Made by a program: the position numbers and the translations under genes. A stretch of 64,000 nucleotides of DNA from Mitsuaria sp. PDC51 (GTDB taxonomy: Bacteria > Pseudomonadota > Gammaproteobacteria > Burkholderiales > Burkholderiaceae_C): positions 2,418,001 to 2,482,000 of the forward strand of contig NZ_FOZE01000001.1 of assembly GCF_900113225.1 (NCBI RefSeq), in the 5' to 3' direction. Below the pieces are notes generated by a model. It was given only the letters and a program-made list of their open reading frames with translations, was not told the DNA's origin and made no database searches. Below are positions 1 through 64,000 of the stretch, piece by piece. Position 1 is the stretch's first letter; each line of letters begins with the position of its first letter.

Positions 1-956
1 CATCGGAAGAGCCGCTGCGAGAACTGGTACAGGTTGTCGCTCCAGCTCTCGCGGTCGTGCCCGCTGGCGTCGACGTTCCACTGGTGGGGAACGCCTTGCC
101 GGAGCAGGTCCCGGTGCACCCGCTGCGAGACGCTGATCAAGCCATCCCGGTTGCCGCAGGACAGGTACAGCAGCGCCAATTGCCGGCGCAGCGCGCCGGG
201 ATCGGGCGTCAACTCCGCCGTGGCCCGCGTGTTGGGCGCGGAGGAAAAACCACCGATCCAGGCGAAGGTCTCCGGATGGCCCAGGCCGATGTTGAGCGCC
301 TGCCCGCCGCCCATCGACAGCCCCGCGAGCGCGCGATGCCTCGCGTCCGCCCGGACCGGGTAGGCGGCCTCGACCGCGGGAATGAGGAAGTCCAGCAGGT
401 CGCGCTCGAACTTCGCGAAGCCGGCCGCGTTGGCCTCGGTGAAGACGCGATCCGGCGGCGGCACGCTGTCGTCCGGCAGGGCCCGGCCATTGGGCATCAC
501 CACGATCATCGGGACCGCCTTGCCGTCGGCGATCAGGTTGTCCAGCACGGCGTTGGCCCGCACGTAACCGGTCCATTCGTGCTGGTTGCCGCCGATGCCG
601 TGCAGCAGGTAGAGCACCGGATAGCGGCGCTCGCGCGTGTAGCCGGCCGGCAGATAGACCAGCGCCTGGCGCCGCCCGCCGGTGACGCCCGACTCGTAGC
701 TGAACGTCTCCACCCGGCCCGGTACGACGCCGGGCCGCGTTTCGTCGAAGCCTCGCGGCGGCGGCGGCGTCGAGCGGACATCGTCGGCCGCCAGCACGAT
801 CGGCCGGGCAAAGTTGGCGCGGGCCGCGTCCGGTGTCACCGGGCCGGCGTCCTGCGCTTGCGCGGTGGGCGCGAGGGCCAGCACGAGCGCGCTCAGCAGC
901 GCGCCCGACAGCGCGCCAGGCAGGGGATCGAAGGAGCGGAAGGTCATGGGCTGCAT
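1..956 (-). CDS. Secreted esterase, feruloyl/acetyl-xylan esterase type (CE1-like, 3' end cut by window)
   Basis: Alpha/beta-hydrolase of the putative esterase (esterase D/CE1) family, expected to release ferulate or acetate from hemicellulose in the periplasm or outside the cell. It begins with a signal peptide (MTFRSFDPLPGALSGALL..., ending near AQAQ). The oxyanion region YLLHGIGGNQHEW, the nucleophile elbow GLSMGGGQAL and, near the truncated end, a GHDRESW stretch carrying the likely catalytic His are all readable, so the catalytic triad is probably complete. The stop codon lies beyond position 1. I used the ATG at 956; an in-frame ATG at 947 has a better-placed cggga upstream and is an equal alternative. 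It is transcribed divergently from the L-fucose genes and shares their operator-rich intergenic region, which suggests common control. The exact substrate is inferred. Confidence 0.85.
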   Translation of the reverse strand, partial: MQPMTFRSFDPLPGALSGALLSALVLALAPTAQAQDAGPVTPDAARANFARPIVLAADDVRSTPPPPRGFDETRPGVVPGRVETFSYESGVTGGRRQALVYLPAGYTRERRYPVLYLLHGIGGNQHEWTGYVRANAVLDNLIADGKAVPMIVVMPNGRALPDDSVPPPDRVFTEANAAGFAKFERDLLDFLIPAVEAAYPVRADARHRALAGLSMGGGQALNIGLGHPETFAWIGGFSSAPNTRATAELTPDPGALRRQLALLYLSCGNRDGLISVSQRVHRDLLRQGVPHQWNVDASGHDRESWSDNLYQFSQRLFR

Positions 957-964
957 CCCGGATG

Positions 965-1178
965 TGGACTGACCAGTATCGCAACATCTTAATTCGGTCT
1001 TACCGGCATAAACACGGAATCCTTGCCGGGCCCGCCCTACCCGGCCCCGCCCGCCGCGGGAAGGCGGATCGCCGCTCGACAGGCCACCCATCCGGTCGGA
1101 CCAATTTGAAACGATACGAATCAAGGGTAGTTCCCGGGTGGGGGTGACAACCCTGTCTGGCATAAACTGGTCAGACCT
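965..1178. promoter_or_regulatory. Cluster of four FadR/GntR-type operators between esterase and fucose genes
   Basis: Four 11-bp sites fit NGGTNNNACCN: TGGACTGACCA at 965-975 (one mismatch), CGGTCTTACCG at 995-1005, CGGTCGGACCA at 1093-1103 and TGGTCAGACCT at 1168-1178. The centres of the first two are 30 bp apart. TGGT-N3-ACCA is the known operator core of FadR-subfamily GntR regulators, and two such regulators are encoded in this locus. The first pair sits at the esterase start. The last site is 18 bp before the GTG of the dehydrogenase gene, so repression of both divergent units is likely. Binding itself is inference. Confidence 0.7.
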
Positions 1179-1196
1179 CTTGGCCGGATTTCGACC

Positions 1197-1991
1197 GTGA
1201 ACCTGCCCCTTCCGCCCTCTTCCGCCGCTGGCTCCCTCGCTGGCAAGACCGTGCTGATCACCGCCGCCGCTCAAGGGATCGGCCGCGCGAGCGCGCTGGC
1301 CTGCCTCGCGGCGGGCGCCGAGGTGATCGCCACCGACCTCGCGGCCCCTGGCCTGGACAGCCTGCGCGAAGACGCCGGAGATTCGTCCCGCTTGCGGACC
1401 GCGCCGCTCGACGTGCGCGACGCCGCCGCCATCCAGTCCCTGGCGCGCGAGCTGCCGCCGCTGCACGGCCTCTTCAACTGCGCCGGCTTCGTCCATCACG
1501 GCTCGGTCCTGGACTGCGACGAGTCGGCCTGGGACTTCAGCATGGACCTCAACGTCAAGAGCATGTGGCGCATGCTGCGCGCCTTCCTGCCCGGCATGCT
1601 GGCCGAGGCGGCGCGCCCCGGCGGCAGCGCCTCGGTGCTGAACATGGCGTCGATGGCGTCCTCGGTGAAGGGCTTTCCCAACCGCTGCGTCTATGGCGTC
1701 AGCAAGGCGGCGGTGATCGGCCTGAGCAAGTCGGTCGCGGCCGATTACGTCAAGCAGGGCCTGCGCTGCAATGCGCTGTGCCCCGGCACGGTGGACACGC
1801 CCTCGCTGCGCGGACGCATCGCCGCGGCCGCCGATCCGGTGCAGGCCGAGCGCGACTTCATCGCGCGCCAGCCGATGGGACGCCTGGCCACGGTGGACGA
1901 CATCGCGCCGCTGGTGGTGTTCCTGCTCAGCGATGCGTCCCGCTTCATCACCGGCCAGGCGGTCAGCGTCGACGGCGGCGTCACGATCTGA
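1197..1991 (+). CDS. 2-keto-3-deoxy-L-fuconate dehydrogenase (SDR family)
   Basis: NAD-dependent short-chain dehydrogenase of 264 residues. The Rossmann motif is TAAAQGIGRA, with Ala in place of the usual first Gly. An N-A-A/G strand motif appears as NCAGF. The catalytic residues sit in NMASMASS and in YGVSK (Ser...Tyr-x-x-x-Lys). The C-terminal GQAVSVDGG is typical of the family. In oxidative L-fucose routes such enzymes oxidise 2-keto-3-deoxy-L-fuconate to the 2,4-diketo acid, and the next two genes (FAH hydrolase and L-fuconate dehydratase) are its pathway partners. The start is a GTG at 1197; no in-frame ATG exists before the Rossmann motif. No strong ribosome binding site is visible. An operator overlaps the region just upstream. 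SDR specificity cannot be read from motifs alone, so the substrate rests on context. Confidence 0.82.
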   Translation: MNLPLPPSSAAGSLAGKTVLITAAAQGIGRASALACLAAGAEVIATDLAAPGLDSLREDAGDSSRLRTAPLDVRDAAAIQSLARELPPLHGLFNCAGFVHHGSVLDCDESAWDFSMDLNVKSMWRMLRAFLPGMLAEAARPGGSASVLNMASMASSVKGFPNRCVYGVSKAAVIGLSKSVAADYVKQGLRCNALCPGTVDTPSLRGRIAAAADPVQAERDFIARQPMGRLATVDDIAPLVVFLLSDASRFITGQAVSVDGGVTI

Positions 1992-2109
1992 ACCCCGTGG
2001 CCGTCGCCGTTTCCCGGTCGCCAGGCCGACAGGCCTTCGGGCCGTTCCGGCCTTCAAGCCGCCCCTCCGATTTCCTCTCGCCCCTTTCGCCTCTCTCGCA
2101 AGGACTGCC

Positions 2110-2964
2110 ATGAAACTGCTCCGCTACGGCCCGCCCGGCCAGGAACGCCCCGGCCTGCTGGACGCCGACGGCCAGGTGCGCGACCTCTCCGAACACATCG
2201 ACGACCTCGCCGGCGAGGTGCTGACCCCCGCCGGCCTGTCGCTGCTGCGCCAGCTCGATACCACCACCCTGCCCCGGGTCCCGGGCACGCCGCAGCGGGA
2301 CCTGCGGCTCGGTCCCTGCGTCGGCCAGGTCGGCAAGTTCATCTGCATCGGCCTGAACTACGCCGACCACGCCGCGGAGTCCGGCCTGCCGGTGCCGCAG
2401 GAGCCGGTGGTCTTCGCCAAATGGACCAGCGCGATCAGCGGTCCCGACGACCCGGTGCGCATCCCGCGGGGCTCGGTCAAGACGGACTGGGAGGTCGAGT
2501 TGGGCGTCGTCATCGGCGAGGGCGGCGCCTACATCGACGAGGCCGACGCGATGAAACACGTCGCCGGCTACTGCGTCGTCAACGACGTGTCCGAGCGCGA
2601 ATGGCAGCTCGAGCGCGGCACCCAATGGGACAAGGGCAAGGGCTGCGACACCTTCGGCCCGCTCGGTCCCTGGCTGGTCACCGCGGACGAGATCCCGGAC
2701 CCGCAGCAACTGGACCTGTGGCTGGAGGTCGACGGCCACCGCTACCAGAACGGCAACACCCGCACGATGGTGTTCGGCGTGGCGCAGATCGTCAGCTACC
2801 TGAGCCGCTTCATGAGCCTGCAGCCGGGGGACGTCATCTCCACCGGCACGCCGCCCGGCGTCGGCCTGGGCCAGAAGCCGCCGGTCTACCTGCGGCCCGG
2901 CCAGACGATGCGACTGGGCATCGCCGGACTGGGCACGCAGACCCAGCGCACCGTCGCCGCCTGA
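2110..2964 (+). CDS. FAH-family hydrolase, likely 2,4-diketo-3-deoxy-L-fuconate hydrolase
   Basis: Fumarylacetoacetate-hydrolase-family protein of 284 residues. The N-terminal half starts MKLLRYGPPGQERPG. The catalytic domain contains CIGLNYADHAAESG, the acidic metal-site stretch DWEVELGVVIG, YCVVNDVSERE and the family C-terminal signature STGTPPGVGLGQKPP. The start at 2110 is preceded by an aagga ribosome binding site at 2099-2103; the reading frame is open upstream, but that part overlaps the dehydrogenase and is not family-like. In the bacterial oxidative L-fucose route this family cleaves 2,4-diketo-3-deoxy-L-fuconate to pyruvate and L-lactate, the last step of the branch. It is 118 bp downstream of the SDR gene and 24 bp upstream of the dehydratase gene, so all three are probably co-transcribed. 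Other FAH enzymes act on different diketo acids, so context decides. Confidence 0.83.
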   Translation: MKLLRYGPPGQERPGLLDADGQVRDLSEHIDDLAGEVLTPAGLSLLRQLDTTTLPRVPGTPQRDLRLGPCVGQVGKFICIGLNYADHAAESGLPVPQEPVVFAKWTSAISGPDDPVRIPRGSVKTDWEVELGVVIGEGGAYIDEADAMKHVAGYCVVNDVSEREWQLERGTQWDKGKGCDTFGPLGPWLVTADEIPDPQQLDLWLEVDGHRYQNGNTRTMVFGVAQIVSYLSRFMSLQPGDVISTGTPPGVGLGQKPPVYLRPGQTMRLGIAGLGTQTQRTVAA

Positions 2965-2988
2965 AGCCCGCCACCTCACCCCGACCCC

Positions 2989-4266
2989 ATGACCCGCATC
3001 ACCGATCTGCGCACCGTCGACGTGCGCTTCCCCACGTCGGCCCACCTGGACGGCTCCGACGCGATGAATCCCGATCCGGATTACTCGGCCGCCTACGTCA
3101 TCCTCGAGACGGACTGGCCGGGGCTGGAGGGCCACGGCCTGACCTTCACCATCGGGCGCGGCAACGACCTGTGCTGCCGCGCCATCGAGGCAATGCGGCA
3201 TCTCGTCGTCGGCCTGGATCTGGACTGGATCGCCGCCGACATGGGGCGCTTCTGGCGGCACGTGACCTCGGACAGCCAGCTGCGCTGGATCGGACCCGAC
3301 AAGGGCGCGATCCACCTGGCCACCGGCGCCGTCGTCAACGCGGTCTGGGACCTGTGGGCCAAGGCCGAGGGCAAGCCGCTGTGGCGCCTGGTCGCCGACA
3401 TGAGCCCCGAGGAGCTGGTGCGCTGCATCGACTTCCGCTACCTCACCGACTGCATCACGCCGGACGAGGCGCTCGCGCTGCTGACCCGCGCCGCCGAGGG
3501 CAAGGCCGAGCGCCTGGCCCTGCTCGAGCGCGAGGGCTATCCCTGCTACACGACCTCGGCCGGCTGGCTCGGCTACCCGGACGACAAGCTGCGACGCCTG
3601 TGCCAGGAGGCGGTGGACGCCGGCTTCGGCCATGTGAAGCTCAAGGTCGGCCGCGACCGCGAGGACGACATCCGCCGCCTGCGCATCGCCCGCGAGGTGC
3701 TGGGGCCCGACCGCCGCCTGATGATCGACGCCAACCAGGTGTGGGACGTGCCGGTGGCCATCGACTGGCTGAAGGACCTGGCCTTCGCGCGCCCCTGGTT
3801 CATCGAAGAGCCCACCAGCCCCGACGACGTCGAGGGCCATCGCGCGATCCGCGAGGCCATCGCGCCGATGCGGGTCGCCACCGGCGAGATGTGCCAGAAC
3901 CGCATCCTGTTCAAGCAGTTCATCATGCGCGGCGCGATCGACGTGGTGCAGATCGACAGCTGCCGCCTGGGCGGCGTCAACGAGATCCTGGCGGTGCTGC
4001 TGATGGCGGCCAAGCATGGCCTGCCGGTGTGTCCGCATGCGGGCGGCGTCGGCCTGTGCGAGTACGTGCAGCACCTCTCCGTCATCGACTTCCTGTGCGT
4101 CTCCGCCAGCCGCGAGGACCGGGTGATCGAGTACGTCGACCATCTGCACGAGCACTTCGTCGATCCCTGCGTCGTGCGTGGCGCCGCCTACCTGCTGCCG
4201 ACCGCGCCGGGCTTCTCCATCACGATGAAGCCGGAGTCGCTGGAGCGGTATCGCTTCCGCGGCTGA
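2989..4266 (+). CDS. fucD: L-fuconate dehydratase (enolase superfamily)
   Basis: Enolase-superfamily acid-sugar dehydratase of the mandelate racemase subgroup, 425 residues, the usual size for L-fuconate dehydratase. The catalytic barrel shows VKLKVG with a Lys pair at residues 217 and 219, the first metal Asp in DANQVW (Asp247), further metal ligands in FIEEPTSPDD and GEMCQNR, and the general acid/base His in CPHAGGVGLCEYVQ. The N-terminal capping domain contains DGSDAMNPDPDYSAAY, which I associate with the characterised Xanthomonas-type enzyme. It removes water from L-fuconate to give 2-keto-3-deoxy-L-fuconate, the substrate of the SDR encoded two genes upstream. Activity on related acids such as L-galactonate or D-arabinonate is known for the family and possible here. 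It ends this transcription unit; paired operators follow. Confidence 0.92.
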   Translation: MTRITDLRTVDVRFPTSAHLDGSDAMNPDPDYSAAYVILETDWPGLEGHGLTFTIGRGNDLCCRAIEAMRHLVVGLDLDWIAADMGRFWRHVTSDSQLRWIGPDKGAIHLATGAVVNAVWDLWAKAEGKPLWRLVADMSPEELVRCIDFRYLTDCITPDEALALLTRAAEGKAERLALLEREGYPCYTTSAGWLGYPDDKLRRLCQEAVDAGFGHVKLKVGRDREDDIRRLRIAREVLGPDRRLMIDANQVWDVPVAIDWLKDLAFARPWFIEEPTSPDDVEGHRAIREAIAPMRVATGEMCQNRILFKQFIMRGAIDVVQIDSCRLGGVNEILAVLLMAAKHGLPVCPHAGGVGLCEYVQHLSVIDFLCVSASREDRVIEYVDHLHEHFVDPCVVRGAAYLLPTAPGFSITMKPESLERYRFRG

Positions 4267-4288
4267 GCCGTCGGCTCGGTGTTTTCAC

Positions 4289-4329
4289 CGGTAAGACCGA
4301 AAGTAGATTCTGAGAAACTGGTAAGACCA
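4289..4329. promoter_or_regulatory. Paired FadR/GntR-type operators before the GH2/ABC operon
   Basis: CGGTAAGACCG lies at 4289-4299 and TGGTAAGACCA at 4319-4329. Both match NGGTNNNACCN and the second is a perfect TGGT-N3-ACCA. Their centres are 30 bp apart, the same as in the pairs at 965-1005 and 20105-20145. The gap between fucD and the GH2 gene is 133 bp and relatively AT-rich here, so the operon promoter is probably embedded in or next to the pair. Repression by one of the two local GntR proteins is inferred. Confidence 0.75.
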
Positions 4330-4399
4330 CATCAACGGCCGTCAGAGCCTCGAAGGACCGCCGCCTTTCCGGCGCCGCGGTCCTCGTCATGGAGACAAG

Positions 4400-7270
4400 A
4401 TGTTCAAGACGATGACGCGCCCTGCGTCACTGGTTCATGGGCTGTTGATCGCCTGCCTGGCGATCGCGGCGCTGCTGCCAGCTACCGCGCGCGCCGAGGG
4501 GCCGCGCGAGCGCCTGTCGCTGGACGCCGGCTGGCTGTTCCACCGCGGCGAAGTGCCGCCGCAGCCGGTCAAGGGACACGGCGCGAGCTACCACCAGGCC
4601 AAGGCGGGCGGCGTCGTCGGCGCCGGTGGGGCGGAGTTCGACGACTCCGACTGGCGCCGGCTGGACCTGCCGCACGACTGGGCGATCGAGAACGCCTTCG
4701 ACCGTCAAGAGAACGCGTCGCAGGGCTACCGCGCCCGAGGCATCGGCTGGTACCGGCGCTACCTGCAGCTGCCGGAGTCCGACCGGAGCCGCCACATCGA
4801 ACTGCAGTTCGACGGCATCGCGACCCACAGCACGGTGTGGGTCAACGGCATCGTGGTGAATCGCAACTGGTCCGGCTACAACGGCCGCGCCATCGACATC
4901 ACGCCCTACCTGCGCTACGGCGACGAGGTGAACAGCATCGCGGTGCGCGTCGACGCGGACGCCCAGGAAGGCTGGTGGTACGAAGGCGCCGGCATCTACC
5001 GCCATGTCTGGCTGGTCAAGCGCGACCCGCTGCACATCGCCACCGACGGCCTCTACGCCAATCCCGTGCAGCGCGACGGCCACTGGACGCTGCCGGTCGA
5101 GGTGCAGGTCGACAACACCGGCGAGGCCGCGCGGGCCGCGGTCGTGTCGCTTGAGGTGACCGGCCCCGACGGCGCCGTGGTGGCCCGGAAGGAGACCCGC
5201 GTCAGCGTCGCCGCGCTGGACTCGGCCACCGCGCGCCTGACGCTGGACATCCGGCAACCCGCGCTCTGGTCGCCGCGATCGCCGCGGCTGTATCGCGTGC
5301 GGGCGGTGCTGCGCCAACCCGGCGCCGGGCCGCTGCGCGAGATCGACGCCACCGAGCTGCACACCGGTTTCCGCACGCTGCGCTTCGATGCCGAGCGGGG
5401 CTTCTTCCTCAACGGCGAAGCGCTCAAGCTGCAGGGCGTGTGCATTCACCAGGACCATGCCGGCGTCGGCGTCGCGGTGCCGACGGCGATCTGGGAATTC
5501 CGTCTGCGCCGCCTCCAGGAGATGGGCGTGAACGCGGTGCGCTTCGCCCACAACGCGGTGGCGCCGGAGGTCATGGACCTCGCGGACCGCCTGGGCCTGC
5601 TGGTGATGGACGAGAACCGCAACTTCAGTGCGAGCCCGGACGCGATGGCCCAACTGACCTGGCTGGTGCGGCGCGACCGCAACCGGCCGAGCGTCATCCT
5701 CTGGTCCCTGTTCAACGAAGAGCCGCTGCAAGGCACCTGGCAAGGCCGCGAGATGGCGCGCCGCATGGCCGCCGAGATCAAGCGGCTGGACCCGAGCCGG
5801 CCGGTCACCGCGGGCATGCACGACGGCCTTTTCGCCGATCGCAACGCCTCGGAGGTGCTGGACGTGGTCGGCGTCAACTACCAGGTCCATGCCTACGACC
5901 GCTACCACCGCGAGCATCCGGGCCGGCCGATGTTCAGTTCCGAGGACACCTCCGCCTACATGACGCGCGGCGCCTGGCGCAGCGACCGGCAGGCGCAGGT
6001 GCTGGGCAGCCACGACGACGAGCCCGCGTCCTGGGGCCAGACCCACCGCGACGCCTGGCGGCACCTCGCGCAGCGGCCGTTCATGGCGGGCGGCTTCGTG
6101 TGGAGCGGCTTCGACTACCACGGCGAGCCCACGCCCTTCGAATGGCCGAGCGCCTCGACCTTCTTCGGCGCCCTGGACCTGTGCGGTTTCCCCAAGGCGG
6201 CCTTCTACATCCGGCAGGCGCAATGGGTGAAGGACCGCACCGTGGTCAAAATCCTGCCGCACTGGAACTGGGCCGGCAGCGAGGGCCAGCCGGTGAAGGT
6301 GATGGTCGCCACCAACGCGCCGCGCGTGCGCCTGCTGCTGAACGGCCAGACGGTCGCGGAGCAGGCGGCGGACCGTGACGGCATCGTCAGCGTCGACCTG
6401 CCCTACGCACCGGGCCGGCTCGAGGCCGTCGCGCTGGAGGAAACGCGTGAACTGGCCCGCGACCTGGTGGAGACCAGCGGCGCCCCGGCCCGCCTGGTGC
6501 TTGCCGCCGACCGCGCCACGCTGGCCGGCGACGGCCGCGATGCGGTGGCGGTGACCGTCAGCGCGGTCGATGCGCAGGGTCGCGCGGTGCCGACCGCCAA
6601 CCTGATGGTGCGCTTCGAGACCACCGGCGCCGGCCGCCTGATCGGCGTCGGCAATGGCGACCCCAATTCGCATGAGGCGTCCAAGGCGCCGGAGCGCTCG
6701 CTCTTCAACGGCCTGGCGCAGGCGATCCTCCAGACCGACCGTGACGGCCAGGGACCGCTGCGGCTGCGCGCGACGGCGGACGGGCTGGCGGCCGCCGAGC
6801 TGGTGCTGGACGTGCGCCCCGCGCGGGTCCCGTCGGTGCCGGCCGCGGAGGCGATCAGCCGCGTCGGTGGCTGGCGCATTTCGCCGCCGCAGGCCACGCG
6901 TCCTGATCCCAACCAGGTGCTGGCGGAGAACGACATGAACAGCTGGGGCTGGGGCGAGCCGCCGATCCGGCAGGTGGCGGAGGCCGCGCCCTGGCGCGCC
7001 TACCGCGCCTCGCTGCGCCTGCGCGCCGACCGCAACGACGGCCAGGGCCAGCTGCTGTTCCAGGAGATCGCGGGCCAGGCCGAAGTCTGGGTCGACGGCG
7101 TCAAAATCGGCGAGAAGACCTCGCCGGCGCCCGGCCCCTTGAGCCTGCCGCTGGCCCAGGGACCGGGCTGGCGCACGATGACCGTGCTGGTGCGCGCGCA
7201 GCCGGGCCAGCCCTCGGGCCTCATCGGGCGGGTCACGCTCGAACGCGGCCAGGCGAAGGCGGCGCCATGA
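4400..7270 (+). CDS. Secreted GH2 beta-galactosidase-like enzyme A
   Basis: Glycoside hydrolase family 2 protein of 956 residues with a signal peptide (cleavage near ATARAEG). Domains in order are the jelly-roll sugar-binding domain (RLDLPHDWAIE, GWYRRYLQLP), an immunoglobulin-like domain, the TIM barrel, a DUF4982-like segment (HWNWAGSEGQPVKVMV), a Big-like domain and a C-terminal galactose-binding-like domain from about residue 830. The acid/base is Glu440 in LFNEE. The nucleophile is probably Glu515 in FSSED, where most relatives have a more canonical SE-x-G context. QEGWWYEGAGIYRHVWL is typical of GH2 beta-galactosidases. A ggaga ribosome binding site precedes the ATG. It is the first gene of the operon that continues into the sugar transporter, so it probably releases galactose or related residues from plant side chains. 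The precise linkage is unknown. Confidence 0.88.
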   Translation: MFKTMTRPASLVHGLLIACLAIAALLPATARAEGPRERLSLDAGWLFHRGEVPPQPVKGHGASYHQAKAGGVVGAGGAEFDDSDWRRLDLPHDWAIENAFDRQENASQGYRARGIGWYRRYLQLPESDRSRHIELQFDGIATHSTVWVNGIVVNRNWSGYNGRAIDITPYLRYGDEVNSIAVRVDADAQEGWWYEGAGIYRHVWLVKRDPLHIATDGLYANPVQRDGHWTLPVEVQVDNTGEAARAAVVSLEVTGPDGAVVARKETRVSVAALDSATARLTLDIRQPALWSPRSPRLYRVRAVLRQPGAGPLREIDATELHTGFRTLRFDAERGFFLNGEALKLQGVCIHQDHAGVGVAVPTAIWEFRLRRLQEMGVNAVRFAHNAVAPEVMDLADRLGLLVMDENRNFSASPDAMAQLTWLVRRDRNRPSVILWSLFNEEPLQGTWQGREMARRMAAEIKRLDPSRPVTAGMHDGLFADRNASEVLDVVGVNYQVHAYDRYHREHPGRPMFSSEDTSAYMTRGAWRSDRQAQVLGSHDDEPASWGQTHRDAWRHLAQRPFMAGGFVWSGFDYHGEPTPFEWPSASTFFGALDLCGFPKAAFYIRQAQWVKDRTVVKILPHWNWAGSEGQPVKVMVATNAPRVRLLLNGQTVAEQAADRDGIVSVDLPYAPGRLEAVALEETRELARDLVETSGAPARLVLAADRATLAGDGRDAVAVTVSAVDAQGRAVPTANLMVRFETTGAGRLIGVGNGDPNSHEASKAPERSLFNGLAQAILQTDRDGQGPLRLRATADGLAAAELVLDVRPARVPSVPAAEAISRVGGWRISPPQATRPDPNQVLAENDMNSWGWGEPPIRQVAEAAPWRAYRASLRLRADRNDGQGQLLFQEIAGQAEVWVDGVKIGEKTSPAPGPLSLPLAQGPGWRTMTVLVRAQPGQPSGLIGRVTLERGQAKAAP

Positions 7271-7310
7271 GAGGCGCCGCCCGGCCGCATGCGATGGGAG
7301 GCTTGCGCCG

Positions 7311-8885
7311 ATGAACGCGCTGCCCGACACGTCCACCCTCCCCGCCCTCCCCGCGCTGCTGGGCATGCGCGGCGTGTGCAAGCGTTTCGACAACGTCGTC
7401 GCGCTCGCCGATGTCGCGCTGGAGGTCCATCGCGGCGAGGTCCATGCGATCTGCGGCGAGAACGGCGCCGGCAAGTCCACGCTGATGAAGGTGCTCAGCG
7501 GCGTGCATGCGCCCGACGACGGCGAGCTGCGCATCGATGGCGAGCCGGTGCGCCTGGAAGGCCTCGCGCATGCGCAGCGCCTGGGCATCGTGATGATCCA
7601 CCAGGAGCTGAACCTGGTGCCGCAGCTCACGGTGGCCGAGAACATCTGGCTGGGCCGCGAGCCGCGGCGCGGCTGGTTCGTCGACCGGCAGCGCCAGCGG
7701 GACGGCGCGCGCGCCTGCCTGGCCCGGCTGGGCGCCGACATCGACCCGGACGCCCTGGTCGCGACGCTGCCCATCGCGCAGCGGCAGCTGGTCGAGATCG
7801 CCAAGGCGCTGTCGCTCCAGGCACGGCTGCTGATCATGGACGAGCCGACCTCCTCGCTGGGCGAGGCCGACGCGGCGCGGCTGCTGCAGGTCGTGAGCGA
7901 GCTGCGGCGCGAAGGCGTGGGGATCCTCTACATCTCGCACCGGCTCGATGAACTCGAGCGCATCGCCGACCGCGTCACCGTGCTGCGCGACGGCCGGTAC
8001 ATCGCGACCCGCCACTGGCACGAGACCTCGATCGACGAGATCGTCAGCCTGATGGTGGGCCGCGAGCTGCACCAGCAGTTCCCGCCGGCCACGCGGCAGC
8101 CGGTCGACGAGGTGCTGCTGCGCGTGCGCGGCCTGCGGCGCCACGGCGTCTTCGGGCCGCTGGACTTCGAGCTGCGGCGCGGCGAGATCCTGGGTTTCGC
8201 GGGCCTGGTCGGCGCCGGTCGCACCGAGACCGCCCGCGCGCTCTTCGGGGCCGACCCGCTGGACGGCGGCGAGATCGAGTTCGGCGGACAAGCCCTGGAC
8301 ATCCGCTGCCCGCGCGACGCGATCGACGCCGGCATCGCCTATGTCTCCGAGGACCGCAAGGCCCACGGCCTGGCGGTGGCGATGAGCGTCGCCCACAACA
8401 TCACGATGGCCAACCTGGGCGCGCTGACCCGCGGGCCCGGCCTCATCGACGCGGCGCGCGAGCGGGAGACCGCCGAGCGCTTCATCCGGCAGCTGCAGAT
8501 CCGCACGCCCTCGCCGGACCAGGTCGCGCGGCTGCTGTCCGGCGGCAACCAGCAGAAGGTGGTCATCGCCAAGTGGCTGTTCCGCCAGGCGCGGGTGATC
8601 GTCTTCGACGAGCCCACGCGCGGCATCGATGTCGGCGCGAAATACGCCATCTATGCGCTGATGGACGAGCTGGCGGCCCAGGGCGTCGGCGTTGTGCTCA
8701 TCAGCTCCGACCTGCCCGAGATCTTCGGCCTGACCGACCGCATCGCGGTGTTCCGCCAGGGCCGCATCGCCGGCGTGCTGGACACGCGCGGCAGCAGCCA
8801 GCAGGACGTGATGCACCTGGCCTCGGTCGGCCCGGCTTCCCCATCCCCAGCGCCGGACGCGGCGCCCGAGACGACTGCCCCATGA
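7311..8885 (+). CDS. Sugar ABC transporter ATP-binding protein (RbsA/XylG/MglA type)
   Basis: Double-domain ABC ATPase of 524 residues, the normal length for carbohydrate importers of the CUT2 class. The first nucleotide-binding domain has Walker A GENGAGKST (Lys55), a PIAQRQLVEIAKAL signature region and Walker B LLIMDEPTSSLG. In the second half Walker A is degenerate (LVGAGRTETARALFG), as usual for this class, while signature LSGGNQQKVVIAKWL and Walker B VIVFDEPTRGIDVG are intact. A ggagg lies about 10 nt before the ATG. Its last four bases overlap the permease start (ATGA). Enzymes of L-fucose and L-galactose oxidation follow in the same operon, so the transported sugar is most likely L-fucose and/or L-galactose. 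CUT2 systems cannot be assigned to a sugar from sequence alone. Confidence 0.93.
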   Translation: MNALPDTSTLPALPALLGMRGVCKRFDNVVALADVALEVHRGEVHAICGENGAGKSTLMKVLSGVHAPDDGELRIDGEPVRLEGLAHAQRLGIVMIHQELNLVPQLTVAENIWLGREPRRGWFVDRQRQRDGARACLARLGADIDPDALVATLPIAQRQLVEIAKALSLQARLLIMDEPTSSLGEADAARLLQVVSELRREGVGILYISHRLDELERIADRVTVLRDGRYIATRHWHETSIDEIVSLMVGRELHQQFPPATRQPVDEVLLRVRGLRRHGVFGPLDFELRRGEILGFAGLVGAGRTETARALFGADPLDGGEIEFGGQALDIRCPRDAIDAGIAYVSEDRKAHGLAVAMSVAHNITMANLGALTRGPGLIDAARERETAERFIRQLQIRTPSPDQVARLLSGGNQQKVVIAKWLFRQARVIVFDEPTRGIDVGAKYAIYALMDELAAQGVGVVLISSDLPEIFGLTDRIAVFRQGRIAGVLDTRGSSQQDVMHLASVGPASPSPAPDAAPETTAP

Positions 8886-9865
8886 ACGAACGACAGAAAG
8901 ACCTGCTCCAGAAGTTCGCCGCGCTGGCCGGCCTGCTGGCGCTCGTGCTGGTGTTCTCGCTGACCAGCAACGCCTTCTTCAGCGTGGGCAACGCGATGAC
9001 GGTGTCGCTGCAGGTGAGCACCATCGTCTACCTCGGCCTGGGCGCCACGCTGGTCATCCTGACCGGCGGCATCGACCTGTCGGTGGGTTCGGTGCTGGCC
9101 CTGTCGGGCGTGACGGCCGGGCTGCTGGTCAAGCAGGGCTTGCCGGTGGCGCCCGCGATGGCCGCCGGCATCGTGGTGGGCGGGCTGTGCGGCGCCGTCA
9201 ACGGGCTCTGCGTGACGCGGCTGCGCCTGCCGCCCTTCATCGCGACGCTGGGCATGATGCTGGTGGCGCGCGGCCTGGCGCTGCAGCTGACCGACGCGCG
9301 CGCCGTCTCTGGCCTGGGCGAGGCCTTCGGCGTGCTGGGCAACGGCGCGCTGTGGCGCATCGAGGAGATCGATGCGCAGGGCTTCCCCAACGTGATCTTT
9401 CCCGGCATCCCCTACCCGGTGCTGCTGATGGTGGCGCTGGCGGTGATCGTGGGGCTGCTGCTGCGCCGCACGCTGCTGGGCCGGCACCTGCATGCGGTGG
9501 GCTCCAACGCCGAGGCCGCACGCCTGTCGGGCGTCCACGTGGCGCGCGTGGCGATGTTCGCCTACACCTGCTCCGGCGCACTGGCTGGCCTGTGCGGCTG
9601 CGTGCTGATGTCGCGCCTGGTGACCGCGCAGCCCAACGAGGGCGTGATGTACGAGCTCGACGCCATCGCCGCCGCGGTCATCGGCGGCACCTCGCTGAGC
9701 GGCGGCGTGGGCAGCGTGTCCGGCACCGTCATCGGCGCCTTCGTCATCGGCGTGCTGCGCAACGGCCTGAACATGAACGGCGTGTCGGCGTTCTCGCAGC
9801 AGATCATCATCGGCCTGGTCATCCTCCTCACCGTGTGGATCGACCAGCTCCGCAACCGGCGCTGA
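8882..9865 (+). CDS. Sugar ABC transporter permease (RbsC type)
   Basis: Inner-membrane permease of 327 residues with many hydrophobic segments, for example LAGLLALVLVFSLTSNAFFS near the N-terminus and QQIIIGLVILLTVWID at the end. The family signature region AIAAAVIGGTSLSGGVGSVSGT and the GGIDLSVGSVLALSGV loop are characteristic of RbsC/XylH-type permeases. The ATG at 8882 overlaps the ATPase stop, indicating translational coupling; the open frame upstream of it overlaps the ATPase gene and is not used. It would form the channel with the preceding ATPase and the following binding protein. Confidence 0.93.
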   Translation: MNERQKDLLQKFAALAGLLALVLVFSLTSNAFFSVGNAMTVSLQVSTIVYLGLGATLVILTGGIDLSVGSVLALSGVTAGLLVKQGLPVAPAMAAGIVVGGLCGAVNGLCVTRLRLPPFIATLGMMLVARGLALQLTDARAVSGLGEAFGVLGNGALWRIEEIDAQGFPNVIFPGIPYPVLLMVALAVIVGLLLRRTLLGRHLHAVGSNAEAARLSGVHVARVAMFAYTCSGALAGLCGCVLMSRLVTAQPNEGVMYELDAIAAAVIGGTSLSGGVGSVSGTVIGAFVIGVLRNGLNMNGVSAFSQQIIIGLVILLTVWIDQLRNRR

Positions 9866-9918
9866 AGACCGGCGCAGAACACCGGCGCAAGACCGGCACA
9901 TCCCACCAGGAGACCCGC

Positions 9919-10893
9919 ATGCCCCGCATCCCCTCGTCCCTCGCTCCCTTCACGGTCCGCGCGCTGCGGCGCGCGCTGCTCGGTGCCGGCCTCGCGCTGC
10001 TGGGCGCGAGCGCCCAGGCGGGCGAGATCGCCGTCATCGTCAAGACCACCAACTCCAGCTTCTGGCAGAACGTCAACAAGGGCGCCGACGCGGCGATCAA
10101 GGAGACCACCGGCCACACGCTGACCTTCTCCGGCCCGGCGTCGGAATCGGCGGTCGCCGACCAGGTCAACCTGGTGGAGAACGCGGTCAACCGCCGCGTC
10201 GCGGGCATCGTGCTCGCGCCGTCCGACCCCGATGCGCTGGTGCCGGCCATCAAGCGCGCGTGGGAGGCCCGCATCCCCGTGGTGCTGATCGACTCCCGGG
10301 TGTCCGACGCCGGCAAGACCTACTACCAGTCCTTCCTGTCCACGGACAACATCGCGGCGGGCGAGCTCTGCGCCAAGGCGCTGATCGCGCGCGTCGGCAC
10401 CACCGGCAAGGTGGCGCTCATGTCCTACGTGGCCGGCGCGGGCTCGGAGGCGGACCGTGTCGGCGGCTTCAAGCGCTACCTGCAGGCCCACTCGAAGCTG
10501 GAGATCGTCGGCCCGTACTACTCGCAGTCGCAGATGGCCACCGCGATGAACCAGACCACCGACGTGCTGGCGGCCCATCGCGACCTCAAGGCCCTGTTCG
10601 GCGCGAACGAGCCGACCGCGGTCGGCATGGGCCGCGCGCTGGTGCAGAGCGGTCGCGCCGGCCAGGTGGTGGCCATCGGTTTCGACGGCAACCAGGACCT
10701 GCAGAAGTTCGTCCAGGACGGCACGCTGGAGGGCATCGCGGTGCAGAGCTCGTTCCGCATGGGCTACCTGGGCGTCAAGACCGTGGACGAGTTGCTGCAG
10801 CGCAAGCCGGTGCCCAAGTTCCGCGACACCGGCGTGGTCTGGGTCAACAAGACCAACCTGCAATCGCCCGAGGCCCGGGCGGTCCTCTACTGA
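9919..10893 (+). CDS. Periplasmic sugar-binding protein (RbsB type)
   Basis: Periplasmic binding protein of 324 residues in the LacI/RbsB-like fold (Peripla_BP_4). The signal peptide ends around GASAQAGE. The mature start EIAVIVKTTNSSFWQNVNKG, AGIVLAPSDPDALVPAI, STDNIAAGELCAKAL and AIGFDGNQDLQKFVQDG are family hallmarks; the Asp and Asn residues in the last two segments probably contact sugar hydroxyls. The ATG at 9919 follows an accaggaga ribosome binding site. It lies 53 bp after the permease gene, and its stop overlaps the next start (TGATG). The gene order ATPase-permease-binding protein inside the catabolic operon suggests the ligand is L-fucose, L-galactose or both. Confidence 0.92.
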   Translation: MPRIPSSLAPFTVRALRRALLGAGLALLGASAQAGEIAVIVKTTNSSFWQNVNKGADAAIKETTGHTLTFSGPASESAVADQVNLVENAVNRRVAGIVLAPSDPDALVPAIKRAWEARIPVVLIDSRVSDAGKTYYQSFLSTDNIAAGELCAKALIARVGTTGKVALMSYVAGAGSEADRVGGFKRYLQAHSKLEIVGPYYSQSQMATAMNQTTDVLAAHRDLKALFGANEPTAVGMGRALVQSGRAGQVVAIGFDGNQDLQKFVQDGTLEGIAVQSSFRMGYLGVKTVDELLQRKPVPKFRDTGVVWVNKTNLQSPEARAVLY

Positions 10894-11966
10894 TGAGCGT
10901 CGTGCCTTCGTCCCTGGCGCCCCCGCCCCTCGCCGACCGCGCGGCCGCCGTCATGCCCGCACCGGACCGTCCCTTGCGCCAGGCCCTGCGCGCGTGTCCG
11001 CTGGGCCTGGGCGCCGCCGCGCTGGCGGGGCTCTACGACGCGGTCGACGAGGCCACGGCCGCCGCAACGCTGCAGGCCGCCTGGGACGCCGGCCTGCGCT
11101 GCATCGACACCGCGCCGTTCTACGGCTACACGCGCAGCGAGCACCGCGTCGGCGCCTTCCTGGCCGGACGGCCGCGCGACGGGCTGGTGCTCTCGACCAA
11201 GGTGGGGCGCCTGCTGCGGCCCGACGCGAGCGTGCAGCCCGGCAGCGACGGCTGGGCCGATCCGCTGCCCTTCCGCCCCGTCTTCGACTACAGCTACGAC
11301 GGCGTGATGCGCTCGTTCGAGGACAGCCTGGCGCGCCTGGGCGGCGCGCGCATCGACCTGCTGCTGGTGCATGACATCGGCCGCGCCACCCACGGCCAGC
11401 AGCACGGGCGCCACTGGCGCGCGCTCACCCAGGGCCGGGGCTTTCGCGCGCTCGAGTCGCTGCGCGACCAGGGCGCGGTGCAGGCCATCGGGCTGGGGGT
11501 GAATGAATGGGAGGTGGCCTGGGATGCGCTGTCGGCCGCGCCGATCGACTGCGTGCTGCTGGCCGGCCGCTACACGCTGCTGGAACAGGGGGCGCTCGGT
11601 TTCATGGACCGCTGCGTGGCGGACGGCGTGGACGTCCTCATTGGCGGGCCGTTCAACTCCGGGCTGCTGGCGGGCCAGGCCAGGTACGACTACGGCGCCG
11701 TGCCGGCGGCGGTGCGCGAGCGCGCCGAGGCGCTGGCCGCCGTCTGCGCCGAATTCGAGGTGCCCCTGCCGGCGGCCGCGCTGCAGTTCCCGCTGGCCCA
11801 TCCGGCGGTGGCGAACGTGCTGTCGGGCATGCGTTCGCCGGACCAGGTGCGGCGCAACGTCGACTGGATGCGGCAGCCGATTCCCGGCGCGCTGTGGCAC
11901 GCCTTGCGCGATCGCGGCCTGATCCATGCCGGCGTGCCGCTGCCGGACGAACCGGGGGCGGGCTGA
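10893..11966 (+). CDS. Aldo/keto reductase, L-fucose (D-threo-aldose) 1-dehydrogenase
   Basis: Aldo/keto reductase of 357 residues. The (beta/alpha)8 features are LGLGAAALAGLY, GLRCIDTAPFYGYTRSE (Asp and Tyr of the catalytic tetrad), STKVGRLLRP (Lys) and LLLVHDIGRATHG (His). This subgroup includes pyridine-nucleotide-dependent enzymes that oxidise L-fucose, L-galactose and D-arabinose at C1 to the lactone, so one enzyme could serve both sugars. Translation starts at the ATG of a TGATG overlap with the binding-protein gene, and a lactonase gene follows at once. A second in-frame ATG about 20 codons in is possible, since the first 28 residues are not conserved-looking. Dehydrogenase direction is inferred from the lactonase next door. 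Confidence 0.85.
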   Translation: MSVVPSSLAPPPLADRAAAVMPAPDRPLRQALRACPLGLGAAALAGLYDAVDEATAAATLQAAWDAGLRCIDTAPFYGYTRSEHRVGAFLAGRPRDGLVLSTKVGRLLRPDASVQPGSDGWADPLPFRPVFDYSYDGVMRSFEDSLARLGGARIDLLLVHDIGRATHGQQHGRHWRALTQGRGFRALESLRDQGAVQAIGLGVNEWEVAWDALSAAPIDCVLLAGRYTLLEQGALGFMDRCVADGVDVLIGGPFNSGLLAGQARYDYGAVPAAVRERAEALAAVCAEFEVPLPAAALQFPLAHPAVANVLSGMRSPDQVRRNVDWMRQPIPGALWHALRDRGLIHAGVPLPDEPGAG

Positions 11967-11967
11967 C

Positions 11968-12813
11968 ATGCGGGTCGATGCCCACCAGCATTTCTGGCGC
12001 CTCGCCGACCGCGAGGGGCAATGGCCGCCGCCGTCGCTGGCGGCCATCCACCGGGACTTCGGCCCGGAGGACCTCGAGCCGCAACTGCGCGCCTGCGGCA
12101 TCGACGCGACGGTGCTGGTGCAGTCGCTGCCCAGCGTCGAGGACACGCGCTGGATGCTGTCCGTCGCGGCGCGGACGCCCTGGGTGCGCGGCGTGGTCGG
12201 CTGGGTCGACTTCAAGGCGACCGACGCCGCGGCGCAGATCGACGAGCTGGCGCGCGACCCCGCGCTCAGGGGCCTGCGACCGATGCTGCAGGACCTGCCG
12301 CGGGACGACTGGATCGACGATCCGGCCTGCGCGCCCGCGGCCGCCGCGATGCAGCGGCACGACCTGGTCTTCGACGCGCTGGTGCTGCCGCGCCAGCTTC
12401 CCGCGCTGGGCCGCTTCGCCCGGCGCCATCCCGGCCTGCGCCTGGTCGTCGACCATGCCGCCAAGCCCTTCATCGCGCGCGGCGAGCTCGAGCCCTGGCG
12501 CACCGACCTCGCCGCGCTGGCCGCCCTGCCCCAGGTCCACTGCAAGGTCTCCGGCCTGCTGACCGAGGCGGGAGACCGCCTCCATGACGCGGCGCTGCGG
12601 CCCTACATGCAGGCGCTGTGGGAGCTCTTCGGTCCGCGCCGGCTGCTGTGGGGCAGCGACTGGCCCGTGCTGCGCCTGGCCGCGGACTACGCGCCCTGGT
12701 GGCACCAGGCGCAGCGCCTGGCCAGCCAGCTCCACCCCGCACCGGCCGCCGCCGACCTGGATGCCCTGTTTGGCGGCAATGCCGCCGCCCTCTACCGCCT
12801 CACGCCATGCTGA
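11968..12813 (+). CDS. L-fuconolactone hydrolase (amidohydrolase family 2)
   Basis: Amidohydrolase-superfamily protein of 281 residues (COG3618 type). It begins MRVDAHQHFWRLADREGQW, giving the H-x-H metal motif of the lactonase group. It ends with LLWGSDWPVLRLAADYAPW, which carries the last metal-binding Asp. VVDHAAKPFI and HCKVSGLLTE add the remaining His and the Lys/His loop. Enzymes of this group open L-fucono-1,5-lactone to L-fuconate, and related ones open L-galactono- and L-rhamnono-lactones. The ATG at 11968 lies one base after the preceding stop codon, and its own stop is nested in the next start (ATGCTGA), so translation is tightly coupled to both neighbours. Placement right after the aldose dehydrogenase supports the role. 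Confidence 0.87.
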   Translation: MRVDAHQHFWRLADREGQWPPPSLAAIHRDFGPEDLEPQLRACGIDATVLVQSLPSVEDTRWMLSVAARTPWVRGVVGWVDFKATDAAAQIDELARDPALRGLRPMLQDLPRDDWIDDPACAPAAAAMQRHDLVFDALVLPRQLPALGRFARRHPGLRLVVDHAAKPFIARGELEPWRTDLAALAALPQVHCKVSGLLTEAGDRLHDAALRPYMQALWELFGPRRLLWGSDWPVLRLAADYAPWWHQAQRLASQLHPAPAAADLDALFGGNAAALYRLTPC

Positions 12814-13817
12814 CCGTCCTCTGCGAATCCCCGGGCACCCTTGCCGTCCACCATCGTCCCAAGCCGCAACGCCAGACCGGCGAGGTGCTGCTGCGCGTCC
12901 GCCGCGTGGGCGTGTGCGGGACCGACCTCCACATCTTCACCGGCCACCAGCCCTACCTCGCCTACCCGCGGGTCATGGGGCATGAACTGTCCGGCGTGGT
13001 CGAGGAGGCGGATCCCGACAGCGGCCTGCAGCCCGGCGACACCGTGTATGCGATGCCCTACCTGTCCTGCGGCCGCTGCCGGGCCTGCCGCCAGGGCAAG
13101 TCCAACTGCTGCGTGCAGATGCAGGTGCTGGGCGTGCATCGCGACGGCGCCTTCACCGAGTACCTCTGCCTGCCCCGCCGCTTCGTCGGCAAGGCGGACG
13201 GCCTCACGCTGGACCAGGCCGCGATGGTGGAGTTCCTGGCCGTCGGGGCGCACGCGGTGCGTCGCGGCGAGGTCGGCGCCGGACAGCGCGTGCTGGTGGT
13301 GGGCGCCGGTCCGATCGGGCTGGGCGCGATGCTGTTCGCCGCCCTGCGCGGCGCCACCGTGGTGGCGCTGGACAGCCGGCGGGACCGGCTCGAGGTCGCG
13401 CGCGCCCACGCCGGCATCGCGGCCGCGGTGCCGCTGGGCGACGGCGACGAGGCCGAACTCGCGCGGCTGACCGACGGCGAGTTCTTCGACGTGGTGTTCG
13501 ACGCCAGCGGCAATCCGCAGGCGATGGAGCGCGGCTTCCGTTTCATCGCGCATGGCGGCCGCTACGTGCTGCTGTCCATCGTGCAGGGCGACATCCGCTT
13601 CTCCGATCCGGAGTTCCACAAGCGCGAGGCCACGCTGCTCAGCAGCCGCAACGCCACGATGGAGGACTTCGACACCGTGATCGCCGCGATGCGCGCGGGC
13701 CAGGTGCCGCATGCCGCGCTGGCGACGCATCGCCTGGCGCTGGGCGACCTGCCGGCGCGCTTCCCCGACCTGCTCGATCCCGGGCAAGGCGTGATCAAGG
13801 CGCTGGTCGAATGCTGA
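12807..13817 (+). CDS. lgoD: L-galactonate 5-dehydrogenase, LgoD type (zinc alcohol dehydrogenase)
   Basis: Medium-chain zinc dehydrogenase of 336 residues. Catalytic zinc ligands lie in VGVCGTDLH and MGHELSGVVEE. Structural-zinc cysteines lie in SCGRCRACRQGKSNCC. The nucleotide-binding motif is VVGAGPIGLGAM. The stretches FSDPEFHK and SRNAT match what I remember of Escherichia coli YjjN/LgoD, which oxidises L-galactonate to D-tagaturonate. The following two genes, UxaB-like and UxaA, would carry tagaturonate on to altronate and then 2-keto-3-deoxy-D-gluconate, which strongly supports this role. It would not be needed for L-fucose, whose acid lacks the C6 hydroxyl. The ATG overlaps the lactonase stop by seven bases. 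Other polyol dehydrogenase activities cannot be excluded from sequence. Confidence 0.82.
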   Translation: MLTVLCESPGTLAVHHRPKPQRQTGEVLLRVRRVGVCGTDLHIFTGHQPYLAYPRVMGHELSGVVEEADPDSGLQPGDTVYAMPYLSCGRCRACRQGKSNCCVQMQVLGVHRDGAFTEYLCLPRRFVGKADGLTLDQAAMVEFLAVGAHAVRRGEVGAGQRVLVVGAGPIGLGAMLFAALRGATVVALDSRRDRLEVARAHAGIAAAVPLGDGDEAELARLTDGEFFDVVFDASGNPQAMERGFRFIAHGGRYVLLSIVQGDIRFSDPEFHKREATLLSSRNATMEDFDTVIAAMRAGQVPHAALATHRLALGDLPARFPDLLDPGQGVIKALVEC

Positions 13818-14956
13818 GCCCTGGCCTGGACGGTGCGCCGCCGATCCTTCAATTCGGCACCGGGCGCTTCCTGCAGGCCCATGTGGACCTGCTCGTCAGC
13901 GAGGCGGCGGAGACCGGCGACGCGCTGGGCGGCATCACCGTGGTGCAGAGCACCGACCATCCGGCCAGCACCCGCCGCGCGCGGGAACTGGCCCGCGCGC
14001 AGGGGTTTCCCGTCGTGCTGCGCGGTCTGGTCGGCGGCGTGCCGGTGGAGATGCAGCGCACCTGCCGCTCGGTGCGCGAGGTCCTGCATGCCGCCGCCGA
14101 CTGGCCCGCGGTGCGCGAGCGCGTGCGCGGACCGGTGCGAGTGATCGTGTCCAACACCGGCGACGAGGGCTGGGCGCTGTCGCTGCGCGACGGCCCGGCG
14201 CTGCTGGCCGACGCGGCGCCCGCGCCCGAGGCCTTCCCGGCCCGGCTGCTGGTGCTGCTGCACGACCGCTGGCAGGCGGCCCCGGACGCCGGGCTGACGC
14301 TGCTGCCCTGCGAGCTGGTCTCGCGCAACGGCGCCGTCCTGGGCGACCTGGTGGTGGCCCTGGCGCGGTCCTGGCACTGCCCGCCGGCCTTCATCGACTG
14401 GCTGCTCGGCCACGTCGTCTGGGCCAGCTCGCTGGTCGACCGCATCGTGGCCCAGGCGCTGGAGCCGGTCGGCGCGGTGGCCGAGCCCTATGCGCTGTGG
14501 GCCGTGCAGGCCCAGCCGGGCCTGCAGCTGCCGTGCCGGCACCCGGCGCTCATCGTGACCGAGGACCTCGCGCGCCATGAACGACTCAAGCTCTTCCTGC
14601 TGAACCTGGGCCACACGATGCTGGCGGAGCTCTGGCGCGTCCTCGACCGGGCGCCGGACATGACGGTGCGGCAGGCCATGGAAGACCCCGCGCTGCGCCA
14701 GCCGCTCGAGGACACCTGGCAGGAGGAGGTGCTGCCGGTGCTGGCGGCGCTCGGGCAAGGCGAGGAGGCGCTCGTCTACCTGGACGGCTTGCGCGACCGC
14801 TTGCTGAACCCCTTCCTCGAGCACCGGCTCGCCGACATCGCGCAGCACCACGCGAGCAAGAAGGCCCGCCGCCTGCTGCCGGTGGTCGAGCTGGCGCGGC
14901 GGCATGTGCCGGCGCTGTCCCAGTCGCGGCTGCGGACCGCCCTCAGGACCTCGTGA
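13811..14956 (+). CDS. uxaB: Tagaturonate reductase / altronate oxidoreductase, UxaB-like, short form
   Basis: Mannitol-dehydrogenase-family protein of 381 residues. N-terminal ILQFGTGRFLQAHVD is the nucleotide-binding signature. IVSNTGDEGW, LLPCELVSRNG, SSLVDRIV and the catalytic-helix stretch KLFLLNLGHTMLAE follow the UxaB pattern, which has Asn in place of the second half of the polyol-specific motif. The protein is about 100 residues shorter than enterobacterial UxaB (about 483 residues as I recall) and ends soon after LLPVVELARRHVPAL, so the C-terminal part of domain 2 is reduced. It would reduce D-tagaturonate, the LgoD product, to D-altronate. The start overlaps the lgoD stop as ATGCTGA. 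Fructuronate reductase (UxuB) activity is the main alternative. Confidence 0.82.
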   Translation: MLSPGLDGAPPILQFGTGRFLQAHVDLLVSEAAETGDALGGITVVQSTDHPASTRRARELARAQGFPVVLRGLVGGVPVEMQRTCRSVREVLHAAADWPAVRERVRGPVRVIVSNTGDEGWALSLRDGPALLADAAPAPEAFPARLLVLLHDRWQAAPDAGLTLLPCELVSRNGAVLGDLVVALARSWHCPPAFIDWLLGHVVWASSLVDRIVAQALEPVGAVAEPYALWAVQAQPGLQLPCRHPALIVTEDLARHERLKLFLLNLGHTMLAELWRVLDRAPDMTVRQAMEDPALRQPLEDTWQEEVLPVLAALGQGEEALVYLDGLRDRLLNPFLEHRLADIAQHHASKKARRLLPVVELARRHVPALSQSRLRTALRTS

Positions 14957-14970
14957 TCAAGGAGCAGGAC

Positions 14971-15300
14971 ATGGAACGCATGGGCATGGTGATCGGCATC
15001 GCGCCGGAGCACATCGCCGAATACAAGCGCCTGCACGCGGCCGTCTGGCCGGCGGTGCTGGCCCGGCTGGCGGCGTCGAACGTGCGCAACTACAGCATCT
15101 TCCTGCGCGAGCCGGAGCACCTGCTGTTCGGCTACTGGGAGTACCACGGCAGCGACTACGCGGCCGACATGGCCGCGATCGCCGCCGATCCCGAGACGCA
15201 GCGCTGGTGGACCTTCTGCGGGCCCTGCCAGCGGCCGCTGGACAGCCGGGCCGAGGGCGAGCACTGGGCCGCGATGGAGCAGGTGTTCCATGTCGACTGA
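14971..15300 (+). CDS. L-fucose/L-rhamnose mutarotase, RhaM family
   Basis: Small RhaM-family mutarotase of 109 residues. Hallmarks are EYKRLHAAVWPAVLARLAA, NYSIFLREPEHLLFGYWEY (with the catalytic Tyr/His positions) and the C-terminal WTFCGPCQ. It interconverts alpha and beta pyranose anomers so that the aldose dehydrogenase receives the right form. In L-fucose clusters a RhaM-type protein often replaces FucU. The ATG at 14971 follows an aaggag at 14959-14964 and gives the normal family length. An upstream GTG at 14953 would overlap the uxaB stop but is less likely. Its end overlaps the uxaA start by 11 bases. Confidence 0.88.
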   Translation: MERMGMVIGIAPEHIAEYKRLHAAVWPAVLARLAASNVRNYSIFLREPEHLLFGYWEYHGSDYAADMAAIAADPETQRWWTFCGPCQRPLDSRAEGEHWAAMEQVFHVD

Positions 15301-16867
15301 ATCACCGGGCGAAGGCGCCGCCGCGGATCCGGGGCCCCTGCCGGCCTCGGCGCTGATCGTCCTGCATCCGGACGACAACATCGCGGTCGCGCGGTTCGCG
15401 CTGCCCGCCGGCGCACGCATCGCCGGCCTCCAAGGGGGCACGCTGCCAGTGCTGGCGCCGATCGAGGCCGGGCACAAGGTCGCGCTGCGCGCGATCGGGC
15501 GCGGCGAGCTGGTGCTCAAGTACGGCCAGCCCATCGGCCTGGCCAGCGCGCCGATCGAGCCCGGCGCCCACGTGCATGGGCACAACCTCGAGATGGCCGA
15601 GGTGATGCCGCCGCGAGCGGCGGCGCAGGCCGCGGACGCCGCGGCTGCCGTGATGCCCGTCGACTCGGCGGCGACCTTCGAGGGCTACCGGCGCGCGGAT
15701 GGCCGCGTCGGCACCCGCAACTACATCGGCGTCATCGCGTCGGTGAACTGCTCCGCGACCGTCTGCAAGGCGATCGCGCAGGTCTTCCAGGGGCCGGGCC
15801 TGCCGGCGGGCGTGGACGGCGTGGTGGCCATCACCCACGGCAGCGGCTGCGGCATGAGCGCGGAGGGCGACGGCCTGGTGCTGCTGCAGCGGACGCTGCG
15901 CGGTTATGCGGCGCATCCCAACTTCGCCGCCGTGCTGCTGGTCGGCCTGGGCTGCGAGGTCAACCAGATCGAGCCGCTCGTCCAGGCGCTGCCGGCGGCC
16001 ACCCGCGAACGCCTGCGCCTGCTGACCATCCAGGAGGCCGGCGGCACCCGGGAAGCCGTCGAGCAAGGCCAGGCGCTGGTGCGCGAGCTCGCCGAGCAGG
16101 CGGGGCTGGCGCGCCGCAGCACGGTGCCGATGTCGGCGCTGGTGGTGGGGCTGCAGTGCGGCGGGTCGGATGGTTACTCGGGCATCAGCGCCAATCCCGC
16201 GCTGGGCGCCGCGGTCGACCTGCTGGTGCGCCATGGCGGCACCGCCCTGCTGTCGGAGACGCCGGAGATCCATGGCGCCGAACACCTGCTGACCGCGCGG
16301 GCCGCGTCGCCCGAGGTCGCCCGGCGACTGCTGGACCGCCTGCAGTGGTGGGAGCAGTACGCGGCGCGCCATGGCGCGCGGCTGGACAACAACCCCTCGC
16401 CCGGCAACAAGGCGGGCGGCATCACCACCATCCTGGAGAAGTCGCTGGGCGCGGTCGCCAAGGGCGGCGGCAGCCCGCTGAACGACGTGATCGAGTACGC
16501 CGAGCCGGTCCGCGCGCGCGGGCTGGTCTTCATGGACACGCCGGGCTACGACCCGGTGTCGGCGACGGGTCAGGTCGCGGGCGGCGCCACGCTGATCTGC
16601 TTCACGACCGGCCGCGGCTCGACCTACGGCTGCAAGCCGACGCCCTCGCTGAAGCTGGCCACGACCACCGCGCTGTTCGAACGCATGCGCCTGGACATGG
16701 ACTTCAATGCCGGCGGCATCGTCGACGGCACGCAGACCGTGGCCGAGGCTGGCGCGGCGCTCTTCGAGCTGATGCGCGAAACCGCCTCGGGCCGCCGCAC
16801 GCTCAGCGAGGAACACGGCCTGGGCGACAACGAGTTCGTGCCCTGGCAGCTCGGGGCGGTGATGTGA
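15290..16867 (+). CDS. uxaA: Altronate dehydratase (UxaA family)
   Basis: UxaA-family dehydratase of 525 residues. An N-terminal SAF domain (ALIVLHPDDNIAVARFALP, ending in HVHGHNLEM) is joined to the large C-terminal dehydratase domain. Conserved segments are GRVGTRNYIGVIASVNCSAT, HGSGCGMS, LQCGGSDGYSGISANPALG, DNNPSPGNKAGGITTILEKS and TTGRGSTYGCKPTPSLKLAT; the cysteines fit an iron-dependent enzyme. It converts D-altronate to 2-keto-3-deoxy-D-gluconate, completing the L-galactonate branch; relatives acting on D-galactarate exist but lack this context. It is the last gene of the long operon starting at 4400 and converges on a GntR gene after only 10 bp. No KDG kinase or KDPG aldolase gene is in the window. 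Confidence 0.9.
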   Translation: MSTESPGEGAAADPGPLPASALIVLHPDDNIAVARFALPAGARIAGLQGGTLPVLAPIEAGHKVALRAIGRGELVLKYGQPIGLASAPIEPGAHVHGHNLEMAEVMPPRAAAQAADAAAAVMPVDSAATFEGYRRADGRVGTRNYIGVIASVNCSATVCKAIAQVFQGPGLPAGVDGVVAITHGSGCGMSAEGDGLVLLQRTLRGYAAHPNFAAVLLVGLGCEVNQIEPLVQALPAATRERLRLLTIQEAGGTREAVEQGQALVRELAEQAGLARRSTVPMSALVVGLQCGGSDGYSGISANPALGAAVDLLVRHGGTALLSETPEIHGAEHLLTARAASPEVARRLLDRLQWWEQYAARHGARLDNNPSPGNKAGGITTILEKSLGAVAKGGGSPLNDVIEYAEPVRARGLVFMDTPGYDPVSATGQVAGGATLICFTTGRGSTYGCKPTPSLKLATTTALFERMRLDMDFNAGGIVDGTQTVAEAGAALFELMRETASGRRTLSEEHGLGDNEFVPWQLGAVM

Positions 16868-16877
16868 GCGCCGCGGC

Positions 16878-17606
16878 TCAGAGCATCAGGGCGCCGCGCG
16901 ACGGGATCTCCGCGGCATCGCCGGTCCAGCGCGCATGCGAGGCGATCAGGTGACGGCAGATCGCCGCCGACGCGGCCTGCGGGTCGCGGGCCTCCAGCGC
17001 CTGGTAGATGGCCTCGTGCTCGGCCAGCGCGTCCTTCCAGGTGTCGTTCGACTCGATCTGGCCGCTCATGTGCAACGACAGCGGGCTGTGGCGGCCATCG
17101 AAGAGCGATCCGACCATGTCGACGAGGACCGAATTGCCGCTCATCTCCGCGATGCTCAGGTGGAAGCGGCGGTCGGCCTCCACCGGCTTGAGCCCGCTGG
17201 CCAGTTCGGCGCGCATCGCGTCCAGGGCTTCCTGCACGCGTTGCAGTCCCGCCTTGGTGACGCGGGCCGCGGCCAGCGTGATCACGGCGCTCTCCAGCAC
17301 CAGCCGCGCATGCATCAGCTCCGCCGGGCTGTCGCCCAGGGACGGCGTCCCGTTGTCCTCCAGCGGGTGGACGCTGGTCACATAGACGCCGGAGCCGCCG
17401 CGGATCTCGATCCGGCCTTCGATCTCCAGCGCGATCAGCGCCTCGCGCAGCGAGGGTCGCGACACCCCCAGCTGCAGCGCCAGTTCCCGCTCCGCCGGCA
17501 GGCGCGCCCCGGCGGAAAAGCCGCCGGTCTCGATGAGGGACCGGATGCGGTCGGCAACCAACTGGTATTGCCGGCGGGTCTCGCCGCCGCGGTGTGGCAT
17601 GGCCAT
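16878..17606 (-). CDS. GntR-family regulator, FadR subfamily (paralogue 1)
   Basis: Transcription factor of 242 residues. The N-terminal winged helix is YQLVADRIRSLIETGGF...LPAERELALQLGVSRPS with the wing GGSGVYV. It is followed by an all-helical FCD ligand domain with DRRFHLSIAEMSGN and a late HEAIYQALEARD...HLIASH stretch whose Asp/His residues normally bind metal and an acid-sugar ligand. I chose the ATG at 17606 because it aligns with the start of the paralogue at 19321-20019 and leaves the operator at 17628-17638 outside the coding region. A longer frame to 17654 would place that operator inside the gene. Autoregulation and control of the neighbouring GH51 and fucose/galactose genes are likely. 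The effector is probably an aldonate or keto-deoxy acid, which is inference. Confidence 0.92.
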   Translation of the reverse strand: MAMPHRGGETRRQYQLVADRIRSLIETGGFSAGARLPAERELALQLGVSRPSLREALIALEIEGRIEIRGGSGVYVTSVHPLEDNGTPSLGDSPAELMHARLVLESAVITLAAARVTKAGLQRVQEALDAMRAELASGLKPVEADRRFHLSIAEMSGNSVLVDMVGSLFDGRHSPLSLHMSGQIESNDTWKDALAEHEAIYQALEARDPQAASAAICRHLIASHARWTGDAAEIPSRGALML

Positions 17607-17627
17607 GCTCTTCCCAACGCTCTCAAG

Positions 17628-17638
17628 TGGACTGACCA
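17628..17638. promoter_or_regulatory. Single FadR/GntR-type operator between GntR-1 and GH51 genes
   Basis: TGGACTGACCA is identical to the site at 965-975 and differs from TGGT-N3-ACCA by one base. It lies 21 bp upstream of the regulator ATG and 78 bp upstream of the arabinofuranosidase ATG in a divergent intergenic region. Unlike the other promoters it has no partner 30 bp away. Confidence 0.62.
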
Positions 17639-17716
17639 ATGGTAGCGCTCTCAAGCGGCCTCCCGATTCGGCGGCTCTCCAAGAACCCAGGCGTCAAGCG
17701 CCATGAGAAGAGACAG

Positions 17717-19249
17717 ATGACGCAGTTGCTTTCCCTCGCGGCGCTGAGCTGCACCCTCCTGACCACGGCGGCCCCGGCCCAGACCGCCCCGACCGCGCCG
17801 GCGCAGGCGCGCCTCGATCTCGGCCAGGCCGCCGCCGGCCCGGCGATCGAACCCGCCGTCTACGGCCATTTCGTCGAGCACATGGGCACCGGCGTCTATG
17901 GCGGCCTCTGGGTCGGCCCGGAGTCCCCCATTCCCAACACCCGGGGCTGGCGCAATGACGTCGTGCAGGCGCTGAGACAGGTCGGCATCCCGGTGATGCG
18001 CTGGCCGGGCGGCTGCTTCGCCGACGACTACGACTGGCGCGACGGCATCGGCGATCCGGCGAAACGGCCGGTCCGGGTCAACCGCTGGTGGGGCGGCACG
18101 GAAAGCAACCGCGTCGGCACCCACGAGTTCATGGACCTGGTCGAGCAGCTCGGCAGCGAGGCCTACCTCGCCGGCAACATGGGCTCGATGCCGCCGCGCG
18201 CGCTGAGCCAGTGGCTGGAGTACATGACCGCCGACGGCGCCTCCACGCTGGCCGAGGAGCGCCGCCGCAACGGCCGCGAGCAGCCGTGGAAGGTCAAGTA
18301 CGTCGGCGTCGGCAACGAGAGCTGGGGCTGCGGCGGCAACATGCGCGGCGAGTACCAGTCCGACCTGCACAACCGCTACGCCACCTTCCTGAACCAGGTG
18401 GTGCGCGTGGCCTCCGGCGATGGGGAAGGCAACGACCAACTGGTCGAGGTGCTGATGGCGCGTTCGAGCAAGCACATGGACGCGTTCACGCTGCATTACT
18501 ACACGATGCCCGGAGACTGGTCCGCCAAGGGCGCGGCGACCGGATTCGACGCCACCGCCTGGGCGCGCACGCTGAAGTCGGCCATGGGCATCGAGGGCCG
18601 CATCGCCGCCGTCTCCCGCATCATGGACAAGCATGACCCGACGCGTCGCATCGGCCTGTATGTCGACGAATGGGGCAGCTGGTACGACACGCCGCCCGGC
18701 GCGCCGGCGCTGCACCAGCAGAACTCGCTGCGCGACGCGCTGATCGCGGCGCTCAGCTTCAATGTCTTCCATCGCCACACCGACCGGGTCCGGATGGCCA
18801 ACATCGCGCAGATGGTCAACGTGCTGCAGGCCATGGTGCTGACCGACGGCCCGTCCATGGTGCTCACGCCGACCTATCACGCCTTCGACCTGTACCGGCC
18901 GTTCCGCGGCGCGACGCCGCTGCGCGCCACGCTGACGACGCCCCGCTTCCGCATCGACGACGTCGAGCTGCCGGCGGTGGACGTCAGCGCGGCCCGCACG
19001 CCGGACGGCCAGGTCGTCCTGGCCCTCGTCAATCTGGATCCGAAGCAGCCGGCGAAGCTCGCCACCGGCCTGAAGCGCGCGGCGCACGGCCGGCTGCTGA
19101 CCGCCACCGCGATCGATGCCCACAACACCGTGGCGCAGCCCCGTGCGGTGGTGCCGGTCCCGTTCGATGCGCAGCCCGGCAAGGACGGCCTGACGCTGAT
19201 GCTGCCGCCGGCTTCGATCGCCGTCGTCACGCTGTCGGCTGCGCCCTGA
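17717..19249 (+). CDS. Secreted GH51 alpha-L-arabinofuranosidase
   Basis: Glycoside hydrolase family 51 enzyme of 510 residues. The signal peptide is MTQLLSLAALSCTLLTTAAP with cleavage near AQTA. Barrel motifs are YGHFVEHMGTGVYGGLW, MRWPGGCFADDYDWRDGIG, the acid/base Glu201 in GVGNESWGCGG and the nucleophile Glu318 in YVDEWGSWYD. The C-terminal beta domain runs from about residue 400. It removes arabinofuranose from arabinoxylan or arabinan; retention of a signal peptide implies periplasmic or secreted action, whereas many GH51 enzymes are cytoplasmic. The start at 17717 follows an agaagagaca stretch; the open frame extends back to 17639 but without a signal-like sequence. It is divergent from GntR-1 and probably regulated through the operator at 17628-17638. 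Confidence 0.92.
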   Translation: MTQLLSLAALSCTLLTTAAPAQTAPTAPAQARLDLGQAAAGPAIEPAVYGHFVEHMGTGVYGGLWVGPESPIPNTRGWRNDVVQALRQVGIPVMRWPGGCFADDYDWRDGIGDPAKRPVRVNRWWGGTESNRVGTHEFMDLVEQLGSEAYLAGNMGSMPPRALSQWLEYMTADGASTLAEERRRNGREQPWKVKYVGVGNESWGCGGNMRGEYQSDLHNRYATFLNQVVRVASGDGEGNDQLVEVLMARSSKHMDAFTLHYYTMPGDWSAKGAATGFDATAWARTLKSAMGIEGRIAAVSRIMDKHDPTRRIGLYVDEWGSWYDTPPGAPALHQQNSLRDALIAALSFNVFHRHTDRVRMANIAQMVNVLQAMVLTDGPSMVLTPTYHAFDLYRPFRGATPLRATLTTPRFRIDDVELPAVDVSAARTPDGQVVLALVNLDPKQPAKLATGLKRAAHGRLLTATAIDAHNTVAQPRAVVPVPFDAQPGKDGLTLMLPPASIAVVTLSAAP

Positions 19250-19264
19250 CCGCCACCGGAGGCC

Positions 19265-19282
19265 GGACCCGCCCGCCGGTCC
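19265..19282. terminator. Weak hairpin between convergent GH51 and GntR-2 genes
   Basis: GGACC at 19265-19269 pairs with GGTCC at 19278-19282 across an 8-base loop in the 71-bp gap between two convergent genes. There is no T tract. It could help end transcription from both sides, but five GC-rich base pairs in a GC-rich genome is little evidence. Confidence 0.25.
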
Positions 19283-19320
19283 TGACGCGCGGGCCGGTCG
19301 TCGCCGCGCCGCAAGGCGCT

Positions 19321-20019
19321 TCAGTCGGACACGCCGACCCAGCGGTCATGGGCCGCGAACAGGTGACGGCACATCGCCGCCGAGGCCGCCTGCGGATCGC
19401 GCGACTCGAGCGCGCGCAGGATGGCCTCGTGCTCGTCCAGCGCGTCCCGCCACGGCGGGGTCACCGACTCGATGCGGCCGCTCATGCGGGTGGAGATCGC
19501 GCCGTGGCGCCCGTCGAACAGGGTTCCCACCACGCCGGCCAGGACCAGATTGCCGCTCATCTCGGCGATGCTCACGTGAAAGCGCCGATCCGCCTCGACC
19601 GGCTTGCGCCCCGCGGCGACATCGGCCCGCATCGCCTCGAGCGCGTCGCGGACGCGATCCAGCGAGGCCTTGTCGACCCGCGCCGCCGCCAGCGTGACCA
19701 CCGCGCTTTCCACCACCACCCGCGCGTGCATCAGCTCCGCGGGGCTTTCCCCGAGTGTCGGCGTCGCGCCGAGCTCCTCCGGCGCGGCGCAGACATAGAC
19801 GCCGGAGCCGCCCCGGATCTCGATCCGGCCCTCGATCTCGAGCGCGATCAGCGCCTCGCGCAAGGAAGGACGCGACACGCCGAGCTGCTGGGCGAGCTCG
19901 CGTTCCCCCGGCAGCCTCGCGCCGGCGAGGTAGGCCCCATCGCGGATCAGCACGCGGACCCGGTCGGCCACGACCTGGTATTGCCGGCGGACCTCGCCGC
20001 CGTACGGATGTTGTGCCAT
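19321..20019 (-). CDS. GntR-family regulator, FadR subfamily (paralogue 2)
   Basis: Transcription factor of 232 residues, a clear paralogue of the regulator at 16878-17606. The winged helix YQVVADRVRVLIRDGAYLAG...LPGERELAQQLGVSRPS and the wing GGSGVYVCA are nearly the same, and the FCD domain repeats DRRFHVSIAEMSGN. The recognition helix QLGVSRPSLREALIALEIEG is identical in both proteins, so both should read the same TGGT-N3-ACCA operators. The ligand domains differ more, especially around the Ala-rich segment after the wing, which suggests different effectors. It is divergent from the halogenase/GH2/GH3 operon, with a pair of operators in between. Which of the two regulators controls which promoter cannot be decided from sequence. 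Confidence 0.92.
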   Translation of the reverse strand: MAQHPYGGEVRRQYQVVADRVRVLIRDGAYLAGARLPGERELAQQLGVSRPSLREALIALEIEGRIEIRGGSGVYVCAAPEELGATPTLGESPAELMHARVVVESAVVTLAAARVDKASLDRVRDALEAMRADVAAGRKPVEADRRFHVSIAEMSGNLVLAGVVGTLFDGRHGAISTRMSGRIESVTPPWRDALDEHEAILRALESRDPQAASAAMCRHLFAAHDRWVGVSD

Positions 20020-20104
20020 GGCTCCCTGCGCGCGAAAACGCGACTCCTGTCCTTGTGGGCCTTTTATAGGGGGAGCCCTCGCCCCCGAGGAACAGGGTAT
20101 CTAC

Positions 20105-20145
20105 CGGTCTGACCAACAAAACATCATGGCAAAGTGGTAATACCA
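20105..20145. promoter_or_regulatory. Paired FadR/GntR-type operators before the halogenase/GH2/GH3 operon
   Basis: CGGTCTGACCA lies at 20105-20115 and a perfect TGGTAATACCA at 20135-20145, again with 30 bp between centres. The stretch is noticeably AT-rich against its surroundings, as expected of a promoter. It lies 85 bp upstream of GntR-2 and 90 bp upstream of the halogenase-like gene, so both divergent units may be controlled. Confidence 0.75.
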
Positions 20146-20234
20146 AAAATTGGGCGAGGCCATCGTGGCGTTGGCATCGCCCGCGCGAGGCTGCGCGCGT
20201 GCGTCGGCGCCGGCTTGCGAAAGAGGAGAAGCAG

Positions 20235-21740
20235 ATGGTCCAACGCATCGTGATCGTGGGCGGCGGCGCCGCCGGCTGGATGACCGCCGCCGCGCTGGCG
20301 TCGAGTCGGCAGGGGCGCTGGTCGGTGACGCTGGTCGAGTCCGAGGAGATCGGCATCATCGGCGTCGGCGAGGCGACCTTCCCCTCGATCCGCGCCTTCA
20401 ACGAGCGCATCGGCATCGACGAGGCGGAGTTCCTGCACGCCACCCACGGCAGCTACAAGCTGGGCATCGAGTTCCGCGACTGGCACAGCATCGGCGATCG
20501 CTATTTCCACACCTTCGGCAACTTCGGCAGCCTGCTCGGCCCCTACATGCTGTGGGGCCAGTACCGGCGCGCGGCCGATGCCTCGCTGGGCGAGCTCGGC
20601 GAGCAATGCCTGCCCACGGCGATGGCGATGCAGGGCCGCTTCGTGGTGCCCGACGAGGACGGCGGCGCGCCCTACAAGTACGCCTACCACTTCGACGCGA
20701 TGCTGTATGCGGCCTTCCTGCGCGAGTGGTCGATGCGCCGGGGCGCACGGCGCATCGAGGGCCGCATCGTCGAGGTGCTCCGGCGCGAGGACGGCGACGT
20801 CGAGCGGCTGCGCCTGGCCGACGGCCGCGAGGTCGAGGGCGACCTGTTCATCGACTGCTCGGGCTTCGCCTCGCTGCTGCTGGGGCGCGCGCTGAAGGAG
20901 CCCTTCGTCGATTTCAGCCACTGGCTGCCGGTCGACGGCGCCTGGGCCTGCCCCTGCGAGCGCGTCGGCGAGGCGCTGACGCCCTACACCCGCGCCACCG
21001 CGCTGGAGGGCGGCTGGGCGTGGCGCATCCCGCTGCAGAGCCGCACCGGCCATGGCCACGTCTTCAGCAGCCGGTACATCGACCCGGACGCCGCGCGCGC
21101 GCAGCTGATGGCGCAGCTCGACGGCAAGCCGCTGGCGGAGCCGCGGCTGCTGCGCTTCAGCACCGGTCACCGCGAGCGCTTCTGGGTCCGCAATGTCGTG
21201 GCGCTCGGGCTCTCCTCGGGTTTCCTGGAGCCGCTGGAGTCCACCAGCATCTTCCTCATCCAGACCAACCTGGCCCACCTGATGACGCTGCTCGAAGCGA
21301 AGGCGCCGATCGACGAGGCGGCGATCGACGCGTTCAACGCGCGCGGCACGCGCGAGTTCCGCCGCATCCGCGACTTCATCCTCCTGCACTACTGCCTCAC
21401 CGCGCGCCGCGACAGCGCGCTCTGGCGCGACATGGCGACGATGGAGCTACCCGACACCCTGGCCTACAAGATCGAGCTCTGGCGCCATCACGGCGTGCTG
21501 CACCAGCAGCAGGACGAGGGCTTCGACGAGACCAGCTGGCTCGCGATCCACGCCGGCATGCGGCATTGGCCGCAGCGGACCGACCCGGTCCTGGAGGAAC
21601 TGCCGCTGGACCACGCCCGCGACATCCTGCGGCAGCGTCGCGAGGCCATCGCCCGCGCCGTCGCGCCGCTGCCCCCGCATCACGCCTACCTCGCCAGGCT
21701 CATGAACCTGGCGCAAGGCGCCGGAAGATCCCCTCGATGA
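20235..21740 (+). CDS. Flavin-dependent tryptophan-halogenase-like protein
   Basis: Trp-halogenase-family (PF04820-type) flavoprotein of 501 residues. The FAD-binding motif is VIVGGGAAGWMTAAAL at residues 6-21, followed by GVGEATFPSIR. The Lys that positions the hypohalous acid in true halogenases is kept in GSYKLGIEF (Lys75). The WxWxIP signature that excludes monooxygenase function is present as WAWRIP (261-266), and the Glu-containing GFLEPLESTS segment is intact. An aagaggaga ribosome binding site sits before the ATG at 20235. It overlaps the next GH2 gene (ATGA) and so belongs to a polysaccharide-degradation operon. Halogenase-like genes occur in polysaccharide loci of Caulobacter and Xanthomonas relatives near TonB receptors, with no agreed function. 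No flavin reductase gene is nearby. The substrate is unknown. Confidence 0.85.
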   Translation: MVQRIVIVGGGAAGWMTAAALASSRQGRWSVTLVESEEIGIIGVGEATFPSIRAFNERIGIDEAEFLHATHGSYKLGIEFRDWHSIGDRYFHTFGNFGSLLGPYMLWGQYRRAADASLGELGEQCLPTAMAMQGRFVVPDEDGGAPYKYAYHFDAMLYAAFLREWSMRRGARRIEGRIVEVLRREDGDVERLRLADGREVEGDLFIDCSGFASLLLGRALKEPFVDFSHWLPVDGAWACPCERVGEALTPYTRATALEGGWAWRIPLQSRTGHGHVFSSRYIDPDAARAQLMAQLDGKPLAEPRLLRFSTGHRERFWVRNVVALGLSSGFLEPLESTSIFLIQTNLAHLMTLLEAKAPIDEAAIDAFNARGTREFRRIRDFILLHYCLTARRDSALWRDMATMELPDTLAYKIELWRHHGVLHQQQDEGFDETSWLAIHAGMRHWPQRTDPVLEELPLDHARDILRQRREAIARAVAPLPPHHAYLARLMNLAQGAGRSPR

Positions 21741-24424
21741 CCACGCCGATCCCCTGTTTCCGCCCCGTGACCACGCTGCCCGTCCTGGCCATCGCGCTGT
21801 GCGCCGCCCTGCTCGCGCCGCTGGCGCGCGCGGCGACCGCCGCCGTCCCCGCGACGGCCACGGCCGCGGCGAGCGAGCGCTCCAGCGAGCTCATCAACCG
21901 CGACTGGACCTTCACGCTCGGCGACCCGGCCGATGGCCAGGCCGTCGACCGCGACACGGCGGACTGGCGCCGCGTGGACCTGCCGCATTCGTTCTCCGAG
22001 CCCTACTTCCTGGGCACCGGCTTCTATGTCGGCCATGGCTGGTACCGCAAGCAGCTGACGCTGCCCGCCTCTGTCGCCGGCCGGCGGGTCTCGCTGGAGT
22101 TCGACGGCGTCTTCCAGGACGCCGAAATCTTCGTCAACGGCCAGCGCGCCGGCCGGCACGTCGGCGGCTACACCGGCTTCAGCATCGACATCACCCCGTT
22201 CGCGACACCGGGGGCCAACCTGGTCGCCGTGCGGGTGAACAACGAATGGAACGCGCGGGTCGCGCCTCGCGCCGGCGAGCATGTGTTCTCCGGCGGCATC
22301 TATCGCAACGTGCGGCTGGTCATCACCAACCCCATCCATGTCGCGTGGTACGGCACCTTCGTCACCACGCCGCAGGTGTCGGACGAACGCGCCACCGTGC
22401 GCGTGCAGACCGAGGTGCGCAACGACCGCCCCCGCGCCGCGGCCCGGGTCGCGCTGGTGTCCGAAGTGCTCGACGCCACCGGCCGGCGCGTGGCCTCGCG
22501 GCGCAGCGAGCGCAGCGTGCCCGCCGCCACCACCGTCACCTACGACCAGACGATGCCCGCGATCCCGACCCCGCGGCTGTGGTCCCCCGACCATCCGCAT
22601 CTCTACCGCATGATCAGCCGCCTGTACGTCGACGGTCGGCCGGTCGATCGCTTCGAGACGCCCTTCGGCATCCGCAGCCTCAGGTTCACCGCCGACCGCG
22701 GCTTTTTCCTCAATGGCAAGCACCTCTACCTGGTCGGCGCCAACGTGCACCAGGACCAGGCCGGCTGGGGCGACGGCGTGACCGACGGCGCCGCGCGCCG
22801 CGACGTCCGGATGATCAAGGACGCCGGCTTCAACTTCATCCGCGGCTCGCATTACCCGCACTCGCCAGCCTTCACGCAGGCGACCGACGAACTGGGCCTG
22901 CTGTTCTGGTCGGAGGCGCCCTTCTGGGGCATCGGCGGCTTCGGCGCCGATGGCAACTGGCTGTCCAGCGCCTATCCGCCGGACCCGGCCGATCGCCCCG
23001 CCTTCGAGGCCAGCGTGCTGCAGCAGGTCCAGGAGATGGTGCGCATCCACCGCAACCGGCCGTCGGTCTTCCTCTGGAGCGCCAGCAACGAGCCCTTCTT
23101 CACCAAGGGCGAGGCGATGCCGGCGATGCGCGACTTCCTGCGGCGCGAGGTGGCCTTCTTCCACCGCATCGATCCGACGCGCCCCGTGGCCATCGGCGGC
23201 GCCCAGCGCGGCGAGATCGACAAGCTCGGCGACGTGGCCGGCTACAACGGCGATGGCGCCACGCTCTTCCTCGATCCGGGCGTGCCGTCCATCGTGTCGG
23301 AGTACGGGTCCACGATGGTCGACCGCCCGGGGGAGTACGAGCCCGGTTTCGGCCTGATGCCCGAGACGCCGGACCAGAAGGCCAAGGCCGGCGCCGCGCC
23401 GAGCGCCCCGGGCTCGCCCACCTACGCCTGGCGCTACCCGTGGCGCTCGGGCGAGGCGCTGTGGGCCGGTTTCGACCATGGCTCCATCGCCTCCATCGAG
23501 TTCGGCTCGATGGGCTTCATCGACTACTTCCGCCTGCCCAAGCGGCAGTACCACTGGTATCGCAACGCCTACGCCGGCGTGCCGCCGCCGGTCTGGCCGG
23601 TCGACGGCAAGCCCGCGCAACTGCACCTGGCGGCCAGCCAGACCGTCATCCACGGCACCCAAGGCCTGGACGACGCGCAGCTGGTGGTGTCGGTGCAGGA
23701 CGAGGCGGGCCGCGCGCTGAGCAATTCACCGGACGTGACGCTGACCATCGTGAGCGGTCCGGGCAAGTTCCCGACGGGCCGCAGCATCCGCTTCAGCCAC
23801 CAGTCCCTGGTCGCCATCCGCGACGGCCAGGCCGCGATCAGCTTCCGGTCCTACTTCGCCGGGCGCAGCGTCATCGAAGCGAGCTCGCCCGGCCTGAAGC
23901 CGGCGCGCATCGAGATCACAACCACCGGGCCCGATCCCTTCATCCCGGGGCAATCGCCGCTGGCGCCGGACCAGCCGGTCATCGCCTATCCGCCAGTCAC
24001 GCGCAAGGCCTTCGAGGGCGACCCGATCAACGTGACCATCAGCCGGCCGACCTCGACCAGCGGCTCCGCGCCCGGCCACGAGGCGCCGCTGGCCAACGAC
24101 GACCAGCTGCAGACCGCGTGGCGCGCGGCCGCGAAGGACGGTCCGGCGTTCTGGGCCGTGGACCTGGAGAACCTGTACACGCTGCACTGGCTGTCGGTGA
24201 TCCTGCCCGATGACCGGGCGCCCGACTTCGTCGTCGAGATCAGCAACAACGCCAGCGACTGGCGCCAGGTCGGCGAGGCCAAGGCCGGTCGGAAGAGCTA
24301 TGAGTTCGCACTGTTCGAGCCGGTGGTCGCCGCGCGCTTCCTGCGCATCCGCTTCCCCGCCGTCACGCCCGACCATCCCGCCGCGCTCAGCGAAGTGCGG
24401 GTGATCGGCAAGCCGGCCAACTGA
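21737..24424 (+). CDS. Secreted GH2 enzyme B with C-terminal discoidin-like domain
   Basis: Glycoside hydrolase family 2 protein of 895 residues starting in an ATGA overlap with the halogenase-like gene. The signal peptide ends near LAPLARAAT. The sugar-binding domain (RVDLPHSFSEPYFLGTGFY) and an immunoglobulin-like domain precede the barrel. The acid/base is Glu452 in SASNEPFF and the nucleophile Glu522 in IVSEYGSTM. A Big-like domain follows the barrel (LVVSVQDEAGRALSNSPDV). The last 140 or so residues look like an F5/8 type C (CBM32-like) module, with WAVDLENLYTLHWLSV and ARFLRIRFP. It differs from the other two GH2 enzymes in lacking the QEGWWYEGAG motif, so a different linkage (beta-galactoside, beta-glucuronide or beta-mannoside) is possible. 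The appended module probably binds galactose-type sugars. Confidence 0.87.
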   Translation: MTTPIPCFRPVTTLPVLAIALCAALLAPLARAATAAVPATATAAASERSSELINRDWTFTLGDPADGQAVDRDTADWRRVDLPHSFSEPYFLGTGFYVGHGWYRKQLTLPASVAGRRVSLEFDGVFQDAEIFVNGQRAGRHVGGYTGFSIDITPFATPGANLVAVRVNNEWNARVAPRAGEHVFSGGIYRNVRLVITNPIHVAWYGTFVTTPQVSDERATVRVQTEVRNDRPRAAARVALVSEVLDATGRRVASRRSERSVPAATTVTYDQTMPAIPTPRLWSPDHPHLYRMISRLYVDGRPVDRFETPFGIRSLRFTADRGFFLNGKHLYLVGANVHQDQAGWGDGVTDGAARRDVRMIKDAGFNFIRGSHYPHSPAFTQATDELGLLFWSEAPFWGIGGFGADGNWLSSAYPPDPADRPAFEASVLQQVQEMVRIHRNRPSVFLWSASNEPFFTKGEAMPAMRDFLRREVAFFHRIDPTRPVAIGGAQRGEIDKLGDVAGYNGDGATLFLDPGVPSIVSEYGSTMVDRPGEYEPGFGLMPETPDQKAKAGAAPSAPGSPTYAWRYPWRSGEALWAGFDHGSIASIEFGSMGFIDYFRLPKRQYHWYRNAYAGVPPPVWPVDGKPAQLHLAASQTVIHGTQGLDDAQLVVSVQDEAGRALSNSPDVTLTIVSGPGKFPTGRSIRFSHQSLVAIRDGQAAISFRSYFAGRSVIEASSPGLKPARIEITTTGPDPFIPGQSPLAPDQPVIAYPPVTRKAFEGDPINVTISRPTSTSGSAPGHEAPLANDDQLQTAWRAAAKDGPAFWAVDLENLYTLHWLSVILPDDRAPDFVVEISNNASDWRQVGEAKAGRKSYEFALFEPVVAARFLRIRFPAVTPDHPAALSEVRVIGKPAN

Positions 24425-24513
24425 CGATCGAGCCCTCGCCAGGCCCTGCCGGCCTCGCGAGGTCCCACCACCGGACGGCGCGATCGACAGCGCCTCCCGA
24501 GTCCCTCTTCCTC

Positions 24514-27375
24514 ATGAGACCCTCACTGCTCACCTCCTGGCTGCTCGCGCTGGCGATGCTCGTGATCGCCGGCCCCGCCGCGGCCGACGATGTCCGGCAA
24601 CGCGTGCGCATCGATGACGGCTGGCGCTTCGCGCTGGGCCACGCCTGGGACCCGGCTCAGGACTTCGACCATGGCACGCGTGCCTTCTTCTTCGCCAAGG
24701 CCGGCTTCGGCGACGGGCCCGCCGCGGCGGACTTCGACGACCGGCCGTGGCGCCGCGTCGACCTGCCGCACGACTGGGCGGTGGAACTGCCGTTCAGCGA
24801 GCGCGGCAGCTCGCCCCATGGCTCGAAGGCGATCGGCCGCGCGTTCCCCGAGAACAGCATCGGCTGGTACCGGCGCGAGCTGGCCATCCCGGCGTCGGCG
24901 CAGGGTCGGCGCATCGCGCTGGAGTTCGACGGCGTCTTCCGCGACAGCGTCGTCTGGATCAACGGGCACTACCTGCGGCGCGAGGCCAGTGGCTACTCGA
25001 GCTTCCGGGTGGACCTCACCGACTACCTGAACTACGGCGGCCGCAATGTCGTCGCCGTGCGGGTGGACGCCACCACGCAGGAGGGCTGGTGGTACGAGGG
25101 CGCGGGCCTCTATCGCCATGTCTGGCTCAGCCAGACCGACCCGCTGCATGTGGACCACTGGGGCACCTTCGTGCGCTCGACCGTCGCGGGACAGCGGGCC
25201 GAAGTCGCCGTCGACACCACGGTGCGCAACGACGGCAAGGGCGCGGCCTCGTTCACGCTGGAACATGAACTGCGCGACCCGGACGGCCGCGTCGTCGCGC
25301 GCACCGCCGTGCCGGCGCGCCAGGTGGCCGCCGATACCGCCGTCACGAGCGGCGCGACGCTGCGGGTGGCCATGCCGCGGCTGTGGTCGCTGGAGACGCC
25401 GCAGCGCTACACCCTGACGACGCGAGTGCGCCGCGACGGCCGGGTCGTCGATCGCTACGACACGCCCTTCGGCATCCGCTCGATCCGCTTCGACGCCGAC
25501 CAGGGCTTCTTCCTCAACGGCCGCCCCGTCAAGCTGCATGGCGCCAACAACCACCAGGACCATGCCGGCATCGGCATCGCGCTGCCGGACGCCATGCACG
25601 ACGCGCGGCTGCGGATGCTCAAGGCCATGGGCGTCAACGCCATCCGCTCGGCCCACCATCCGGCCACGCCGGAGCTGCTGGACGCCTGCGACCGCCTGGG
25701 CATCCTCGTCATCGACGAGCACCGCATGATGGGCACCGCGCCGCAGATCCGCGACGAGCTCGAGCGCATGGTGCGGCGCGACCGCAACCATCCGTCCATC
25801 ATCCTGTGGTCGGTGGGCAACGAGGAATGGGCGATCGAGAACACCGAGATCGGCACGCGCCTGGCGCGGGAGATGCAGGCCATCGTGGCGCGCCTGGATC
25901 CCACCCGCCCGGCGACGCTGGCGGCGTCCAGCTCGGGCCAGCCGGAGGGCACCTCGGTCGGCTCGCAGGTGATCGGCTTCAACTACAAGGGCCAGCACGA
26001 CATCGACGCGATGCACCGCCGCTTCCCCCAGCGGCCGATGGTCGTGACCGAGGAGGGCCTGACCTACGCCACCCGCGGCGTCTACGCCGACGACGCGGCG
26101 CGGGTGCAGGTCGCCGCCTATGACCGGCGCTCGGGCGGCGCGTCGACCTCGACCATCGAGGAGGCCTGGCGTTTCAATGCCGAGCGGCCCTTCCTGGCCG
26201 GCATGTTCGTCTGGACCGGCTTCGACTACCGCGGCGAGACCACGCCCTTCGGTTGGCCGGCCATCTCGTCCCAGTTCGGGATGATGGACACGACCGGCGC
26301 GCTGAAGGACAGCGGCTACTACCTGAAGGCCGCCTGGACCACCGAGCCGATGGTCCACCTGCTGCCGCACTGGAACTGGCCGGGCCGCGAAGGCCAGCCG
26401 ATCGACGTGCGGGTCTACGGGAACACCGACGAGGTGGAGCTGCTGCTCAACGGTCGCTCGCTGGGCCGCAAGACGCTGCAGCGCTACGGGCACCTGCAGT
26501 GGAGCGTGCCCTACGAGCCGGGCACGCTGGTGGCGCGCGGCTACAGGCGCGGCGAATGGGTCGCCTCCGACACCGTGGCCACCACCGGCGACGGCGCGGC
26601 GGTGCGCTTGACGGTGGACCGCGCGAAGATCCGCGCCGATGGCACCGACGTGGCGCTGGTCACGGTCAACGTGGTCGACCGCGAGGGCCGGGTCGTGCCC
26701 ACGGCCGGGCAGCGGATCGACTTCGAAGTCGACGGCGCCGCGAGGCTGATCGGCATGGGCAACGGCGATCCGGGTTCGCACGAGGCCGACAAGCCGACCG
26801 AGCGCCATCGCTTCGTGCCGCTCACCGAATGGCGGCATCGCGGCATCGAGCGGCCGGAGGACGCCGCCGCGCTGATCGCGGACACCGGCGCGACGGGCTG
26901 GCGCGAGCCCTTCGGATGGGTGCCGCCCGAGCAGCAGCCCGCCGACCGCGCCTGGAACCTCGTGCGCGCCAGTTTCCCGCGCCCGACCACGGCGGCGGGT
27001 GAGCGGTCAACGCTGTTCATCGGCGACCTGGGCGCCGGCCAGTTGGTCTACGTGAACGGCCGGGCCGTGACGCCGAGGCTCGAGCAGGGCCTCGGCGTGG
27101 TGGACCTGGATCCTGCGCAGCTGCGCGACCGCAACACGCTCGCCCTGGTCTTCCCCACGCCGGCCGGCGGCCTGCGCGCGATGACCGACAACGCGCAAGG
27201 CGGCAAGCGCTGGGTCACCTTGCGGGCGACGACGCCGGCCGCGCCGTGGCAGCGCCGGGTCTTCAACGGGCAGGCGCAGGTGATCCTGCAGTCCACCGGC
27301 GCGAGCGGCCCAGCCACGCTGCGCGCGCGCGGCGAGGGGCTGCCGACCGCGACCTTGACCCTCGACGCCTTCTGA
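24514..27375 (+). CDS. Secreted GH2 beta-galactosidase-like enzyme C
   Basis: Glycoside hydrolase family 2 protein of 953 residues with a signal peptide (LALAMLVIAGPAAADD). The sugar-binding domain (RVDLPHDWAVELPFSERGSS) includes QEGWWYEGAGLYRHVWL, as in enzyme A. The acid/base is Glu437 in VGNEEWA and the nucleophile Glu513 in VVTEEGLTY. After the barrel come HWNWPGREGQPIDVRVYG and a Big-like domain. A galactose-binding-like domain (about residues 780-900) is inserted before the final VFNGQAQVILQST strand, whereas in enzyme A the equivalent module follows that strand. It lies 89 bp after enzyme B without a visible terminator and 6 bp before the GH3 gene, so it is part of the same operon. It probably removes beta-galactosyl residues from plant side chains. 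Confidence 0.88.
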   Translation: MRPSLLTSWLLALAMLVIAGPAAADDVRQRVRIDDGWRFALGHAWDPAQDFDHGTRAFFFAKAGFGDGPAAADFDDRPWRRVDLPHDWAVELPFSERGSSPHGSKAIGRAFPENSIGWYRRELAIPASAQGRRIALEFDGVFRDSVVWINGHYLRREASGYSSFRVDLTDYLNYGGRNVVAVRVDATTQEGWWYEGAGLYRHVWLSQTDPLHVDHWGTFVRSTVAGQRAEVAVDTTVRNDGKGAASFTLEHELRDPDGRVVARTAVPARQVAADTAVTSGATLRVAMPRLWSLETPQRYTLTTRVRRDGRVVDRYDTPFGIRSIRFDADQGFFLNGRPVKLHGANNHQDHAGIGIALPDAMHDARLRMLKAMGVNAIRSAHHPATPELLDACDRLGILVIDEHRMMGTAPQIRDELERMVRRDRNHPSIILWSVGNEEWAIENTEIGTRLAREMQAIVARLDPTRPATLAASSSGQPEGTSVGSQVIGFNYKGQHDIDAMHRRFPQRPMVVTEEGLTYATRGVYADDAARVQVAAYDRRSGGASTSTIEEAWRFNAERPFLAGMFVWTGFDYRGETTPFGWPAISSQFGMMDTTGALKDSGYYLKAAWTTEPMVHLLPHWNWPGREGQPIDVRVYGNTDEVELLLNGRSLGRKTLQRYGHLQWSVPYEPGTLVARGYRRGEWVASDTVATTGDGAAVRLTVDRAKIRADGTDVALVTVNVVDREGRVVPTAGQRIDFEVDGAARLIGMGNGDPGSHEADKPTERHRFVPLTEWRHRGIERPEDAAALIADTGATGWREPFGWVPPEQQPADRAWNLVRASFPRPTTAAGERSTLFIGDLGAGQLVYVNGRAVTPRLEQGLGVVDLDPAQLRDRNTLALVFPTPAGGLRAMTDNAQGGKRWVTLRATTPAAPWQRRVFNGQAQVILQSTGASGPATLRARGEGLPTATLTLDAF

Positions 27376-27381
27376 AACGAC

Positions 27382-30129
27382 ATGCCTGCTGAAACACCCC
27401 TGCCTGCAGCCTCGACGGATTGGCGTCGGCGCGCGATGTCGGTCCTGGCCTCGCCCCTGACCACAGTGCTGGCGACGTCGTTGGCCGCGTCGCTGGCATG
27501 CGCGTCGACCACCGGCGTCGCGGCCGCCCCCACCGCGTCCCCGCTCGCGGACGCACCGCCGCCCGCCGCCACCGGTGCGCCGCCGAGCCCCTCGATGCAA
27601 CGGGCGCAGGCGCTGGTGGCGCGGATGACGCTGGCCGAGAAGGCGAGCCAACTGCAGCACGAGTCGCCGGGCATTCCGCGGCTCGGCATCCCGGCCTACA
27701 ACTGGTGGAGCGAAGGCCTGCACGGCGTCGCGCGCGCCGACGTGGCGACGGTGTTCCCCCAGGCCATCGGCCTGGCGGCGACCTGGGACACGCCGCTCGT
27801 GCAGCGCGTGGGCGAAGTCATCGGCATCGAGTTCCGCGCCAAGTTCCGGGGCACCGTCGGTGCCGACGGCTCGTCCGGCCTGTACCGCGGCCTGACGGTG
27901 TGGTCGCCCAACGTCAACATCTTCCGGGACCCCCGCTGGGGCCGCGGCCAGGAGACCTATGGCGAGGACCCCGCGCTGACCGCGCGCATGGGCGTGGCCT
28001 TCATCCAGGGGCTGCAGGGACCGGACCCGCGGCATCCGCGCGTGTCCGCGGCGGTGAAGCACTTCGCGGTGCACAGCGGCCCCGAGGCCGATCGCCACAA
28101 GGAGGACGTGCGGGTCTCGCCGCGCGACCTGGTGGACACCTACCTGCCGGCCTTCCATGCGGCGGTCACCGAAGGCCGCGCGGAATCGGTGATGTGCGCC
28201 TACAACGCGGTCGACGGCGTGCCCGCGTGCGCCAGCGAGCCGCTGCTGCGGCAGCGGCTGCGCGAGGAATGGAAGTTCCAGGGGCATGTGGTGTCGGACT
28301 GCGGCGCGGTGGCCGACATCCACCAGGACAGCGCCCACCACCATGTGAAGACGCCCGAGGCCGCCGTGGCCCTGGCGGTGCGCGCCGGCACCGACCTGAT
28401 CTGCGACTTCGGCGGCAACAGCACCGCCTCGCCCACCACCACCGTGGCGGCCGTGCGGCAGGGCCTGCTGGCCGAGGCCGACCTCGACCGGGCGCTGCAT
28501 CGGCTGTTCGACGTGCGCTTGCGCCTGGGCCTGCTCGACCCGCCTGGGCAAGGGCCCTTCGCCGGGATCACGGCGGACGAGTTCGACACGCCCGCGCATC
28601 GCGCGCTCAACCTGGAGACGGCCCGTCGCTCGCTGGTCCTGCTGAAGAACGATGGGCTGCTGCCATTGAAGACGCCGCCCCGGCGCATCGCGGTGATCGG
28701 CCCCAACGCCGACAGCGTCGACGCGCTGGTGGGCAACTACAACGGGACGCCGTCCCGGCCGGTCACGCTGCTGGCCGGTCTGAAGGCCCGCTATCCGGAC
28801 GCCCGGATCGACTTCGTCGAAGGCACGGGCTGGGTGGCGCCGCCGCTGGAAGACCTGCCGGCCGAGCGGCTGTGTGCCGACGCCGCCTGCACCCGCCCCG
28901 GCCTGAGCTTCGAGCGCTTCGCCAATCTCCAGCTCGAGGGCCCGCCGATCTCGTCGACGGTCGAGGCGCAAGCCCGCTTCCGATGGGGCTGGCCGGATGC
29001 GCATGACCGCCAGGAATCGGCGCGCTGGAGCGGCTTCGTGCGCGCCGCCGAGAGCGGCGAGCATCTGTTCCGGCTGAAGGGGAACCGGGGCTACCGCGTC
29101 TGGATCGACGGCGAACGGGTGGTGGACCTGTGGGACATCGCCTGGCCCACCAGCACCCGCGGCGTGCAGCTCGAGGCGGGGCGGACCTACGCCCTGCGCG
29201 TGGAGGCGCTGCAGACCGGCTGGGAAGGCGAGCAGCGCCTGCAGTGGAGCCGGCCCGGCGCCAGCGACGAGGCCGCCCTGGCCGCCGCGCGCGAGGCCGA
29301 CCTGGTGGTCTTCGCCAGCGGCTTGACCTGGGAGTTCGAGGGCGAGGAGATGACGGTGCTGGCGCCCGGCTTCGCGGGCGGGGACCGCACCCGGATCGAT
29401 CTGCCGGCACCCCAGCAGAAGCTGCTGGAGCGCCTGGCCGGCCTGGGCCGCCCGCTGGTGCTGGTGAACTTCAGCGGCAGCGCCATGGCCTTCGGCGCCG
29501 CGACATCGCAGGCCGTGGCCATCGTGCAGGCCTGGTATCCGGGCGGCGAAGGCGGCCAGGCGGTGGCGGAGCTGCTGGCCGGCGACTTCAGTCCGTCCGG
29601 CCGGCTGCCGGTCACCTTCTACCGGTCCGCCGAGCAACTGCCGCCCTTCAAGGAGTACGGCATGCAGGGGCGCACCTACCGCTGGTTCAAGGGCGAGCCG
29701 CTGTTCCCCTTCGGCCACGGGCTGGGCTACGCGCGCTTCAGCTATGCACAGGCCCGGCTCGCGAGCCCCCGGGTCCAGGCCGGGCAAGGCACGCGGCTGT
29801 CGGTGCTGTTGAAGAACGAGAGCGGACGCGAGGCGGCCGAGGTCGTCCAGGTCTATGCCCGGCGCCCCGGTGCCCTCGCGCCGGAACGCACGCTGGTGGC
29901 CTTCCGGCGGGTCGTGCTGCGCGGCGGCGAATCGCGCCGGCTCAGCTTCGATCTGGACGCCAAGGCGATGAGCGTCGTGCAGTCCGATGGACAGCGCGTC
30001 GTGGAGGACGGGCCGGTGTGGCTGTGGATCGGCGGAGGACAACCGGTGCCGGCGATCACCGGCGTGCGCGCGCCGGGTCGGGCCTTGACCCTGCAGGTCA
30101 CCGGCCGCGCGCGACTGCCGGCGTTCTGA
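27382..30129 (+). CDS. Secreted GH3 beta-glucosidase/beta-xylosidase with PA14 insertion
   Basis: Glycoside hydrolase family 3 enzyme of 915 residues. A long N-terminal leader contains a signal-like segment (VLATSLAASLACASTTGVAA). The barrel domain holds WSEGLHGVARAD, NIFRDPRWGRGQETYGEDP, KHFAVHSGPEADRH and the nucleophile Asp306 in VVSDCGAVADI. The second domain starts around LLPLKTPPRRIAVIGPNAD. A PA14-type domain is inserted (RWSGFVRAAESGEHLFRLKG...VWIDGERVVDLW). The fibronectin-III-like end includes FPFGHGLGYARFSY and AAEVVQVYARRP. The motif set resembles beta-xylosidases/glucosidases of xyloglucan and arabinoxylan loci. It starts 6 bp after the preceding GH2 gene and is the last gene of the operon. 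Confidence 0.9.
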   Translation: MPAETPLPAASTDWRRRAMSVLASPLTTVLATSLAASLACASTTGVAAAPTASPLADAPPPAATGAPPSPSMQRAQALVARMTLAEKASQLQHESPGIPRLGIPAYNWWSEGLHGVARADVATVFPQAIGLAATWDTPLVQRVGEVIGIEFRAKFRGTVGADGSSGLYRGLTVWSPNVNIFRDPRWGRGQETYGEDPALTARMGVAFIQGLQGPDPRHPRVSAAVKHFAVHSGPEADRHKEDVRVSPRDLVDTYLPAFHAAVTEGRAESVMCAYNAVDGVPACASEPLLRQRLREEWKFQGHVVSDCGAVADIHQDSAHHHVKTPEAAVALAVRAGTDLICDFGGNSTASPTTTVAAVRQGLLAEADLDRALHRLFDVRLRLGLLDPPGQGPFAGITADEFDTPAHRALNLETARRSLVLLKNDGLLPLKTPPRRIAVIGPNADSVDALVGNYNGTPSRPVTLLAGLKARYPDARIDFVEGTGWVAPPLEDLPAERLCADAACTRPGLSFERFANLQLEGPPISSTVEAQARFRWGWPDAHDRQESARWSGFVRAAESGEHLFRLKGNRGYRVWIDGERVVDLWDIAWPTSTRGVQLEAGRTYALRVEALQTGWEGEQRLQWSRPGASDEAALAAAREADLVVFASGLTWEFEGEEMTVLAPGFAGGDRTRIDLPAPQQKLLERLAGLGRPLVLVNFSGSAMAFGAATSQAVAIVQAWYPGGEGGQAVAELLAGDFSPSGRLPVTFYRSAEQLPPFKEYGMQGRTYRWFKGEPLFPFGHGLGYARFSYAQARLASPRVQAGQGTRLSVLLKNESGREAAEVVQVYARRPGALAPERTLVAFRRVVLRGGESRRLSFDLDAKAMSVVQSDGQRVVEDGPVWLWIGGGQPVPAITGVRAPGRALTLQVTGRARLPAF

Positions 30130-30223
30130 GCGGGCGTCGCACCGGTCCACGGCGTTACGCTGTCCGGCCGCCATCGCCTGGGCGCGGCCCGGGCAGGCTC
30201 GAACGAAGGAAGGACACATCGGC

Positions 30224-31195
30224 ATGGCATCGAATCAGGGTTCGCGCGCGGATCGGTCGCGTCGCCGCATGGCGTTGGCCGTGGTCATCGGCGCATTGCT
30301 GCTGGCGGCCGGCGGTTGGCTGTCGAGCCGGCCCAGTGATGCCGCTGGCCCCGCCAAGGCGACGGCGGCGAGCTCGCCCACGAATGAACCCGGCTCGTCG
30401 CTTCCGGCGGCGAAGTCCGAGGCGGCATCGGCCGTGATGGCGGTCGCCTCGTCGGCGCCCGGCTCGACGAGCGCCCCGCCTCCTGCGCCCGGCTGGCCAG
30501 AGGACGCGCTGCGTCGGGTCCAGCTGGCGCTGGACGGCCATGGGACGCCGAAGGACATGATGGAGGCGGCCATGATGCTCTCCGCCTGCCAGGGCGCGGA
30601 CGCGATGGTGGACCACCAGTACAGGGAGCGCGACCAGCCGTCCGCGACGGGTCGGCAGCTCGAGCGGATCACGGGCCTGTCCAGCCAGGAGTGGATCCGC
30701 CGCTCGCAGGATTTCCAGCGTCACTGCCAGGTCTTCGATGCCGCCACGCTCGCCCGCCAGGGCGAGCTGCTCAAGCGTGCCCACGATGGCGGCGCCAAGG
30801 ACGCCGCGTTGCCCTACCTGCAATGGCTGGACGCGAACCGGCAGCCGATCGATCCGGCGCTGCGCGGGCAGCTGCAGCGCGAGGCGCGCCAGACGGCCGA
30901 GGACGGCGATTTCATGGCGCTGGTGACCTTCAGCTTCGCCTTCAATCCGGGCGCGATGGGCATCACCGAGGTCCAGCGGCAGGCCTACAAGGAAGCGCAA
31001 TTTCGCATCCAGGGTTTGATGTCGGGCGCGGAGATGGAAAAGGCCAGCCGCGATGCGATGGCGGACACGGAAAAGACGATGAGCCAGTGGGGCATGGTGC
31101 CGTCGCCATTGACGGCCGAGCAGCAGCGCGAGGCTGACGCGCTGGCCGCGCGGGTGATCGAGGCCTGGCGCAAGCGTCAAGGCAAGCCGGGGTGA
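30224..31195 (+). CDS. Membrane-anchored protein of unknown function
   Basis: Protein of 323 residues that I do not recognise. An N-terminal basic stretch (SRADRSRRRMALAVVIGALL) leads into one hydrophobic segment, about residues 16-34. A low-complexity Ala/Ser/Pro linker follows to about residue 90. The remaining 230 residues are a helix-rich, soluble-looking domain containing AAMMLSACQGADAMVDHQY and FQRHCQVFDAATLARQGELL, reminiscent of TPR/SEL1-like helical pairs, and two Cys that could pair. It is probably anchored in the inner membrane with the helical domain in the periplasm. A gaaggaaggac ribosome binding site precedes the ATG. It is about 95 bp downstream of the GH3 gene and looks like a separate unit. 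Confidence 0.75.
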   Translation: MASNQGSRADRSRRRMALAVVIGALLLAAGGWLSSRPSDAAGPAKATAASSPTNEPGSSLPAAKSEAASAVMAVASSAPGSTSAPPPAPGWPEDALRRVQLALDGHGTPKDMMEAAMMLSACQGADAMVDHQYRERDQPSATGRQLERITGLSSQEWIRRSQDFQRHCQVFDAATLARQGELLKRAHDGGAKDAALPYLQWLDANRQPIDPALRGQLQREARQTAEDGDFMALVTFSFAFNPGAMGITEVQRQAYKEAQFRIQGLMSGAEMEKASRDAMADTEKTMSQWGMVPSPLTAEQQREADALAARVIEAWRKRQGKPG

Positions 31196-31279
31196 ATCGC
31201 ACAAGCCCTCGCTGTCGATGGGCAAGTGCTGGCCCGCGAATTGCACGCCTTCGCGCGCACGACGCGCGAGGCACCTAAA

Positions 31280-31298
31280 GCGGCTCCATCCGAGCCGC
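31280..31298 (+). terminator. Possible terminator after the anchored-protein gene
   Basis: GCGGCTC at 31280-31286 and GAGCCGC at 31292-31298 form a perfect 7-bp stem with a 5-base loop, followed by a weakly T-containing stretch (gtctgacattcctt). It lies 85 bp after the preceding stop codon and about 125 bp before the next gene, a sensible place for transcription to end. Confidence 0.4.
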
Positions 31299-31332
31299 GT
31301 CTGACATTCCTTGGCCGCGTTGGATGAAAACG

Positions 31333-31349
31333 CTGACAAATTTCGTCAG
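31333..31349. promoter_or_regulatory. Small palindrome upstream of lipoprotein gene
   Basis: CTGAC at 31333-31337 and GTCAG at 31345-31349 are inverted around an AT-rich centre (aaatttc), about 75 bp upstream of the lipoprotein start. It may be an operator or an upstream promoter part. It has no second copy that I could find, so this is tentative. Confidence 0.25.
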
Positions 31350-31424
31350 TGCGATGCCACCAACTTGCAACGGACCTGTCACCGCCGCGCGCGCATGACG
31401 CTTCACATCATTCGAAAGGAACCC

Positions 31425-32804
<1,380 letters not shown>

Positions 32805-33047
32805 GCGGCAGCCAGCATCGGGCGCGTGGCGGCCCCGCGTCGCCGCGGCGCCCGGTCGTCCATCGGCAAGCTTCTGCGACGAGAATGCGCGCGCGGCGCG
32901 GCCCATCCCTCGGGATGCGGACCGCCCCGCGATCGCCTGCCCCGGCGACAGCCACCGAGGTTCGATACCGAGGGCCGGCCTGCGCGGGGTGGTCCCCAAC
33001 CGCCAGATCCGCGCACCCGACCGCTCGTGCGCCGGCCGAGTCCCCGC

Positions 33048-34208
33048 ATGCTGTCCCGTCTCGATCTGCCGACCGTCCTGTTGTTCTACAACACGTCCCT
33101 GCTCGCCGGCGCATTCGCCATCGTCCACGTCCGTCGCAATTCATGCCGCCCCGAGGGCCTCATGGGGCTGGCGACCGCCTACCTCATGCTGGCCGCCGGA
33201 GCCGCGCTGGCTTGGAACGGCGAGGAAGCCGCCCTGCCCGCGGCGGTCTGGACGCACGGCAGCCTGCTGCTCGGCACGGCCGGCTATGCGGTCTTCCACG
33301 CCGGCATCCTCGCGATGAGCGGCCGCCGCCGCGTCCACTGGGGGCTCCTGCTGACGCCGGTGCTGCTGTGTTTTCTGGTGGGGCTGGTCACCGGGTTCCC
33401 CCGCGACAACCTGAGCCGCGCCGGCGTGTTCCATGCGGCCGCCGTGCTGTCGCTCGCGTGCAGCGCCCACGAGATGCTGCGCAACCATCGCCTCGAGGCC
33501 CTGCCATCGAGCCGGCTGCTCGCGGCGCTCCTGGCGCTCAGCGGCGGCGTCTACACGCTCAGGCTGGTGTTCATCCTGAATGGCACCGCGGGCAGCGCCG
33601 GCTTCTCGCTGGCGTTCTTCGTGCAGATGTTCTGCCATTTCGGCATCGCCCTGATGGTGGCCACCATCTCCAAGGAGCGCGCGGAAGTGCGCCTCGCCCA
33701 ATTGGCGGACACGGACCCGTTGACCGGCGTGGGCAACCGCCGCTGGCTCGGCACGCGCCTGCCCAAGCAGCTGCGAGGCCACAGTGCGGTCCTCCAGCTG
33801 GACCTGGACCGGTTCAAGCGCATCAACGACCAGTACGGACACGCCGCCGGCGATGCGGTCCTGGTGGCCTTCGCCAGCTGCCTGAAGGCGCAGCTGCGCG
33901 AGTCCGATCTGCTGGCCCGCACCGGCGGCGAGGAGTTCCTGGTGTACACGCCCAACGTCACCGAGGCGGTAGCGCGCTCCATCGCCGAGCGACTCCGGGC
34001 CAGCGTCGAGCAGTTGCAGATCGTCGAGGACGGCACGCCCCTGCCGGTGTCCACCAGCATCGGCGTGGCCTGGGTGGCGGACGGCAGCGCGCCCGCGGCG
34101 GCCTGCCTCGCCCGGGCCGACGAGATGCTCTACGAGGCCAAGCGCGACGGCAGGAACCGCGTGGCCTTCGCCACGATGGCAGTGCAGGCGCCCGACCGCG
34201 CCGCATGA
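33048..34208 (+). CDS. Diguanylate cyclase with N-terminal membrane domain
   Basis: Protein of 386 residues. The first 210 or so residues contain about six to seven hydrophobic segments (LPTVLLFYNTSLLAGAFAIV, MGLATAYLMLAAGAALAW, WGLLLTPVLLCFLVGLV and others). A GGDEF domain follows with DPLTGVGNRRWL, LDLDRFKRINDQYGHAAGD and an active GGEEF signature (TGGEEFLVY). It should make cyclic di-GMP in response to a membrane or periplasmic cue. No RxxD inhibitory site is evident right before the signature. The ATG at 33048 puts the start just ahead of the first membrane helix; an open frame back to 32826 encodes an unlikely Arg-rich stretch. It converges on the deacetylase gene after 15 bp. Confidence 0.87.
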   Translation: MLSRLDLPTVLLFYNTSLLAGAFAIVHVRRNSCRPEGLMGLATAYLMLAAGAALAWNGEEAALPAAVWTHGSLLLGTAGYAVFHAGILAMSGRRRVHWGLLLTPVLLCFLVGLVTGFPRDNLSRAGVFHAAAVLSLACSAHEMLRNHRLEALPSSRLLAALLALSGGVYTLRLVFILNGTAGSAGFSLAFFVQMFCHFGIALMVATISKERAEVRLAQLADTDPLTGVGNRRWLGTRLPKQLRGHSAVLQLDLDRFKRINDQYGHAAGDAVLVAFASCLKAQLRESDLLARTGGEEFLVYTPNVTEAVARSIAERLRASVEQLQIVEDGTPLPVSTSIGVAWVADGSAPAAACLARADEMLYEAKRDGRNRVAFATMAVQAPDRAA

Positions 34209-34223
34209 CGCGTGGCGGGGGAC

Positions 34224-35027
34224 CTACTCCTCGCGCCACTGCAGGTGCACCACGCGCAGGCCCTGGGCCTTGATCGTGCGCAGCAGCAGCGGCAGCGCCG
34301 CGGCGGTGCGGTCCTGCGCATCGTGCAGCAGCACGATGCCGCCACCCGAGGCGCCCAGGCGCTGCGCGAGCTTGTCGGGCATCTGCTGGGCGCTCTGGGG
34401 CTCCCAGTCCTCGACGCCCAGGTCGACCGACATCACGGTGTAGCGCGAGGCCGCGAGCGCCTCGCGCAGGACCGGTGTTTCCTCGAGGAAGGGAAAGCGG
34501 TAGGCCGCCGCCCGGCCGCCGAAGACCTCGCGGTACGCGGCCTCGGCGGCCCGCAGGTCATCCAGCTGCTCCGATGCGGGCAGTGACGCGAAGTGGGGAT
34601 GGCGGAAGCCGTGCAGGCCGGCGCTGTGCCCCTGCGCCTTCACCTCCCTGGCGAGCGCCGCATCGGCCAGCATCGGCTCGCCGTTCATGAAGAAGGTCGC
34701 CCGCACGCACTCGGCCTTCAGCGCCTGGAGCACGAGCGGGGTGGAGGCCGGCCGCGGCCCGTCGTCGAAGGTGATCACCACCTCGCCCGGCTGCAGCGGC
34801 AGTGGCCCGTGCTGCGCGCGACCGTAGGCCGCGGATTCGCGCGGCAGCGTCAGCACGCGCGAGGTGCCCAGCGCGGCCGGGCCGCAATCGGCCGCCGCGC
34901 CCAGCGCCTGGCCCAGGGCGAGCACCGTCAGCGCTGCACGCGCCGTGCACAGCCGCGGCCGGCGCACCGTCCGGCGCGAGACCCGCGCCTCGTCGGCCTC
35001 GGGGACGTCGTCCCACGCATTCCTCAT
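34224..35027 (-). CDS. Secreted polysaccharide deacetylase
   Basis: NodB-homology carbohydrate esterase (CE4) of 267 residues. An Arg-rich N-terminus leads into a hydrophobic segment (ARAALTVLALGQALGAAAD), a signal peptide or anchor. Motif 1 is VVITFDDGP, motif 2 HGFRHP (Gly replaces the usual Ser/Thr), motif 3 AYRFPF (less canonical), motif 4 DLGVEDW and motif 5 IVLLHD. Metal and catalytic residues are therefore present. It removes acetyl groups from N-acetylated or O-acetylated glycans, for example peptidoglycan, chitin oligomers or xylan. The ATG at 35027 has a ggaga six bases upstream; longer in-frame starts at 35045 or further lack this. The substrate is unknown. Confidence 0.87.
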   Translation of the reverse strand: MRNAWDDVPEADEARVSRRTVRRPRLCTARAALTVLALGQALGAAADCGPAALGTSRVLTLPRESAAYGRAQHGPLPLQPGEVVITFDDGPRPASTPLVLQALKAECVRATFFMNGEPMLADAALAREVKAQGHSAGLHGFRHPHFASLPASEQLDDLRAAEAAYREVFGGRAAAYRFPFLEETPVLREALAASRYTVMSVDLGVEDWEPQSAQQMPDKLAQRLGASGGGIVLLHDAQDRTAAALPLLLRTIKAQGLRVVHLQWREE

Positions 35028-35138
35028 GTCGTCTCCAGCGGTCATGGTTGCCGGCGAGCTTAACGAAGGGGCGTGACCTCCGAAGCGGTGCATCCACCGA
35101 TACCGCCTGTTTCCAAGCCGGTGACGCGACGGTGGGGA

Positions 35139-35180
35139 CTCGGTGATGTTTGGGTGGCGGCTGCTCCGTAAGCTCCGGCC
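35139..35180 (+). promoter_or_regulatory. Conserved promoter-like element, copy 1 (GH28 gene)
   Basis: CTCGGTGATGT at 35139-35149 and CTCCGTAAGCT at 35164-35174, followed by sCGGCC, recur with the same spacing at 38525-38566 before another gene. The TAAGCT part resembles a degenerate -10. The position, about 65 bp before the polygalacturonase start, fits a promoter or an activator site plus -10. Confidence 0.5.
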
Positions 35181-35242
35181 CCTGATCAACGCTTCGCGCC
35201 TGCCTCGGCCCGCCCGGCCGGCGCACCGACTTCAAGGATCCC

Positions 35243-36826
35243 ATGTCCCTGTCCTGCTCGATCCGTCACCTCGCGGCCGTCACCGCGCTCGGCGCGGCCG
35301 CTCTGCCGGCGGCGCACGCCGCGTCGTTCAACCCGACGCTGCCGGCCGAACCGCGCCTGCCCACCGCCACCGAGGTCTGCAAGACCCTGACCGCCTCGCT
35401 GACGCAGACCGGCGGCCTGCTGCCGAGCTCGGTCGACGCGGATCCCGCGCACTCGCAACCGGACACCGCCCAGATCCAGGACGCCATCAATCACTGCCCC
35501 GCCGGCCAGGCGGTGCGCCTGGTCGCCAGCGGCAACGCCAACGCCTTCCTGTCGGGACCGCTGGTGCTGAACAGCGGCGTCACGCTGTGGGTCGACAGCA
35601 ACGTGACGCTCTTCGCGTCCCGCAGCCCCAAGGACTTCGACAACGGCGGCGGCCGCTGCGGCACCGCCGGCGGTGACGGCAAGTCGTGCAACGCGTTGAT
35701 CCGCCTGAAGAATGCCGCGAACAGCCGCATCGTCGGCGACGGCCGCATCGACGGCCGCGGCGGCGCGGTACTCACCTCCGGCCCCAACGCCGGGAAGATG
35801 ACCTGGTGGGACGTCGCCAACCTGCTGGAGGCGACCGGCAAGAAGCAGAACAATCCGCGCCTGGTCAACCTGATCGGCGGCAGCAACTTCACGCTCTATC
35901 GCATCTCGCTGCTCAACTCGCCGAACTCGCACGTCGTCGTCAGCGGGCTCACCGGCTTCGTGGCCTGGGGCACCAAGGTGCTGGCGCCGTCGCTGGCCTA
36001 CTCCAAGCCCAACTACGCCTGCGCCGCCGGCACCACGCCCGACCCCGACGTCGCCGCCACCCGGCCCAGCACCTGCTTCACCCCGGCCACGGCCGCCAAC
36101 ACCGATGGCATCGACGTGGTCGAGAGCTCCAAGGTCAGGATCGCGCATTCGTCGATCAGCACCGGCGACGACCACATCGCGATCAAGGCCGCCGACGCGC
36201 CGGCCTCCGACATCTACATCGCCCACAACGACCTGTACCACGGCCATGGCATGTCGATCGGCAGCGAGACCACGCAAGGCGTGAACCAGGTGCGGGTCGA
36301 CGACCTCAGCATCGACGGTTTCGACGACGCGCAGGTCAACGGCCTGCGCATCAAGACCTACGACAGCGTCGGCGGAACGGTCAGCAACGTGATCTTCGCC
36401 AACGTCTGCATGCGCAACGTCAAGCAGCCGCTGATCTTCACGCCCTACTACAGCTCGGGCAACCACAGCACCGCGCCCAACATCAACGACATCCTGCTGC
36501 AGAACATCCATGTGCTGAGCAGCGCGAAGTTCGGCGCCGGCAAGCTGGTCTTCCGCGGCTATCGCAACGGCAGCGTCGTCAACCCGCTGAAGATGACGCT
36601 GGACAACGTCGTCTTCGACTCGACGAGCTTCCTCACCGCCGACGGCAAGAAGGGCGGCCCCACGCAGCCGGATGACGCGACCCTGACGCTGGGCCCCGGA
36701 CCGGTGACGATCCCCTTCGCGGCGTCGTCGACCTTCAAGCTGATCGACCAGCGCGCCGGCTCCCAGGCACCGCGGGCCTGCGACAGCGCCTTCCCGCCCT
36801 TCCCCCTGGCCGAATCGCCGATCTGA
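35243..36826 (+). CDS. Secreted GH28 polygalacturonase
   Basis: Family 28 pectinase of 527 residues, a right-handed beta helix. The signal peptide ends near PAAHAASF. All catalytic motifs are intact: NTDG (Asp288), GDD (Asp309, Asp310), GHG (His335) and RIK (Arg369-Lys371). It hydrolyses alpha-1,4-galacturonan of pectin. An N-terminal extension of some 100 residues precedes the helix, and an insertion rich in Cys and Pro (YACAAGTTPDPDV...STCF) lies before the NTDG turn. An aagga precedes the ATG. A chemoreceptor gene follows 72 bp downstream. Whether it acts endo or exo cannot be read from the sequence. Hexuronate released here would feed into uxaB/uxaA-type steps if a uronate isomerase exists elsewhere. 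Confidence 0.93.
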   Translation: MSLSCSIRHLAAVTALGAAALPAAHAASFNPTLPAEPRLPTATEVCKTLTASLTQTGGLLPSSVDADPAHSQPDTAQIQDAINHCPAGQAVRLVASGNANAFLSGPLVLNSGVTLWVDSNVTLFASRSPKDFDNGGGRCGTAGGDGKSCNALIRLKNAANSRIVGDGRIDGRGGAVLTSGPNAGKMTWWDVANLLEATGKKQNNPRLVNLIGGSNFTLYRISLLNSPNSHVVVSGLTGFVAWGTKVLAPSLAYSKPNYACAAGTTPDPDVAATRPSTCFTPATAANTDGIDVVESSKVRIAHSSISTGDDHIAIKAADAPASDIYIAHNDLYHGHGMSIGSETTQGVNQVRVDDLSIDGFDDAQVNGLRIKTYDSVGGTVSNVIFANVCMRNVKQPLIFTPYYSSGNHSTAPNINDILLQNIHVLSSAKFGAGKLVFRGYRNGSVVNPLKMTLDNVVFDSTSFLTADGKKGGPTQPDDATLTLGPGPVTIPFAASSTFKLIDQRAGSQAPRACDSAFPPFPLAESPI

Positions 36827-36831
36827 ACGCG

Positions 36832-36855
36832 GGCTATCGCGGTGGCGCGATGGCC
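36832..36855 (+). terminator. Hairpin after the GH28 gene
   Basis: GGCTATCGC at 36832-36840 pairs with GCGATGGCC at 36847-36855 (nine pairs including one G-T) just 6 bp after the polygalacturonase stop codon. There is no T tract, so it may only attenuate or stabilise the transcript. Confidence 0.3.
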
Positions 36856-36898
36856 TGCCGATGCGATACAACCCTCTCATCGAACGAGGGAGACCATC

Positions 36899-38455
36899 GT
36901 GACCGCATTCAGCAACCTGAAGATCGGTGTCCGCCTGACCGGCGGCTTCGCGGCAGTGATCGCGCTGCTGATCGTGCTGGCGGTGATCGGCGTCACCAAG
37001 ATCAGCGCGGTGGACGCCAACACCGAGGTCATCCTGCATGACCGCTTCGTCAAGGTGCAGCTGGCCCAGACCGTCGAGAACGAGGTCAACAAGCAGCTCC
37101 GCGCGATGCGCACCGCGCTGATCGTGTCCGACCGCGCCATCGTCGACAGCGAGCTGGCCAAGCTCGAGGCCTCGCTGCCGCTGGTCGGTCGCGCGATCGA
37201 CCAGCTCGGCGCGACGGTGCACAGCGAACGCGGCAAGGCGGCGCTGCAGGCGCTGGTCGAGGGCCGGGCGAAGTTCAAGGACAAGGAGCGTCAGCTGGTC
37301 GACCTGATCAAGGCCGGCAAGGTCGACGAGGGCCGCACGCTCCTGGTGACGGACATCCTGCCGCTGCAGACCGTCTACCTGGGGGCCGTCGAGCGCTTCG
37401 TCGAGACCCAGGCGGAGAGCATGGAGGAGTTCGGCGCGCAGGCCTCGGCGCTGGCCCGCGGCGCCCGCACGCTGATGATCGTGCTGTCGGTGATCGCGGT
37501 GCTGCTGGCGGTGGGCATCGCCGTGCTGCTCACGCGCTCGATCACCCGGCCCATCGCCCAGGCGGTGCGGGTGGCCGAGACGGTCGCCGCCGGCGACCTC
37601 ACCTCCACCATCGCGGTGGGCGCACTCGACGAGACCGGCCAGCTGCTGGCCGCGCTGCGCTCGATGAACGACAGCCTGGTGCGCATCGTCGGGGAGGTGC
37701 GGCTGAGCAGCGAGTCCATCGCCACCGGCTCGACCCAGATCGCCACCGGCAGCATGGACCTGTCGCACCGGACCGAGGAGCAGGCCTCCAGCCTCGAGCA
37801 GACGGCCGCGGCGATGGAGGAAGTCGCCTCCACCGTGCAGCGCAGCGCCGACTCGGCGCGCAACGCCACGGCGCTCGCGGCCACCGCCAGCGAGGTCGCC
37901 ACCCGCGGTGGCTCGGCCGTGGCCGAGATCGTCGCGACGATGCGCGACATCAGCGCCAGCTCGACCCGGATCGCCGACATCACCGGCGTCATCGACGGCA
38001 TCGCGTTCCAGACCAACATCCTGGCGCTCAACGCGGCCGTGGAGGCGGCGCGCGCCGGCGAACAGGGCCGCGGCTTCGCGGTGGTGGCCGGCGAGGTGCG
38101 CACGCTGGCCCAGCGCGCGGCCACCGCCGCCAAGGAGATCCGCGCGCTGATCGGCGAGAACGTCAGCCGCGTCGAGACCGGGTCGCGCCTGGTCGAGGGC
38201 GCCGGCACCACGATGGACGAGATCGTGCGGCAGATCCGGCAGGTGGCCGAGCTGATCACCGAGATCGGCACCGCCACCGGCCAGCAGAGCCTGGGCATCG
38301 GCGAGGTGAGCAAGGCGGTGCACGTGCTCGACCAGGTGACGCAGCAGAACGCCGCGCTGGTCGAGGAATCCGCCGCCGCCGCGGACAGCCTGAGCCAGCA
38401 GGCGCGCCGGTTGACCGAGCTCGTCGGCGCTTTCAAGCTGCACCTCGGGCGCTGA
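36899..38455 (+). CDS. Methyl-accepting chemotaxis protein
   Basis: Chemoreceptor of 518 residues, Tsr/Tar-like in length. The first membrane helix is at about 13-33 ([20 protein letters not shown]). A periplasmic four-helix-bundle domain follows to about 187, then a second membrane helix ([21 protein letters not shown]) and a HAMP domain ([22 protein letters not shown]). The signalling domain has the conserved tip ([20 protein letters not shown]). The protein ends [10 protein letters not shown] with no C-terminal NWETF-type CheR tether. The start is a GTG at 36899 behind a strong gagggaga; a frame open back to 36842 lacks such a site. Lying 72 bp after the polygalacturonase gene, it may guide cells to pectin breakdown products, which is inference. 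Confidence 0.93.
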
Positions 38456-38524
38456 GCGGCAGTGCGGCAGTGCGGCTGGCGGTCTTCCGGGCAAATTTCC
38501 GCGCCGGTGAACGCGGCGTCAGCG

Positions 38525-38566
38525 CTCGGTGATGTCTGCAGCGCGGTCCCTCCGTAAGCTGCGGCC
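38525..38566 (+). promoter_or_regulatory. Conserved promoter-like element, copy 2 (LivJ-type gene)
   Basis: CTCGGTGATGT at 38525-38535 and CTCCGTAAGCT at 38550-38560, then GCGGCC: same blocks and same 14-base spacing as at 35139-35180. It lies 26 bp before the binding-protein ATG. The reading frame is open through the element, but its translation is not signal-peptide-like, so the gene starts after it. Confidence 0.5.
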
Positions 38567-38591
38567 ACCCCTTCCAACCAGCAGTCTTGCC

Positions 38592-39725
38592 ATGCGCATG
38601 TTCTCCACACTGGGTGTCTTTTTCTCCACCATGGCGGTGGCCGGCGCCGCCGCCGCGGCCGATCCTGCGGTCACCGGGACCATCCTGCTCGGCCAGGTCG
38701 CGCCGTTCAGCGGCCCGTCGGTCAAGCTGGCCGAGGAATACAACCTGGGCGCACGGACCTACTTCCAGGCGCTCAACGAGCGCGGCGGCGTCAACGGCCA
38801 TCGCGTCGAGCTGCGCACCCGCGACGATCGCTACGACCCCGCCGAGACCGCCCGCCAGGCCAAGGCGCTGATCGAGCAGGACGACGTGTTCGCGCTGTTC
38901 GGCACCGTCGGCACCGGCACGACGCTGGCGGCCGTGCCGGTCGCCACCGCGGCGGGCGTGCCGCTGTTCGCGCCGTCCACCGGCGCCGAGGCGCTGCGCA
39001 CGCCGCTGAACCGGCAGATCTTCCATGTGCGCGCCGGCTATAACCAGGAGGCCGATTACATCGTCGAGCAGCTCTCGACCAGCGGCCTGCGCAGCGTCGC
39101 GGTGCTCCATCAGGACGACGCCTTCGGCAAGGCGGCGCTGGAGTCGGTGACACGCGCGCTGACGCAGCGCGGCGTGAAGAACGTGGGCATGGCCGCCGTC
39201 GAGCGCGACGCCACCGAGGTGGCCGACGTCGCCCGCAAGCTGGCCGCCGGTCATCCGCAGGCGGTGATCCTGATCGCCTCCTACACCTCGAGCGCCGCCC
39301 TCATCAAGACGATGAAGAAGCAGGGCTACGCCGGCCAGTTCGTCGCGACCTCCTACGTCGGCGGCAAGTCGCTGGCCGATGAGCTCGGCGGCGAGGGCAG
39401 CGGCGTGTGGATCTCCGAGGTCGTGCCCTTCCCCTGGGGTGAAGGCACCGCGCTGCAGCGCGAGTACAACCAGGCGCTGCAGCGCGCCGGCGTGCCGCAC
39501 CGCAGCTTCGGGTCGATGGAGGGCTTCCTGGCCGCCAAGGTCTTCACCGAAGGACTGCGCCGCGCCGGCAAGGAACCGAACCGCGCCCGGCTCATCGCCG
39601 CCCTCGAGTCGATGCAGGGCTGGGACGCGGGCGGCTACCGGATCTCCTACTCGCCCACCGACCACGCCGGCACCCATCGGGTTGAGATGACAATGATCGG
39701 CCCCGGAGGCAAGTTCGTGCATTGA
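38592..39725 (+). CDS. LivJ-type periplasmic binding protein (branched-chain amino acid ABC family), orphan
   Basis: Type I periplasmic binding protein of 377 residues (Peripla_BP_6). The signal peptide runs MRMFSTLGVFFSTMAVAGAA with cleavage near AAAAADP. The family features are ILLGQVAPFSGPSVKLAEEY, YNLGARTYFQALNERGGVNG, DDRYDPAETARQAKALIEQD and the C-terminal ESMQGWDAGGYRISYSPTDH. No permease or ATPase gene is adjacent; instead a NarL-type response regulator and a large sensor kinase follow after about 120 bp. It could therefore be a sensory partner of that kinase rather than part of a transporter. The ATG at 38592 is chosen because the upstream open frame runs through the promoter-like element; 38598 is an alternative. 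The ligand is unknown. Confidence 0.87.
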   Translation: MRMFSTLGVFFSTMAVAGAAAAADPAVTGTILLGQVAPFSGPSVKLAEEYNLGARTYFQALNERGGVNGHRVELRTRDDRYDPAETARQAKALIEQDDVFALFGTVGTGTTLAAVPVATAAGVPLFAPSTGAEALRTPLNRQIFHVRAGYNQEADYIVEQLSTSGLRSVAVLHQDDAFGKAALESVTRALTQRGVKNVGMAAVERDATEVADVARKLAAGHPQAVILIASYTSSAALIKTMKKQGYAGQFVATSYVGGKSLADELGGEGSGVWISEVVPFPWGEGTALQREYNQALQRAGVPHRSFGSMEGFLAAKVFTEGLRRAGKEPNRARLIAALESMQGWDAGGYRISYSPTDHAGTHRVEMTMIGPGGKFVH

Positions 39726-39843
39726 CGATGACACCCAGCATATCCAGCGACCGCCCCTGCCCGCGCCCTGCGCGGGCGGCTCCTTTCCCGCGATCCGCCT
39801 CGCATCCCCGCGGACCCGCCGCGCGCGACCGGGGGGCTTGGCG

Positions 39844-40485
39844 GTGAGCCCCGCCGCCAAGACCCGCGTGGTGATCGCGGACGATCATGCGCTGGTGCGC
39901 GAGGGTCTGCGCAAGGTCCTGGAGCTCGATGACAGCATCGAGCTGGCCGGCGAGGCCGCCAACGCCGACGAGGTGATGGCCCGCCTGGCGCAGGGCGGCG
40001 TCGACCTGCTGCTGCTGGACCTGCTGATGCCGGGCTGCACCGATGTCGAGCTGATCCAGCGCATCCATGCCGCCCATGCCGAGCTGCCGGTGCTGGTGCT
40101 GACCATGCATGCCGATCCGCACATCGCGCGCCGCGCGCTGGAGGCCGGCGCGGGCGGCTACCTGACCAAGGACATCTCCACCGAGCTGCTGATCGACGCC
40201 ATGCACCACGTGGCCGCCGGCCGCAGCTACGTCGACCCCTCGCTCAGCGCCGCGCTGATCCGCCAGGAACCGAAAGCGCCGGAGCCGCTGGAATCGCTGT
40301 CCCCGCGCGAGCGCCAGGTGCTGGTCGCGCTGGTGCGCGGCCAGTCGCTGGTGGACATCGCCGCCGCGCTCCAGGTCGCGCCGAACACGGTGAGCACCTA
40401 CAAGACCCGCCTCATGGACAAGCTGGACCAGGCCTCCCTGAGCGACCTGGTGCGATACGCCGTGCGCCATGGCATCGTCGACTGA
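39844..40485 (+). CDS. NarL/FixJ-family response regulator
   Basis: Response regulator of 213 residues. The receiver domain shows VVIADDHALVREG (acidic pair Asp13-Asp14), the phospho-acceptor Asp59 in LLLLDLLMPG, the Thr in LVLTMH and the Lys in YLTKDIS. The LuxR-type helix-turn-helix is ESLSPRERQVLVALVRGQS...PNTVSTYKTRLMDKL. The likely start is a GTG at 39844 with a G-rich stretch eight bases upstream; a TTG at 39838 is possible. It overlaps the sensor kinase gene by 17 bases and so forms a two-component pair with it. The targets are unknown; the neighbouring binding-protein and polygalacturonase genes that share an upstream element are reasonable candidates. Confidence 0.93.
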   Translation: MSPAAKTRVVIADDHALVREGLRKVLELDDSIELAGEAANADEVMARLAQGGVDLLLLDLLMPGCTDVELIQRIHAAHAELPVLVLTMHADPHIARRALEAGAGGYLTKDISTELLIDAMHHVAAGRSYVDPSLSAALIRQEPKAPEPLESLSPRERQVLVALVRGQSLVDIAAALQVAPNTVSTYKTRLMDKLDQASLSDLVRYAVRHGIVD

Positions 40486-43400
40486 GCACGCGACCGGGCT
40501 CGCCCCGGTCGTGTCGCCGGCGCGGCGCCTGCTCGACCTGCTCCCCTCAAGCGGCCCACCCGCCGCCTCGCGCCGGGCGCGTCTCCCGCTCCTCGCTGTC
40601 GTCGCCTCCCTCGCCCTGGCGCTGCTGGCGGTGCTTTTGCCCCTGCCCGCGCGCGCCGAGCGCATCGTGCTGGCCTCCTACCAGGAGCGCGAGGGCCTGC
40701 AGAACCTCACCCCCACCTGCCTCACGCAGGACCGGCGCGCGGTGCTGTGGATCTGCACCGAGAACGGCCTGTTCCGTTTCGACGGCTTCCGGGTCCATCG
40801 CGAGCCGCTGCCGGCCGCCGTCGGCAACGGCATCTGGGGCGGCCGTGTCGACGGGCTCGGCCGGCTCTGGCTGACCACCGACCAGGGGCTGTTCCTGCGG
40901 CGCCCGTCGAGCGACGCGGCACGCCCGGAGGGCGGCGAGGCCGCGGACTGGGTGGAGATCCGGCGCGCCGACGGCCAGCCGCTGGACGTGGCCTTCGACG
41001 GCCAGTTCGACGTCGACGAGCGCGGCGTGCTGGTGGCGGTCGATCGCGACCATCGGTTCTGGACGGCCACGGTCAGCGATGCCGGACCGTCCACGGTCCG
41101 CGCCGAGCCCCTCCCCGTGGCTGCCCTCGACCGCCCGCCGGCGGCCGGCTACGTCGAGACGATCCCGCTGCGGCGGCTTGGCGACCGCCTCTGGTTCGGC
41201 TGCGGCGACGGCCTGTGCGCCTGGGACCGACGCCAGGCGGCGGTGACGCTGTGGTCCGCCGCGCAGGGCCTGCCGCCGGAAACCTGGGCGACGCTGCTGG
41301 TCGGCCGGGACGGTAGCCTGTGGGCGCGCGGTCGCAGCCACCTGGCCCGCCTGGCGCCCGGCGCCCAGCGCTTCGAGACCGTCGAGGCGCCGATGGTGAA
41401 CCAGGAATGGGAGGCCAGCAGTCCCCTCATCGAGGATCCCCGCGGCGGCATCCTGATGGCCGCGGCGACCGGGATCGCCCGCTGGGACGGCCGGGCCTGG
41501 CAAACCTGGTCCCGCGATGACGGCCTGCCCGACTCGGCCGTGCGCAGCCTGCTGGTGGACGGCGACGGCGCGCTGTGGCTGGGCGCGTCCGGCCAGGGTT
41601 TCCATCGCTGGATCGGCTACGGCGACGTGGACCACTGGAGCCGGGCCTCGGGCCTGCCGTCCGACGTCGTCTTCCGCCTGCTGCAGGACCGCAGTGGCCG
41701 TCACTGGGCCATCACCCGGGAGGGCCTGGCCTGGTTCGACGCCGCGGCCCGCCGCTTCCAGCCGCTGCCCCCTTCCGCCGCCACGGCGCCCCGCGTTGCC
41801 GGCATCGTGGCGGGCGCGGCCATCGATGCCGCGGGCGACCTCTGGTGGCTGGACCGCGGCCAGCTCAACACCATCAAGGCGGGCGGCACGACGGCCCGCC
41901 GCGTGCTCACCGAGCCTGCGCTGCTGGGCCTGCTGGCCGGGCATGGCGGAAAGCTCTACGTCACGAGCCGCTCGCGGATCGAGCGGCTGATCCCCCAGCC
42001 CCGGGGCGGCGTGAAGCGCGAGCCGGTCGCCGCCGACCTGCCCGGCGGCGAGCCGGCCATCTCGGTCTTCAGCGACGGCACGACGGACTGGTTCATCAAC
42101 GTCCGGTGGCAGGTCTTCCGCGCGCAAGGCGACGCCTGGGTGCCGCTGCGCGACGACCAGGGCCGGGTGCTCACGGCCTACACCGCGACGGTCGCGGATG
42201 GCGCGCTATGGGCCTCGAACGACCAGGGCGTGGCGACCTACACCTTGTCCGGCGACCGCGCGCAGCTGCGGCGGCGGATCCCCAAGGCGTCCTTCGGCGG
42301 GGCCGATCCGATGTGGGTGGTCCACGGCCCGGGGAACGAGATCTGGCTGGGCACCGGACGGGGCGTCTTCCGCCTCGGCCCGCAGGGCGAGTGGCTGGGG
42401 CTGCTGGACCGCGACAGCGGCCTGGTGTGGAACGACGTCAATGACGACAGCTTCCTCCTGGACGCCGCCGGCGACGCCTGGATCGGCACCAGCGGCGGCG
42501 CGACGCGGGTGCGCCGGCGGCCGCCGCCGCCGGGCCCGCCCGCCGTGTTGCGGGTGGACCGGCTGGAATTCGGCACCCACCAGTTCAGCGGGCCGCCGAC
42601 CGCGCCGGTGCCCTGGACCGACCGCCAGCTGCGCATCACGCTGGGCACGCCGACGCTCTCGCTGCCGCGCGACCGCCGCATCGAATACCGGCTGTCGCCG
42701 CAGGCGCCGTGGCGTGCGGTCGAGGGCGCGTCGATCGACGTCGGCGCCATGGACGAGGGCCGGCATGTGCTGACGCTGCGTGCCGCCGGCCGCGTGCCGC
42801 TGGAGCCGCCGGGACCGGAGCTGGCGCTGCCCTTCACCATCGCGCCCCCGTGGTGGAACTCGCCCGGCATGCGGCTGACCTACCTCGCGCTGCTGGGCGC
42901 GCTCTGGTGGGCGCTGACGCTGTGGACCCAGCGCCGCGCGCGGGCGCGCCGGCGCACGCTCGAACGGGCCATCGACGAGCGCACCGCCGAGCTGCACGCC
43001 TCCCGCGAGGCCCTGCACCGGCTGAGCGAGCACAACGCGCTGGCGCTCGAGCAGGAGCGCACCCGGGTGTCGCGCGAGCTGCACGACGAGCTGGGGCAGC
43101 AGTTGGCGGCGCTGCGCCTGGAAATCGCCGTCATGCGCGCGCGCGCCGCACGGGCCACCGCCTCGATCGACGCCGGCCAGTTGGACCTGCTGCATGAGCG
43201 GGTCGACCGGCTCGTCGCCGCCGTGCGCGCGGTGGTCTCGCAACTGCGTCCGCCGGCGCTCGATGGCGGCCTGGAAGCGGCCTTCCGCTGGCTCGGCACC
43301 GAGTTCAGCCGCGACACCGGCCTGCCCTGCGACGTGGCCGTCGCGGCGGGCGCCGGCCAGCTGGGCTCCGAGGCCGCCACACAGCTGTTCCGCGTCGCGC

Positions 43401-43681
43401 AGGAATCGCTCAACAACGTGCGCCGTCATGCCGACGCGACCCGGGCGGCCCTGTCGCTGTCCTTCGACGACGGCCTGTGGATCCTCACGGTGCGCGACGA
43501 CGGTCGCGGCTTCGACCCCGGTGGCCGGCCCGCCGGCTACGGCGTGATGGGCATGCATGAGCGGGCCCGCCTGCTGGGCGGGACGCTGTCGATCCACAGC
43601 GCACCCGGTCAGGGCACGGTGGTCGAACTGCGCGTCGTGCCCGGCACGCCCGCGGCGCCACCGTCCCCCTACGGTACGTAG
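40469..43681 (+). CDS. Two-component sensor kinase with beta-propeller (Reg_prop/Y_Y_Y) sensor
   Basis: Histidine kinase of 1070 residues. A signal/anchor segment (LLAVVASLALALLAVLLPLPARA) leads to about 700 periplasmic residues of two-component-regulator propeller repeats, for example AVLWICTENGLFRFDGF, GRLWLTTDQGLFLRR, GSLWARGRSHLARL and GALWLGASGQGFHRW. A Y_Y_Y-type domain follows (RIEYRLSPQAPWRAVEG). One membrane helix (LTYLALLGALWWALTLW) precedes a coiled coil. The kinase core has the HisKA_3 motif SRELHDELGQQLAALRLE (phospho-His at about 872) and a HATPase with VRDDGRGFDPGG. Propeller sensors of this kind often detect oligosaccharides. It overlaps the response regulator gene by 17 bases. 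Pectin or other plant-glycan sensing is an inference from the neighbourhood. Confidence 0.93.
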   Translation: MASSTEHATGLAPVVSPARRLLDLLPSSGPPAASRRARLPLLAVVASLALALLAVLLPLPARAERIVLASYQEREGLQNLTPTCLTQDRRAVLWICTENGLFRFDGFRVHREPLPAAVGNGIWGGRVDGLGRLWLTTDQGLFLRRPSSDAARPEGGEAADWVEIRRADGQPLDVAFDGQFDVDERGVLVAVDRDHRFWTATVSDAGPSTVRAEPLPVAALDRPPAAGYVETIPLRRLGDRLWFGCGDGLCAWDRRQAAVTLWSAAQGLPPETWATLLVGRDGSLWARGRSHLARLAPGAQRFETVEAPMVNQEWEASSPLIEDPRGGILMAAATGIARWDGRAWQTWSRDDGLPDSAVRSLLVDGDGALWLGASGQGFHRWIGYGDVDHWSRASGLPSDVVFRLLQDRSGRHWAITREGLAWFDAAARRFQPLPPSAATAPRVAGIVAGAAIDAAGDLWWLDRGQLNTIKAGGTTARRVLTEPALLGLLAGHGGKLYVTSRSRIERLIPQPRGGVKREPVAADLPGGEPAISVFSDGTTDWFINVRWQVFRAQGDAWVPLRDDQGRVLTAYTATVADGALWASNDQGVATYTLSGDRAQLRRRIPKASFGGADPMWVVHGPGNEIWLGTGRGVFRLGPQGEWLGLLDRDSGLVWNDVNDDSFLLDAAGDAWIGTSGGATRVRRRPPPPGPPAVLRVDRLEFGTHQFSGPPTAPVPWTDRQLRITLGTPTLSLPRDRRIEYRLSPQAPWRAVEGASIDVGAMDEGRHVLTLRAAGRVPLEPPGPELALPFTIAPPWWNSPGMRLTYLALLGALWWALTLWTQRRARARRRTLERAIDERTAELHASREALHRLSEHNALALEQERTRVSRELHDELGQQLAALRLEIAVMRARAARATASIDAGQLDLLHERVDRLVAAVRAVVSQLRPPALDGGLEAAFRWLGTEFSRDTGLPCDVAVAAGAGQLGSEAATQLFRVAQESLNNVRRHADATRAALSLSFDDGLWILTVRDDGRGFDPGGRPAGYGVMGMHERARLLGGTLSIHSAPGQGTVVELRVVPGTPAAPPSPYGT

Positions 43682-43791
43682 TTGTTCGACTACACGAAGT
43701 GGCAAAAGTGCGGATTCCTGCACAGGTTTTTCATTGCATCGTCCTGTAGAGTTTCACCTACACGCTCGCAGTAGCTCTTCAGGATCCCACG
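43682..43791 (+). promoter_or_regulatory. AT-richer intergenic region, probable promoter of the winged-helix gene
   Basis: This 110-bp gap is clearly lower in GC than the flanking genes (for example gcacaggtttttcattgcat). It contains a possible -10, TAGAGT at 43747-43752, 40 bp before the next start. No convincing -35 is at the right distance. A small hairpin (CTACG/CGTAG) overlaps the stop codon of the kinase gene just before it. Confidence 0.35.
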
Positions 43792-44205
43792 ATGTTCATT
43801 GCCGTGCCACCGCGTCATGCGGCTTTCCTCCCGACGGGCCTTGATGCGGACAGCCGCGCGGAACCCCCTCTTCGACCCTCGGTGCCCTTCTCCGACGCCA
43901 GCTGGCGTTTCGGTGAATGCATGGTTCGGCCGGCCTGTCGTGACATCGTTGTCAGCGGCCAGTCGCGTCACCTGCAACCGCGCCCCTTCGACCTGCTGGT
44001 CCACCTGATCGAGCACCGCGACCGCGTGGTCAGCGCCGACGAGCTGCTGGACGTGGTCTGGGGCGAGCAGGATGTGCAGCCCGGCGCGCTGGCGATGGCG
44101 ATCGCGCGGATCCGCGCGGTGCTGCAGGGGGCGCTGCCGCCCTCGGTCGAGATCATCCGCACCTACCACCGCGTCGGTTACCGCTTCGTCGCCGCACTGG
44201 AGTGA
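43792..44205 (+). CDS. Stand-alone winged-helix DNA-binding protein (OmpR/CadC C-terminal type)
   Basis: Protein of 137 residues consisting almost only of a Trans_reg_C domain: FGECMVRPACRDIVVSGQ, HLQPRPFDLLVHLIEHRDRVVSADELLDVVW (recognition helices) and the closing wing IIRTYHRVGYRFVAALE. It lacks both a receiver domain and the CadC-type membrane helix, so how it senses anything is unclear; the 35-residue N-terminus is Pro/Arg-rich and probably disordered. It lies 22 bp upstream of the 2-oxoacid dehydrogenase E1-like gene and is probably co-transcribed with it. Regulation of that gene is a guess. Confidence 0.85.
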   Translation: MFIAVPPRHAAFLPTGLDADSRAEPPLRPSVPFSDASWRFGECMVRPACRDIVVSGQSRHLQPRPFDLLVHLIEHRDRVVSADELLDVVWGEQDVQPGALAMAIARIRAVLQGALPPSVEIIRTYHRVGYRFVAALE

Positions 44206-44227
44206 GCAGACCCGGCGCGAACCTCCC

Positions 44228-46855
44228 ATGAGTTCCTTCCGTGTGGGCACGGACGCGCCCCGCCCCGCCGTCACGGCCCTGATCGAGGCCTTCCGACGCG
44301 ACGGCCACCGCCATGCGCTGCTCGACCCGCTGGCGACGAGCTCGCGGGTGCGGCCGCCCCGCCCTGCCGACTTCGGCCTGGCGCCGGGCGATGCGCTGAC
44401 CGGCGACGGCGGTTCGGTGATGGGCGCGACCGATGTCGAAGCGCTGTTCGCCCGGCTGCGGGCGATCTACTGCGACACCTTGACGCTGGACGCCTCGGCC
44501 GTGCGCAGCGCCGAGCGACGCGACTGGCTGCAGCGCCGGATGGAGTCGGACCGGCCGGTGCTGACCGGTCCGGAGGCGGCCACGCTGCTGCGCCGCCTGG
44601 CCAATGCGCAGGCCTGGGAACGGCATGTCGCGCGCCTGCATCCGCAGGCCAAGCGCTTCTCGCTCGAAGGCTGCGAGGCGCTGCTGCCGCTGCTCGAGCA
44701 GGTGCTGGAGACGGCGGCCGCGCAGGGCGTGGACCAGGTCTTCATGGGCATGCCGCATCGCGGGCGCGTCAACCTGCTCGCCACCCTGCTGGGGCATCCG
44801 GTCGCCGAGCTGCTGGACCACTTCGCGACCGAGCCGGTCCATCCGGAACGCCAGCGCGAGCTGGTCCACCAGCTGGGCGGCGACTATTGGCTGCACACCC
44901 CGCGAGGCGAATTGCGGGTCGCGCTCGCGAGCAACGCGTCCCACCTGCAGAGCGTCTATCCGGTGGTGCTCGGCCGGACCCGCGCGGCGCGCAGCGCCGA
45001 CGGCCCGGGGCGTGAGCGCAGCATCGCCGTCGTGCTGCATGGCGACGCCGCCTTCGCGGGCCAGGGCGTGGTGATGGAGACGCTGGCGCTCGGCCTGCGG
45101 CCGGGTTACGAGGTCGGCGGCGTGCTGCACATCGTCATCAACAACCAGCTGGGCTTCACCGAACCCAACCGGATGGACCCGATGGCCGGGCGCTTCTGCA
45201 CCGATCCGGTCCGGATGATCGATGCGCCGGTGCTGCGCGTCGGCGCCGACGATCCCGAGGCGGTGCTGCAGGCCGCGCGCCTGGCGGTGGACTATCGCGC
45301 CCGCTTCGCCGCCGACGTGGTGCTGGACCTGGTGGGTTATCGGCGCCACGGCAATTCCGAGCACGACGTTCCCGCGCTGACCAGCCCCGCCCTGTATCGA
45401 CGCCTGGCGCGTCGCGCCAGCGTGACCGCGCTCTACGCCGACCGGCTGGTGGCCGATGGCCGCTTGTCGGTCGCCGAGGGGCGCGCCTTGGCGGCCGCCG
45501 GCGACCGTTTCGATCCCGACGCGGCGCCGGGCCGGCCGGTTCGCGACCTTCCCGGCGCGATGGCCCGGCCGCTCGGCCACGACGCGACCGCGCCCGCCGT
45601 GCGGGAAACCGATCGGACGGGGAGCGTCGCCGCGCCCTCGCCCTCGCCCGCGCATGGCGAGCCCACCGCCGCGCTGACGACGGCCGCCGTGCGCTTCGCC
45701 CTGACGCTGCTGACGACGCCGCCGCCGCGCTTCGAGCCGCATCCGATGCTGGCCGCGCTGCTGGTGCGTCGACGCGCCCTCGCGGCGGACGAGCACCTGG
45801 GCGTCGACTGGTGCACGGCCGAGGCGCTCGCCTGTGCGACGGCCTTGCGCGCCGGCGTGTCGCTGCGCCTGTCCGGGCTGGACGTGCAGCGGGGCACCTT
45901 CATGCATCGCCACGCGGTCTGGCACAACCAGGCCGACACCGCGCCGTCGAGCTGGACGCCGCTCGCACCCGCGGCGCGGCGCGGCGCGCGGCTGGAGATC
46001 CACAACTCCCTCCTGTCCGAGGAGGCGGTGCTCGGCTTCGAGTACGGCCACAGCGTGCAGGCCCGCGACACGCTGACCGTGTGGGAAGCGCAGTTCGGCG
46101 ACTTCGTCAACGGGGCGCAGATCTTCCTGGACCACTACATCAGCTGCGGCGAGGAGAAATGGGGCCTGCCCAGCGGCCTCACGCTGCTGCTGCCGCATGG
46201 GCACGAGGGCGCGGGGCCGGAGCAGTCCAACGCCTTCCTGGGCCGCATGCTGCAGCTGTGCGGCGCGGACAACCTGCGCGTCGCCTGCCCGTCGACCTCG
46301 GCCCAGTACGCCCACCTGCTGCTGGACCAGGCGATGACGCCGCGGCGCAAGCCGCTGATCGTGCTCACGCCCAAGACCCGTTTGATGAGCGACGCGCGCA
46401 GCCAGACGCCGGTCCGGATGCTCGCCGACGGTCGCTTCGAGCCCGTGCTGGACGAGGTCGCGGCCGATCCGGCCGTCGTGCGGCGCGTCGTGCTGTGCAG
46501 CGGCAAGCTGCATTACGAGTTGCGCGACGGACGGGACGCGATGTCGGTGTACGCCCCCGAGCGGGCGGCCGAGATCGCGCTGGTGCGCGTCGAGCGGCTC
46601 TACCCGTTCCCGAGCGATGAACTGGGCGCCGTGCTGCGGCGTTATCCGGGCCTGGAGACCGCGGTCTGGGCGCAGGAGGAAACCCGGCATCAAGGCGCGT
46701 GGCACTTCGTGCGCGACGAGTTGTCGGCGCTGCTGCCGGCCGGCGTGACGCTGCGCGAGGTCTCGCGGGCGCCCTCCGCGGCGGGGGCGACCGCGTCGGC
46801 CGTGTTGCACCGCGAGCAGCAGGCGGACCTGGTGCGGCAGGCCCTGGATGGCTGA
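44228..46855 (+). CDS. Orphan thiamine-dependent 2-oxoacid dehydrogenase E1 (SucA/DHTKD1-like)
   Basis: E1 component of 875 residues in the 2-oxoglutarate dehydrogenase family. Conserved pieces are FMGMPHRGRVNLLATLLG, LASNASHLQSVYPVVLGRTRA, HGDAAFAGQGVVMETLALGL (diphosphate binding), VINNQLGFTEPNRMDP, RVGADDPEAVLQAARLAVDY and a C-terminal transketolase-like half with FLGRMLQLCGADNLRVACP and AVWAQEETRHQGAWHFVRDEL. It is shorter than SucA (about 930 residues) mainly at the N-terminus, and has GGDYWLHTPRG where SucA has a KYHMGFS-type loop, so substrate choice may differ (2-oxoadipate, as for DHTKD1, is one option). No E2 or E3 gene is adjacent. The ATG at 44228 gives the family-like beginning; the open frame upstream overlaps the winged-helix gene. 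Confidence 0.85.
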   Translation: MSSFRVGTDAPRPAVTALIEAFRRDGHRHALLDPLATSSRVRPPRPADFGLAPGDALTGDGGSVMGATDVEALFARLRAIYCDTLTLDASAVRSAERRDWLQRRMESDRPVLTGPEAATLLRRLANAQAWERHVARLHPQAKRFSLEGCEALLPLLEQVLETAAAQGVDQVFMGMPHRGRVNLLATLLGHPVAELLDHFATEPVHPERQRELVHQLGGDYWLHTPRGELRVALASNASHLQSVYPVVLGRTRAARSADGPGRERSIAVVLHGDAAFAGQGVVMETLALGLRPGYEVGGVLHIVINNQLGFTEPNRMDPMAGRFCTDPVRMIDAPVLRVGADDPEAVLQAARLAVDYRARFAADVVLDLVGYRRHGNSEHDVPALTSPALYRRLARRASVTALYADRLVADGRLSVAEGRALAAAGDRFDPDAAPGRPVRDLPGAMARPLGHDATAPAVRETDRTGSVAAPSPSPAHGEPTAALTTAAVRFALTLLTTPPPRFEPHPMLAALLVRRRALAADEHLGVDWCTAEALACATALRAGVSLRLSGLDVQRGTFMHRHAVWHNQADTAPSSWTPLAPAARRGARLEIHNSLLSEEAVLGFEYGHSVQARDTLTVWEAQFGDFVNGAQIFLDHYISCGEEKWGLPSGLTLLLPHGHEGAGPEQSNAFLGRMLQLCGADNLRVACPSTSAQYAHLLLDQAMTPRRKPLIVLTPKTRLMSDARSQTPVRMLADGRFEPVLDEVAADPAVVRRVVLCSGKLHYELRDGRDAMSVYAPERAAEIALVRVERLYPFPSDELGAVLRRYPGLETAVWAQEETRHQGAWHFVRDELSALLPAGVTLREVSRAPSAAGATASAVLHREQQADLVRQALDG

Positions 46856-46904
46856 TTCCGCCGCACTTGCGTAAGAATGCGACGTCACGTCTGCAGGCCC
46901 GCCC

Positions 46905-49900
46905 ATGAACAAGCACGTTCCGCGCGTTCCGCATCGAAGTGCCCCGCCGGCTCCGCTGCCAGCCCCGTTGCCGGTCGCCTGCGCCGCGGCGATCCTGCTG
47001 GCGGGCGCGGCCCTGGCGCCGTCCGCGGCGGCCGCGCCGGGCGGCGGCCAGGTGACCGCGGGCAACGGCCGCATCGTCCAGGGCAACGGCACCACCACCA
47101 TCACGCAGCAATCGCCCCGGCTGGCGATCGACTGGACCAGCTTCGGCATCGCCGCCGGCGAATCGGTCCGCTTCATCCAGCCCGGCCCCGGCGCGATCGC
47201 GCTGAACCGCGTCACCGGTCGTGAACCCAGCAGCATCCTGGGCGAGCTCAGCGCCAACGGCACCGTGTTCCTGCTCAATCCGAACGGCGTGCTCTTCGGC
47301 GGCGGCGCGCGGGTCGACGTCGGCAGCCTGGTCGCCAGCACGCTGCAGCTGAGCAACGCGGACTTCGAGGCCGGGCGTCATGCGTTCTCCGGCGACAGCG
47401 CCGCGAGCGTCGTCAACCGCGGCGCGATCCAAGCGGGCGCCGGCGGCAAGTTGGCGCTGATCGCCGCCAAGGTCGAGAACGCGGGCACGCTGAACGCGGA
47501 CGGCGGCAGCGTGCTGCTCGCGGGCGCGTCCGCGGTCTCGCTGACGCTGGCCGATGGCCGGCCGCTGGGCTACACCATCAGCCGCGGCGCGGCCCAGGCG
47601 CTGGCCGCCAACGGCGGGCTGATCGTCGCCGATGGGGGCCATGTCGTGCTCACCGCCAAGGGGCTGGACGGGCTGGCCGAGTCCGTCGTCAACGCGTCGG
47701 GCGTCGTGCAGGCCAGGACGGTGCGACAGGACCGCGGCGTGATCGAGTTGATCGCCGACCCGGCCACCGGCGTCGCGCGGGTCGAGGGGCGACTCGACGC
47801 CAGCGCGCCGGAGGCCGGCGGGGTCGGCGGCACGATCCGCGTGCTGGGCGACAAGGTCGGCGTCTTCGACGGCGCGCGGCTGGACGCCCGCGGCGCCGGC
47901 GGGGGCGGCCAGGTGCTGGTCGGCGGCAACTTCCAGGGCGCGGGACCGTCGCCGAATGCGACCGCCGCCTATGTCGCGCCCACGGCCGCCATCGACGCGA
48001 GCGCCACCACGCGGGGCGACGGCGGCGAGATCGTCGTCTGGGGCACCGAGGTCGCGAACGTCTTCGGCCGACTGAAGTCCGTCGGCGGACCGCAAAGCGG
48101 CGCCGGCGGTCGCATCGAGACCTCCGGCCATGTGCTGGACACCACCGGCATCGATGTCGAGGTCTCCAGCGGCGGCCTGTGGCTGCTGGACCCGTACAAC
48201 GTCACCATCTCCACCGGCACGCAGACCGGGGGCGGCTTCTCCGGCGGCATCTGGACGCCGAGCGCGAGCGGCTCGCTGGTCAGCGTCAACAGCATCCAGA
48301 CGCTGCTCAACAGCGGCAGCAACGTCACCATCCGCACCGTCGGCGCGGGCGCGCAGGAAGGCAACATCGCGATCAACGGCAACATCGCCAAGACCGCGGG
48401 CGGGGCCGCCACGCTCAGCCTGGAGGCCGACGGCCGGATCACCACCAATGCCAGCGCGGGCACGCATCGCACGATCACCAGCACCAGCGGCGCGCTGAAC
48501 GTGTCAATGAGCGCGGCGGCGACCACCACCACCTCGGGCAACAGCCCGATCAGCCTGCGCTTCCTGGACATCAACGCCAACGGCGGCAACATCACGGTCA
48601 CCGCCAACCGCGCCTCGGCGGCCACGGCCGCGGCGGTGGACCTGAGCACCAACGTCTGGACCACCGCCGGCGCGGGCAGCATCTCGATCACCGGGACGCA
48701 GGCCGGCAGCGGCAACGGGATCGGCGTCTGGCTGCGCTCAAACAGCTTCAGCACCGCCGCCGGGTCGATCTCGGTGAACGGCACCAGCGGCGGCATCGCG
48801 ACGGTCACCGGCACGAACGCCAATGGCGCGCCGCTGTTCTCGACCGGCAACATCGGCGTCTACCTCAACGGGGGCAACACCCTGAGCAGCAGTGGCGGCG
48901 GCGCGATCACCCTGGCCGGGACCGCGACCGGCAACACGGCCACCTGGTCCGGCAGCGCGGTCACGCTCGGCGCGCTGGACGCGCTGTCGACCGCCGGGGC
49001 GCTGACGATCACCGGCACCGCCTCCAATCCGTCGGCGAGCACCTACCGGAACCAGCAATCCACGGTGGCGCTGATCGGCAGCAGTTCGAACGCGGTCACG
49101 CTGACGGGCGGGTCGGTGACGATCAACGGCACGAACACGACGGTCGGCGGCGCCGCCAGCACCAGCAATGGGAACGCGGCGGTGAAGATCGACGGCAAGG
49201 TCGACATCACCGCGTCGACCGGCGCGCTGCACATCGCGGGCAGCAACGCGGGGGGCGACGGCGTCTGGGGATCCGGCACCGCCGCCGTCCGGCTCAGCGC
49301 GCCGGCGGCGATCCCGATCCAGATCTCCGCGCAGGCGCTGGACACGGTCAGCGGCTACACCGGCTTCTACATCGGCGGCCCGGCGACGCTGTCGGTGCTG
49401 ACGCTGGCGCCCTTGCAGATCAGCGCCGAGAGCCAGGTCGCCACGCGGCGCGCGCTGTGGAACAAGGGCGGGCTGATCGTGCCCGGCGCGCTGAGCATCA
49501 CCACGGCCGCCGGCATGGTGGCCGACGACACCACCTTCGGCGGCTACTTCCACATCGGCGGCGCGACCTCGATGACCGCGGCCGGCGCGGGCAACACGGT
49601 GAGCCTGGTCAACGCCGGCAATGCCTTCTCGGGCGCGGTCGCGGTGACGGCGGCGGACACGACCTTGCGCAACAGCGCGGCGCTGACCTTCGGGGCGTCC
49701 AGCATCAGCGGCGCACTGACGGTCACGGCGCCCGGGATCTCGCAGAGCGGCGCGGTCTCGGTCTCCGGCGCGAGCACGCTGAACAGCGGCAGCTCGGCCA
49801 TCACGCTGGCCAATGGCGCCAACGCGTTCGGCGGCGCGATGAGCCTCACCGCTGGCAATGCGACGGTGGCCGCGAATGCGCCGCTGACGTTTGGCGCATC

Positions 49901-52900
49901 GACGCTGGCCGGCTCGTTGACTGCGAGCGCGCCCGGGCTGCTGCAGACGGGTGCGCTCTCGGTCGCAGGCACGACCGCGTTCAACAGCGGCGCGTCGGCG
50001 ATCGCGCTGGCCAACAGCGGCAACGTGTTCACCGGCGCCGTGAGCCTCACCAGCGGCGACGCAACGATCAACTCCAGCACGGCGCTGCTCCTCGCGGCCT
50101 CGACCTTGAGCGGCGGCCTCACTGCCACCGCACCGGGCATCTCGCAGAGCGGCGTCCTCTCCATCGCCGGCCCGAGCGCGCTCAACAGCGGCAGCTCGGC
50201 CATCACGCTGACCAACGGCGCCAACGCGTTCGGCGGCGCGATGAGCCTCACCGCTGGCGATGCGACGGTGGCAGCGAATGCGCCGCTGACGTTTGGAGCG
50301 TCGACGCTGACCGGCTCGCTGAACGCGACCGCGCCGGGGCTGCTGCAGACGGGCGCGCTCTCGGTCGCAGGCGCGACCGCGCTCAACAGCGGCACATCGG
50401 CGATCACGCTGGCCAACAGCGCCAACGCGTTTGGCGGCGCGATGAGTCTCAACGCTGGCGATGCGACGGTGGCCGCGAATGCGCCGCTGACTTTTGGAGC
50501 GTCGACGTTGACCGGCTCGCTGAACGCGACCGCGCCCGGCCTGCTGCAGACGGGCGCGCTTTCGGTCGCCGGCACGGCGACGTTCAATAGCGGCACATCG
50601 GTGATCACGCTCGCCAACAGCGGCAACGTATTCACCGGTGCTGTGAGCCTCATCGGCGGCGATGTGACGATCGGCTCAAGCACGCCGCTGCTGCTCGCGG
50701 CCTCAACCTTGAGCGGTGGCCTCAATGCCACTGCACCGGGCATCTCGCAGAGCGGCGTCCTCTCGATCGCCGGCCCGAGCGCGCTCAACAGCGGCAGCTC
50801 GGCCATCACGCTCGTCAACGGCGCCAACGTGTTTGGCGGCGCGATGAGTCTCACGGGCGGCGATGCGACGTTGGCCGCCAACGCGCCTCTGACGTTTGGA
50901 GCATCGACGCTGACCGGCTCGCTGAACGCGACCGCGCCGGGGCTGCTGCAGACGGGCGCGCTCTCGGTCGCAGGCTCGACGACGCTCAACAGCGGCACGT
51001 CGACCATCACGCTCGCCAACAGCGGGAACGTGTTCACCGGCGCCGTGAGCCTCATCAGCGGCGACGCAGCGATCAACTCCAGCACGCCGCTGCTCCTCGC
51101 GGCCTCAACCTTGAGCGGTGGTCTCTCTGCCACCGCACCGGGAATTTCACAGGGCGGCGTCCTCTCCATCGCCGGCCCGAGTGCGCTCAACAGCGGCAGC
51201 TCAGCCATCACGCTGGCCAACGGCGCCAACGTGTTTGGCGGCGCGATTAGTCTCAACGCTGGCAGTGCGACGGTGGCCGCCAATGCGCCGCTGACCTTTG
51301 GAGCATCGACGCTGACCGGCTCGTTGACTGCGAGTGCGCCCGGGCTGCTGCAGACGGGCGCACTCTCAGTCGCAGGCACGACCGCGCTCAACAGCGGCAG
51401 CTCGGCCATCACGCTCGTCAACGGCGCCAACGTGTTTGGCGGCGCGATGAGTCTCACGGGCGGCGATGCGACGTTGGCCGCCAACGCGCCTCTCACGTTT
51501 GGAGCGTCGACGCTGACCGGCTCGCTGACCGCGAGCGCGCCGGGTCTGCTTCAAACGGGCGCCTTGTCGGTCGCGGGTCCGTCCACGCTCGACAGCGGCA
51601 CTTCGGCCGTCACGCTCGCCAACGTTGGCAACACCTTCAGCGGCGCGCTGAGCCTCACCGGCGGCGACGCGACGATCGTGGCCCACACGCCGCTGACCTT
51701 CGCCGCATCGACGCTCAGCGGCTCGCTGACGGCCAGCGCGCCCGGGCTGCAGCAGACCGGAGCGTTGTCGGTCGCCGGGACCTCGACGCTGAACGGCGGC
51801 ACCTCGGCGATCACGCTGGCCGACGCCGGCAACGCGTTCACCGGCGCCGTGAGCCTCACCAGCGGCGACGTGCTGCTCAACACCAGCGTCCCGCTGGTCT
51901 TCGCGCCCTCGTCCGCGGGCGGCGCGCTGCGCGTGAGCGCCCCTGGCATCCAGCAGGTCGGCGCCGTCTCGGTGACCGGTCCCGCCACGCTGGACGCCGG
52001 TGGCGCCGACATCGCCCTGCCCCGCCCGGACAACCACTTCGGCGGCACGCTGAGCCTGACCGCCAACGATGCCAGCGTTGCCGCCGCCGGCCCCCTGGTC
52101 CTCGGCGCTTCGGCAGTGAGCGGCAACCTGGACCTGTCCGCGTCCGGCGTCTCGCAGCTGGGCGCGCTGGCCGTGGGCGGCACCACGACGCTGAACGCTG
52201 GCGGCGCGGCCGTCCTGCTGCAGGACCCGCTCAATGCCCTGCACACGCTGCGCGTCGTCGACGCCGGCAGCCTCGCCGTCGTGAACAGCCAGGCGATGAC
52301 CGTCGATGGCGTCGGCGCCACGGGGAATGTCTCGCTGACGACGACCGCTGGCGACCTGAGCGCCTCCGGGACCTGGCGCGTCACCGGCGGCGACCTCCTC
52401 CTGTCGGCCGGCGCCGCTCGCGCGCTCGGCGATGCGGCCGGCGGCGACGTGATCAGCACCGCCACGCTGAGCCTGGACCCCGGCCGCCTGCTGACCGTCT
52501 ACACCGGCAGCCTCGACGGGACCGGACTGGCGGGCACACTCGCCGAGCGCGCGCCCGACGGCAGCGGCAATTTCCGCTATGGCCGGCAGGCCGGCGACGC
52601 GCCCGGCGCGACCGGCGTCGGCGACGGCAGCACCTACGTCCTGTATCGCGAGCGCCCCTCGCTCACGGTCACGCCCGCCGACGGCGCCAACACCAAGGTC
52701 TACGACGGCGGCCTGAGCGATCCCGGCATCGCCTACACGGTGGCGGGCCAGCGGCACGGCGACAGCGCCGCGATGATCCTCACCGGCAGCCTGGACCGCG
52801 CGCCCGGCCAGGACCGTGGCCGCTACGCGGTCCAGCCGGGCACGCTGGCCGACCGCCTCGGCTACCTCGTCACCGTGACGCCCGGGCACAGCTACGAGAT

Positions 52901-53360
52901 CACGCCCGCACCGCTGCTCGTCTCGGTCACGAACGCCAGTCGCCTCATCGGCCGGCCCGACCCGGCGTTCTCGGTGACCTATGCCGGCTTGGTCGCCGGC
53001 CAGACGGCCGCGACCAGCGACCTGTCCGGCACGCTGCGCTACCTCACCGGCGCGACGGCATCGTCCCCGCCCGGACGCTACGAGGTGTCGGCCACGGGCC
53101 TGTCCAGCCGCAACTACGACATCCGCTATGCGCCGGGCGTCCTGACCGTCTTCCCGGCCAGCGCCGGCCTGATCGCGACCGGCTCGGAGCAGGCCGCGTC
53201 GCGTTACCTCTCGGCGCTCGCCGACCTGTTCTGGAAGGCCCGGACCATGACCTCCGCACCGCTGGACCACCTGGAACCGGCGACGGTGGGCATCGGCCGC
53301 TGGTGGACCGGGACGCTCTCGGTCGAGACCCGCGATCCGCCGCCGGAGTCGGTGCGATAG
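46905..53360 (+). CDS. TpsA-type exoprotein with haemagglutination-activity domain, 13 repeats and MBG domains
   Basis: Large secreted protein of 2151 residues. The signal region ends near PSAAAAPGG. The TPS (FHA N-terminal) domain follows, with AIDWTSFGIAAGESVRFIQP, ALNRVTGREPSSILGELSANG and the NPNG motif (residues 125-128), the secretion signal read by TpsB. After a Gly/Ala/Ser-rich beta-helix stretch come thirteen tandem 67-residue repeats (about residues 908-1778). The C-terminal part has MBG-type domains (NTKVYDGGLSDPGIAYTVAG; LIGRPDPAFSVTYAGLVAGQ), often found in adhesins. No C-terminal toxin domain is visible, so adhesion or biofilm function is more likely than contact-dependent inhibition. 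The partner gene tpsB begins 28 bp downstream. The protein has almost no Cys. Confidence 0.9.
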   Translation: MNKHVPRVPHRSAPPAPLPAPLPVACAAAILLAGAALAPSAAAAPGGGQVTAGNGRIVQGNGTTTITQQSPRLAIDWTSFGIAAGESVRFIQPGPGAIALNRVTGREPSSILGELSANGTVFLLNPNGVLFGGGARVDVGSLVASTLQLSNADFEAGRHAFSGDSAASVVNRGAIQAGAGGKLALIAAKVENAGTLNADGGSVLLAGASAVSLTLADGRPLGYTISRGAAQALAANGGLIVADGGHVVLTAKGLDGLAESVVNASGVVQARTVRQDRGVIELIADPATGVARVEGRLDASAPEAGGVGGTIRVLGDKVGVFDGARLDARGAGGGGQVLVGGNFQGAGPSPNATAAYVAPTAAIDASATTRGDGGEIVVWGTEVANVFGRLKSVGGPQSGAGGRIETSGHVLDTTGIDVEVSSGGLWLLDPYNVTISTGTQTGGGFSGGIWTPSASGSLVSVNSIQTLLNSGSNVTIRTVGAGAQEGNIAINGNIAKTAGGAATLSLEADGRITTNASAGTHRTITSTSGALNVSMSAAATTTTSGNSPISLRFLDINANGGNITVTANRASAATAAAVDLSTNVWTTAGAGSISITGTQAGSGNGIGVWLRSNSFSTAAGSISVNGTSGGIATVTGTNANGAPLFSTGNIGVYLNGGNTLSSSGGGAITLAGTATGNTATWSGSAVTLGALDALSTAGALTITGTASNPSASTYRNQQSTVALIGSSSNAVTLTGGSVTINGTNTTVGGAASTSNGNAAVKIDGKVDITASTGALHIAGSNAGGDGVWGSGTAAVRLSAPAAIPIQISAQALDTVSGYTGFYIGGPATLSVLTLAPLQISAESQVATRRALWNKGGLIVPGALSITTAAGMVADDTTFGGYFHIGGATSMTAAGAGNTVSLVNAGNAFSGAVAVTAADTTLRNSAALTFGASSISGALTVTAPGISQSGAVSVSGASTLNSGSSAITLANGANAFGGAMSLTAGNATVAANAPLTFGASTLAGSLTASAPGLLQTGALSVAGTTAFNSGASAIALANSGNVFTGAVSLTSGDATINSSTALLLAASTLSGGLTATAPGISQSGVLSIAGPSALNSGSSAITLTNGANAFGGAMSLTAGDATVAANAPLTFGASTLTGSLNATAPGLLQTGALSVAGATALNSGTSAITLANSANAFGGAMSLNAGDATVAANAPLTFGASTLTGSLNATAPGLLQTGALSVAGTATFNSGTSVITLANSGNVFTGAVSLIGGDVTIGSSTPLLLAASTLSGGLNATAPGISQSGVLSIAGPSALNSGSSAITLVNGANVFGGAMSLTGGDATLAANAPLTFGASTLTGSLNATAPGLLQTGALSVAGSTTLNSGTSTITLANSGNVFTGAVSLISGDAAINSSTPLLLAASTLSGGLSATAPGISQGGVLSIAGPSALNSGSSAITLANGANVFGGAISLNAGSATVAANAPLTFGASTLTGSLTASAPGLLQTGALSVAGTTALNSGSSAITLVNGANVFGGAMSLTGGDATLAANAPLTFGASTLTGSLTASAPGLLQTGALSVAGPSTLDSGTSAVTLANVGNTFSGALSLTGGDATIVAHTPLTFAASTLSGSLTASAPGLQQTGALSVAGTSTLNGGTSAITLADAGNAFTGAVSLTSGDVLLNTSVPLVFAPSSAGGALRVSAPGIQQVGAVSVTGPATLDAGGADIALPRPDNHFGGTLSLTANDASVAAAGPLVLGASAVSGNLDLSASGVSQLGALAVGGTTTLNAGGAAVLLQDPLNALHTLRVVDAGSLAVVNSQAMTVDGVGATGNVSLTTTAGDLSASGTWRVTGGDLLLSAGAARALGDAAGGDVISTATLSLDPGRLLTVYTGSLDGTGLAGTLAERAPDGSGNFRYGRQAGDAPGATGVGDGSTYVLYRERPSLTVTPADGANTKVYDGGLSDPGIAYTVAGQRHGDSAAMILTGSLDRAPGQDRGRYAVQPGTLADRLGYLVTVTPGHSYEITPAPLLVSVTNASRLIGRPDPAFSVTYAGLVAGQTAATSDLSGTLRYLTGATASSPPGRYEVSATGLSSRNYDIRYAPGVLTVFPASAGLIATGSEQAASRYLSALADLFWKARTMTSAPLDHLEPATVGIGRWWTGTLSVETRDPPPESVR
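49626..52238. repeat. Thirteen tandem 201-bp repeats in the TpsA gene
   Basis: Thirteen copies of exactly 201 bp (67 codons) begin at 49626 and then at every 201st base (49827, 50028 and so on to 52038). Each starts with Phe and has the form F-x-G-A-x-S-L...LTFGAST...G-x-LSVAG...LNSG-x-S-A-ITLAN. Two sequence types alternate irregularly: type A (FGGAMSL, LLQTGALSVAG) and type B (FTGAVSL, GISQSGVLSIAG). Outer copies are diverged and central ones nearly identical at DNA level, which points to recent duplication or gene conversion in the middle of the array. Confidence 0.95.
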
Positions 53361-53388
53361 AGTCGCCGGGTCCCACGACGATCCCCTC

Positions 53389-55083
53389 ATGATCCGCCGC
53401 CCGCGCGACACACCCCCAGCTCATCGAACCCTCGTCCAGGCCTCGCTGCTGCTCCTGATGGCACAGCAGGCCCAGGCGGACGCACTGCCCATGGCGGCGG
53501 AGGCCGCCAATCGCGCCAGCGCGCCGCCCAGCCTGCTCACCACCCCGCCGCGCGACATCGCCTTGCCCCGTCGCCCGGACGATCCCGCCCAGGCTTCGGC
53601 GTCCGGAGACGCGACCCCCATTCCCGTGCGCCGCGTCCGCGTCACCGGCGCGCGGCTGTTCCCGGCCGAGGCCCTGGAGGCCCTGGTCGCCGACCTGAAC
53701 GACGGCGCGCGGACGCTGGACGAGCTCGCGCGCGGCGCGGCCCGCATCACCGAGCACTACCGCGATCACGGCTGGTTCCTGGCACGCGCGGTCCTGCCGC
53801 CGCAGACGATCCGCGATGGCGAGGTCGAGATCCGCGTGATCGAAGGCCGCTTGGCCGAGGTGCGTGTCCAGGTGGCCCCCGGCAGCCGCATCGACGCCTC
53901 GGTCCTCGAGGCCCGCATGGCCGCGATCCCGCTCGGCGAGCCGCTGAACCAGGCGCAGGTGGACCGCACGCTGCTGCTGCTGTCCGACCTGCCCGGCGCC
54001 CGGTTGAAGGCGCGGCTGCAGGCCGGCGCGCAGCCCGGGGACACGACGATCTCGATCGAGTCCGAACCCGCCCCTCTGGTCAGCGGCCGGATCGAGGCGG
54101 ACAACCACGGCTCGCGCTACACCGGCCAGCGCCGCGCCGGTGGGTCCATCGTGCTGGACAGCCCGACCGGGCACGGCGAATCGATCAGCGCCCGCCTGCT
54201 CGCGAGCGAGGGCGACCTCTACTACGGCCGCCTGGCGGCGCAGCTCCCCCTCGGCAACGGCGGATGGAGCACGGGGCTGAGCGTGACGCGCACCCAGTAC
54301 GCGCTGGGCTCGTCCTTCACCGAGCTCGACGCGCGCGGGCAGGCCAGCGTGGCGGAATGGCAGCTCAGCTATCCGCTGATCCGCGGCACCGCCCTCAACC
54401 TCACCGCGCAGGCCAGCCTCGAGCGCCGTCGCCTGAACGACGAGATCCGCGCCACCGGGACCGCCACCGGCAAGCGCGCGACGCATGGCACGCTGCAGCT
54501 GATGCTCGGCCTGCGGGACGATGTCGGCGCCGGCGCGGATACACGGATCGCGGTGCGCGTGGGCCGCGGGCACCTGGGCTTCACCTCATCGGACGCGGCG
54601 CTCATCGACAGCCTGAGCGCGCGCACCGCGGGGCGTTACGGCACGTTCAACCTCGACCTGCAGCGCAACCAGCGACTCGGCGGCGGCTGGGGCGTGCTGA
54701 TGGCGGCCAGCGGGCAGCTCGCCTCGCGCAACCTGGACTCGTACCAGAAGTTCGTCCTCGGCGGCGTGCAGGGCCTGCGCGGCTACCCCTCGGGCGAGGC
54801 CGTCGGCGACGAGGGCTGGCTCGCGTCCGGCGAGCTCTACTACGCGGCGAATCCGGCCTTCATTCCCAGCGTGTTCCTGGGCGCCGGCGGCGTGCGGCTC
54901 AACGAGGCGCCCTTCCTCCCGACGGACAACCGTCGCACGCTGCACAGCTACGGCGCCGCCCTGCGCGGCACCTGGCGGACGATGGACTGGACGCTCTCGA
55001 TCGCCGGGCACGGCGCGGAGCGGGCGCAGTCCGAGCCGGACCGCGCCGTGCGCGTCTGGGTCCAGGCCGGCTGGGCGTTCTGA
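53389..55083 (+). CDS. TpsB outer-membrane transporter (ShlB/FhaC/HecB family)
   Basis: Two-partner secretion pore of 564 residues. The signal peptide ends near AQQAQADAL. A Pro-rich plug-linker precedes two POTRA domains (VRRVRVTGARLFPAEALEALV; EVEIRVIEGRLAEVRVQVAPG). The 16-stranded barrel follows, with GSIVLDSPTGHGESISARLL and the family VRGY/GLRGY loop as GLRGYPSGE, and a terminal aromatic residue (GWAF) as expected of an outer-membrane protein. It lies 28 bp after the tpsA-like gene and should export that protein. It converges on the expansin gene 48 bp further on. Confidence 0.93.
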   Translation: MIRRPRDTPPAHRTLVQASLLLLMAQQAQADALPMAAEAANRASAPPSLLTTPPRDIALPRRPDDPAQASASGDATPIPVRRVRVTGARLFPAEALEALVADLNDGARTLDELARGAARITEHYRDHGWFLARAVLPPQTIRDGEVEIRVIEGRLAEVRVQVAPGSRIDASVLEARMAAIPLGEPLNQAQVDRTLLLLSDLPGARLKARLQAGAQPGDTTISIESEPAPLVSGRIEADNHGSRYTGQRRAGGSIVLDSPTGHGESISARLLASEGDLYYGRLAAQLPLGNGGWSTGLSVTRTQYALGSSFTELDARGQASVAEWQLSYPLIRGTALNLTAQASLERRRLNDEIRATGTATGKRATHGTLQLMLGLRDDVGAGADTRIAVRVGRGHLGFTSSDAALIDSLSARTAGRYGTFNLDLQRNQRLGGGWGVLMAASGQLASRNLDSYQKFVLGGVQGLRGYPSGEAVGDEGWLASGELYYAANPAFIPSVFLGAGGVRLNEAPFLPTDNRRTLHSYGAALRGTWRTMDWTLSIAGHGAERAQSEPDRAVRVWVQAGWAF

Positions 55084-55131
55084 CCGGTCAGGGTCATCGC
55101 GCCGGGCCGGCCCCCGCCCGTCTCGTGCCGC

Positions 55132-56151
55132 TCAGCGGTTGGCGCAGAAGCCGAACGAGGTGGTCGCGCCGGCCTGCAGCGTCTGGTTCCAGCTGACGCC
55201 GACCGCGGTCGCGCTGGCGCCGCTCTGCGACACCGTCGCGTTCCACGCGGTGTAGATCGCGCCGACGACCGGGAAGGACACCGTCCAGTTCAGCGGCGTC
55301 GCGTTCGGATTGCCCACGGTGACGTTGTTGCAGTAGCCCTGGCCCCAGTCGTTGGCCACGCTGATGCTGACCGTGGCCGGCTGCGCGGGTGTCGTCGGGG
55401 TCGTCGGCGTGCCGCCGCCGCCGGACGATCCGCCCGAGCCCGCCGCCGGCAGGACCAGCGGGAACTGCTGGCCGAGGTCGATCTCCGTCGTCACCGCCAG
55501 CGTCACGTTCGGGGCCAGCATCTGCTGGCCGAAGACGTCGGTGATCCGGATGTCGTAGGGGCCGGGGCCCATGCCGCTCGGGGCGATGAAGTAGTTGTAC
55601 ATCTCGCGGCCGAGCGTCGTGAACGCGCCGCCGCTGCTGGGCCGGTATTCGAGCGAGGCCACCGGGCCGGCGTGATCGCGAACCTGCACCCCCGCCCACC
55701 ACTGGCTCGATCCCTCCTTGAAGAACAGCTTGGCCGAGCGCGCGTTGCACGACACGTAGCGCCAGCTGATGGGGATGCGTCCGGCCTCGATCGGCGAGAT
55801 CTTCGCGAAGGCCTCCTGCGACAGGTCCACGTCACCGGGCGCGCACTCGGGGCAGCGGTCATCGACGCGTGCCACCACCTTCTGCTGCGTGTTGAGGTTG
55901 GTCACCTCGATGCAGGCGCCGCAGGCCTGCGCGGTGTTGTAGTCGGCGGTGTTCATCGCCGCGGTCAGGATGTCGGTGGGCTTGGGCAAGGAGCAGTTGC
56001 CGCCTCCGCCGTAGCCGTAGAAGGTGCCCTGCCCGGTATGGGTCTGCTGGTAGTTGCCCTGCGCCGCGGCGGTGAGCTGCAAGCCCGCCAGCAAGCCGCC
56101 AACCAGCAGCGGCAGGAACGCGCGGCGCTGCGCCGCAAGCCGTAATGTCAT
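55132..56151 (-). CDS. Secreted bacterial expansin with C-terminal CBM2
   Basis: Expansin-like protein of 339 residues. The signal peptide is MTLRLAAQRRAFLPLLVGGL with cleavage near TAAAQGN. The double-psi beta-barrel domain has GQGTFYGYGGGGNCSLP, ACGACIEVTN and VDDRCPECAPGDVDLSQEAF, with the Asp of DLS in the expected place. The second, CBM63-like, domain has aromatic residues for cellulose binding (SSQWWAGVQVRDHAG; MYNYFIAPSGM). A Gly/Thr/Pro linker joins a CBM2-type module of about 90 residues (VSISVANDWGQGYCNNVTVG...) with two Cys at its ends. It loosens plant cell walls without hydrolysis. The ATG at 56151 has a good ggggga upstream. Homologues occur mostly in plant-colonising bacteria. 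It is divergent from the phosphatase gene. Confidence 0.92.
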   Translation of the reverse strand: MTLRLAAQRRAFLPLLVGGLLAGLQLTAAAQGNYQQTHTGQGTFYGYGGGGNCSLPKPTDILTAAMNTADYNTAQACGACIEVTNLNTQQKVVARVDDRCPECAPGDVDLSQEAFAKISPIEAGRIPISWRYVSCNARSAKLFFKEGSSQWWAGVQVRDHAGPVASLEYRPSSGGAFTTLGREMYNYFIAPSGMGPGPYDIRITDVFGQQMLAPNVTLAVTTEIDLGQQFPLVLPAAGSGGSSGGGGTPTTPTTPAQPATVSISVANDWGQGYCNNVTVGNPNATPLNWTVSFPVVGAIYTAWNATVSQSGASATAVGVSWNQTLQAGATTSFGFCANR

Positions 56152-56195
56152 GACGATTTCCCCCGTTTGACCTCGATGAACACTGGTGAATCCGT

Positions 56196-56213
56196 GGTCC
56201 ATCCCACTGGACC
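56196..56213. promoter_or_regulatory. Palindrome between expansin and phosphatase genes
   Basis: GGTCCA at 56196-56201 and TGGACC at 56208-56213 form a perfect inverted repeat with a 6-bp centre in the 192-bp divergent intergenic region, about 45 bp before the expansin start. It could be an operator for either gene. It is not of the TGGT-N3-ACCA type. Confidence 0.35.
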
Positions 56214-56343
56214 GCCGCAGTGTCCCGGCTTCGTCCGCAAGCCCTGGTGAGAATGGGTAACGCCATATGACTGCGTTGTCATCGGCACGACATCGAGGCG
56301 CCCTAGAGTCCGCCGCCGTTCCCACCCGCTTGTCTCACCACCG

Positions 56344-58320
56344 ATGTCTCTCTCCGCCTTCCCGGCCAAGCGCCGCCCGCTGCTGCTCGCCCTGCTCCCC
56401 GTGTTCGTGCCCGCGCTGCTGCTCGGCGCCTGCTCCTCCGACGACGACGACAGCCCGGAGCAGCCGCTGGTCATCCCCGCCGCGCCCAAGGGCCTGGGCA
56501 CGACCGACAGCGCCGCGGTGCAGGACGAGACGCAGGTCCCGCCCTTCATCGACAACATCGCGAGCAACCAGCGCGGCGACGCGCGCTACGCCACCTTGCA
56601 GACCAATGCCGGCGTGCGCGTGGTGTCGGGCTTCCTGGACATCTGGCAGCCGAGCACGCTGCTCGTCGACGCGGGCGCGAGCGCTCCGGCACGCGACGGC
56701 TTCGCGGCCGTGGCCGCATCGAGCTGGAGCGGCCTGCCCGGCGACGCGACCGACGGCAAGGTGCTCAACGCGGCGGTCCATGCCGCCAACGTGCAGTACG
56801 TCGTCGATGCCACCGCGCGCCGCACGCCGGCGCAGGAGCTGGCCGCCTACCTCGACGATCGCCGCGGCAAGGGCTACAGCATCAGCGACGGCATGGGCCC
56901 GTTGACGACGGCCTGGCGCACGCTCAGCGAGCAGAGCACCACCATCACGGACATCGCGGCCGACGCGACCACGGTGCTCTACAACGACAAGGGCAACGAC
57001 ATCGGCAACGCGGGCAGCGCCAACAGCCACGGCTTCGGCGCCGCGATCGACCTGGTGGCCAACATTGGCAACAACGCGTCGACGGAGCCGGCCAAGCGCT
57101 TCTACAAGTACGCCCGCCCCTGGCGCTGGAGCGCCAGCGTCAAGGTGGTGCCGGCGCTGGAGCCGGCCAAGAGCGGCACGCCGACGACCGATGGCGGCTT
57201 CGTCAGCGGCCACAGCGCGGAAGCCGTGCGCAAGGCGCTGGCGATGGCCTACCTCGTGCCCGAGCGCTACCAGGAGATGGTCACCCGTGCCCTGGTGCTG
57301 GGCGAGAACCGCATCTACGCGGGCATGCATTCGCCGCTGGACGTGATCGGCGGTCGCATCCAGGGCGTGGCGGCCGCGGCGGCCAACCTGGCGACCGATC
57401 CCAACAAATCCGGCCGTCAGGCCGCCTACGACCAGGCGCGCACGGCCTTGATGGCCGCCGTCGGCGCGAAGGACGCCGCGGCGCTGCAGGCCTATGCGCA
57501 TTCGCTGCCGCTGGCGCAGGACCCCTACGCCGACTACGCCACCAACAAGGCGACGGTGTTGCGCCTGATGACCTTCGGCCTGGCGCCGATCGCCGCCACC
57601 ACCAAGGCGGCGGTCGTGCCCAAGGGCGCGGAGGTGCTGCTGGAGACCCGCCTGCCCTACCTCAGCGCCGACCAGCGCCGCGTGGTGCTGAAGACGACCG
57701 CGCTGGCCTCCGGCACGCCGGTCATGGACGATGCCGAGGGCTGGGGCCGGCTGAACCTCTTCGCCGCGGCGGACGGCTACGGCGCCTTCGATGGCGACGT
57801 CAGCGTCACGATGGATGCGGCCCGAGGCGGCTTCCAGGCGCTGGATGTGTGGCGCAACGACATCCGCGGCGCCGGCAAGCTGACCAAGCTCGGCAGCGGC
57901 ACGCTGGCCCTGGCGGGCGCGAATGCCTTCACCGGCGGCACGCAGGTCTCGGGCGGCGTGCTGCGCGCCGACAGCGCCAAGGCGCTGGGCACCGGCGATG
58001 TCTACGTCGACACCGGCACGCTGATGACGCAGGCGGCCACGCCGGTGGCGGTGGTGAACTACACCCAGCTCGCGACCGGCGCGCTGGAGCTGCACCTGGG
58101 CGCCGCCAACGCCGGCAGCCTGACCGCGGCGGGCAACGTGGTGATCGCTGGCGGCACGCTGACGGTGAAGTTCCAGGCCGGCACGGTGCCGCGCAGTGGC
58201 GACACCGTGGTGGCGATCCAGGCGGCGACGCTGAAGGGCAAGTTCGACAAGGTGGTGGTCGAGGGCTTCACCGCGACGCCGACCTACACGGCCACCGGTC
58301 TGCAGATCCGCATCAACTGA
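56344..58320 (+). CDS. PAP2-family acid phosphatase lipoprotein with autotransporter-type repeat tail
   Basis: Protein of 658 residues. The lipobox is LLLGACSSDD. The phosphatase core carries the three-part signature of vanadium-haloperoxidase/PAP2 enzymes: KYARPWRWS, GGFVSGHSAEA and ENRIYAGMHSPLDVIGG with the catalytic His. After about residue 470 the sequence turns into a beta-rich tail with a passenger-associated repeat (LTKLGSGTLALAGANAFTGG...GGVLRADSAKALG), as found in autotransporters. No beta-barrel follows, so the tail must be held some other way, presumably through the lipid anchor. It probably dephosphorylates organic phosphates at the cell surface. A TAGAGT at 56304-56309 could be its -10. 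The NLP gene begins 17 bp downstream, so they are likely co-transcribed. Confidence 0.88.
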   Translation: MSLSAFPAKRRPLLLALLPVFVPALLLGACSSDDDDSPEQPLVIPAAPKGLGTTDSAAVQDETQVPPFIDNIASNQRGDARYATLQTNAGVRVVSGFLDIWQPSTLLVDAGASAPARDGFAAVAASSWSGLPGDATDGKVLNAAVHAANVQYVVDATARRTPAQELAAYLDDRRGKGYSISDGMGPLTTAWRTLSEQSTTITDIAADATTVLYNDKGNDIGNAGSANSHGFGAAIDLVANIGNNASTEPAKRFYKYARPWRWSASVKVVPALEPAKSGTPTTDGGFVSGHSAEAVRKALAMAYLVPERYQEMVTRALVLGENRIYAGMHSPLDVIGGRIQGVAAAAANLATDPNKSGRQAAYDQARTALMAAVGAKDAAALQAYAHSLPLAQDPYADYATNKATVLRLMTFGLAPIAATTKAAVVPKGAEVLLETRLPYLSADQRRVVLKTTALASGTPVMDDAEGWGRLNLFAAADGYGAFDGDVSVTMDAARGGFQALDVWRNDIRGAGKLTKLGSGTLALAGANAFTGGTQVSGGVLRADSAKALGTGDVYVDTGTLMTQAATPVAVVNYTQLATGALELHLGAANAGSLTAAGNVVIAGGTLTVKFQAGTVPRSGDTVVAIQAATLKGKFDKVVVEGFTATPTYTATGLQIRIN

Positions 58321-58337
58321 GCACGAGGGGACATCGC

Positions 58338-59177
58338 ATGAACCGCATGAAGCGCATGAACCACACGAAGCGCATGAATCGCATGAGACGCTTGAGCGCC
58401 GCCGCCGCGCTGGTCCTGTCGACCGTCGTCGCCGCGCCGTCGGCATGGGCCGACGACTTCCCCGCCCTCTCGGCGGCCTGGCCGGCGAACGTGTCGATCG
58501 CAGCGACCTATCCGCTGTTCGACTTCGACACCGACGGCTGCCTGCCCAGCGCCGGCGTCAGCCGCAGCGGGCAGCAGAACGGCGGACTGAAGACCTCGGG
58601 CGGCATCACCGCCGGCTGCCGCCGCGCGGACTTCCTGGACTACGCGAACACGCTGCATCGCCATGCCTGCGTCACCAGCGGCGGCAACGTCTATTGCGGC
58701 CATTTCTACGCGCTGTATTTCCTGAAGGACCAGGTGACGGCGCTTGGCGGCGGCCATCGCCACGACTGGGAGCACGCGGCGATCTGGACCACGAATGGCG
58801 TGGTCACCCATGCCGGCTACAGCGCGCATGGCGACCTGACCAACGCGGCGGTCGGCACGCTGGCCGTGCAGAACGGGCACGTGCGCTTCGTCTATCACAA
58901 GGACGGCGCGCTGACGCATGCGATGCGCTTCGCCGGCACCGACGAGATCGCCGCCGAGAACCCGTATGGCCAGTGGCTCACGCCGGCGATCGTCAGCTGG
59001 ACCGCGATGACCGGCGACGGCGTGAGCAACGCGACGATGCGCGGCCTGCTCAACGGCTTCGACTACGGCTCGGCCAACGTGCCGGTCAAGGACAGCAACT
59101 TCCTGACCAACCTCAACAACGGCCGCCCGGCCGGTTATCCGGCGTTCACGTCGGCCAGCATCGACGCGGCGCGCTGA
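58338..59177 (+). CDS. NPP1/NLP-family necrosis- and ethylene-inducing-like protein
   Basis: Secreted protein of 279 residues in the NLP family. The heptapeptide GHRHDWE is complete at residues 139-145, and its surroundings (ALYFLKDQVTALGGGHRHDW) fit the central cation-binding site needed for membrane damage in cytotoxic members. Other family parts are YPLFDFDTDGCLPS, HACVTSGGNVYCGHFYALYF and the C-terminal FDYGSANVPVKDSNFLTNL. A signal peptide follows an unusual N-terminus with five Met codons (58338, 58347, 58356, 58374, 58383) in an imperfect cgcatgaa repeat; a gagggga points to the first. In plant pathogens such proteins permeabilise dicot membranes, but non-toxic members exist. Linked to the phosphatase gene by a 17-bp gap. 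Confidence 0.9.
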   Translation: MNRMKRMNHTKRMNRMRRLSAAAALVLSTVVAAPSAWADDFPALSAAWPANVSIAATYPLFDFDTDGCLPSAGVSRSGQQNGGLKTSGGITAGCRRADFLDYANTLHRHACVTSGGNVYCGHFYALYFLKDQVTALGGGHRHDWEHAAIWTTNGVVTHAGYSAHGDLTNAAVGTLAVQNGHVRFVYHKDGALTHAMRFAGTDEIAAENPYGQWLTPAIVSWTAMTGDGVSNATMRGLLNGFDYGSANVPVKDSNFLTNLNNGRPAGYPAFTSASIDAAR

Positions 59178-59220
59178 GTCGCCGCGATCGGTTCGGCGCC
59201 TCGGGCGCCGGGCGCGACCC

Positions 59221-59247
59221 AGGGCCGCGGCGCGATGCCGCGGCCCT
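59221..59247. terminator. Bidirectional rho-independent terminator
   Basis: AGGGCCGCGGC at 59221-59231 and GCCGCGGCCCT at 59237-59247 form a perfect 11-bp stem with a 5-base loop, followed on the + strand by tgtcattt. It lies between the convergent NLP and histidine kinase genes and ends two bases before the kinase stop codon. A smaller GGCGCC/GGCGCC hairpin at 59195-59209 precedes it. Confidence 0.75.
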
Positions 59248-59249
59248 TG

Positions 59250-60461
59250 TCATTTCATCGCGTGCGCCGGCTCGTCCGCCAGCGGGTCGGCGCTCAGCGG
59301 CAACCGGACCGACACCGACGCGCCCTGCCCGCTGCCCGCGCTGTGGGCGGCCGCGCCGCCCCCATGCAGTTCCGCGATGCTGCGCACCAGCGCGAGCCCC
59401 AGGCCCAGGCCGCCGTGCGCCCCATGCGCGCCGTGACCGCGCGCATGCTCCTCGCCCTGCGAGAAGGGCTCGAACGCATGGGCCAGCGTCTGCGCGGTCA
59501 TGCCGATGCCGTTGTCGACGACGGTGATCACCGCCGCATCGTCGTCGCGCCGCAGCGTCAGCGCGATCGTGCCGCCCGGCGGCGTGAACTTGATCGCGTT
59601 GCTGAGCAGGTTGCTCACCAGCTGGATCAAGCGCGTGCGGTCGCCCGTGACCGCCAGCGGCTGCGTCGGCCAGGTGGCCTGCAGGCGATGCTCGCGGGCC
59701 TCGGCCGCCGGACGCATGCCCTCGACGGCCTCCCGCACCACCTCGCCCAGCTCCAGCGGCGTCATGGTCAGGCGCACCTTCCCGGTGGTGACGCGGCTGA
59801 CGTCGAGCAGGTCCTCGACCAGCCGGTTGATCTGCCGCACCTGCTTGCTCGCGACCTCGACGCACCAGGTGGCGCGTGGGCTCAGCGTCTCGCGGTCCAG
59901 CAGGGACAGCACGTTGGTCAGCGGCGCCAGCGGATTGCGGATCTCGTGCGACAGCACCGCGATGAATTCGGTCATGCGGCGGCTCTCCTCGACCAGCTCC
60001 GCCATGCGGCGGCGCTCGCGCTCCTGCTCCATGCGCGCGGTGAGGTCGCGGGTGACCTTGGCGTAACCGAGCAGGTCGCCGTCCGCATGCTTGATCGCCG
60101 TGATCACGACATTGGCCCAGAAGGTCGACCCGTCGCGCCGCACGCGCCAGCCCTCGTCCTCGAAGCGGCCGTGCTCGCGCGCGAGCTTGAGCTCCTCGTC
60201 GGGCCAGGCCGCGTCGATGTCCGGCTGGGTGTAGAAGACCGAGAAATGCCGGCCGATGATCTCGTCCGCCTCATACCCCTTGATGCGCCGCGCGCCCGCG
60301 TTCCAGGTCGCGATCCGGCCGGACGGCGTGAGCAGGAAGATCGCGTAGTCCAGCACGCCTTCCACCAGGCGCCGATAGGCCTCGTCGCCCGCCTGGTGCA
60401 GGCGTGCGACGTCGTCGCCCTCTCGGTCCTGTCCGTCGTTTCCTGGCTTGTCAGCCGTCAT
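59250..60461 (-). CDS. PAS-domain sensor histidine kinase (orphan, cytoplasmic)
   Basis: Histidine kinase of 403 residues without membrane segments. The PAS domain runs from about residue 25 to 145 (AIFLLTPSGRIATWNAGARR, HFSVFYTQPDI, DEGWRVRRDGSTFWANVVIT). The HisKA domain has the phospho-His in FIAVLSHEIRNPLAPL, and the HATPase has NLLSNAIKFTPPGG, VVDNGIGM and a Gly-rich GGLGLGLALVRSIAELHGG. A His-Gly-Ala run (HARGHGAHGAHGG) in the ATP lid is unusual. No response regulator gene is next to it. The ATG at 60461 was chosen over a GTG/ATG further upstream because the sequence before it is not domain-like. The signal is unknown; PAS domains often sense redox or oxygen, and NO-response genes lie next door. 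Confidence 0.9.
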   Translation of the reverse strand: MTADKPGNDGQDREGDDVARLHQAGDEAYRRLVEGVLDYAIFLLTPSGRIATWNAGARRIKGYEADEIIGRHFSVFYTQPDIDAAWPDEELKLAREHGRFEDEGWRVRRDGSTFWANVVITAIKHADGDLLGYAKVTRDLTARMEQERERRRMAELVEESRRMTEFIAVLSHEIRNPLAPLTNVLSLLDRETLSPRATWCVEVASKQVRQINRLVEDLLDVSRVTTGKVRLTMTPLELGEVVREAVEGMRPAAEAREHRLQATWPTQPLAVTGDRTRLIQLVSNLLSNAIKFTPPGGTIALTLRRDDDAAVITVVDNGIGMTAQTLAHAFEPFSQGEEHARGHGAHGAHGGLGLGLALVRSIAELHGGGAAAHSAGSGQGASVSVRLPLSADPLADEPAHAMK

Positions 60462-60520
60462 CCCGTACCTCGTCCGCCTCACTGTCCCGTGAGTCCGTGA
60501 CCTGCCCTGAGCGGCCGACT

Positions 60521-62090
<1,570 letters not shown>

Positions 62091-62095
<5 letters not shown>

Positions 62096-62147
62096 TTCGA
62101 CACTTTCGTTGTCCTTTCGACAGCGGCCGATTCTCGGTCATTCCGAC
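62091..62147. promoter_or_regulatory. Three NorR-type GT-N7-AC enhancer sites
   Basis: GTCATTTCGAC at 62091-62101, GTCCTTTCGAC at 62111-62121 and GTCATTCCGAC at 62137-62147 are three near-identical copies in the same orientation. Each contains GT-N7-AC, the core known for NorR, which in Escherichia coli also uses three sites upstream of its target. The first overlaps the norR start codon, suggesting autorepression as well as activation of hmp. Confidence 0.75.
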
Positions 62148-62220
62148 CACATTCCCGGCGTTCAGCGCGGAAACCCCAGGCGGTTCAATGACTTGCGGCG
62201 CCGCTGCCAGCGCCGCATGC

Positions 62221-62237
62221 TTGGCACGATTCCTGAT
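62221..62237 (+). promoter_or_regulatory. Candidate sigma-54 promoter of hmp with imperfect -12 element
   Basis: TTGGCACGATTCCTGAT has an exact -24 block (TGGCACG). At the right distance the -12 block reads CTGAT in place of TTGCA/T, so the conserved GC is GA. A nearby TTGCT (62237-62241) is four bases too far away. It lies 74 bp after the third NorR site and about 40 bp before the hmp start, where such a promoter is expected. Confidence 0.45.
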
Positions 62238-62278
62238 TGCTGACGGTCATCCTCAACGAATCCGGAGTTCCGACGCTC

Positions 62279-63472
62279 ATGTTCAAGCCCCAGACCATCG
62301 CCCTGATCCAGGCCACGGTGCCGCTGCTGAAGTCGCGCGGCGAGGAGATCACGCGCCACTTCTATCGCGTGATGCTGTCCGAGCATCCCGAGCTGAAGGC
62401 CTTCTTCAACGAGGCGCACCAAGCCGAGGGCACGCAGGCGCGCGCGCTGGCGGGCGCGGTGCTGGCCTACGCGAGCCACATCGATCGGGTCCATGAACTG
62501 GCCCCGGCCCTGCCCCGCATCGTCCAGAAGCATGTGGCGCTGGGCGTGCAGCCGGCGCATTACCCGATCGTCGGCCAATGCCTGCTGCGCGCGATCCGCG
62601 AGGTGCTGGGCGCCGAGGTGGCCACCGACGCGATCATCGACGCCTGGGCCGAGGCCTACGGCGCGCTGGCCCAGTTGCTGATCGACGCCGAAGAGCAGGC
62701 CTACGCCACCACCGCCGCGCTGCCGGGCGGCTGGCGCGGCCAACGCACGATGGTCGTCGCGCGCAAGGAGCGCGAGAGCGAGCTGATCACCTCGTTCTAC
62801 CTGGAGCCGGTCGACGGCCAGCCGCTCCCGCCCTTCCAGCCCGGGCAATACCTGACGCTGGTGCTGGACATCGACGGCCGGACGGTGCGCCGCAACTACT
62901 CGCTGTCGGACGCGCCGGGCAAGCCCTGGTACCGCGTCAGCATCAAGCGCGAGGACGGCGGCCTGGTGTCGGGCTGGATGCACGACCGCGTCGAGGTCGG
63001 CGCGCGCCTGGAGGTGCAGGCGCCGGCGGGCGAGTTCACGCTCGACCCGCAAGCCACCCGGCCGCTGCTGCTGGTGACCGGCGGCGTCGGCATCACGCCG
63101 GCGATGGCGATGCTGGAGTCGGCGGCCCCCAGCGGCCGGCCGATCCGCTTCATCCATGCGGCGCGCCACGGCGGCGTGCACGCCTTCCGCGAGCGCGTGG
63201 ACCTGCTGGCCGCGGCGCACCGCAACGTCGAGGCCATGTACGTCTACGACGCGCCGCGCGAAGGCGACGAGCCGCACGAGGTCGGCCAGGTGACGGACGC
63301 GCTGCTGGCGCGCCACCTGCCCGAGGACCGCGACGTCGACCTGTACCTGCTCGGACCGAAGCCGTTCATGCAGGCGGTCTACCGCGCCGGCCGCCAGCTC
63401 GGCGTGCCCGAGGCGCAGCTGCGCTACGAGTTCTTCGGCCCGACGCAGGAGCTGGTCGCGTCGCCTCGATGA
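62279..63472 (+). CDS. hmp: Flavohaemoglobin / nitric oxide dioxygenase
   Basis: Protein of 397 residues, matching Hmp in length and layout. The globin domain (MFKPQTIALIQATVPLLKSR, HFYRVMLSEHPELKAFFN, the proximal His in VQKHVALGVQPAHYPIV) is followed by the FAD domain (PGQYLTLVLDIDG, RRNYSLSDAPG, FAD-contacting Arg-x-Tyr-Ser). The NAD domain follows with VTGGVGITPAMAMLES and YLLGPKPFMQAVYRAG. It oxidises NO to nitrate with O2 and NAD(P)H. The ATG at 62279 gives the exact family start; a TTG at 62237 lies inside the promoter region and is rejected. It is divergent from norR, whose product very likely activates it. Confidence 0.95.
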   Translation: MFKPQTIALIQATVPLLKSRGEEITRHFYRVMLSEHPELKAFFNEAHQAEGTQARALAGAVLAYASHIDRVHELAPALPRIVQKHVALGVQPAHYPIVGQCLLRAIREVLGAEVATDAIIDAWAEAYGALAQLLIDAEEQAYATTAALPGGWRGQRTMVVARKERESELITSFYLEPVDGQPLPPFQPGQYLTLVLDIDGRTVRRNYSLSDAPGKPWYRVSIKREDGGLVSGWMHDRVEVGARLEVQAPAGEFTLDPQATRPLLLVTGGVGITPAMAMLESAAPSGRPIRFIHAARHGGVHAFRERVDLLAAAHRNVEAMYVYDAPREGDEPHEVGQVTDALLARHLPEDRDVDLYLLGPKPFMQAVYRAGRQLGVPEAQLRYEFFGPTQELVASPR

Positions 63473-63509
63473 CGCGGCGCGGCGGGGTCTGCCGCTAGCA
63501 TGGCCTGTC

Positions 63510-63531
63510 CCCTGCCCGCCCGACGGCAGGG
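63510..63531 (+). other. Hairpin in the leader of the crotonase gene
   Basis: CCCTGCC at 63510-63516 and GGCAGGG at 63525-63531 form a 7-bp stem with an 8-base loop between hmp and the next gene, just upstream of its aaggag. With no T tract it is a poor terminator; it may simply be part of the leader. Confidence 0.3.
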
Positions 63532-63550
63532 ACGGAACAAGGAGATCCGC

Positions 63551-64000
63551 ATGGAATGCCTCACCCTGACCGAAGACGCTGGCGTCGGCCACCTGGTGCT
63601 GAACCGGCCCGACGCGATGAACACGATGTCGCCGCAGCTGTGGCGCGAGCTGGAGACGGTGCTGGACCAGCTGCATCGCAGCCCGACGCTGCGGGCGCTG
63701 GTGATCTCGTCGACGGGCCGGCATTTCAGCGCGGGCATGTCGCTGGACGTGTTCCAGAACGGCGGCATCCAGCTCGACGACCGCAGCGCCGAAGGGCGTG
63801 CCGCGATCGTCGACCTGCTGGCCGACATGCAGCAGGCCTTCAACCGCCTGGACGACCTGCGCGTGCCGACGATCGCCGCGATCCAGGGCGGCTGCATCGG
63901 CGGCGCGGTGGACCTGGTGGCGGCCTGCGACATCCGTTATGCGGACGCCGGCGCCTTCTTCTGCATCCAGGAGATCAACATCGGCATGGCCGCCGACCTG
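63551..64000 (+). CDS. Enoyl-CoA hydratase/isomerase family, dienoyl-CoA isomerase-like (3' end cut by window)
   Basis: First 150 residues of a crotonase-fold enzyme. VLNRPDAMNTMSPQLWREL and HFSAGMSLDVF form the CoA-binding and first oxyanion parts. AAIQGGCIGGAVDLVAACDIRYADAG gives the second oxyanion loop. The end QEINIGMAAD carries a Glu and an Asp eight residues apart, the spacing of the two acid/base residues of delta3,5-delta2,4-dienoyl-CoA isomerase (ECH1). It would help oxidise unsaturated fatty acids. A strong aaggag sits nine bases before the ATG. The gene runs out of the window, so length and end are unknown. It is on the same strand as hmp, 78 bp downstream, with no functional link to it evident. 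Confidence 0.88.
   Translation, partial: MECLTLTEDAGVGHLVLNRPDAMNTMSPQLWRELETVLDQLHRSPTLRALVISSTGRHFSAGMSLDVFQNGGIQLDDRSAEGRAAIVDLLADMQQAFNRLDDLRVPTIAAIQGGCIGGAVDLVAACDIRYADAGAFFCIQEINIGMAADL

Follow-up and report, generated by a model that had tools for sequence, protein, structure and literature searches.

By gene content, order and homology, a run of genes on one strand of the Mitsuaria sp. PDC51 genome very probably takes up and oxidizes both L-fucose and L-galactose, using one set of first-step enzymes and two finishing routes. The run spans positions 1197 to 16867 of the window (i.e., the whole 64-kb stretch of DNA that was analyzed) and encodes an SDR, an FAH hydrolase, FucD, a GH2 enzyme, a CUT2 transporter, an aldo/keto reductase (AKR) and a lactonase, followed in its 3' part by LgoD-like, UxaB-like, RhaM mutarotase and UxaA genes, with the RhaM-family gene placed between the UxaB-like and UxaA genes (Table 1). 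The genes and positions named in the original prediction were confirmed: all of the open reading frames lie on one strand, and the Pfam gathering score was exceeded by 10 of the 10 proteins submitted (the three CUT2 genes were outside this set). None of these 10 proteins reached the curated NCBIfam cutoff; the best-named models still agreed for several of them. The arrangement is not due to chance, and we consider it probable that the run is one coregulated catabolic unit for L-fuco- and L-galacto-configured sugars, with a shared front end and two back ends. A promoter scan returned 0 promoter-like sites, and a terminator scan returned 3 terminator-like sites (3.1 expected); neither scan was informative.

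Table 1. Features of the predicted sugar oxidation locus and its surroundings (positions in the window)
Feature	Position	Strand	Basis or remark
Three operator-like palindromes	965, 1093, 1168 (965..1178)		TGGTCNGACCA, one mismatch each; 5' of SDR gene
SDR, predicted L-2-keto-3-deoxyfuconate 4-dehydrogenase	1197..1991	+	PDB matches 2ag5, 8y11/8y46
FAH-family hydrolase, predicted L-2,4-diketo-3-deoxyfuconate hydrolase	2110..2964	+	PDB 8gsr; NCBIfam NF053535
L-Fuconate dehydratase FucD (enolase superfamily)	2989..4266	+	PDB 2hne/1yey
Operator-like palindrome	4319..4329		5' of GH2
GH2 glycoside hydrolase within gene run	4400..7270	+	Pfam GH2 domains
CUT2 sugar ABC transporter ATPase	7311..8885	+	Sequence and synteny
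CUT2 permease	8882..9865	+	Sequence and synteny
CUT2 periplasmic sugar-binding protein	9919..10893	+	Sequence and synteny
AKR, predicted L-galactose/L-fucose 1-dehydrogenase	10893..11966	+	PDB matches
cog3618 amidohydrolase, predicted L-fucono/L-galactono-lactonase	11968..12813	+	PDB 4dlf; NCBIfam L-fucono-1,5-lactonase
LgoD-like zinc dehydrogenase, predicted L-galactonate 5-dehydrogenase	12807..13817	+	E. coli LgoD comparison
Short UxaB-like dehydrogenase, predicted tagaturonate reductase	13811..14956	+	NCBIfam; E. coli UxaB comparison
RhaM-family mutarotase	14971..15300	+	Pfam PF05336, 109.5 bits
UxaA/GarD-family dehydratase, predicted D-altronate dehydratase	15290..16867	+	Pfam GD_AH domains
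GntR/FCD regulator that likely controls the run; the actual start probably lies inside this span	16878..17654	-	Family scan
Operator-like palindrome	17628..17638		At start of regulator and GH51
GH51-type arabinofuranosidase	17639..19249	+	Named from sequence
Second GntR/FCD-type regulator, resembles first	19321..20019	-	Named from sequence
Operator-like palindrome	20105..20115		Between second regulator and next gene

In the proposed pathway, the CUT2 transporter would import the sugar, RhaM may interconvert its anomers, and the AKR would oxidize L-fucose or L-galactose, presumably both, to a lactone that the amidohydrolase, likewise putatively shared, would open to L-fuconate or L-galactonate. 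L-Fuconate would then pass through FucD, the SDR and the FAH hydrolase to yield pyruvate and L-lactate (i.e., Route III). LgoD and UxaB would epimerize L-galactonate at C5, with D-tagaturonate as the product of the first and D-altronate as that of the second, which UxaA would dehydrate to KDG; a KDG kinase encoded elsewhere would finish this branch. We infer all of the substrates and the cotranscription of the genes from gene content, gene order, homology, the absence of UxaC and FucI, a KdgK homologue and the palindromes described below.

The L-fucose back end resembles solved enzymes. FucD was aligned over nearly its full length to L-fuconate dehydratase (2hne/1yey; E value of about 1e-166), and the Route III dehydratase was judged present by this homology; a nearer solved relative, 4ip4, carries no functional name. 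The SDR matched 2ag5 (SDR family member 6, human BDH2) and the H. huttiense L-KDFDH (8y11/8y46), and the FAH hydrolase matched L-2,4-diketo-3-deoxyrhamnonate hydrolase (8gsr; E value of 5e-93) and the NCBIfam model for 2,4-didehydro-3-deoxy-L-rhamnonate hydrolase (NF053535; 429 bits, under the cutoff of 500). By homology, the L-KDF dehydrogenase and diketo hydrolase of Route III were thus also judged present. Breakdown of L-fucose through the isomerase of the phosphorylating pathway was rejected, since FucI is absent: PF02952 had 0 matches in the genome and matched 3 of 14 control genomes.

The set leading from L-galactose to D-altronate (AKR, cog3618 lactonase, LgoD, UxaB and UxaA homologues) is complete, with all members under the NCBIfam cutoffs. 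The LgoD-like protein shows 39% identity with E. coli LgoD and 32% with a 305-residue stretch of RspB; the UxaA protein shows 35% with E. coli UxaA and 37% with a 406-residue stretch of GarD, and the genome encodes another UxaA relative (C6:443764) at 52% identity. The UxaB-like protein scored 200 bits against the NCBIfam tagaturonate reductase model, under the cutoff of 359, and was 31% identical to residues 10 to 373 of the 483 of E. coli UxaB. A KdgK homologue (45% to that of E. coli) is encoded elsewhere in the genome, with no KDPG aldolase in the 20 kb around it.

The front end may depend on a single enzyme for the first step. The best PDB matches of the AKR were L-galactose dehydrogenases (7lh6; E value of 7e-26), an AKR of this kind occurs as a single copy in the genome, and no close relative of the Burkholderia L-fucose-operon SDR dehydrogenase was found in the genome (best match, 35%). 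Together with the absence of FucI, this leaves the AKR as the sole first-step candidate for either branch, among the kinds searched. The lactonase matched 4dlf (E value of 1e-44) and, at 218 bits, fell under the 400-bit cutoff of the NCBIfam L-fucono-1,5-lactonase model. Trees of the AKR and the lactonase placed the window among Roseateles operons; their anchor rows are long-branched, so that these trees cannot separate L-fucose from L-galactose specificity.

A palindrome similar to TGGTCNGACCA lies 5' of the L-fucose unit and of GH genes in the window, with none ahead of the transporter gene at 7311, and it stands ahead of both units in some relatives. The pattern was first spotted by eye at positions 950 to 1200, with the FadR-type consensus as a guide, and was then tested on relatives. 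The window holds 6 matches, compared with 1.79 ± 1.34 in shuffled sequences (2 of 100 shuffles reached six). Across 83 of the 84 LgoD loci listed (L027 was left out), 54 of 99 matches fell in upstream zones that make up 4.1% of the DNA. The same-genus relative G010 (L028) also has the palindrome 5' of the SDR gene and another between FucD and GH2 (9619), and it precedes L-fucose units that do not adjoin an AKR operon (L146, L149 and L150). No palindrome match was found 5' of the same gene run in G011. The exact TGGTCNGACCA was not enriched genome-wide (4 sites versus 11 for a reversed-pattern control), its core occurred in 0 of 38 regulator-divergent regions, and nothing stood out in a count of common palindromes. 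Relatives of the GntR/FCD regulator flank the operon in many loci, and the adjacent FCD-type regulator probably binds the TGGTCNGACCA-like sites.

A comparison of gene order in related genomes, proposed in advance, supported the pathway through the order in G010 and through loci that carry both branches. It covered 84 LgoD-bearing loci (80 listed of 562 relatives, plus 4 relatives). G010 has the SDR-to-LgoD stretch of ten genes in the same order, with 89 to 97% identity; its contig stops at LgoD, with UxaB, RhaM and UxaA beyond view. L-Fucose back-end genes were present in 15 of the 84 loci listed, with the AKR as first-step dehydrogenase in 11 of these two-branch loci, an unrelated SDR in 4, and both or neither in 0. 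Both back ends (UxaB of at least 45%, UxaA, FucD, SDR and FAH) were complete in no more than 5 of the 15: G011, with an AKR, and Rhizobacter and three Ralstonia loci, with the SDR dehydrogenase. The 10 incomplete loci include G010, with its contig end at LgoD, eight Rhizobiales loci that lack FAH and a UxaB of at least 45% (some have a 25 to 29% UxaB-like gene), and L085, where UxaA, UxaB and the lactonase were not detected. In R. caseinilyticus, the L-fucose unit lies about 14 kb from the AKR operon on one strand, beyond the reach of the two-branch tally. In 16 of the 84 loci listed, LgoD was accompanied by neither front end nor back end; 15 of these had no match to any other member of the set.

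The two halves of the run might be independent, with the AKR, lactonase and transporter serving L-galactose only and the SDR-FAH-FucD unit using another aldose dehydrogenase or imported L-fuconate. Such independence would fit the separate contigs of FucD and the AKR operon in G045 and R. cellulosilyticus, the clustering of the window AKR with AKRs of LgoD-linked operons, and Burkholderia G108, where a separate L-fucose operon (L147) has its own dehydrogenase, lactonase and transporter and exists in addition to an AKR operon (L082). The LgoD-linked AKR in G108 and P. mimosarum may serve L-galactose alone, so that use of the window AKR on L-fucose is not assured. We nevertheless regard this explanation as distinctly unlikely, given that the two kinds of first-step enzyme searched yielded no second candidate in the genome, that the SDR-FAH-FucD genes and the AKR operon belong to a single run in G000, G010 and G011, that palindromes lie ahead of both units, and that the AKR operon of R. 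cellulosilyticus is adjoined by an SDR with 77% identity to that of the window, despite FAH-FucD being elsewhere. A related P. mimosarum AKR also accepts D-arabinose, L-fucose and L-galactose (PMC6336799). This breadth would permit D-arabinose, whose relevant carbons are configured alike, to be the main sugar and L-fucose and L-galactose to be used on the side; the UxaA of the window also shares 60% identity with the dehydratase adjoining the third P. mimosarum AKR (L133). That AKR, however, is the least similar to the window AKR of the three that P. mimosarum carries in three clusters (47%, versus 59% for the LgoD-linked one), and the assigned reactions of LgoD and UxaB, at C5 of hexonates, have no apparent place in the breakdown of D-arabinonate; D-arabinose as the main sugar is very unlikely.

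It is also unlikely that the branches are merged, with FucD or UxaA dehydrating L-galactonate to L-KDGal for the SDR and FAH hydrolase, or with the SDR oxidizing KDG, to give pyruvate and glycerate. The FucD of X. campestris reportedly accepts L-galactonate. For a UxaA-family dehydratase, the published values relative to D-arabinonate are 12% for D-altronate, 5.6% for L-fuconate and 2.4% for L-galactonate (PMC6336799), and the H. huttiense L-KDFDH accepts L-KDGal, D-KDP and, weakly, D-KDG, with kcat/Km values (min-1 mM-1) of 7,900 for L-KDF, 1,480 for L-KDGal and 75 for D-KDG (PMC11199699, Table 1). Full merging is opposed by the 105-fold-worse use of D-KDG than of L-KDF, by the retention of LgoD in the 12 of 14 LgoD-bearing genomes tested that have FucD (including the window's own genome), and by a PfkB kinase at most 50 bases from LgoD or UxaA in 14 of the 84 loci listed. 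Given the range of this L-KDFDH, the branches may still leak into each other. The original prediction of one transporter, dehydrogenase and lactonase feeding both back ends gained support from gene content, the absence of UxaC and FucI, synteny and the palindromes; its clean split at the aldonate did not. A GH28 polygalacturonase-type gene in the window would suit an ordinary galacturonate isomerase route that includes UxaB and UxaA and adjoins the L-fucose genes by accident. Galacturonate was rejected as the source of tagaturonate, since UxaC is absent (PF02614 had 0 matches in the genome and matched 7 of 14 control genomes); UxaB and UxaA are therefore not fed by hexuronate isomerization, and tagaturonate should derive from L-galactonate. 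With LgoD, UxaB and UxaA linked across many genera, and with a GarD above its cutoff encoded elsewhere in the genome, next to a semialdehyde dehydrogenase and a galactonate-type transporter, as would fit an oxidative use of uronates, the isomerase route is extremely unlikely.

The pathway idea is already published, and this locus is a further example of a known arrangement. A paper on Acidovorax avenae, which was not among the 80 relatives listed (of 562), reportedly names both L-fucose and L-galactose pathways; two dehydrogenases are said to epimerize L-galactonate at C5 to D-altronate, with UxaA-family dehydration and overlap with Route III, a chemistry like that predicted here. The L-galactose pathway of Bacteroides vulgatus is said to continue through a lactonase and a hexuronate-type follow-up and, to our knowledge, has no L-fucose branch. 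Its L-galactose and L-galactonate dehydrogenases (BVU_0219 and BVU_0222, respectively; Hobbs 2014, cited in PMC12632266) have predicted counterparts here. The combined arrangement, originally thought to be undescribed, has precedents in print: L-fucose/L-fuconate genes are colocalized with lgoD, uxaA and uxaB (or uxaF) in Halomonas and Chromohalobacter, as here, and the authors propose shared pathways and likely coregulation (PMC5507952), while L-galactose oxidation is described for Luteolibacter (PMC12632266). The Halomonas/Chromohalobacter loci have a TRAP transporter for sugar acids, whereas a CUT2 sugar transporter, an AKR and a lactonase lead in here, and the main text of that paper does not mention L-galactose (PMC5507952). 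Luteolibacter lguABCDEF encodes a dual L-glucose/L-galactose pathway that, like the one predicted here, leads from L-galactose to KDG through enzymes in the UxaB and UxaA roles, with KDG phosphorylation; its second sugar is L-glucose, and LguA is described as inactive on L-fucose (PMC12632266). Route III likewise proceeds through L-fuconate dehydratase, an SDR L-KDFDH and an FAH hydrolase to pyruvate and L-lactate (PMC11199699 and PMC6336799); in contrast to Route III, the one dehydrogenase (the AKR) and one lactonase here appear to be common to L-fucose and L-galactose.

More tentatively, and with some doubt, the FCD regulon may treat L-fucose, L-galactose and D-arabinose as one class, with an interchangeable front end (AKR or unrelated SDR), an L-galactonate side branch and partial reconvergence on the SDR and FAH hydrolase, and it may extend to a run of genes in the genome that encodes a GH42 enzyme and two GH29 fucosidases. 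The locus is a candidate for L-galactose use in Burkholderiales rich in plant-polymer hydrolases. Its relatives offer material for comparison, a candidate operator is at hand, and whether L-fucose and L-galactose share their first-step enzymes can now be tested directly.

Gene calls on the window placed the SDR, FAH, FucD, GH2, three CUT2, AKR (predicted L-galactose/L-fucose 1-dehydrogenase), lactonase, LgoD-like (predicted L-galactonate 5-dehydrogenase), UxaB-like, RhaM (mutarotase family), and UxaA genes on one strand in this order, confirming the gene set and positions of the original prediction. From position 7311 onward, the genes overlap or lie no more than 15 bases apart, except for 53 bases between the permease and the binding protein. 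The gaps 5' of this position are about 118 (SDR-FAH), 24 (FAH-FucD), 133 (FucD-GH2), and 40 (GH2-CUT2) bases. Ten proteins were submitted to the family search; GH51 and the second FCD regulator are named from sequence, and the three CUT2 genes are named from sequence and synteny. Pfam bore out the families of all ten, and none of the ten reached an NCBIfam curated cutoff; the protein names are therefore homology based rather than equivalog based.

FucD showed a near full-length match to solved L-fuconate dehydratases; a nearer solved relative (4ip4) carries no functional name. The SDR matched 2ag5 (BDH2) and the H. huttiense L-KDF dehydrogenase, and the FAH protein matched L-2,4-diketo-3-deoxyrhamnonate hydrolase. 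The lactonase matched 4dlf (PDB deposit title, Amidohydrolase 2), which we take to be L-fucono-1,5-lactonase, and the best solved relatives of the AKR were L-galactose dehydrogenases. The LgoD-like protein was 39% identical to the E. coli L-galactonate oxidoreductase and 32% identical to part of RspB. Because UxaA has similar identities to E. coli UxaA (35%) and to part of GarD (37%), its subtype is not fixed by sequence. The UxaB-like protein has 381 residues versus 483 in E. coli UxaB, with an alignment covering only E. coli residues 10 to 373. About 110 residues at the C terminus of E. coli UxaB have no counterpart in it, and similar shortness was seen in three relatives (L025, L026, and L027).

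Locations of features in the window and elsewhere in the genome of Mitsuaria sp. PDC51 (C6, a contig of this genome)
Feature	Location	Remarks
Gene run, SDR to UxaA	window 1197-16867	
UxaB-like gene	window 13811-14956	
Palindromes, one mismatch	window 965, 1093, 1168, 4319, 17628, 20105	
Genes further along	window 20199-43681	Tryptophan-halogenase-like gene (named from sequence), then two GH2, GH3, GH28, chemoreceptor, binding protein, large sensor kinase
Two-partner-secretion genes	window 46905-55083	Large exoprotein with DUF5649 and MBG repeats, adjoining ShlB-type transporter
Second UxaA-family dehydratase (L109)	C6:443764-444192	52% identity to window UxaA; HpaI-type aldolase (over NCBIfam cutoff) and aldehyde dehydrogenase near
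KdgK homologue	C6:747071	
GH29/GH42 run (L159 9263-17360)	C6 about 2307200-2315400	BNR-repeat protein, two GH29 alpha-L-fucosidases, GH42

UxaC and FucI are absent from the genome. A homologue of KdgK (KDG kinase) is present, with no KDPG aldolase match within the 20 kb searched around it. The second domain of UxaA/GarD matched three loci (the window, contig C2, and C6:443764); the GarD on C2 exceeded its cutoff, and beside it are genes for a transporter of the galactonate type and for a ketoglutarate-semialdehyde-type dehydrogenase. The genome encodes one AKR of the window kind (next match, E value of 1e-9). The SDR dehydrogenase of Burkholderia L-fucose operons, presumably an L-fucose dehydrogenase as judged from its operon, has no close relative in this genome (best, 35%). 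GH29 was matched five times and PF14498 (GH95-type) three times, the latter count including two pieces of a single frame. GH95 includes alpha-L-galactosidases. Given these genes, release of both sugars from polymers would be possible.

The comparison of gene order in relatives that accompanied the original prediction as a proposed check supported its pathway logic. The run of G010 is the same as in the window until LgoD, where the contig stops, and that of G011 is kept with GH2 missing and RhaM not detected. G045 keeps the transporter-to-UxaA part, with the L-fucose unit on a different contig; in G037, the only members of this set are LgoD, UxaB, UxaA, and the regulator. Among 100 genomes searched (the window's own included), LgoD was matched at an E value of 1e-20 in 44, and a close orthologue (67 to 96%) occurred in 4 besides the window's own. 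We also tallied 84 loci, i.e., the best 80 of 562 relatives in a named-genome scan plus 4 relatives, all having LgoD by construction and the window being left out. A galactonate back end was defined as UxaB at at least 45% or any UxaA, and a fucose back end was defined as FucD or as SDR plus FAH. Among these 84 loci, both back ends were found in 13, LgoD with only the fucose back end in 2, the galactonate back end with the AKR in 18 and with no front end found in 34, LgoD with AKR and lactonase in 1, and LgoD with neither end in 16, of which 15 matched the set by LgoD alone. These 15 lone orthologues (L033, L036, L038-L040, L044-L046, L048, L049, L051, L053, L055, L057, and L060) are 71 to 73% identical and mostly from Caballeronia; the identified neighbors in L036 are non-sugar genes.

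Among the best 80 of 562 plus 4, a fucose back end was found at 15 loci, each of which carried exactly one of two dehydrogenase kinds: an AKR at 11 and an SDR type at 4 (three Ralstonia and Rhizobacter sp. Root1221). UxaB, UxaA, FucD, SDR, and FAH were all found in 5 of the 15, namely, G011 with the AKR and the Rhizobacter and Ralstonia loci with the SDR type; the two-branch locus of G010 is incomplete through the contig end. The argument for sharing thus depends on a small number of complete loci, in which either of two unrelated dehydrogenases takes the first-step position. In Rhizobacter, a single run unites the kinase and both back ends with the SDR-type dehydrogenase. In Ralstonia (L061, L068, and L071), one FCD regulator stands between the L-fucose operon on one strand and LgoD-UxaB-UxaA on the other, with one SDR-type dehydrogenase and one lactonase each. 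In eight Rhizobiales loci, a single run contains AKR, lactonase, LgoD, and FucD (RhaM and SDR between LgoD and FucD in six), with UxaA on the opposite strand, a UxaB-like match of at best 25 to 29%, and no FAH at the locus; SDR was also not detected in L096 and L100. No UxaB, UxaA, or lactonase was detected at the Aureimonas locus (L085). In R. caseinilyticus, the L-fucose unit and the AKR operon share a strand, with the former about 14 kb upstream and too distant to be included in the tally. The AKR operon of R. cellulosilyticus is adjoined by an SDR with 77% identity to that of the window, and FAH and FucD are on another contig. Counterevidence comes from Burkholderia G108, where an AKR-LgoD operon (L082) coexists with a separate L-fucose operon (L147) equipped with a dehydrogenase, a lactonase, and a transporter of its own. 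Of the three AKR clusters in P. mimosarum, one has LgoD; the other two, matched by context rather than locus tag, would be the published L-fucose and D-arabinose clusters of this species (PMC6336799). Therefore, a front end common to both sugars is at most a lineage trait, and we infer it for the window.

The palindrome TGGTCNGACCA, a candidate site of an FCD regulator such as that beside the run, occurs six times in the window with one mismatch. Five copies lie between called genes, and that at 17628 also would given later starts for the regulator and GH51 than those called, which their translations suggest. Shuffled windows contained 1.79 ± 1.34 copies, and six were reached in 2 of 100 shuffles; this count is not an independent test because the pattern was chosen after viewing the window, and the relatives provide that test. 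Exact copies numbered 4 in the genome versus 11 for the reversed control, with none in the window, so the pattern is not conserved as an exact site in this strain. The 9-base core with one mismatch was present in 27 of 38 regulator-divergent regions of relatives (200 random draws: mean, 7.1; maximum, 13) and the exact core in none of the 38. In 83 loci among the best 80 of 562 plus 4, 54 of 99 full-pattern matches fell in upstream zones (66,946 of 1,646,843 bases). The signal is stronger in relatives than in the window. Palindromes are present at the L-fucose units of Roseateles-type genomes (L146, L149, and L150), and none was found at the G011 run or at the P. mimosarum/Burkholderia L-fucose loci examined (L132, L147, and L148). 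Four copies head the GH29/GH42 run on C6, three upstream of the first gene and one inside its called start; this run possibly belongs to the same regulon.

Homologues, genome context, and relatives together make the proposed pathway, in which the AKR and lactonase would be common to both sugars and the branches may separate past the aldonate, probably right. Its presumed novelty did not hold, since the combined L-fucose/L-galactonate arrangement is in print (PMC5507952). The same chemistry from L-galactose is described in PMC12632266 and the L-fucose back end in PMC6336799 and PMC11199699; the literature consulted also included PMC10079672. Searches of open-license papers found no publication on this particular operon.
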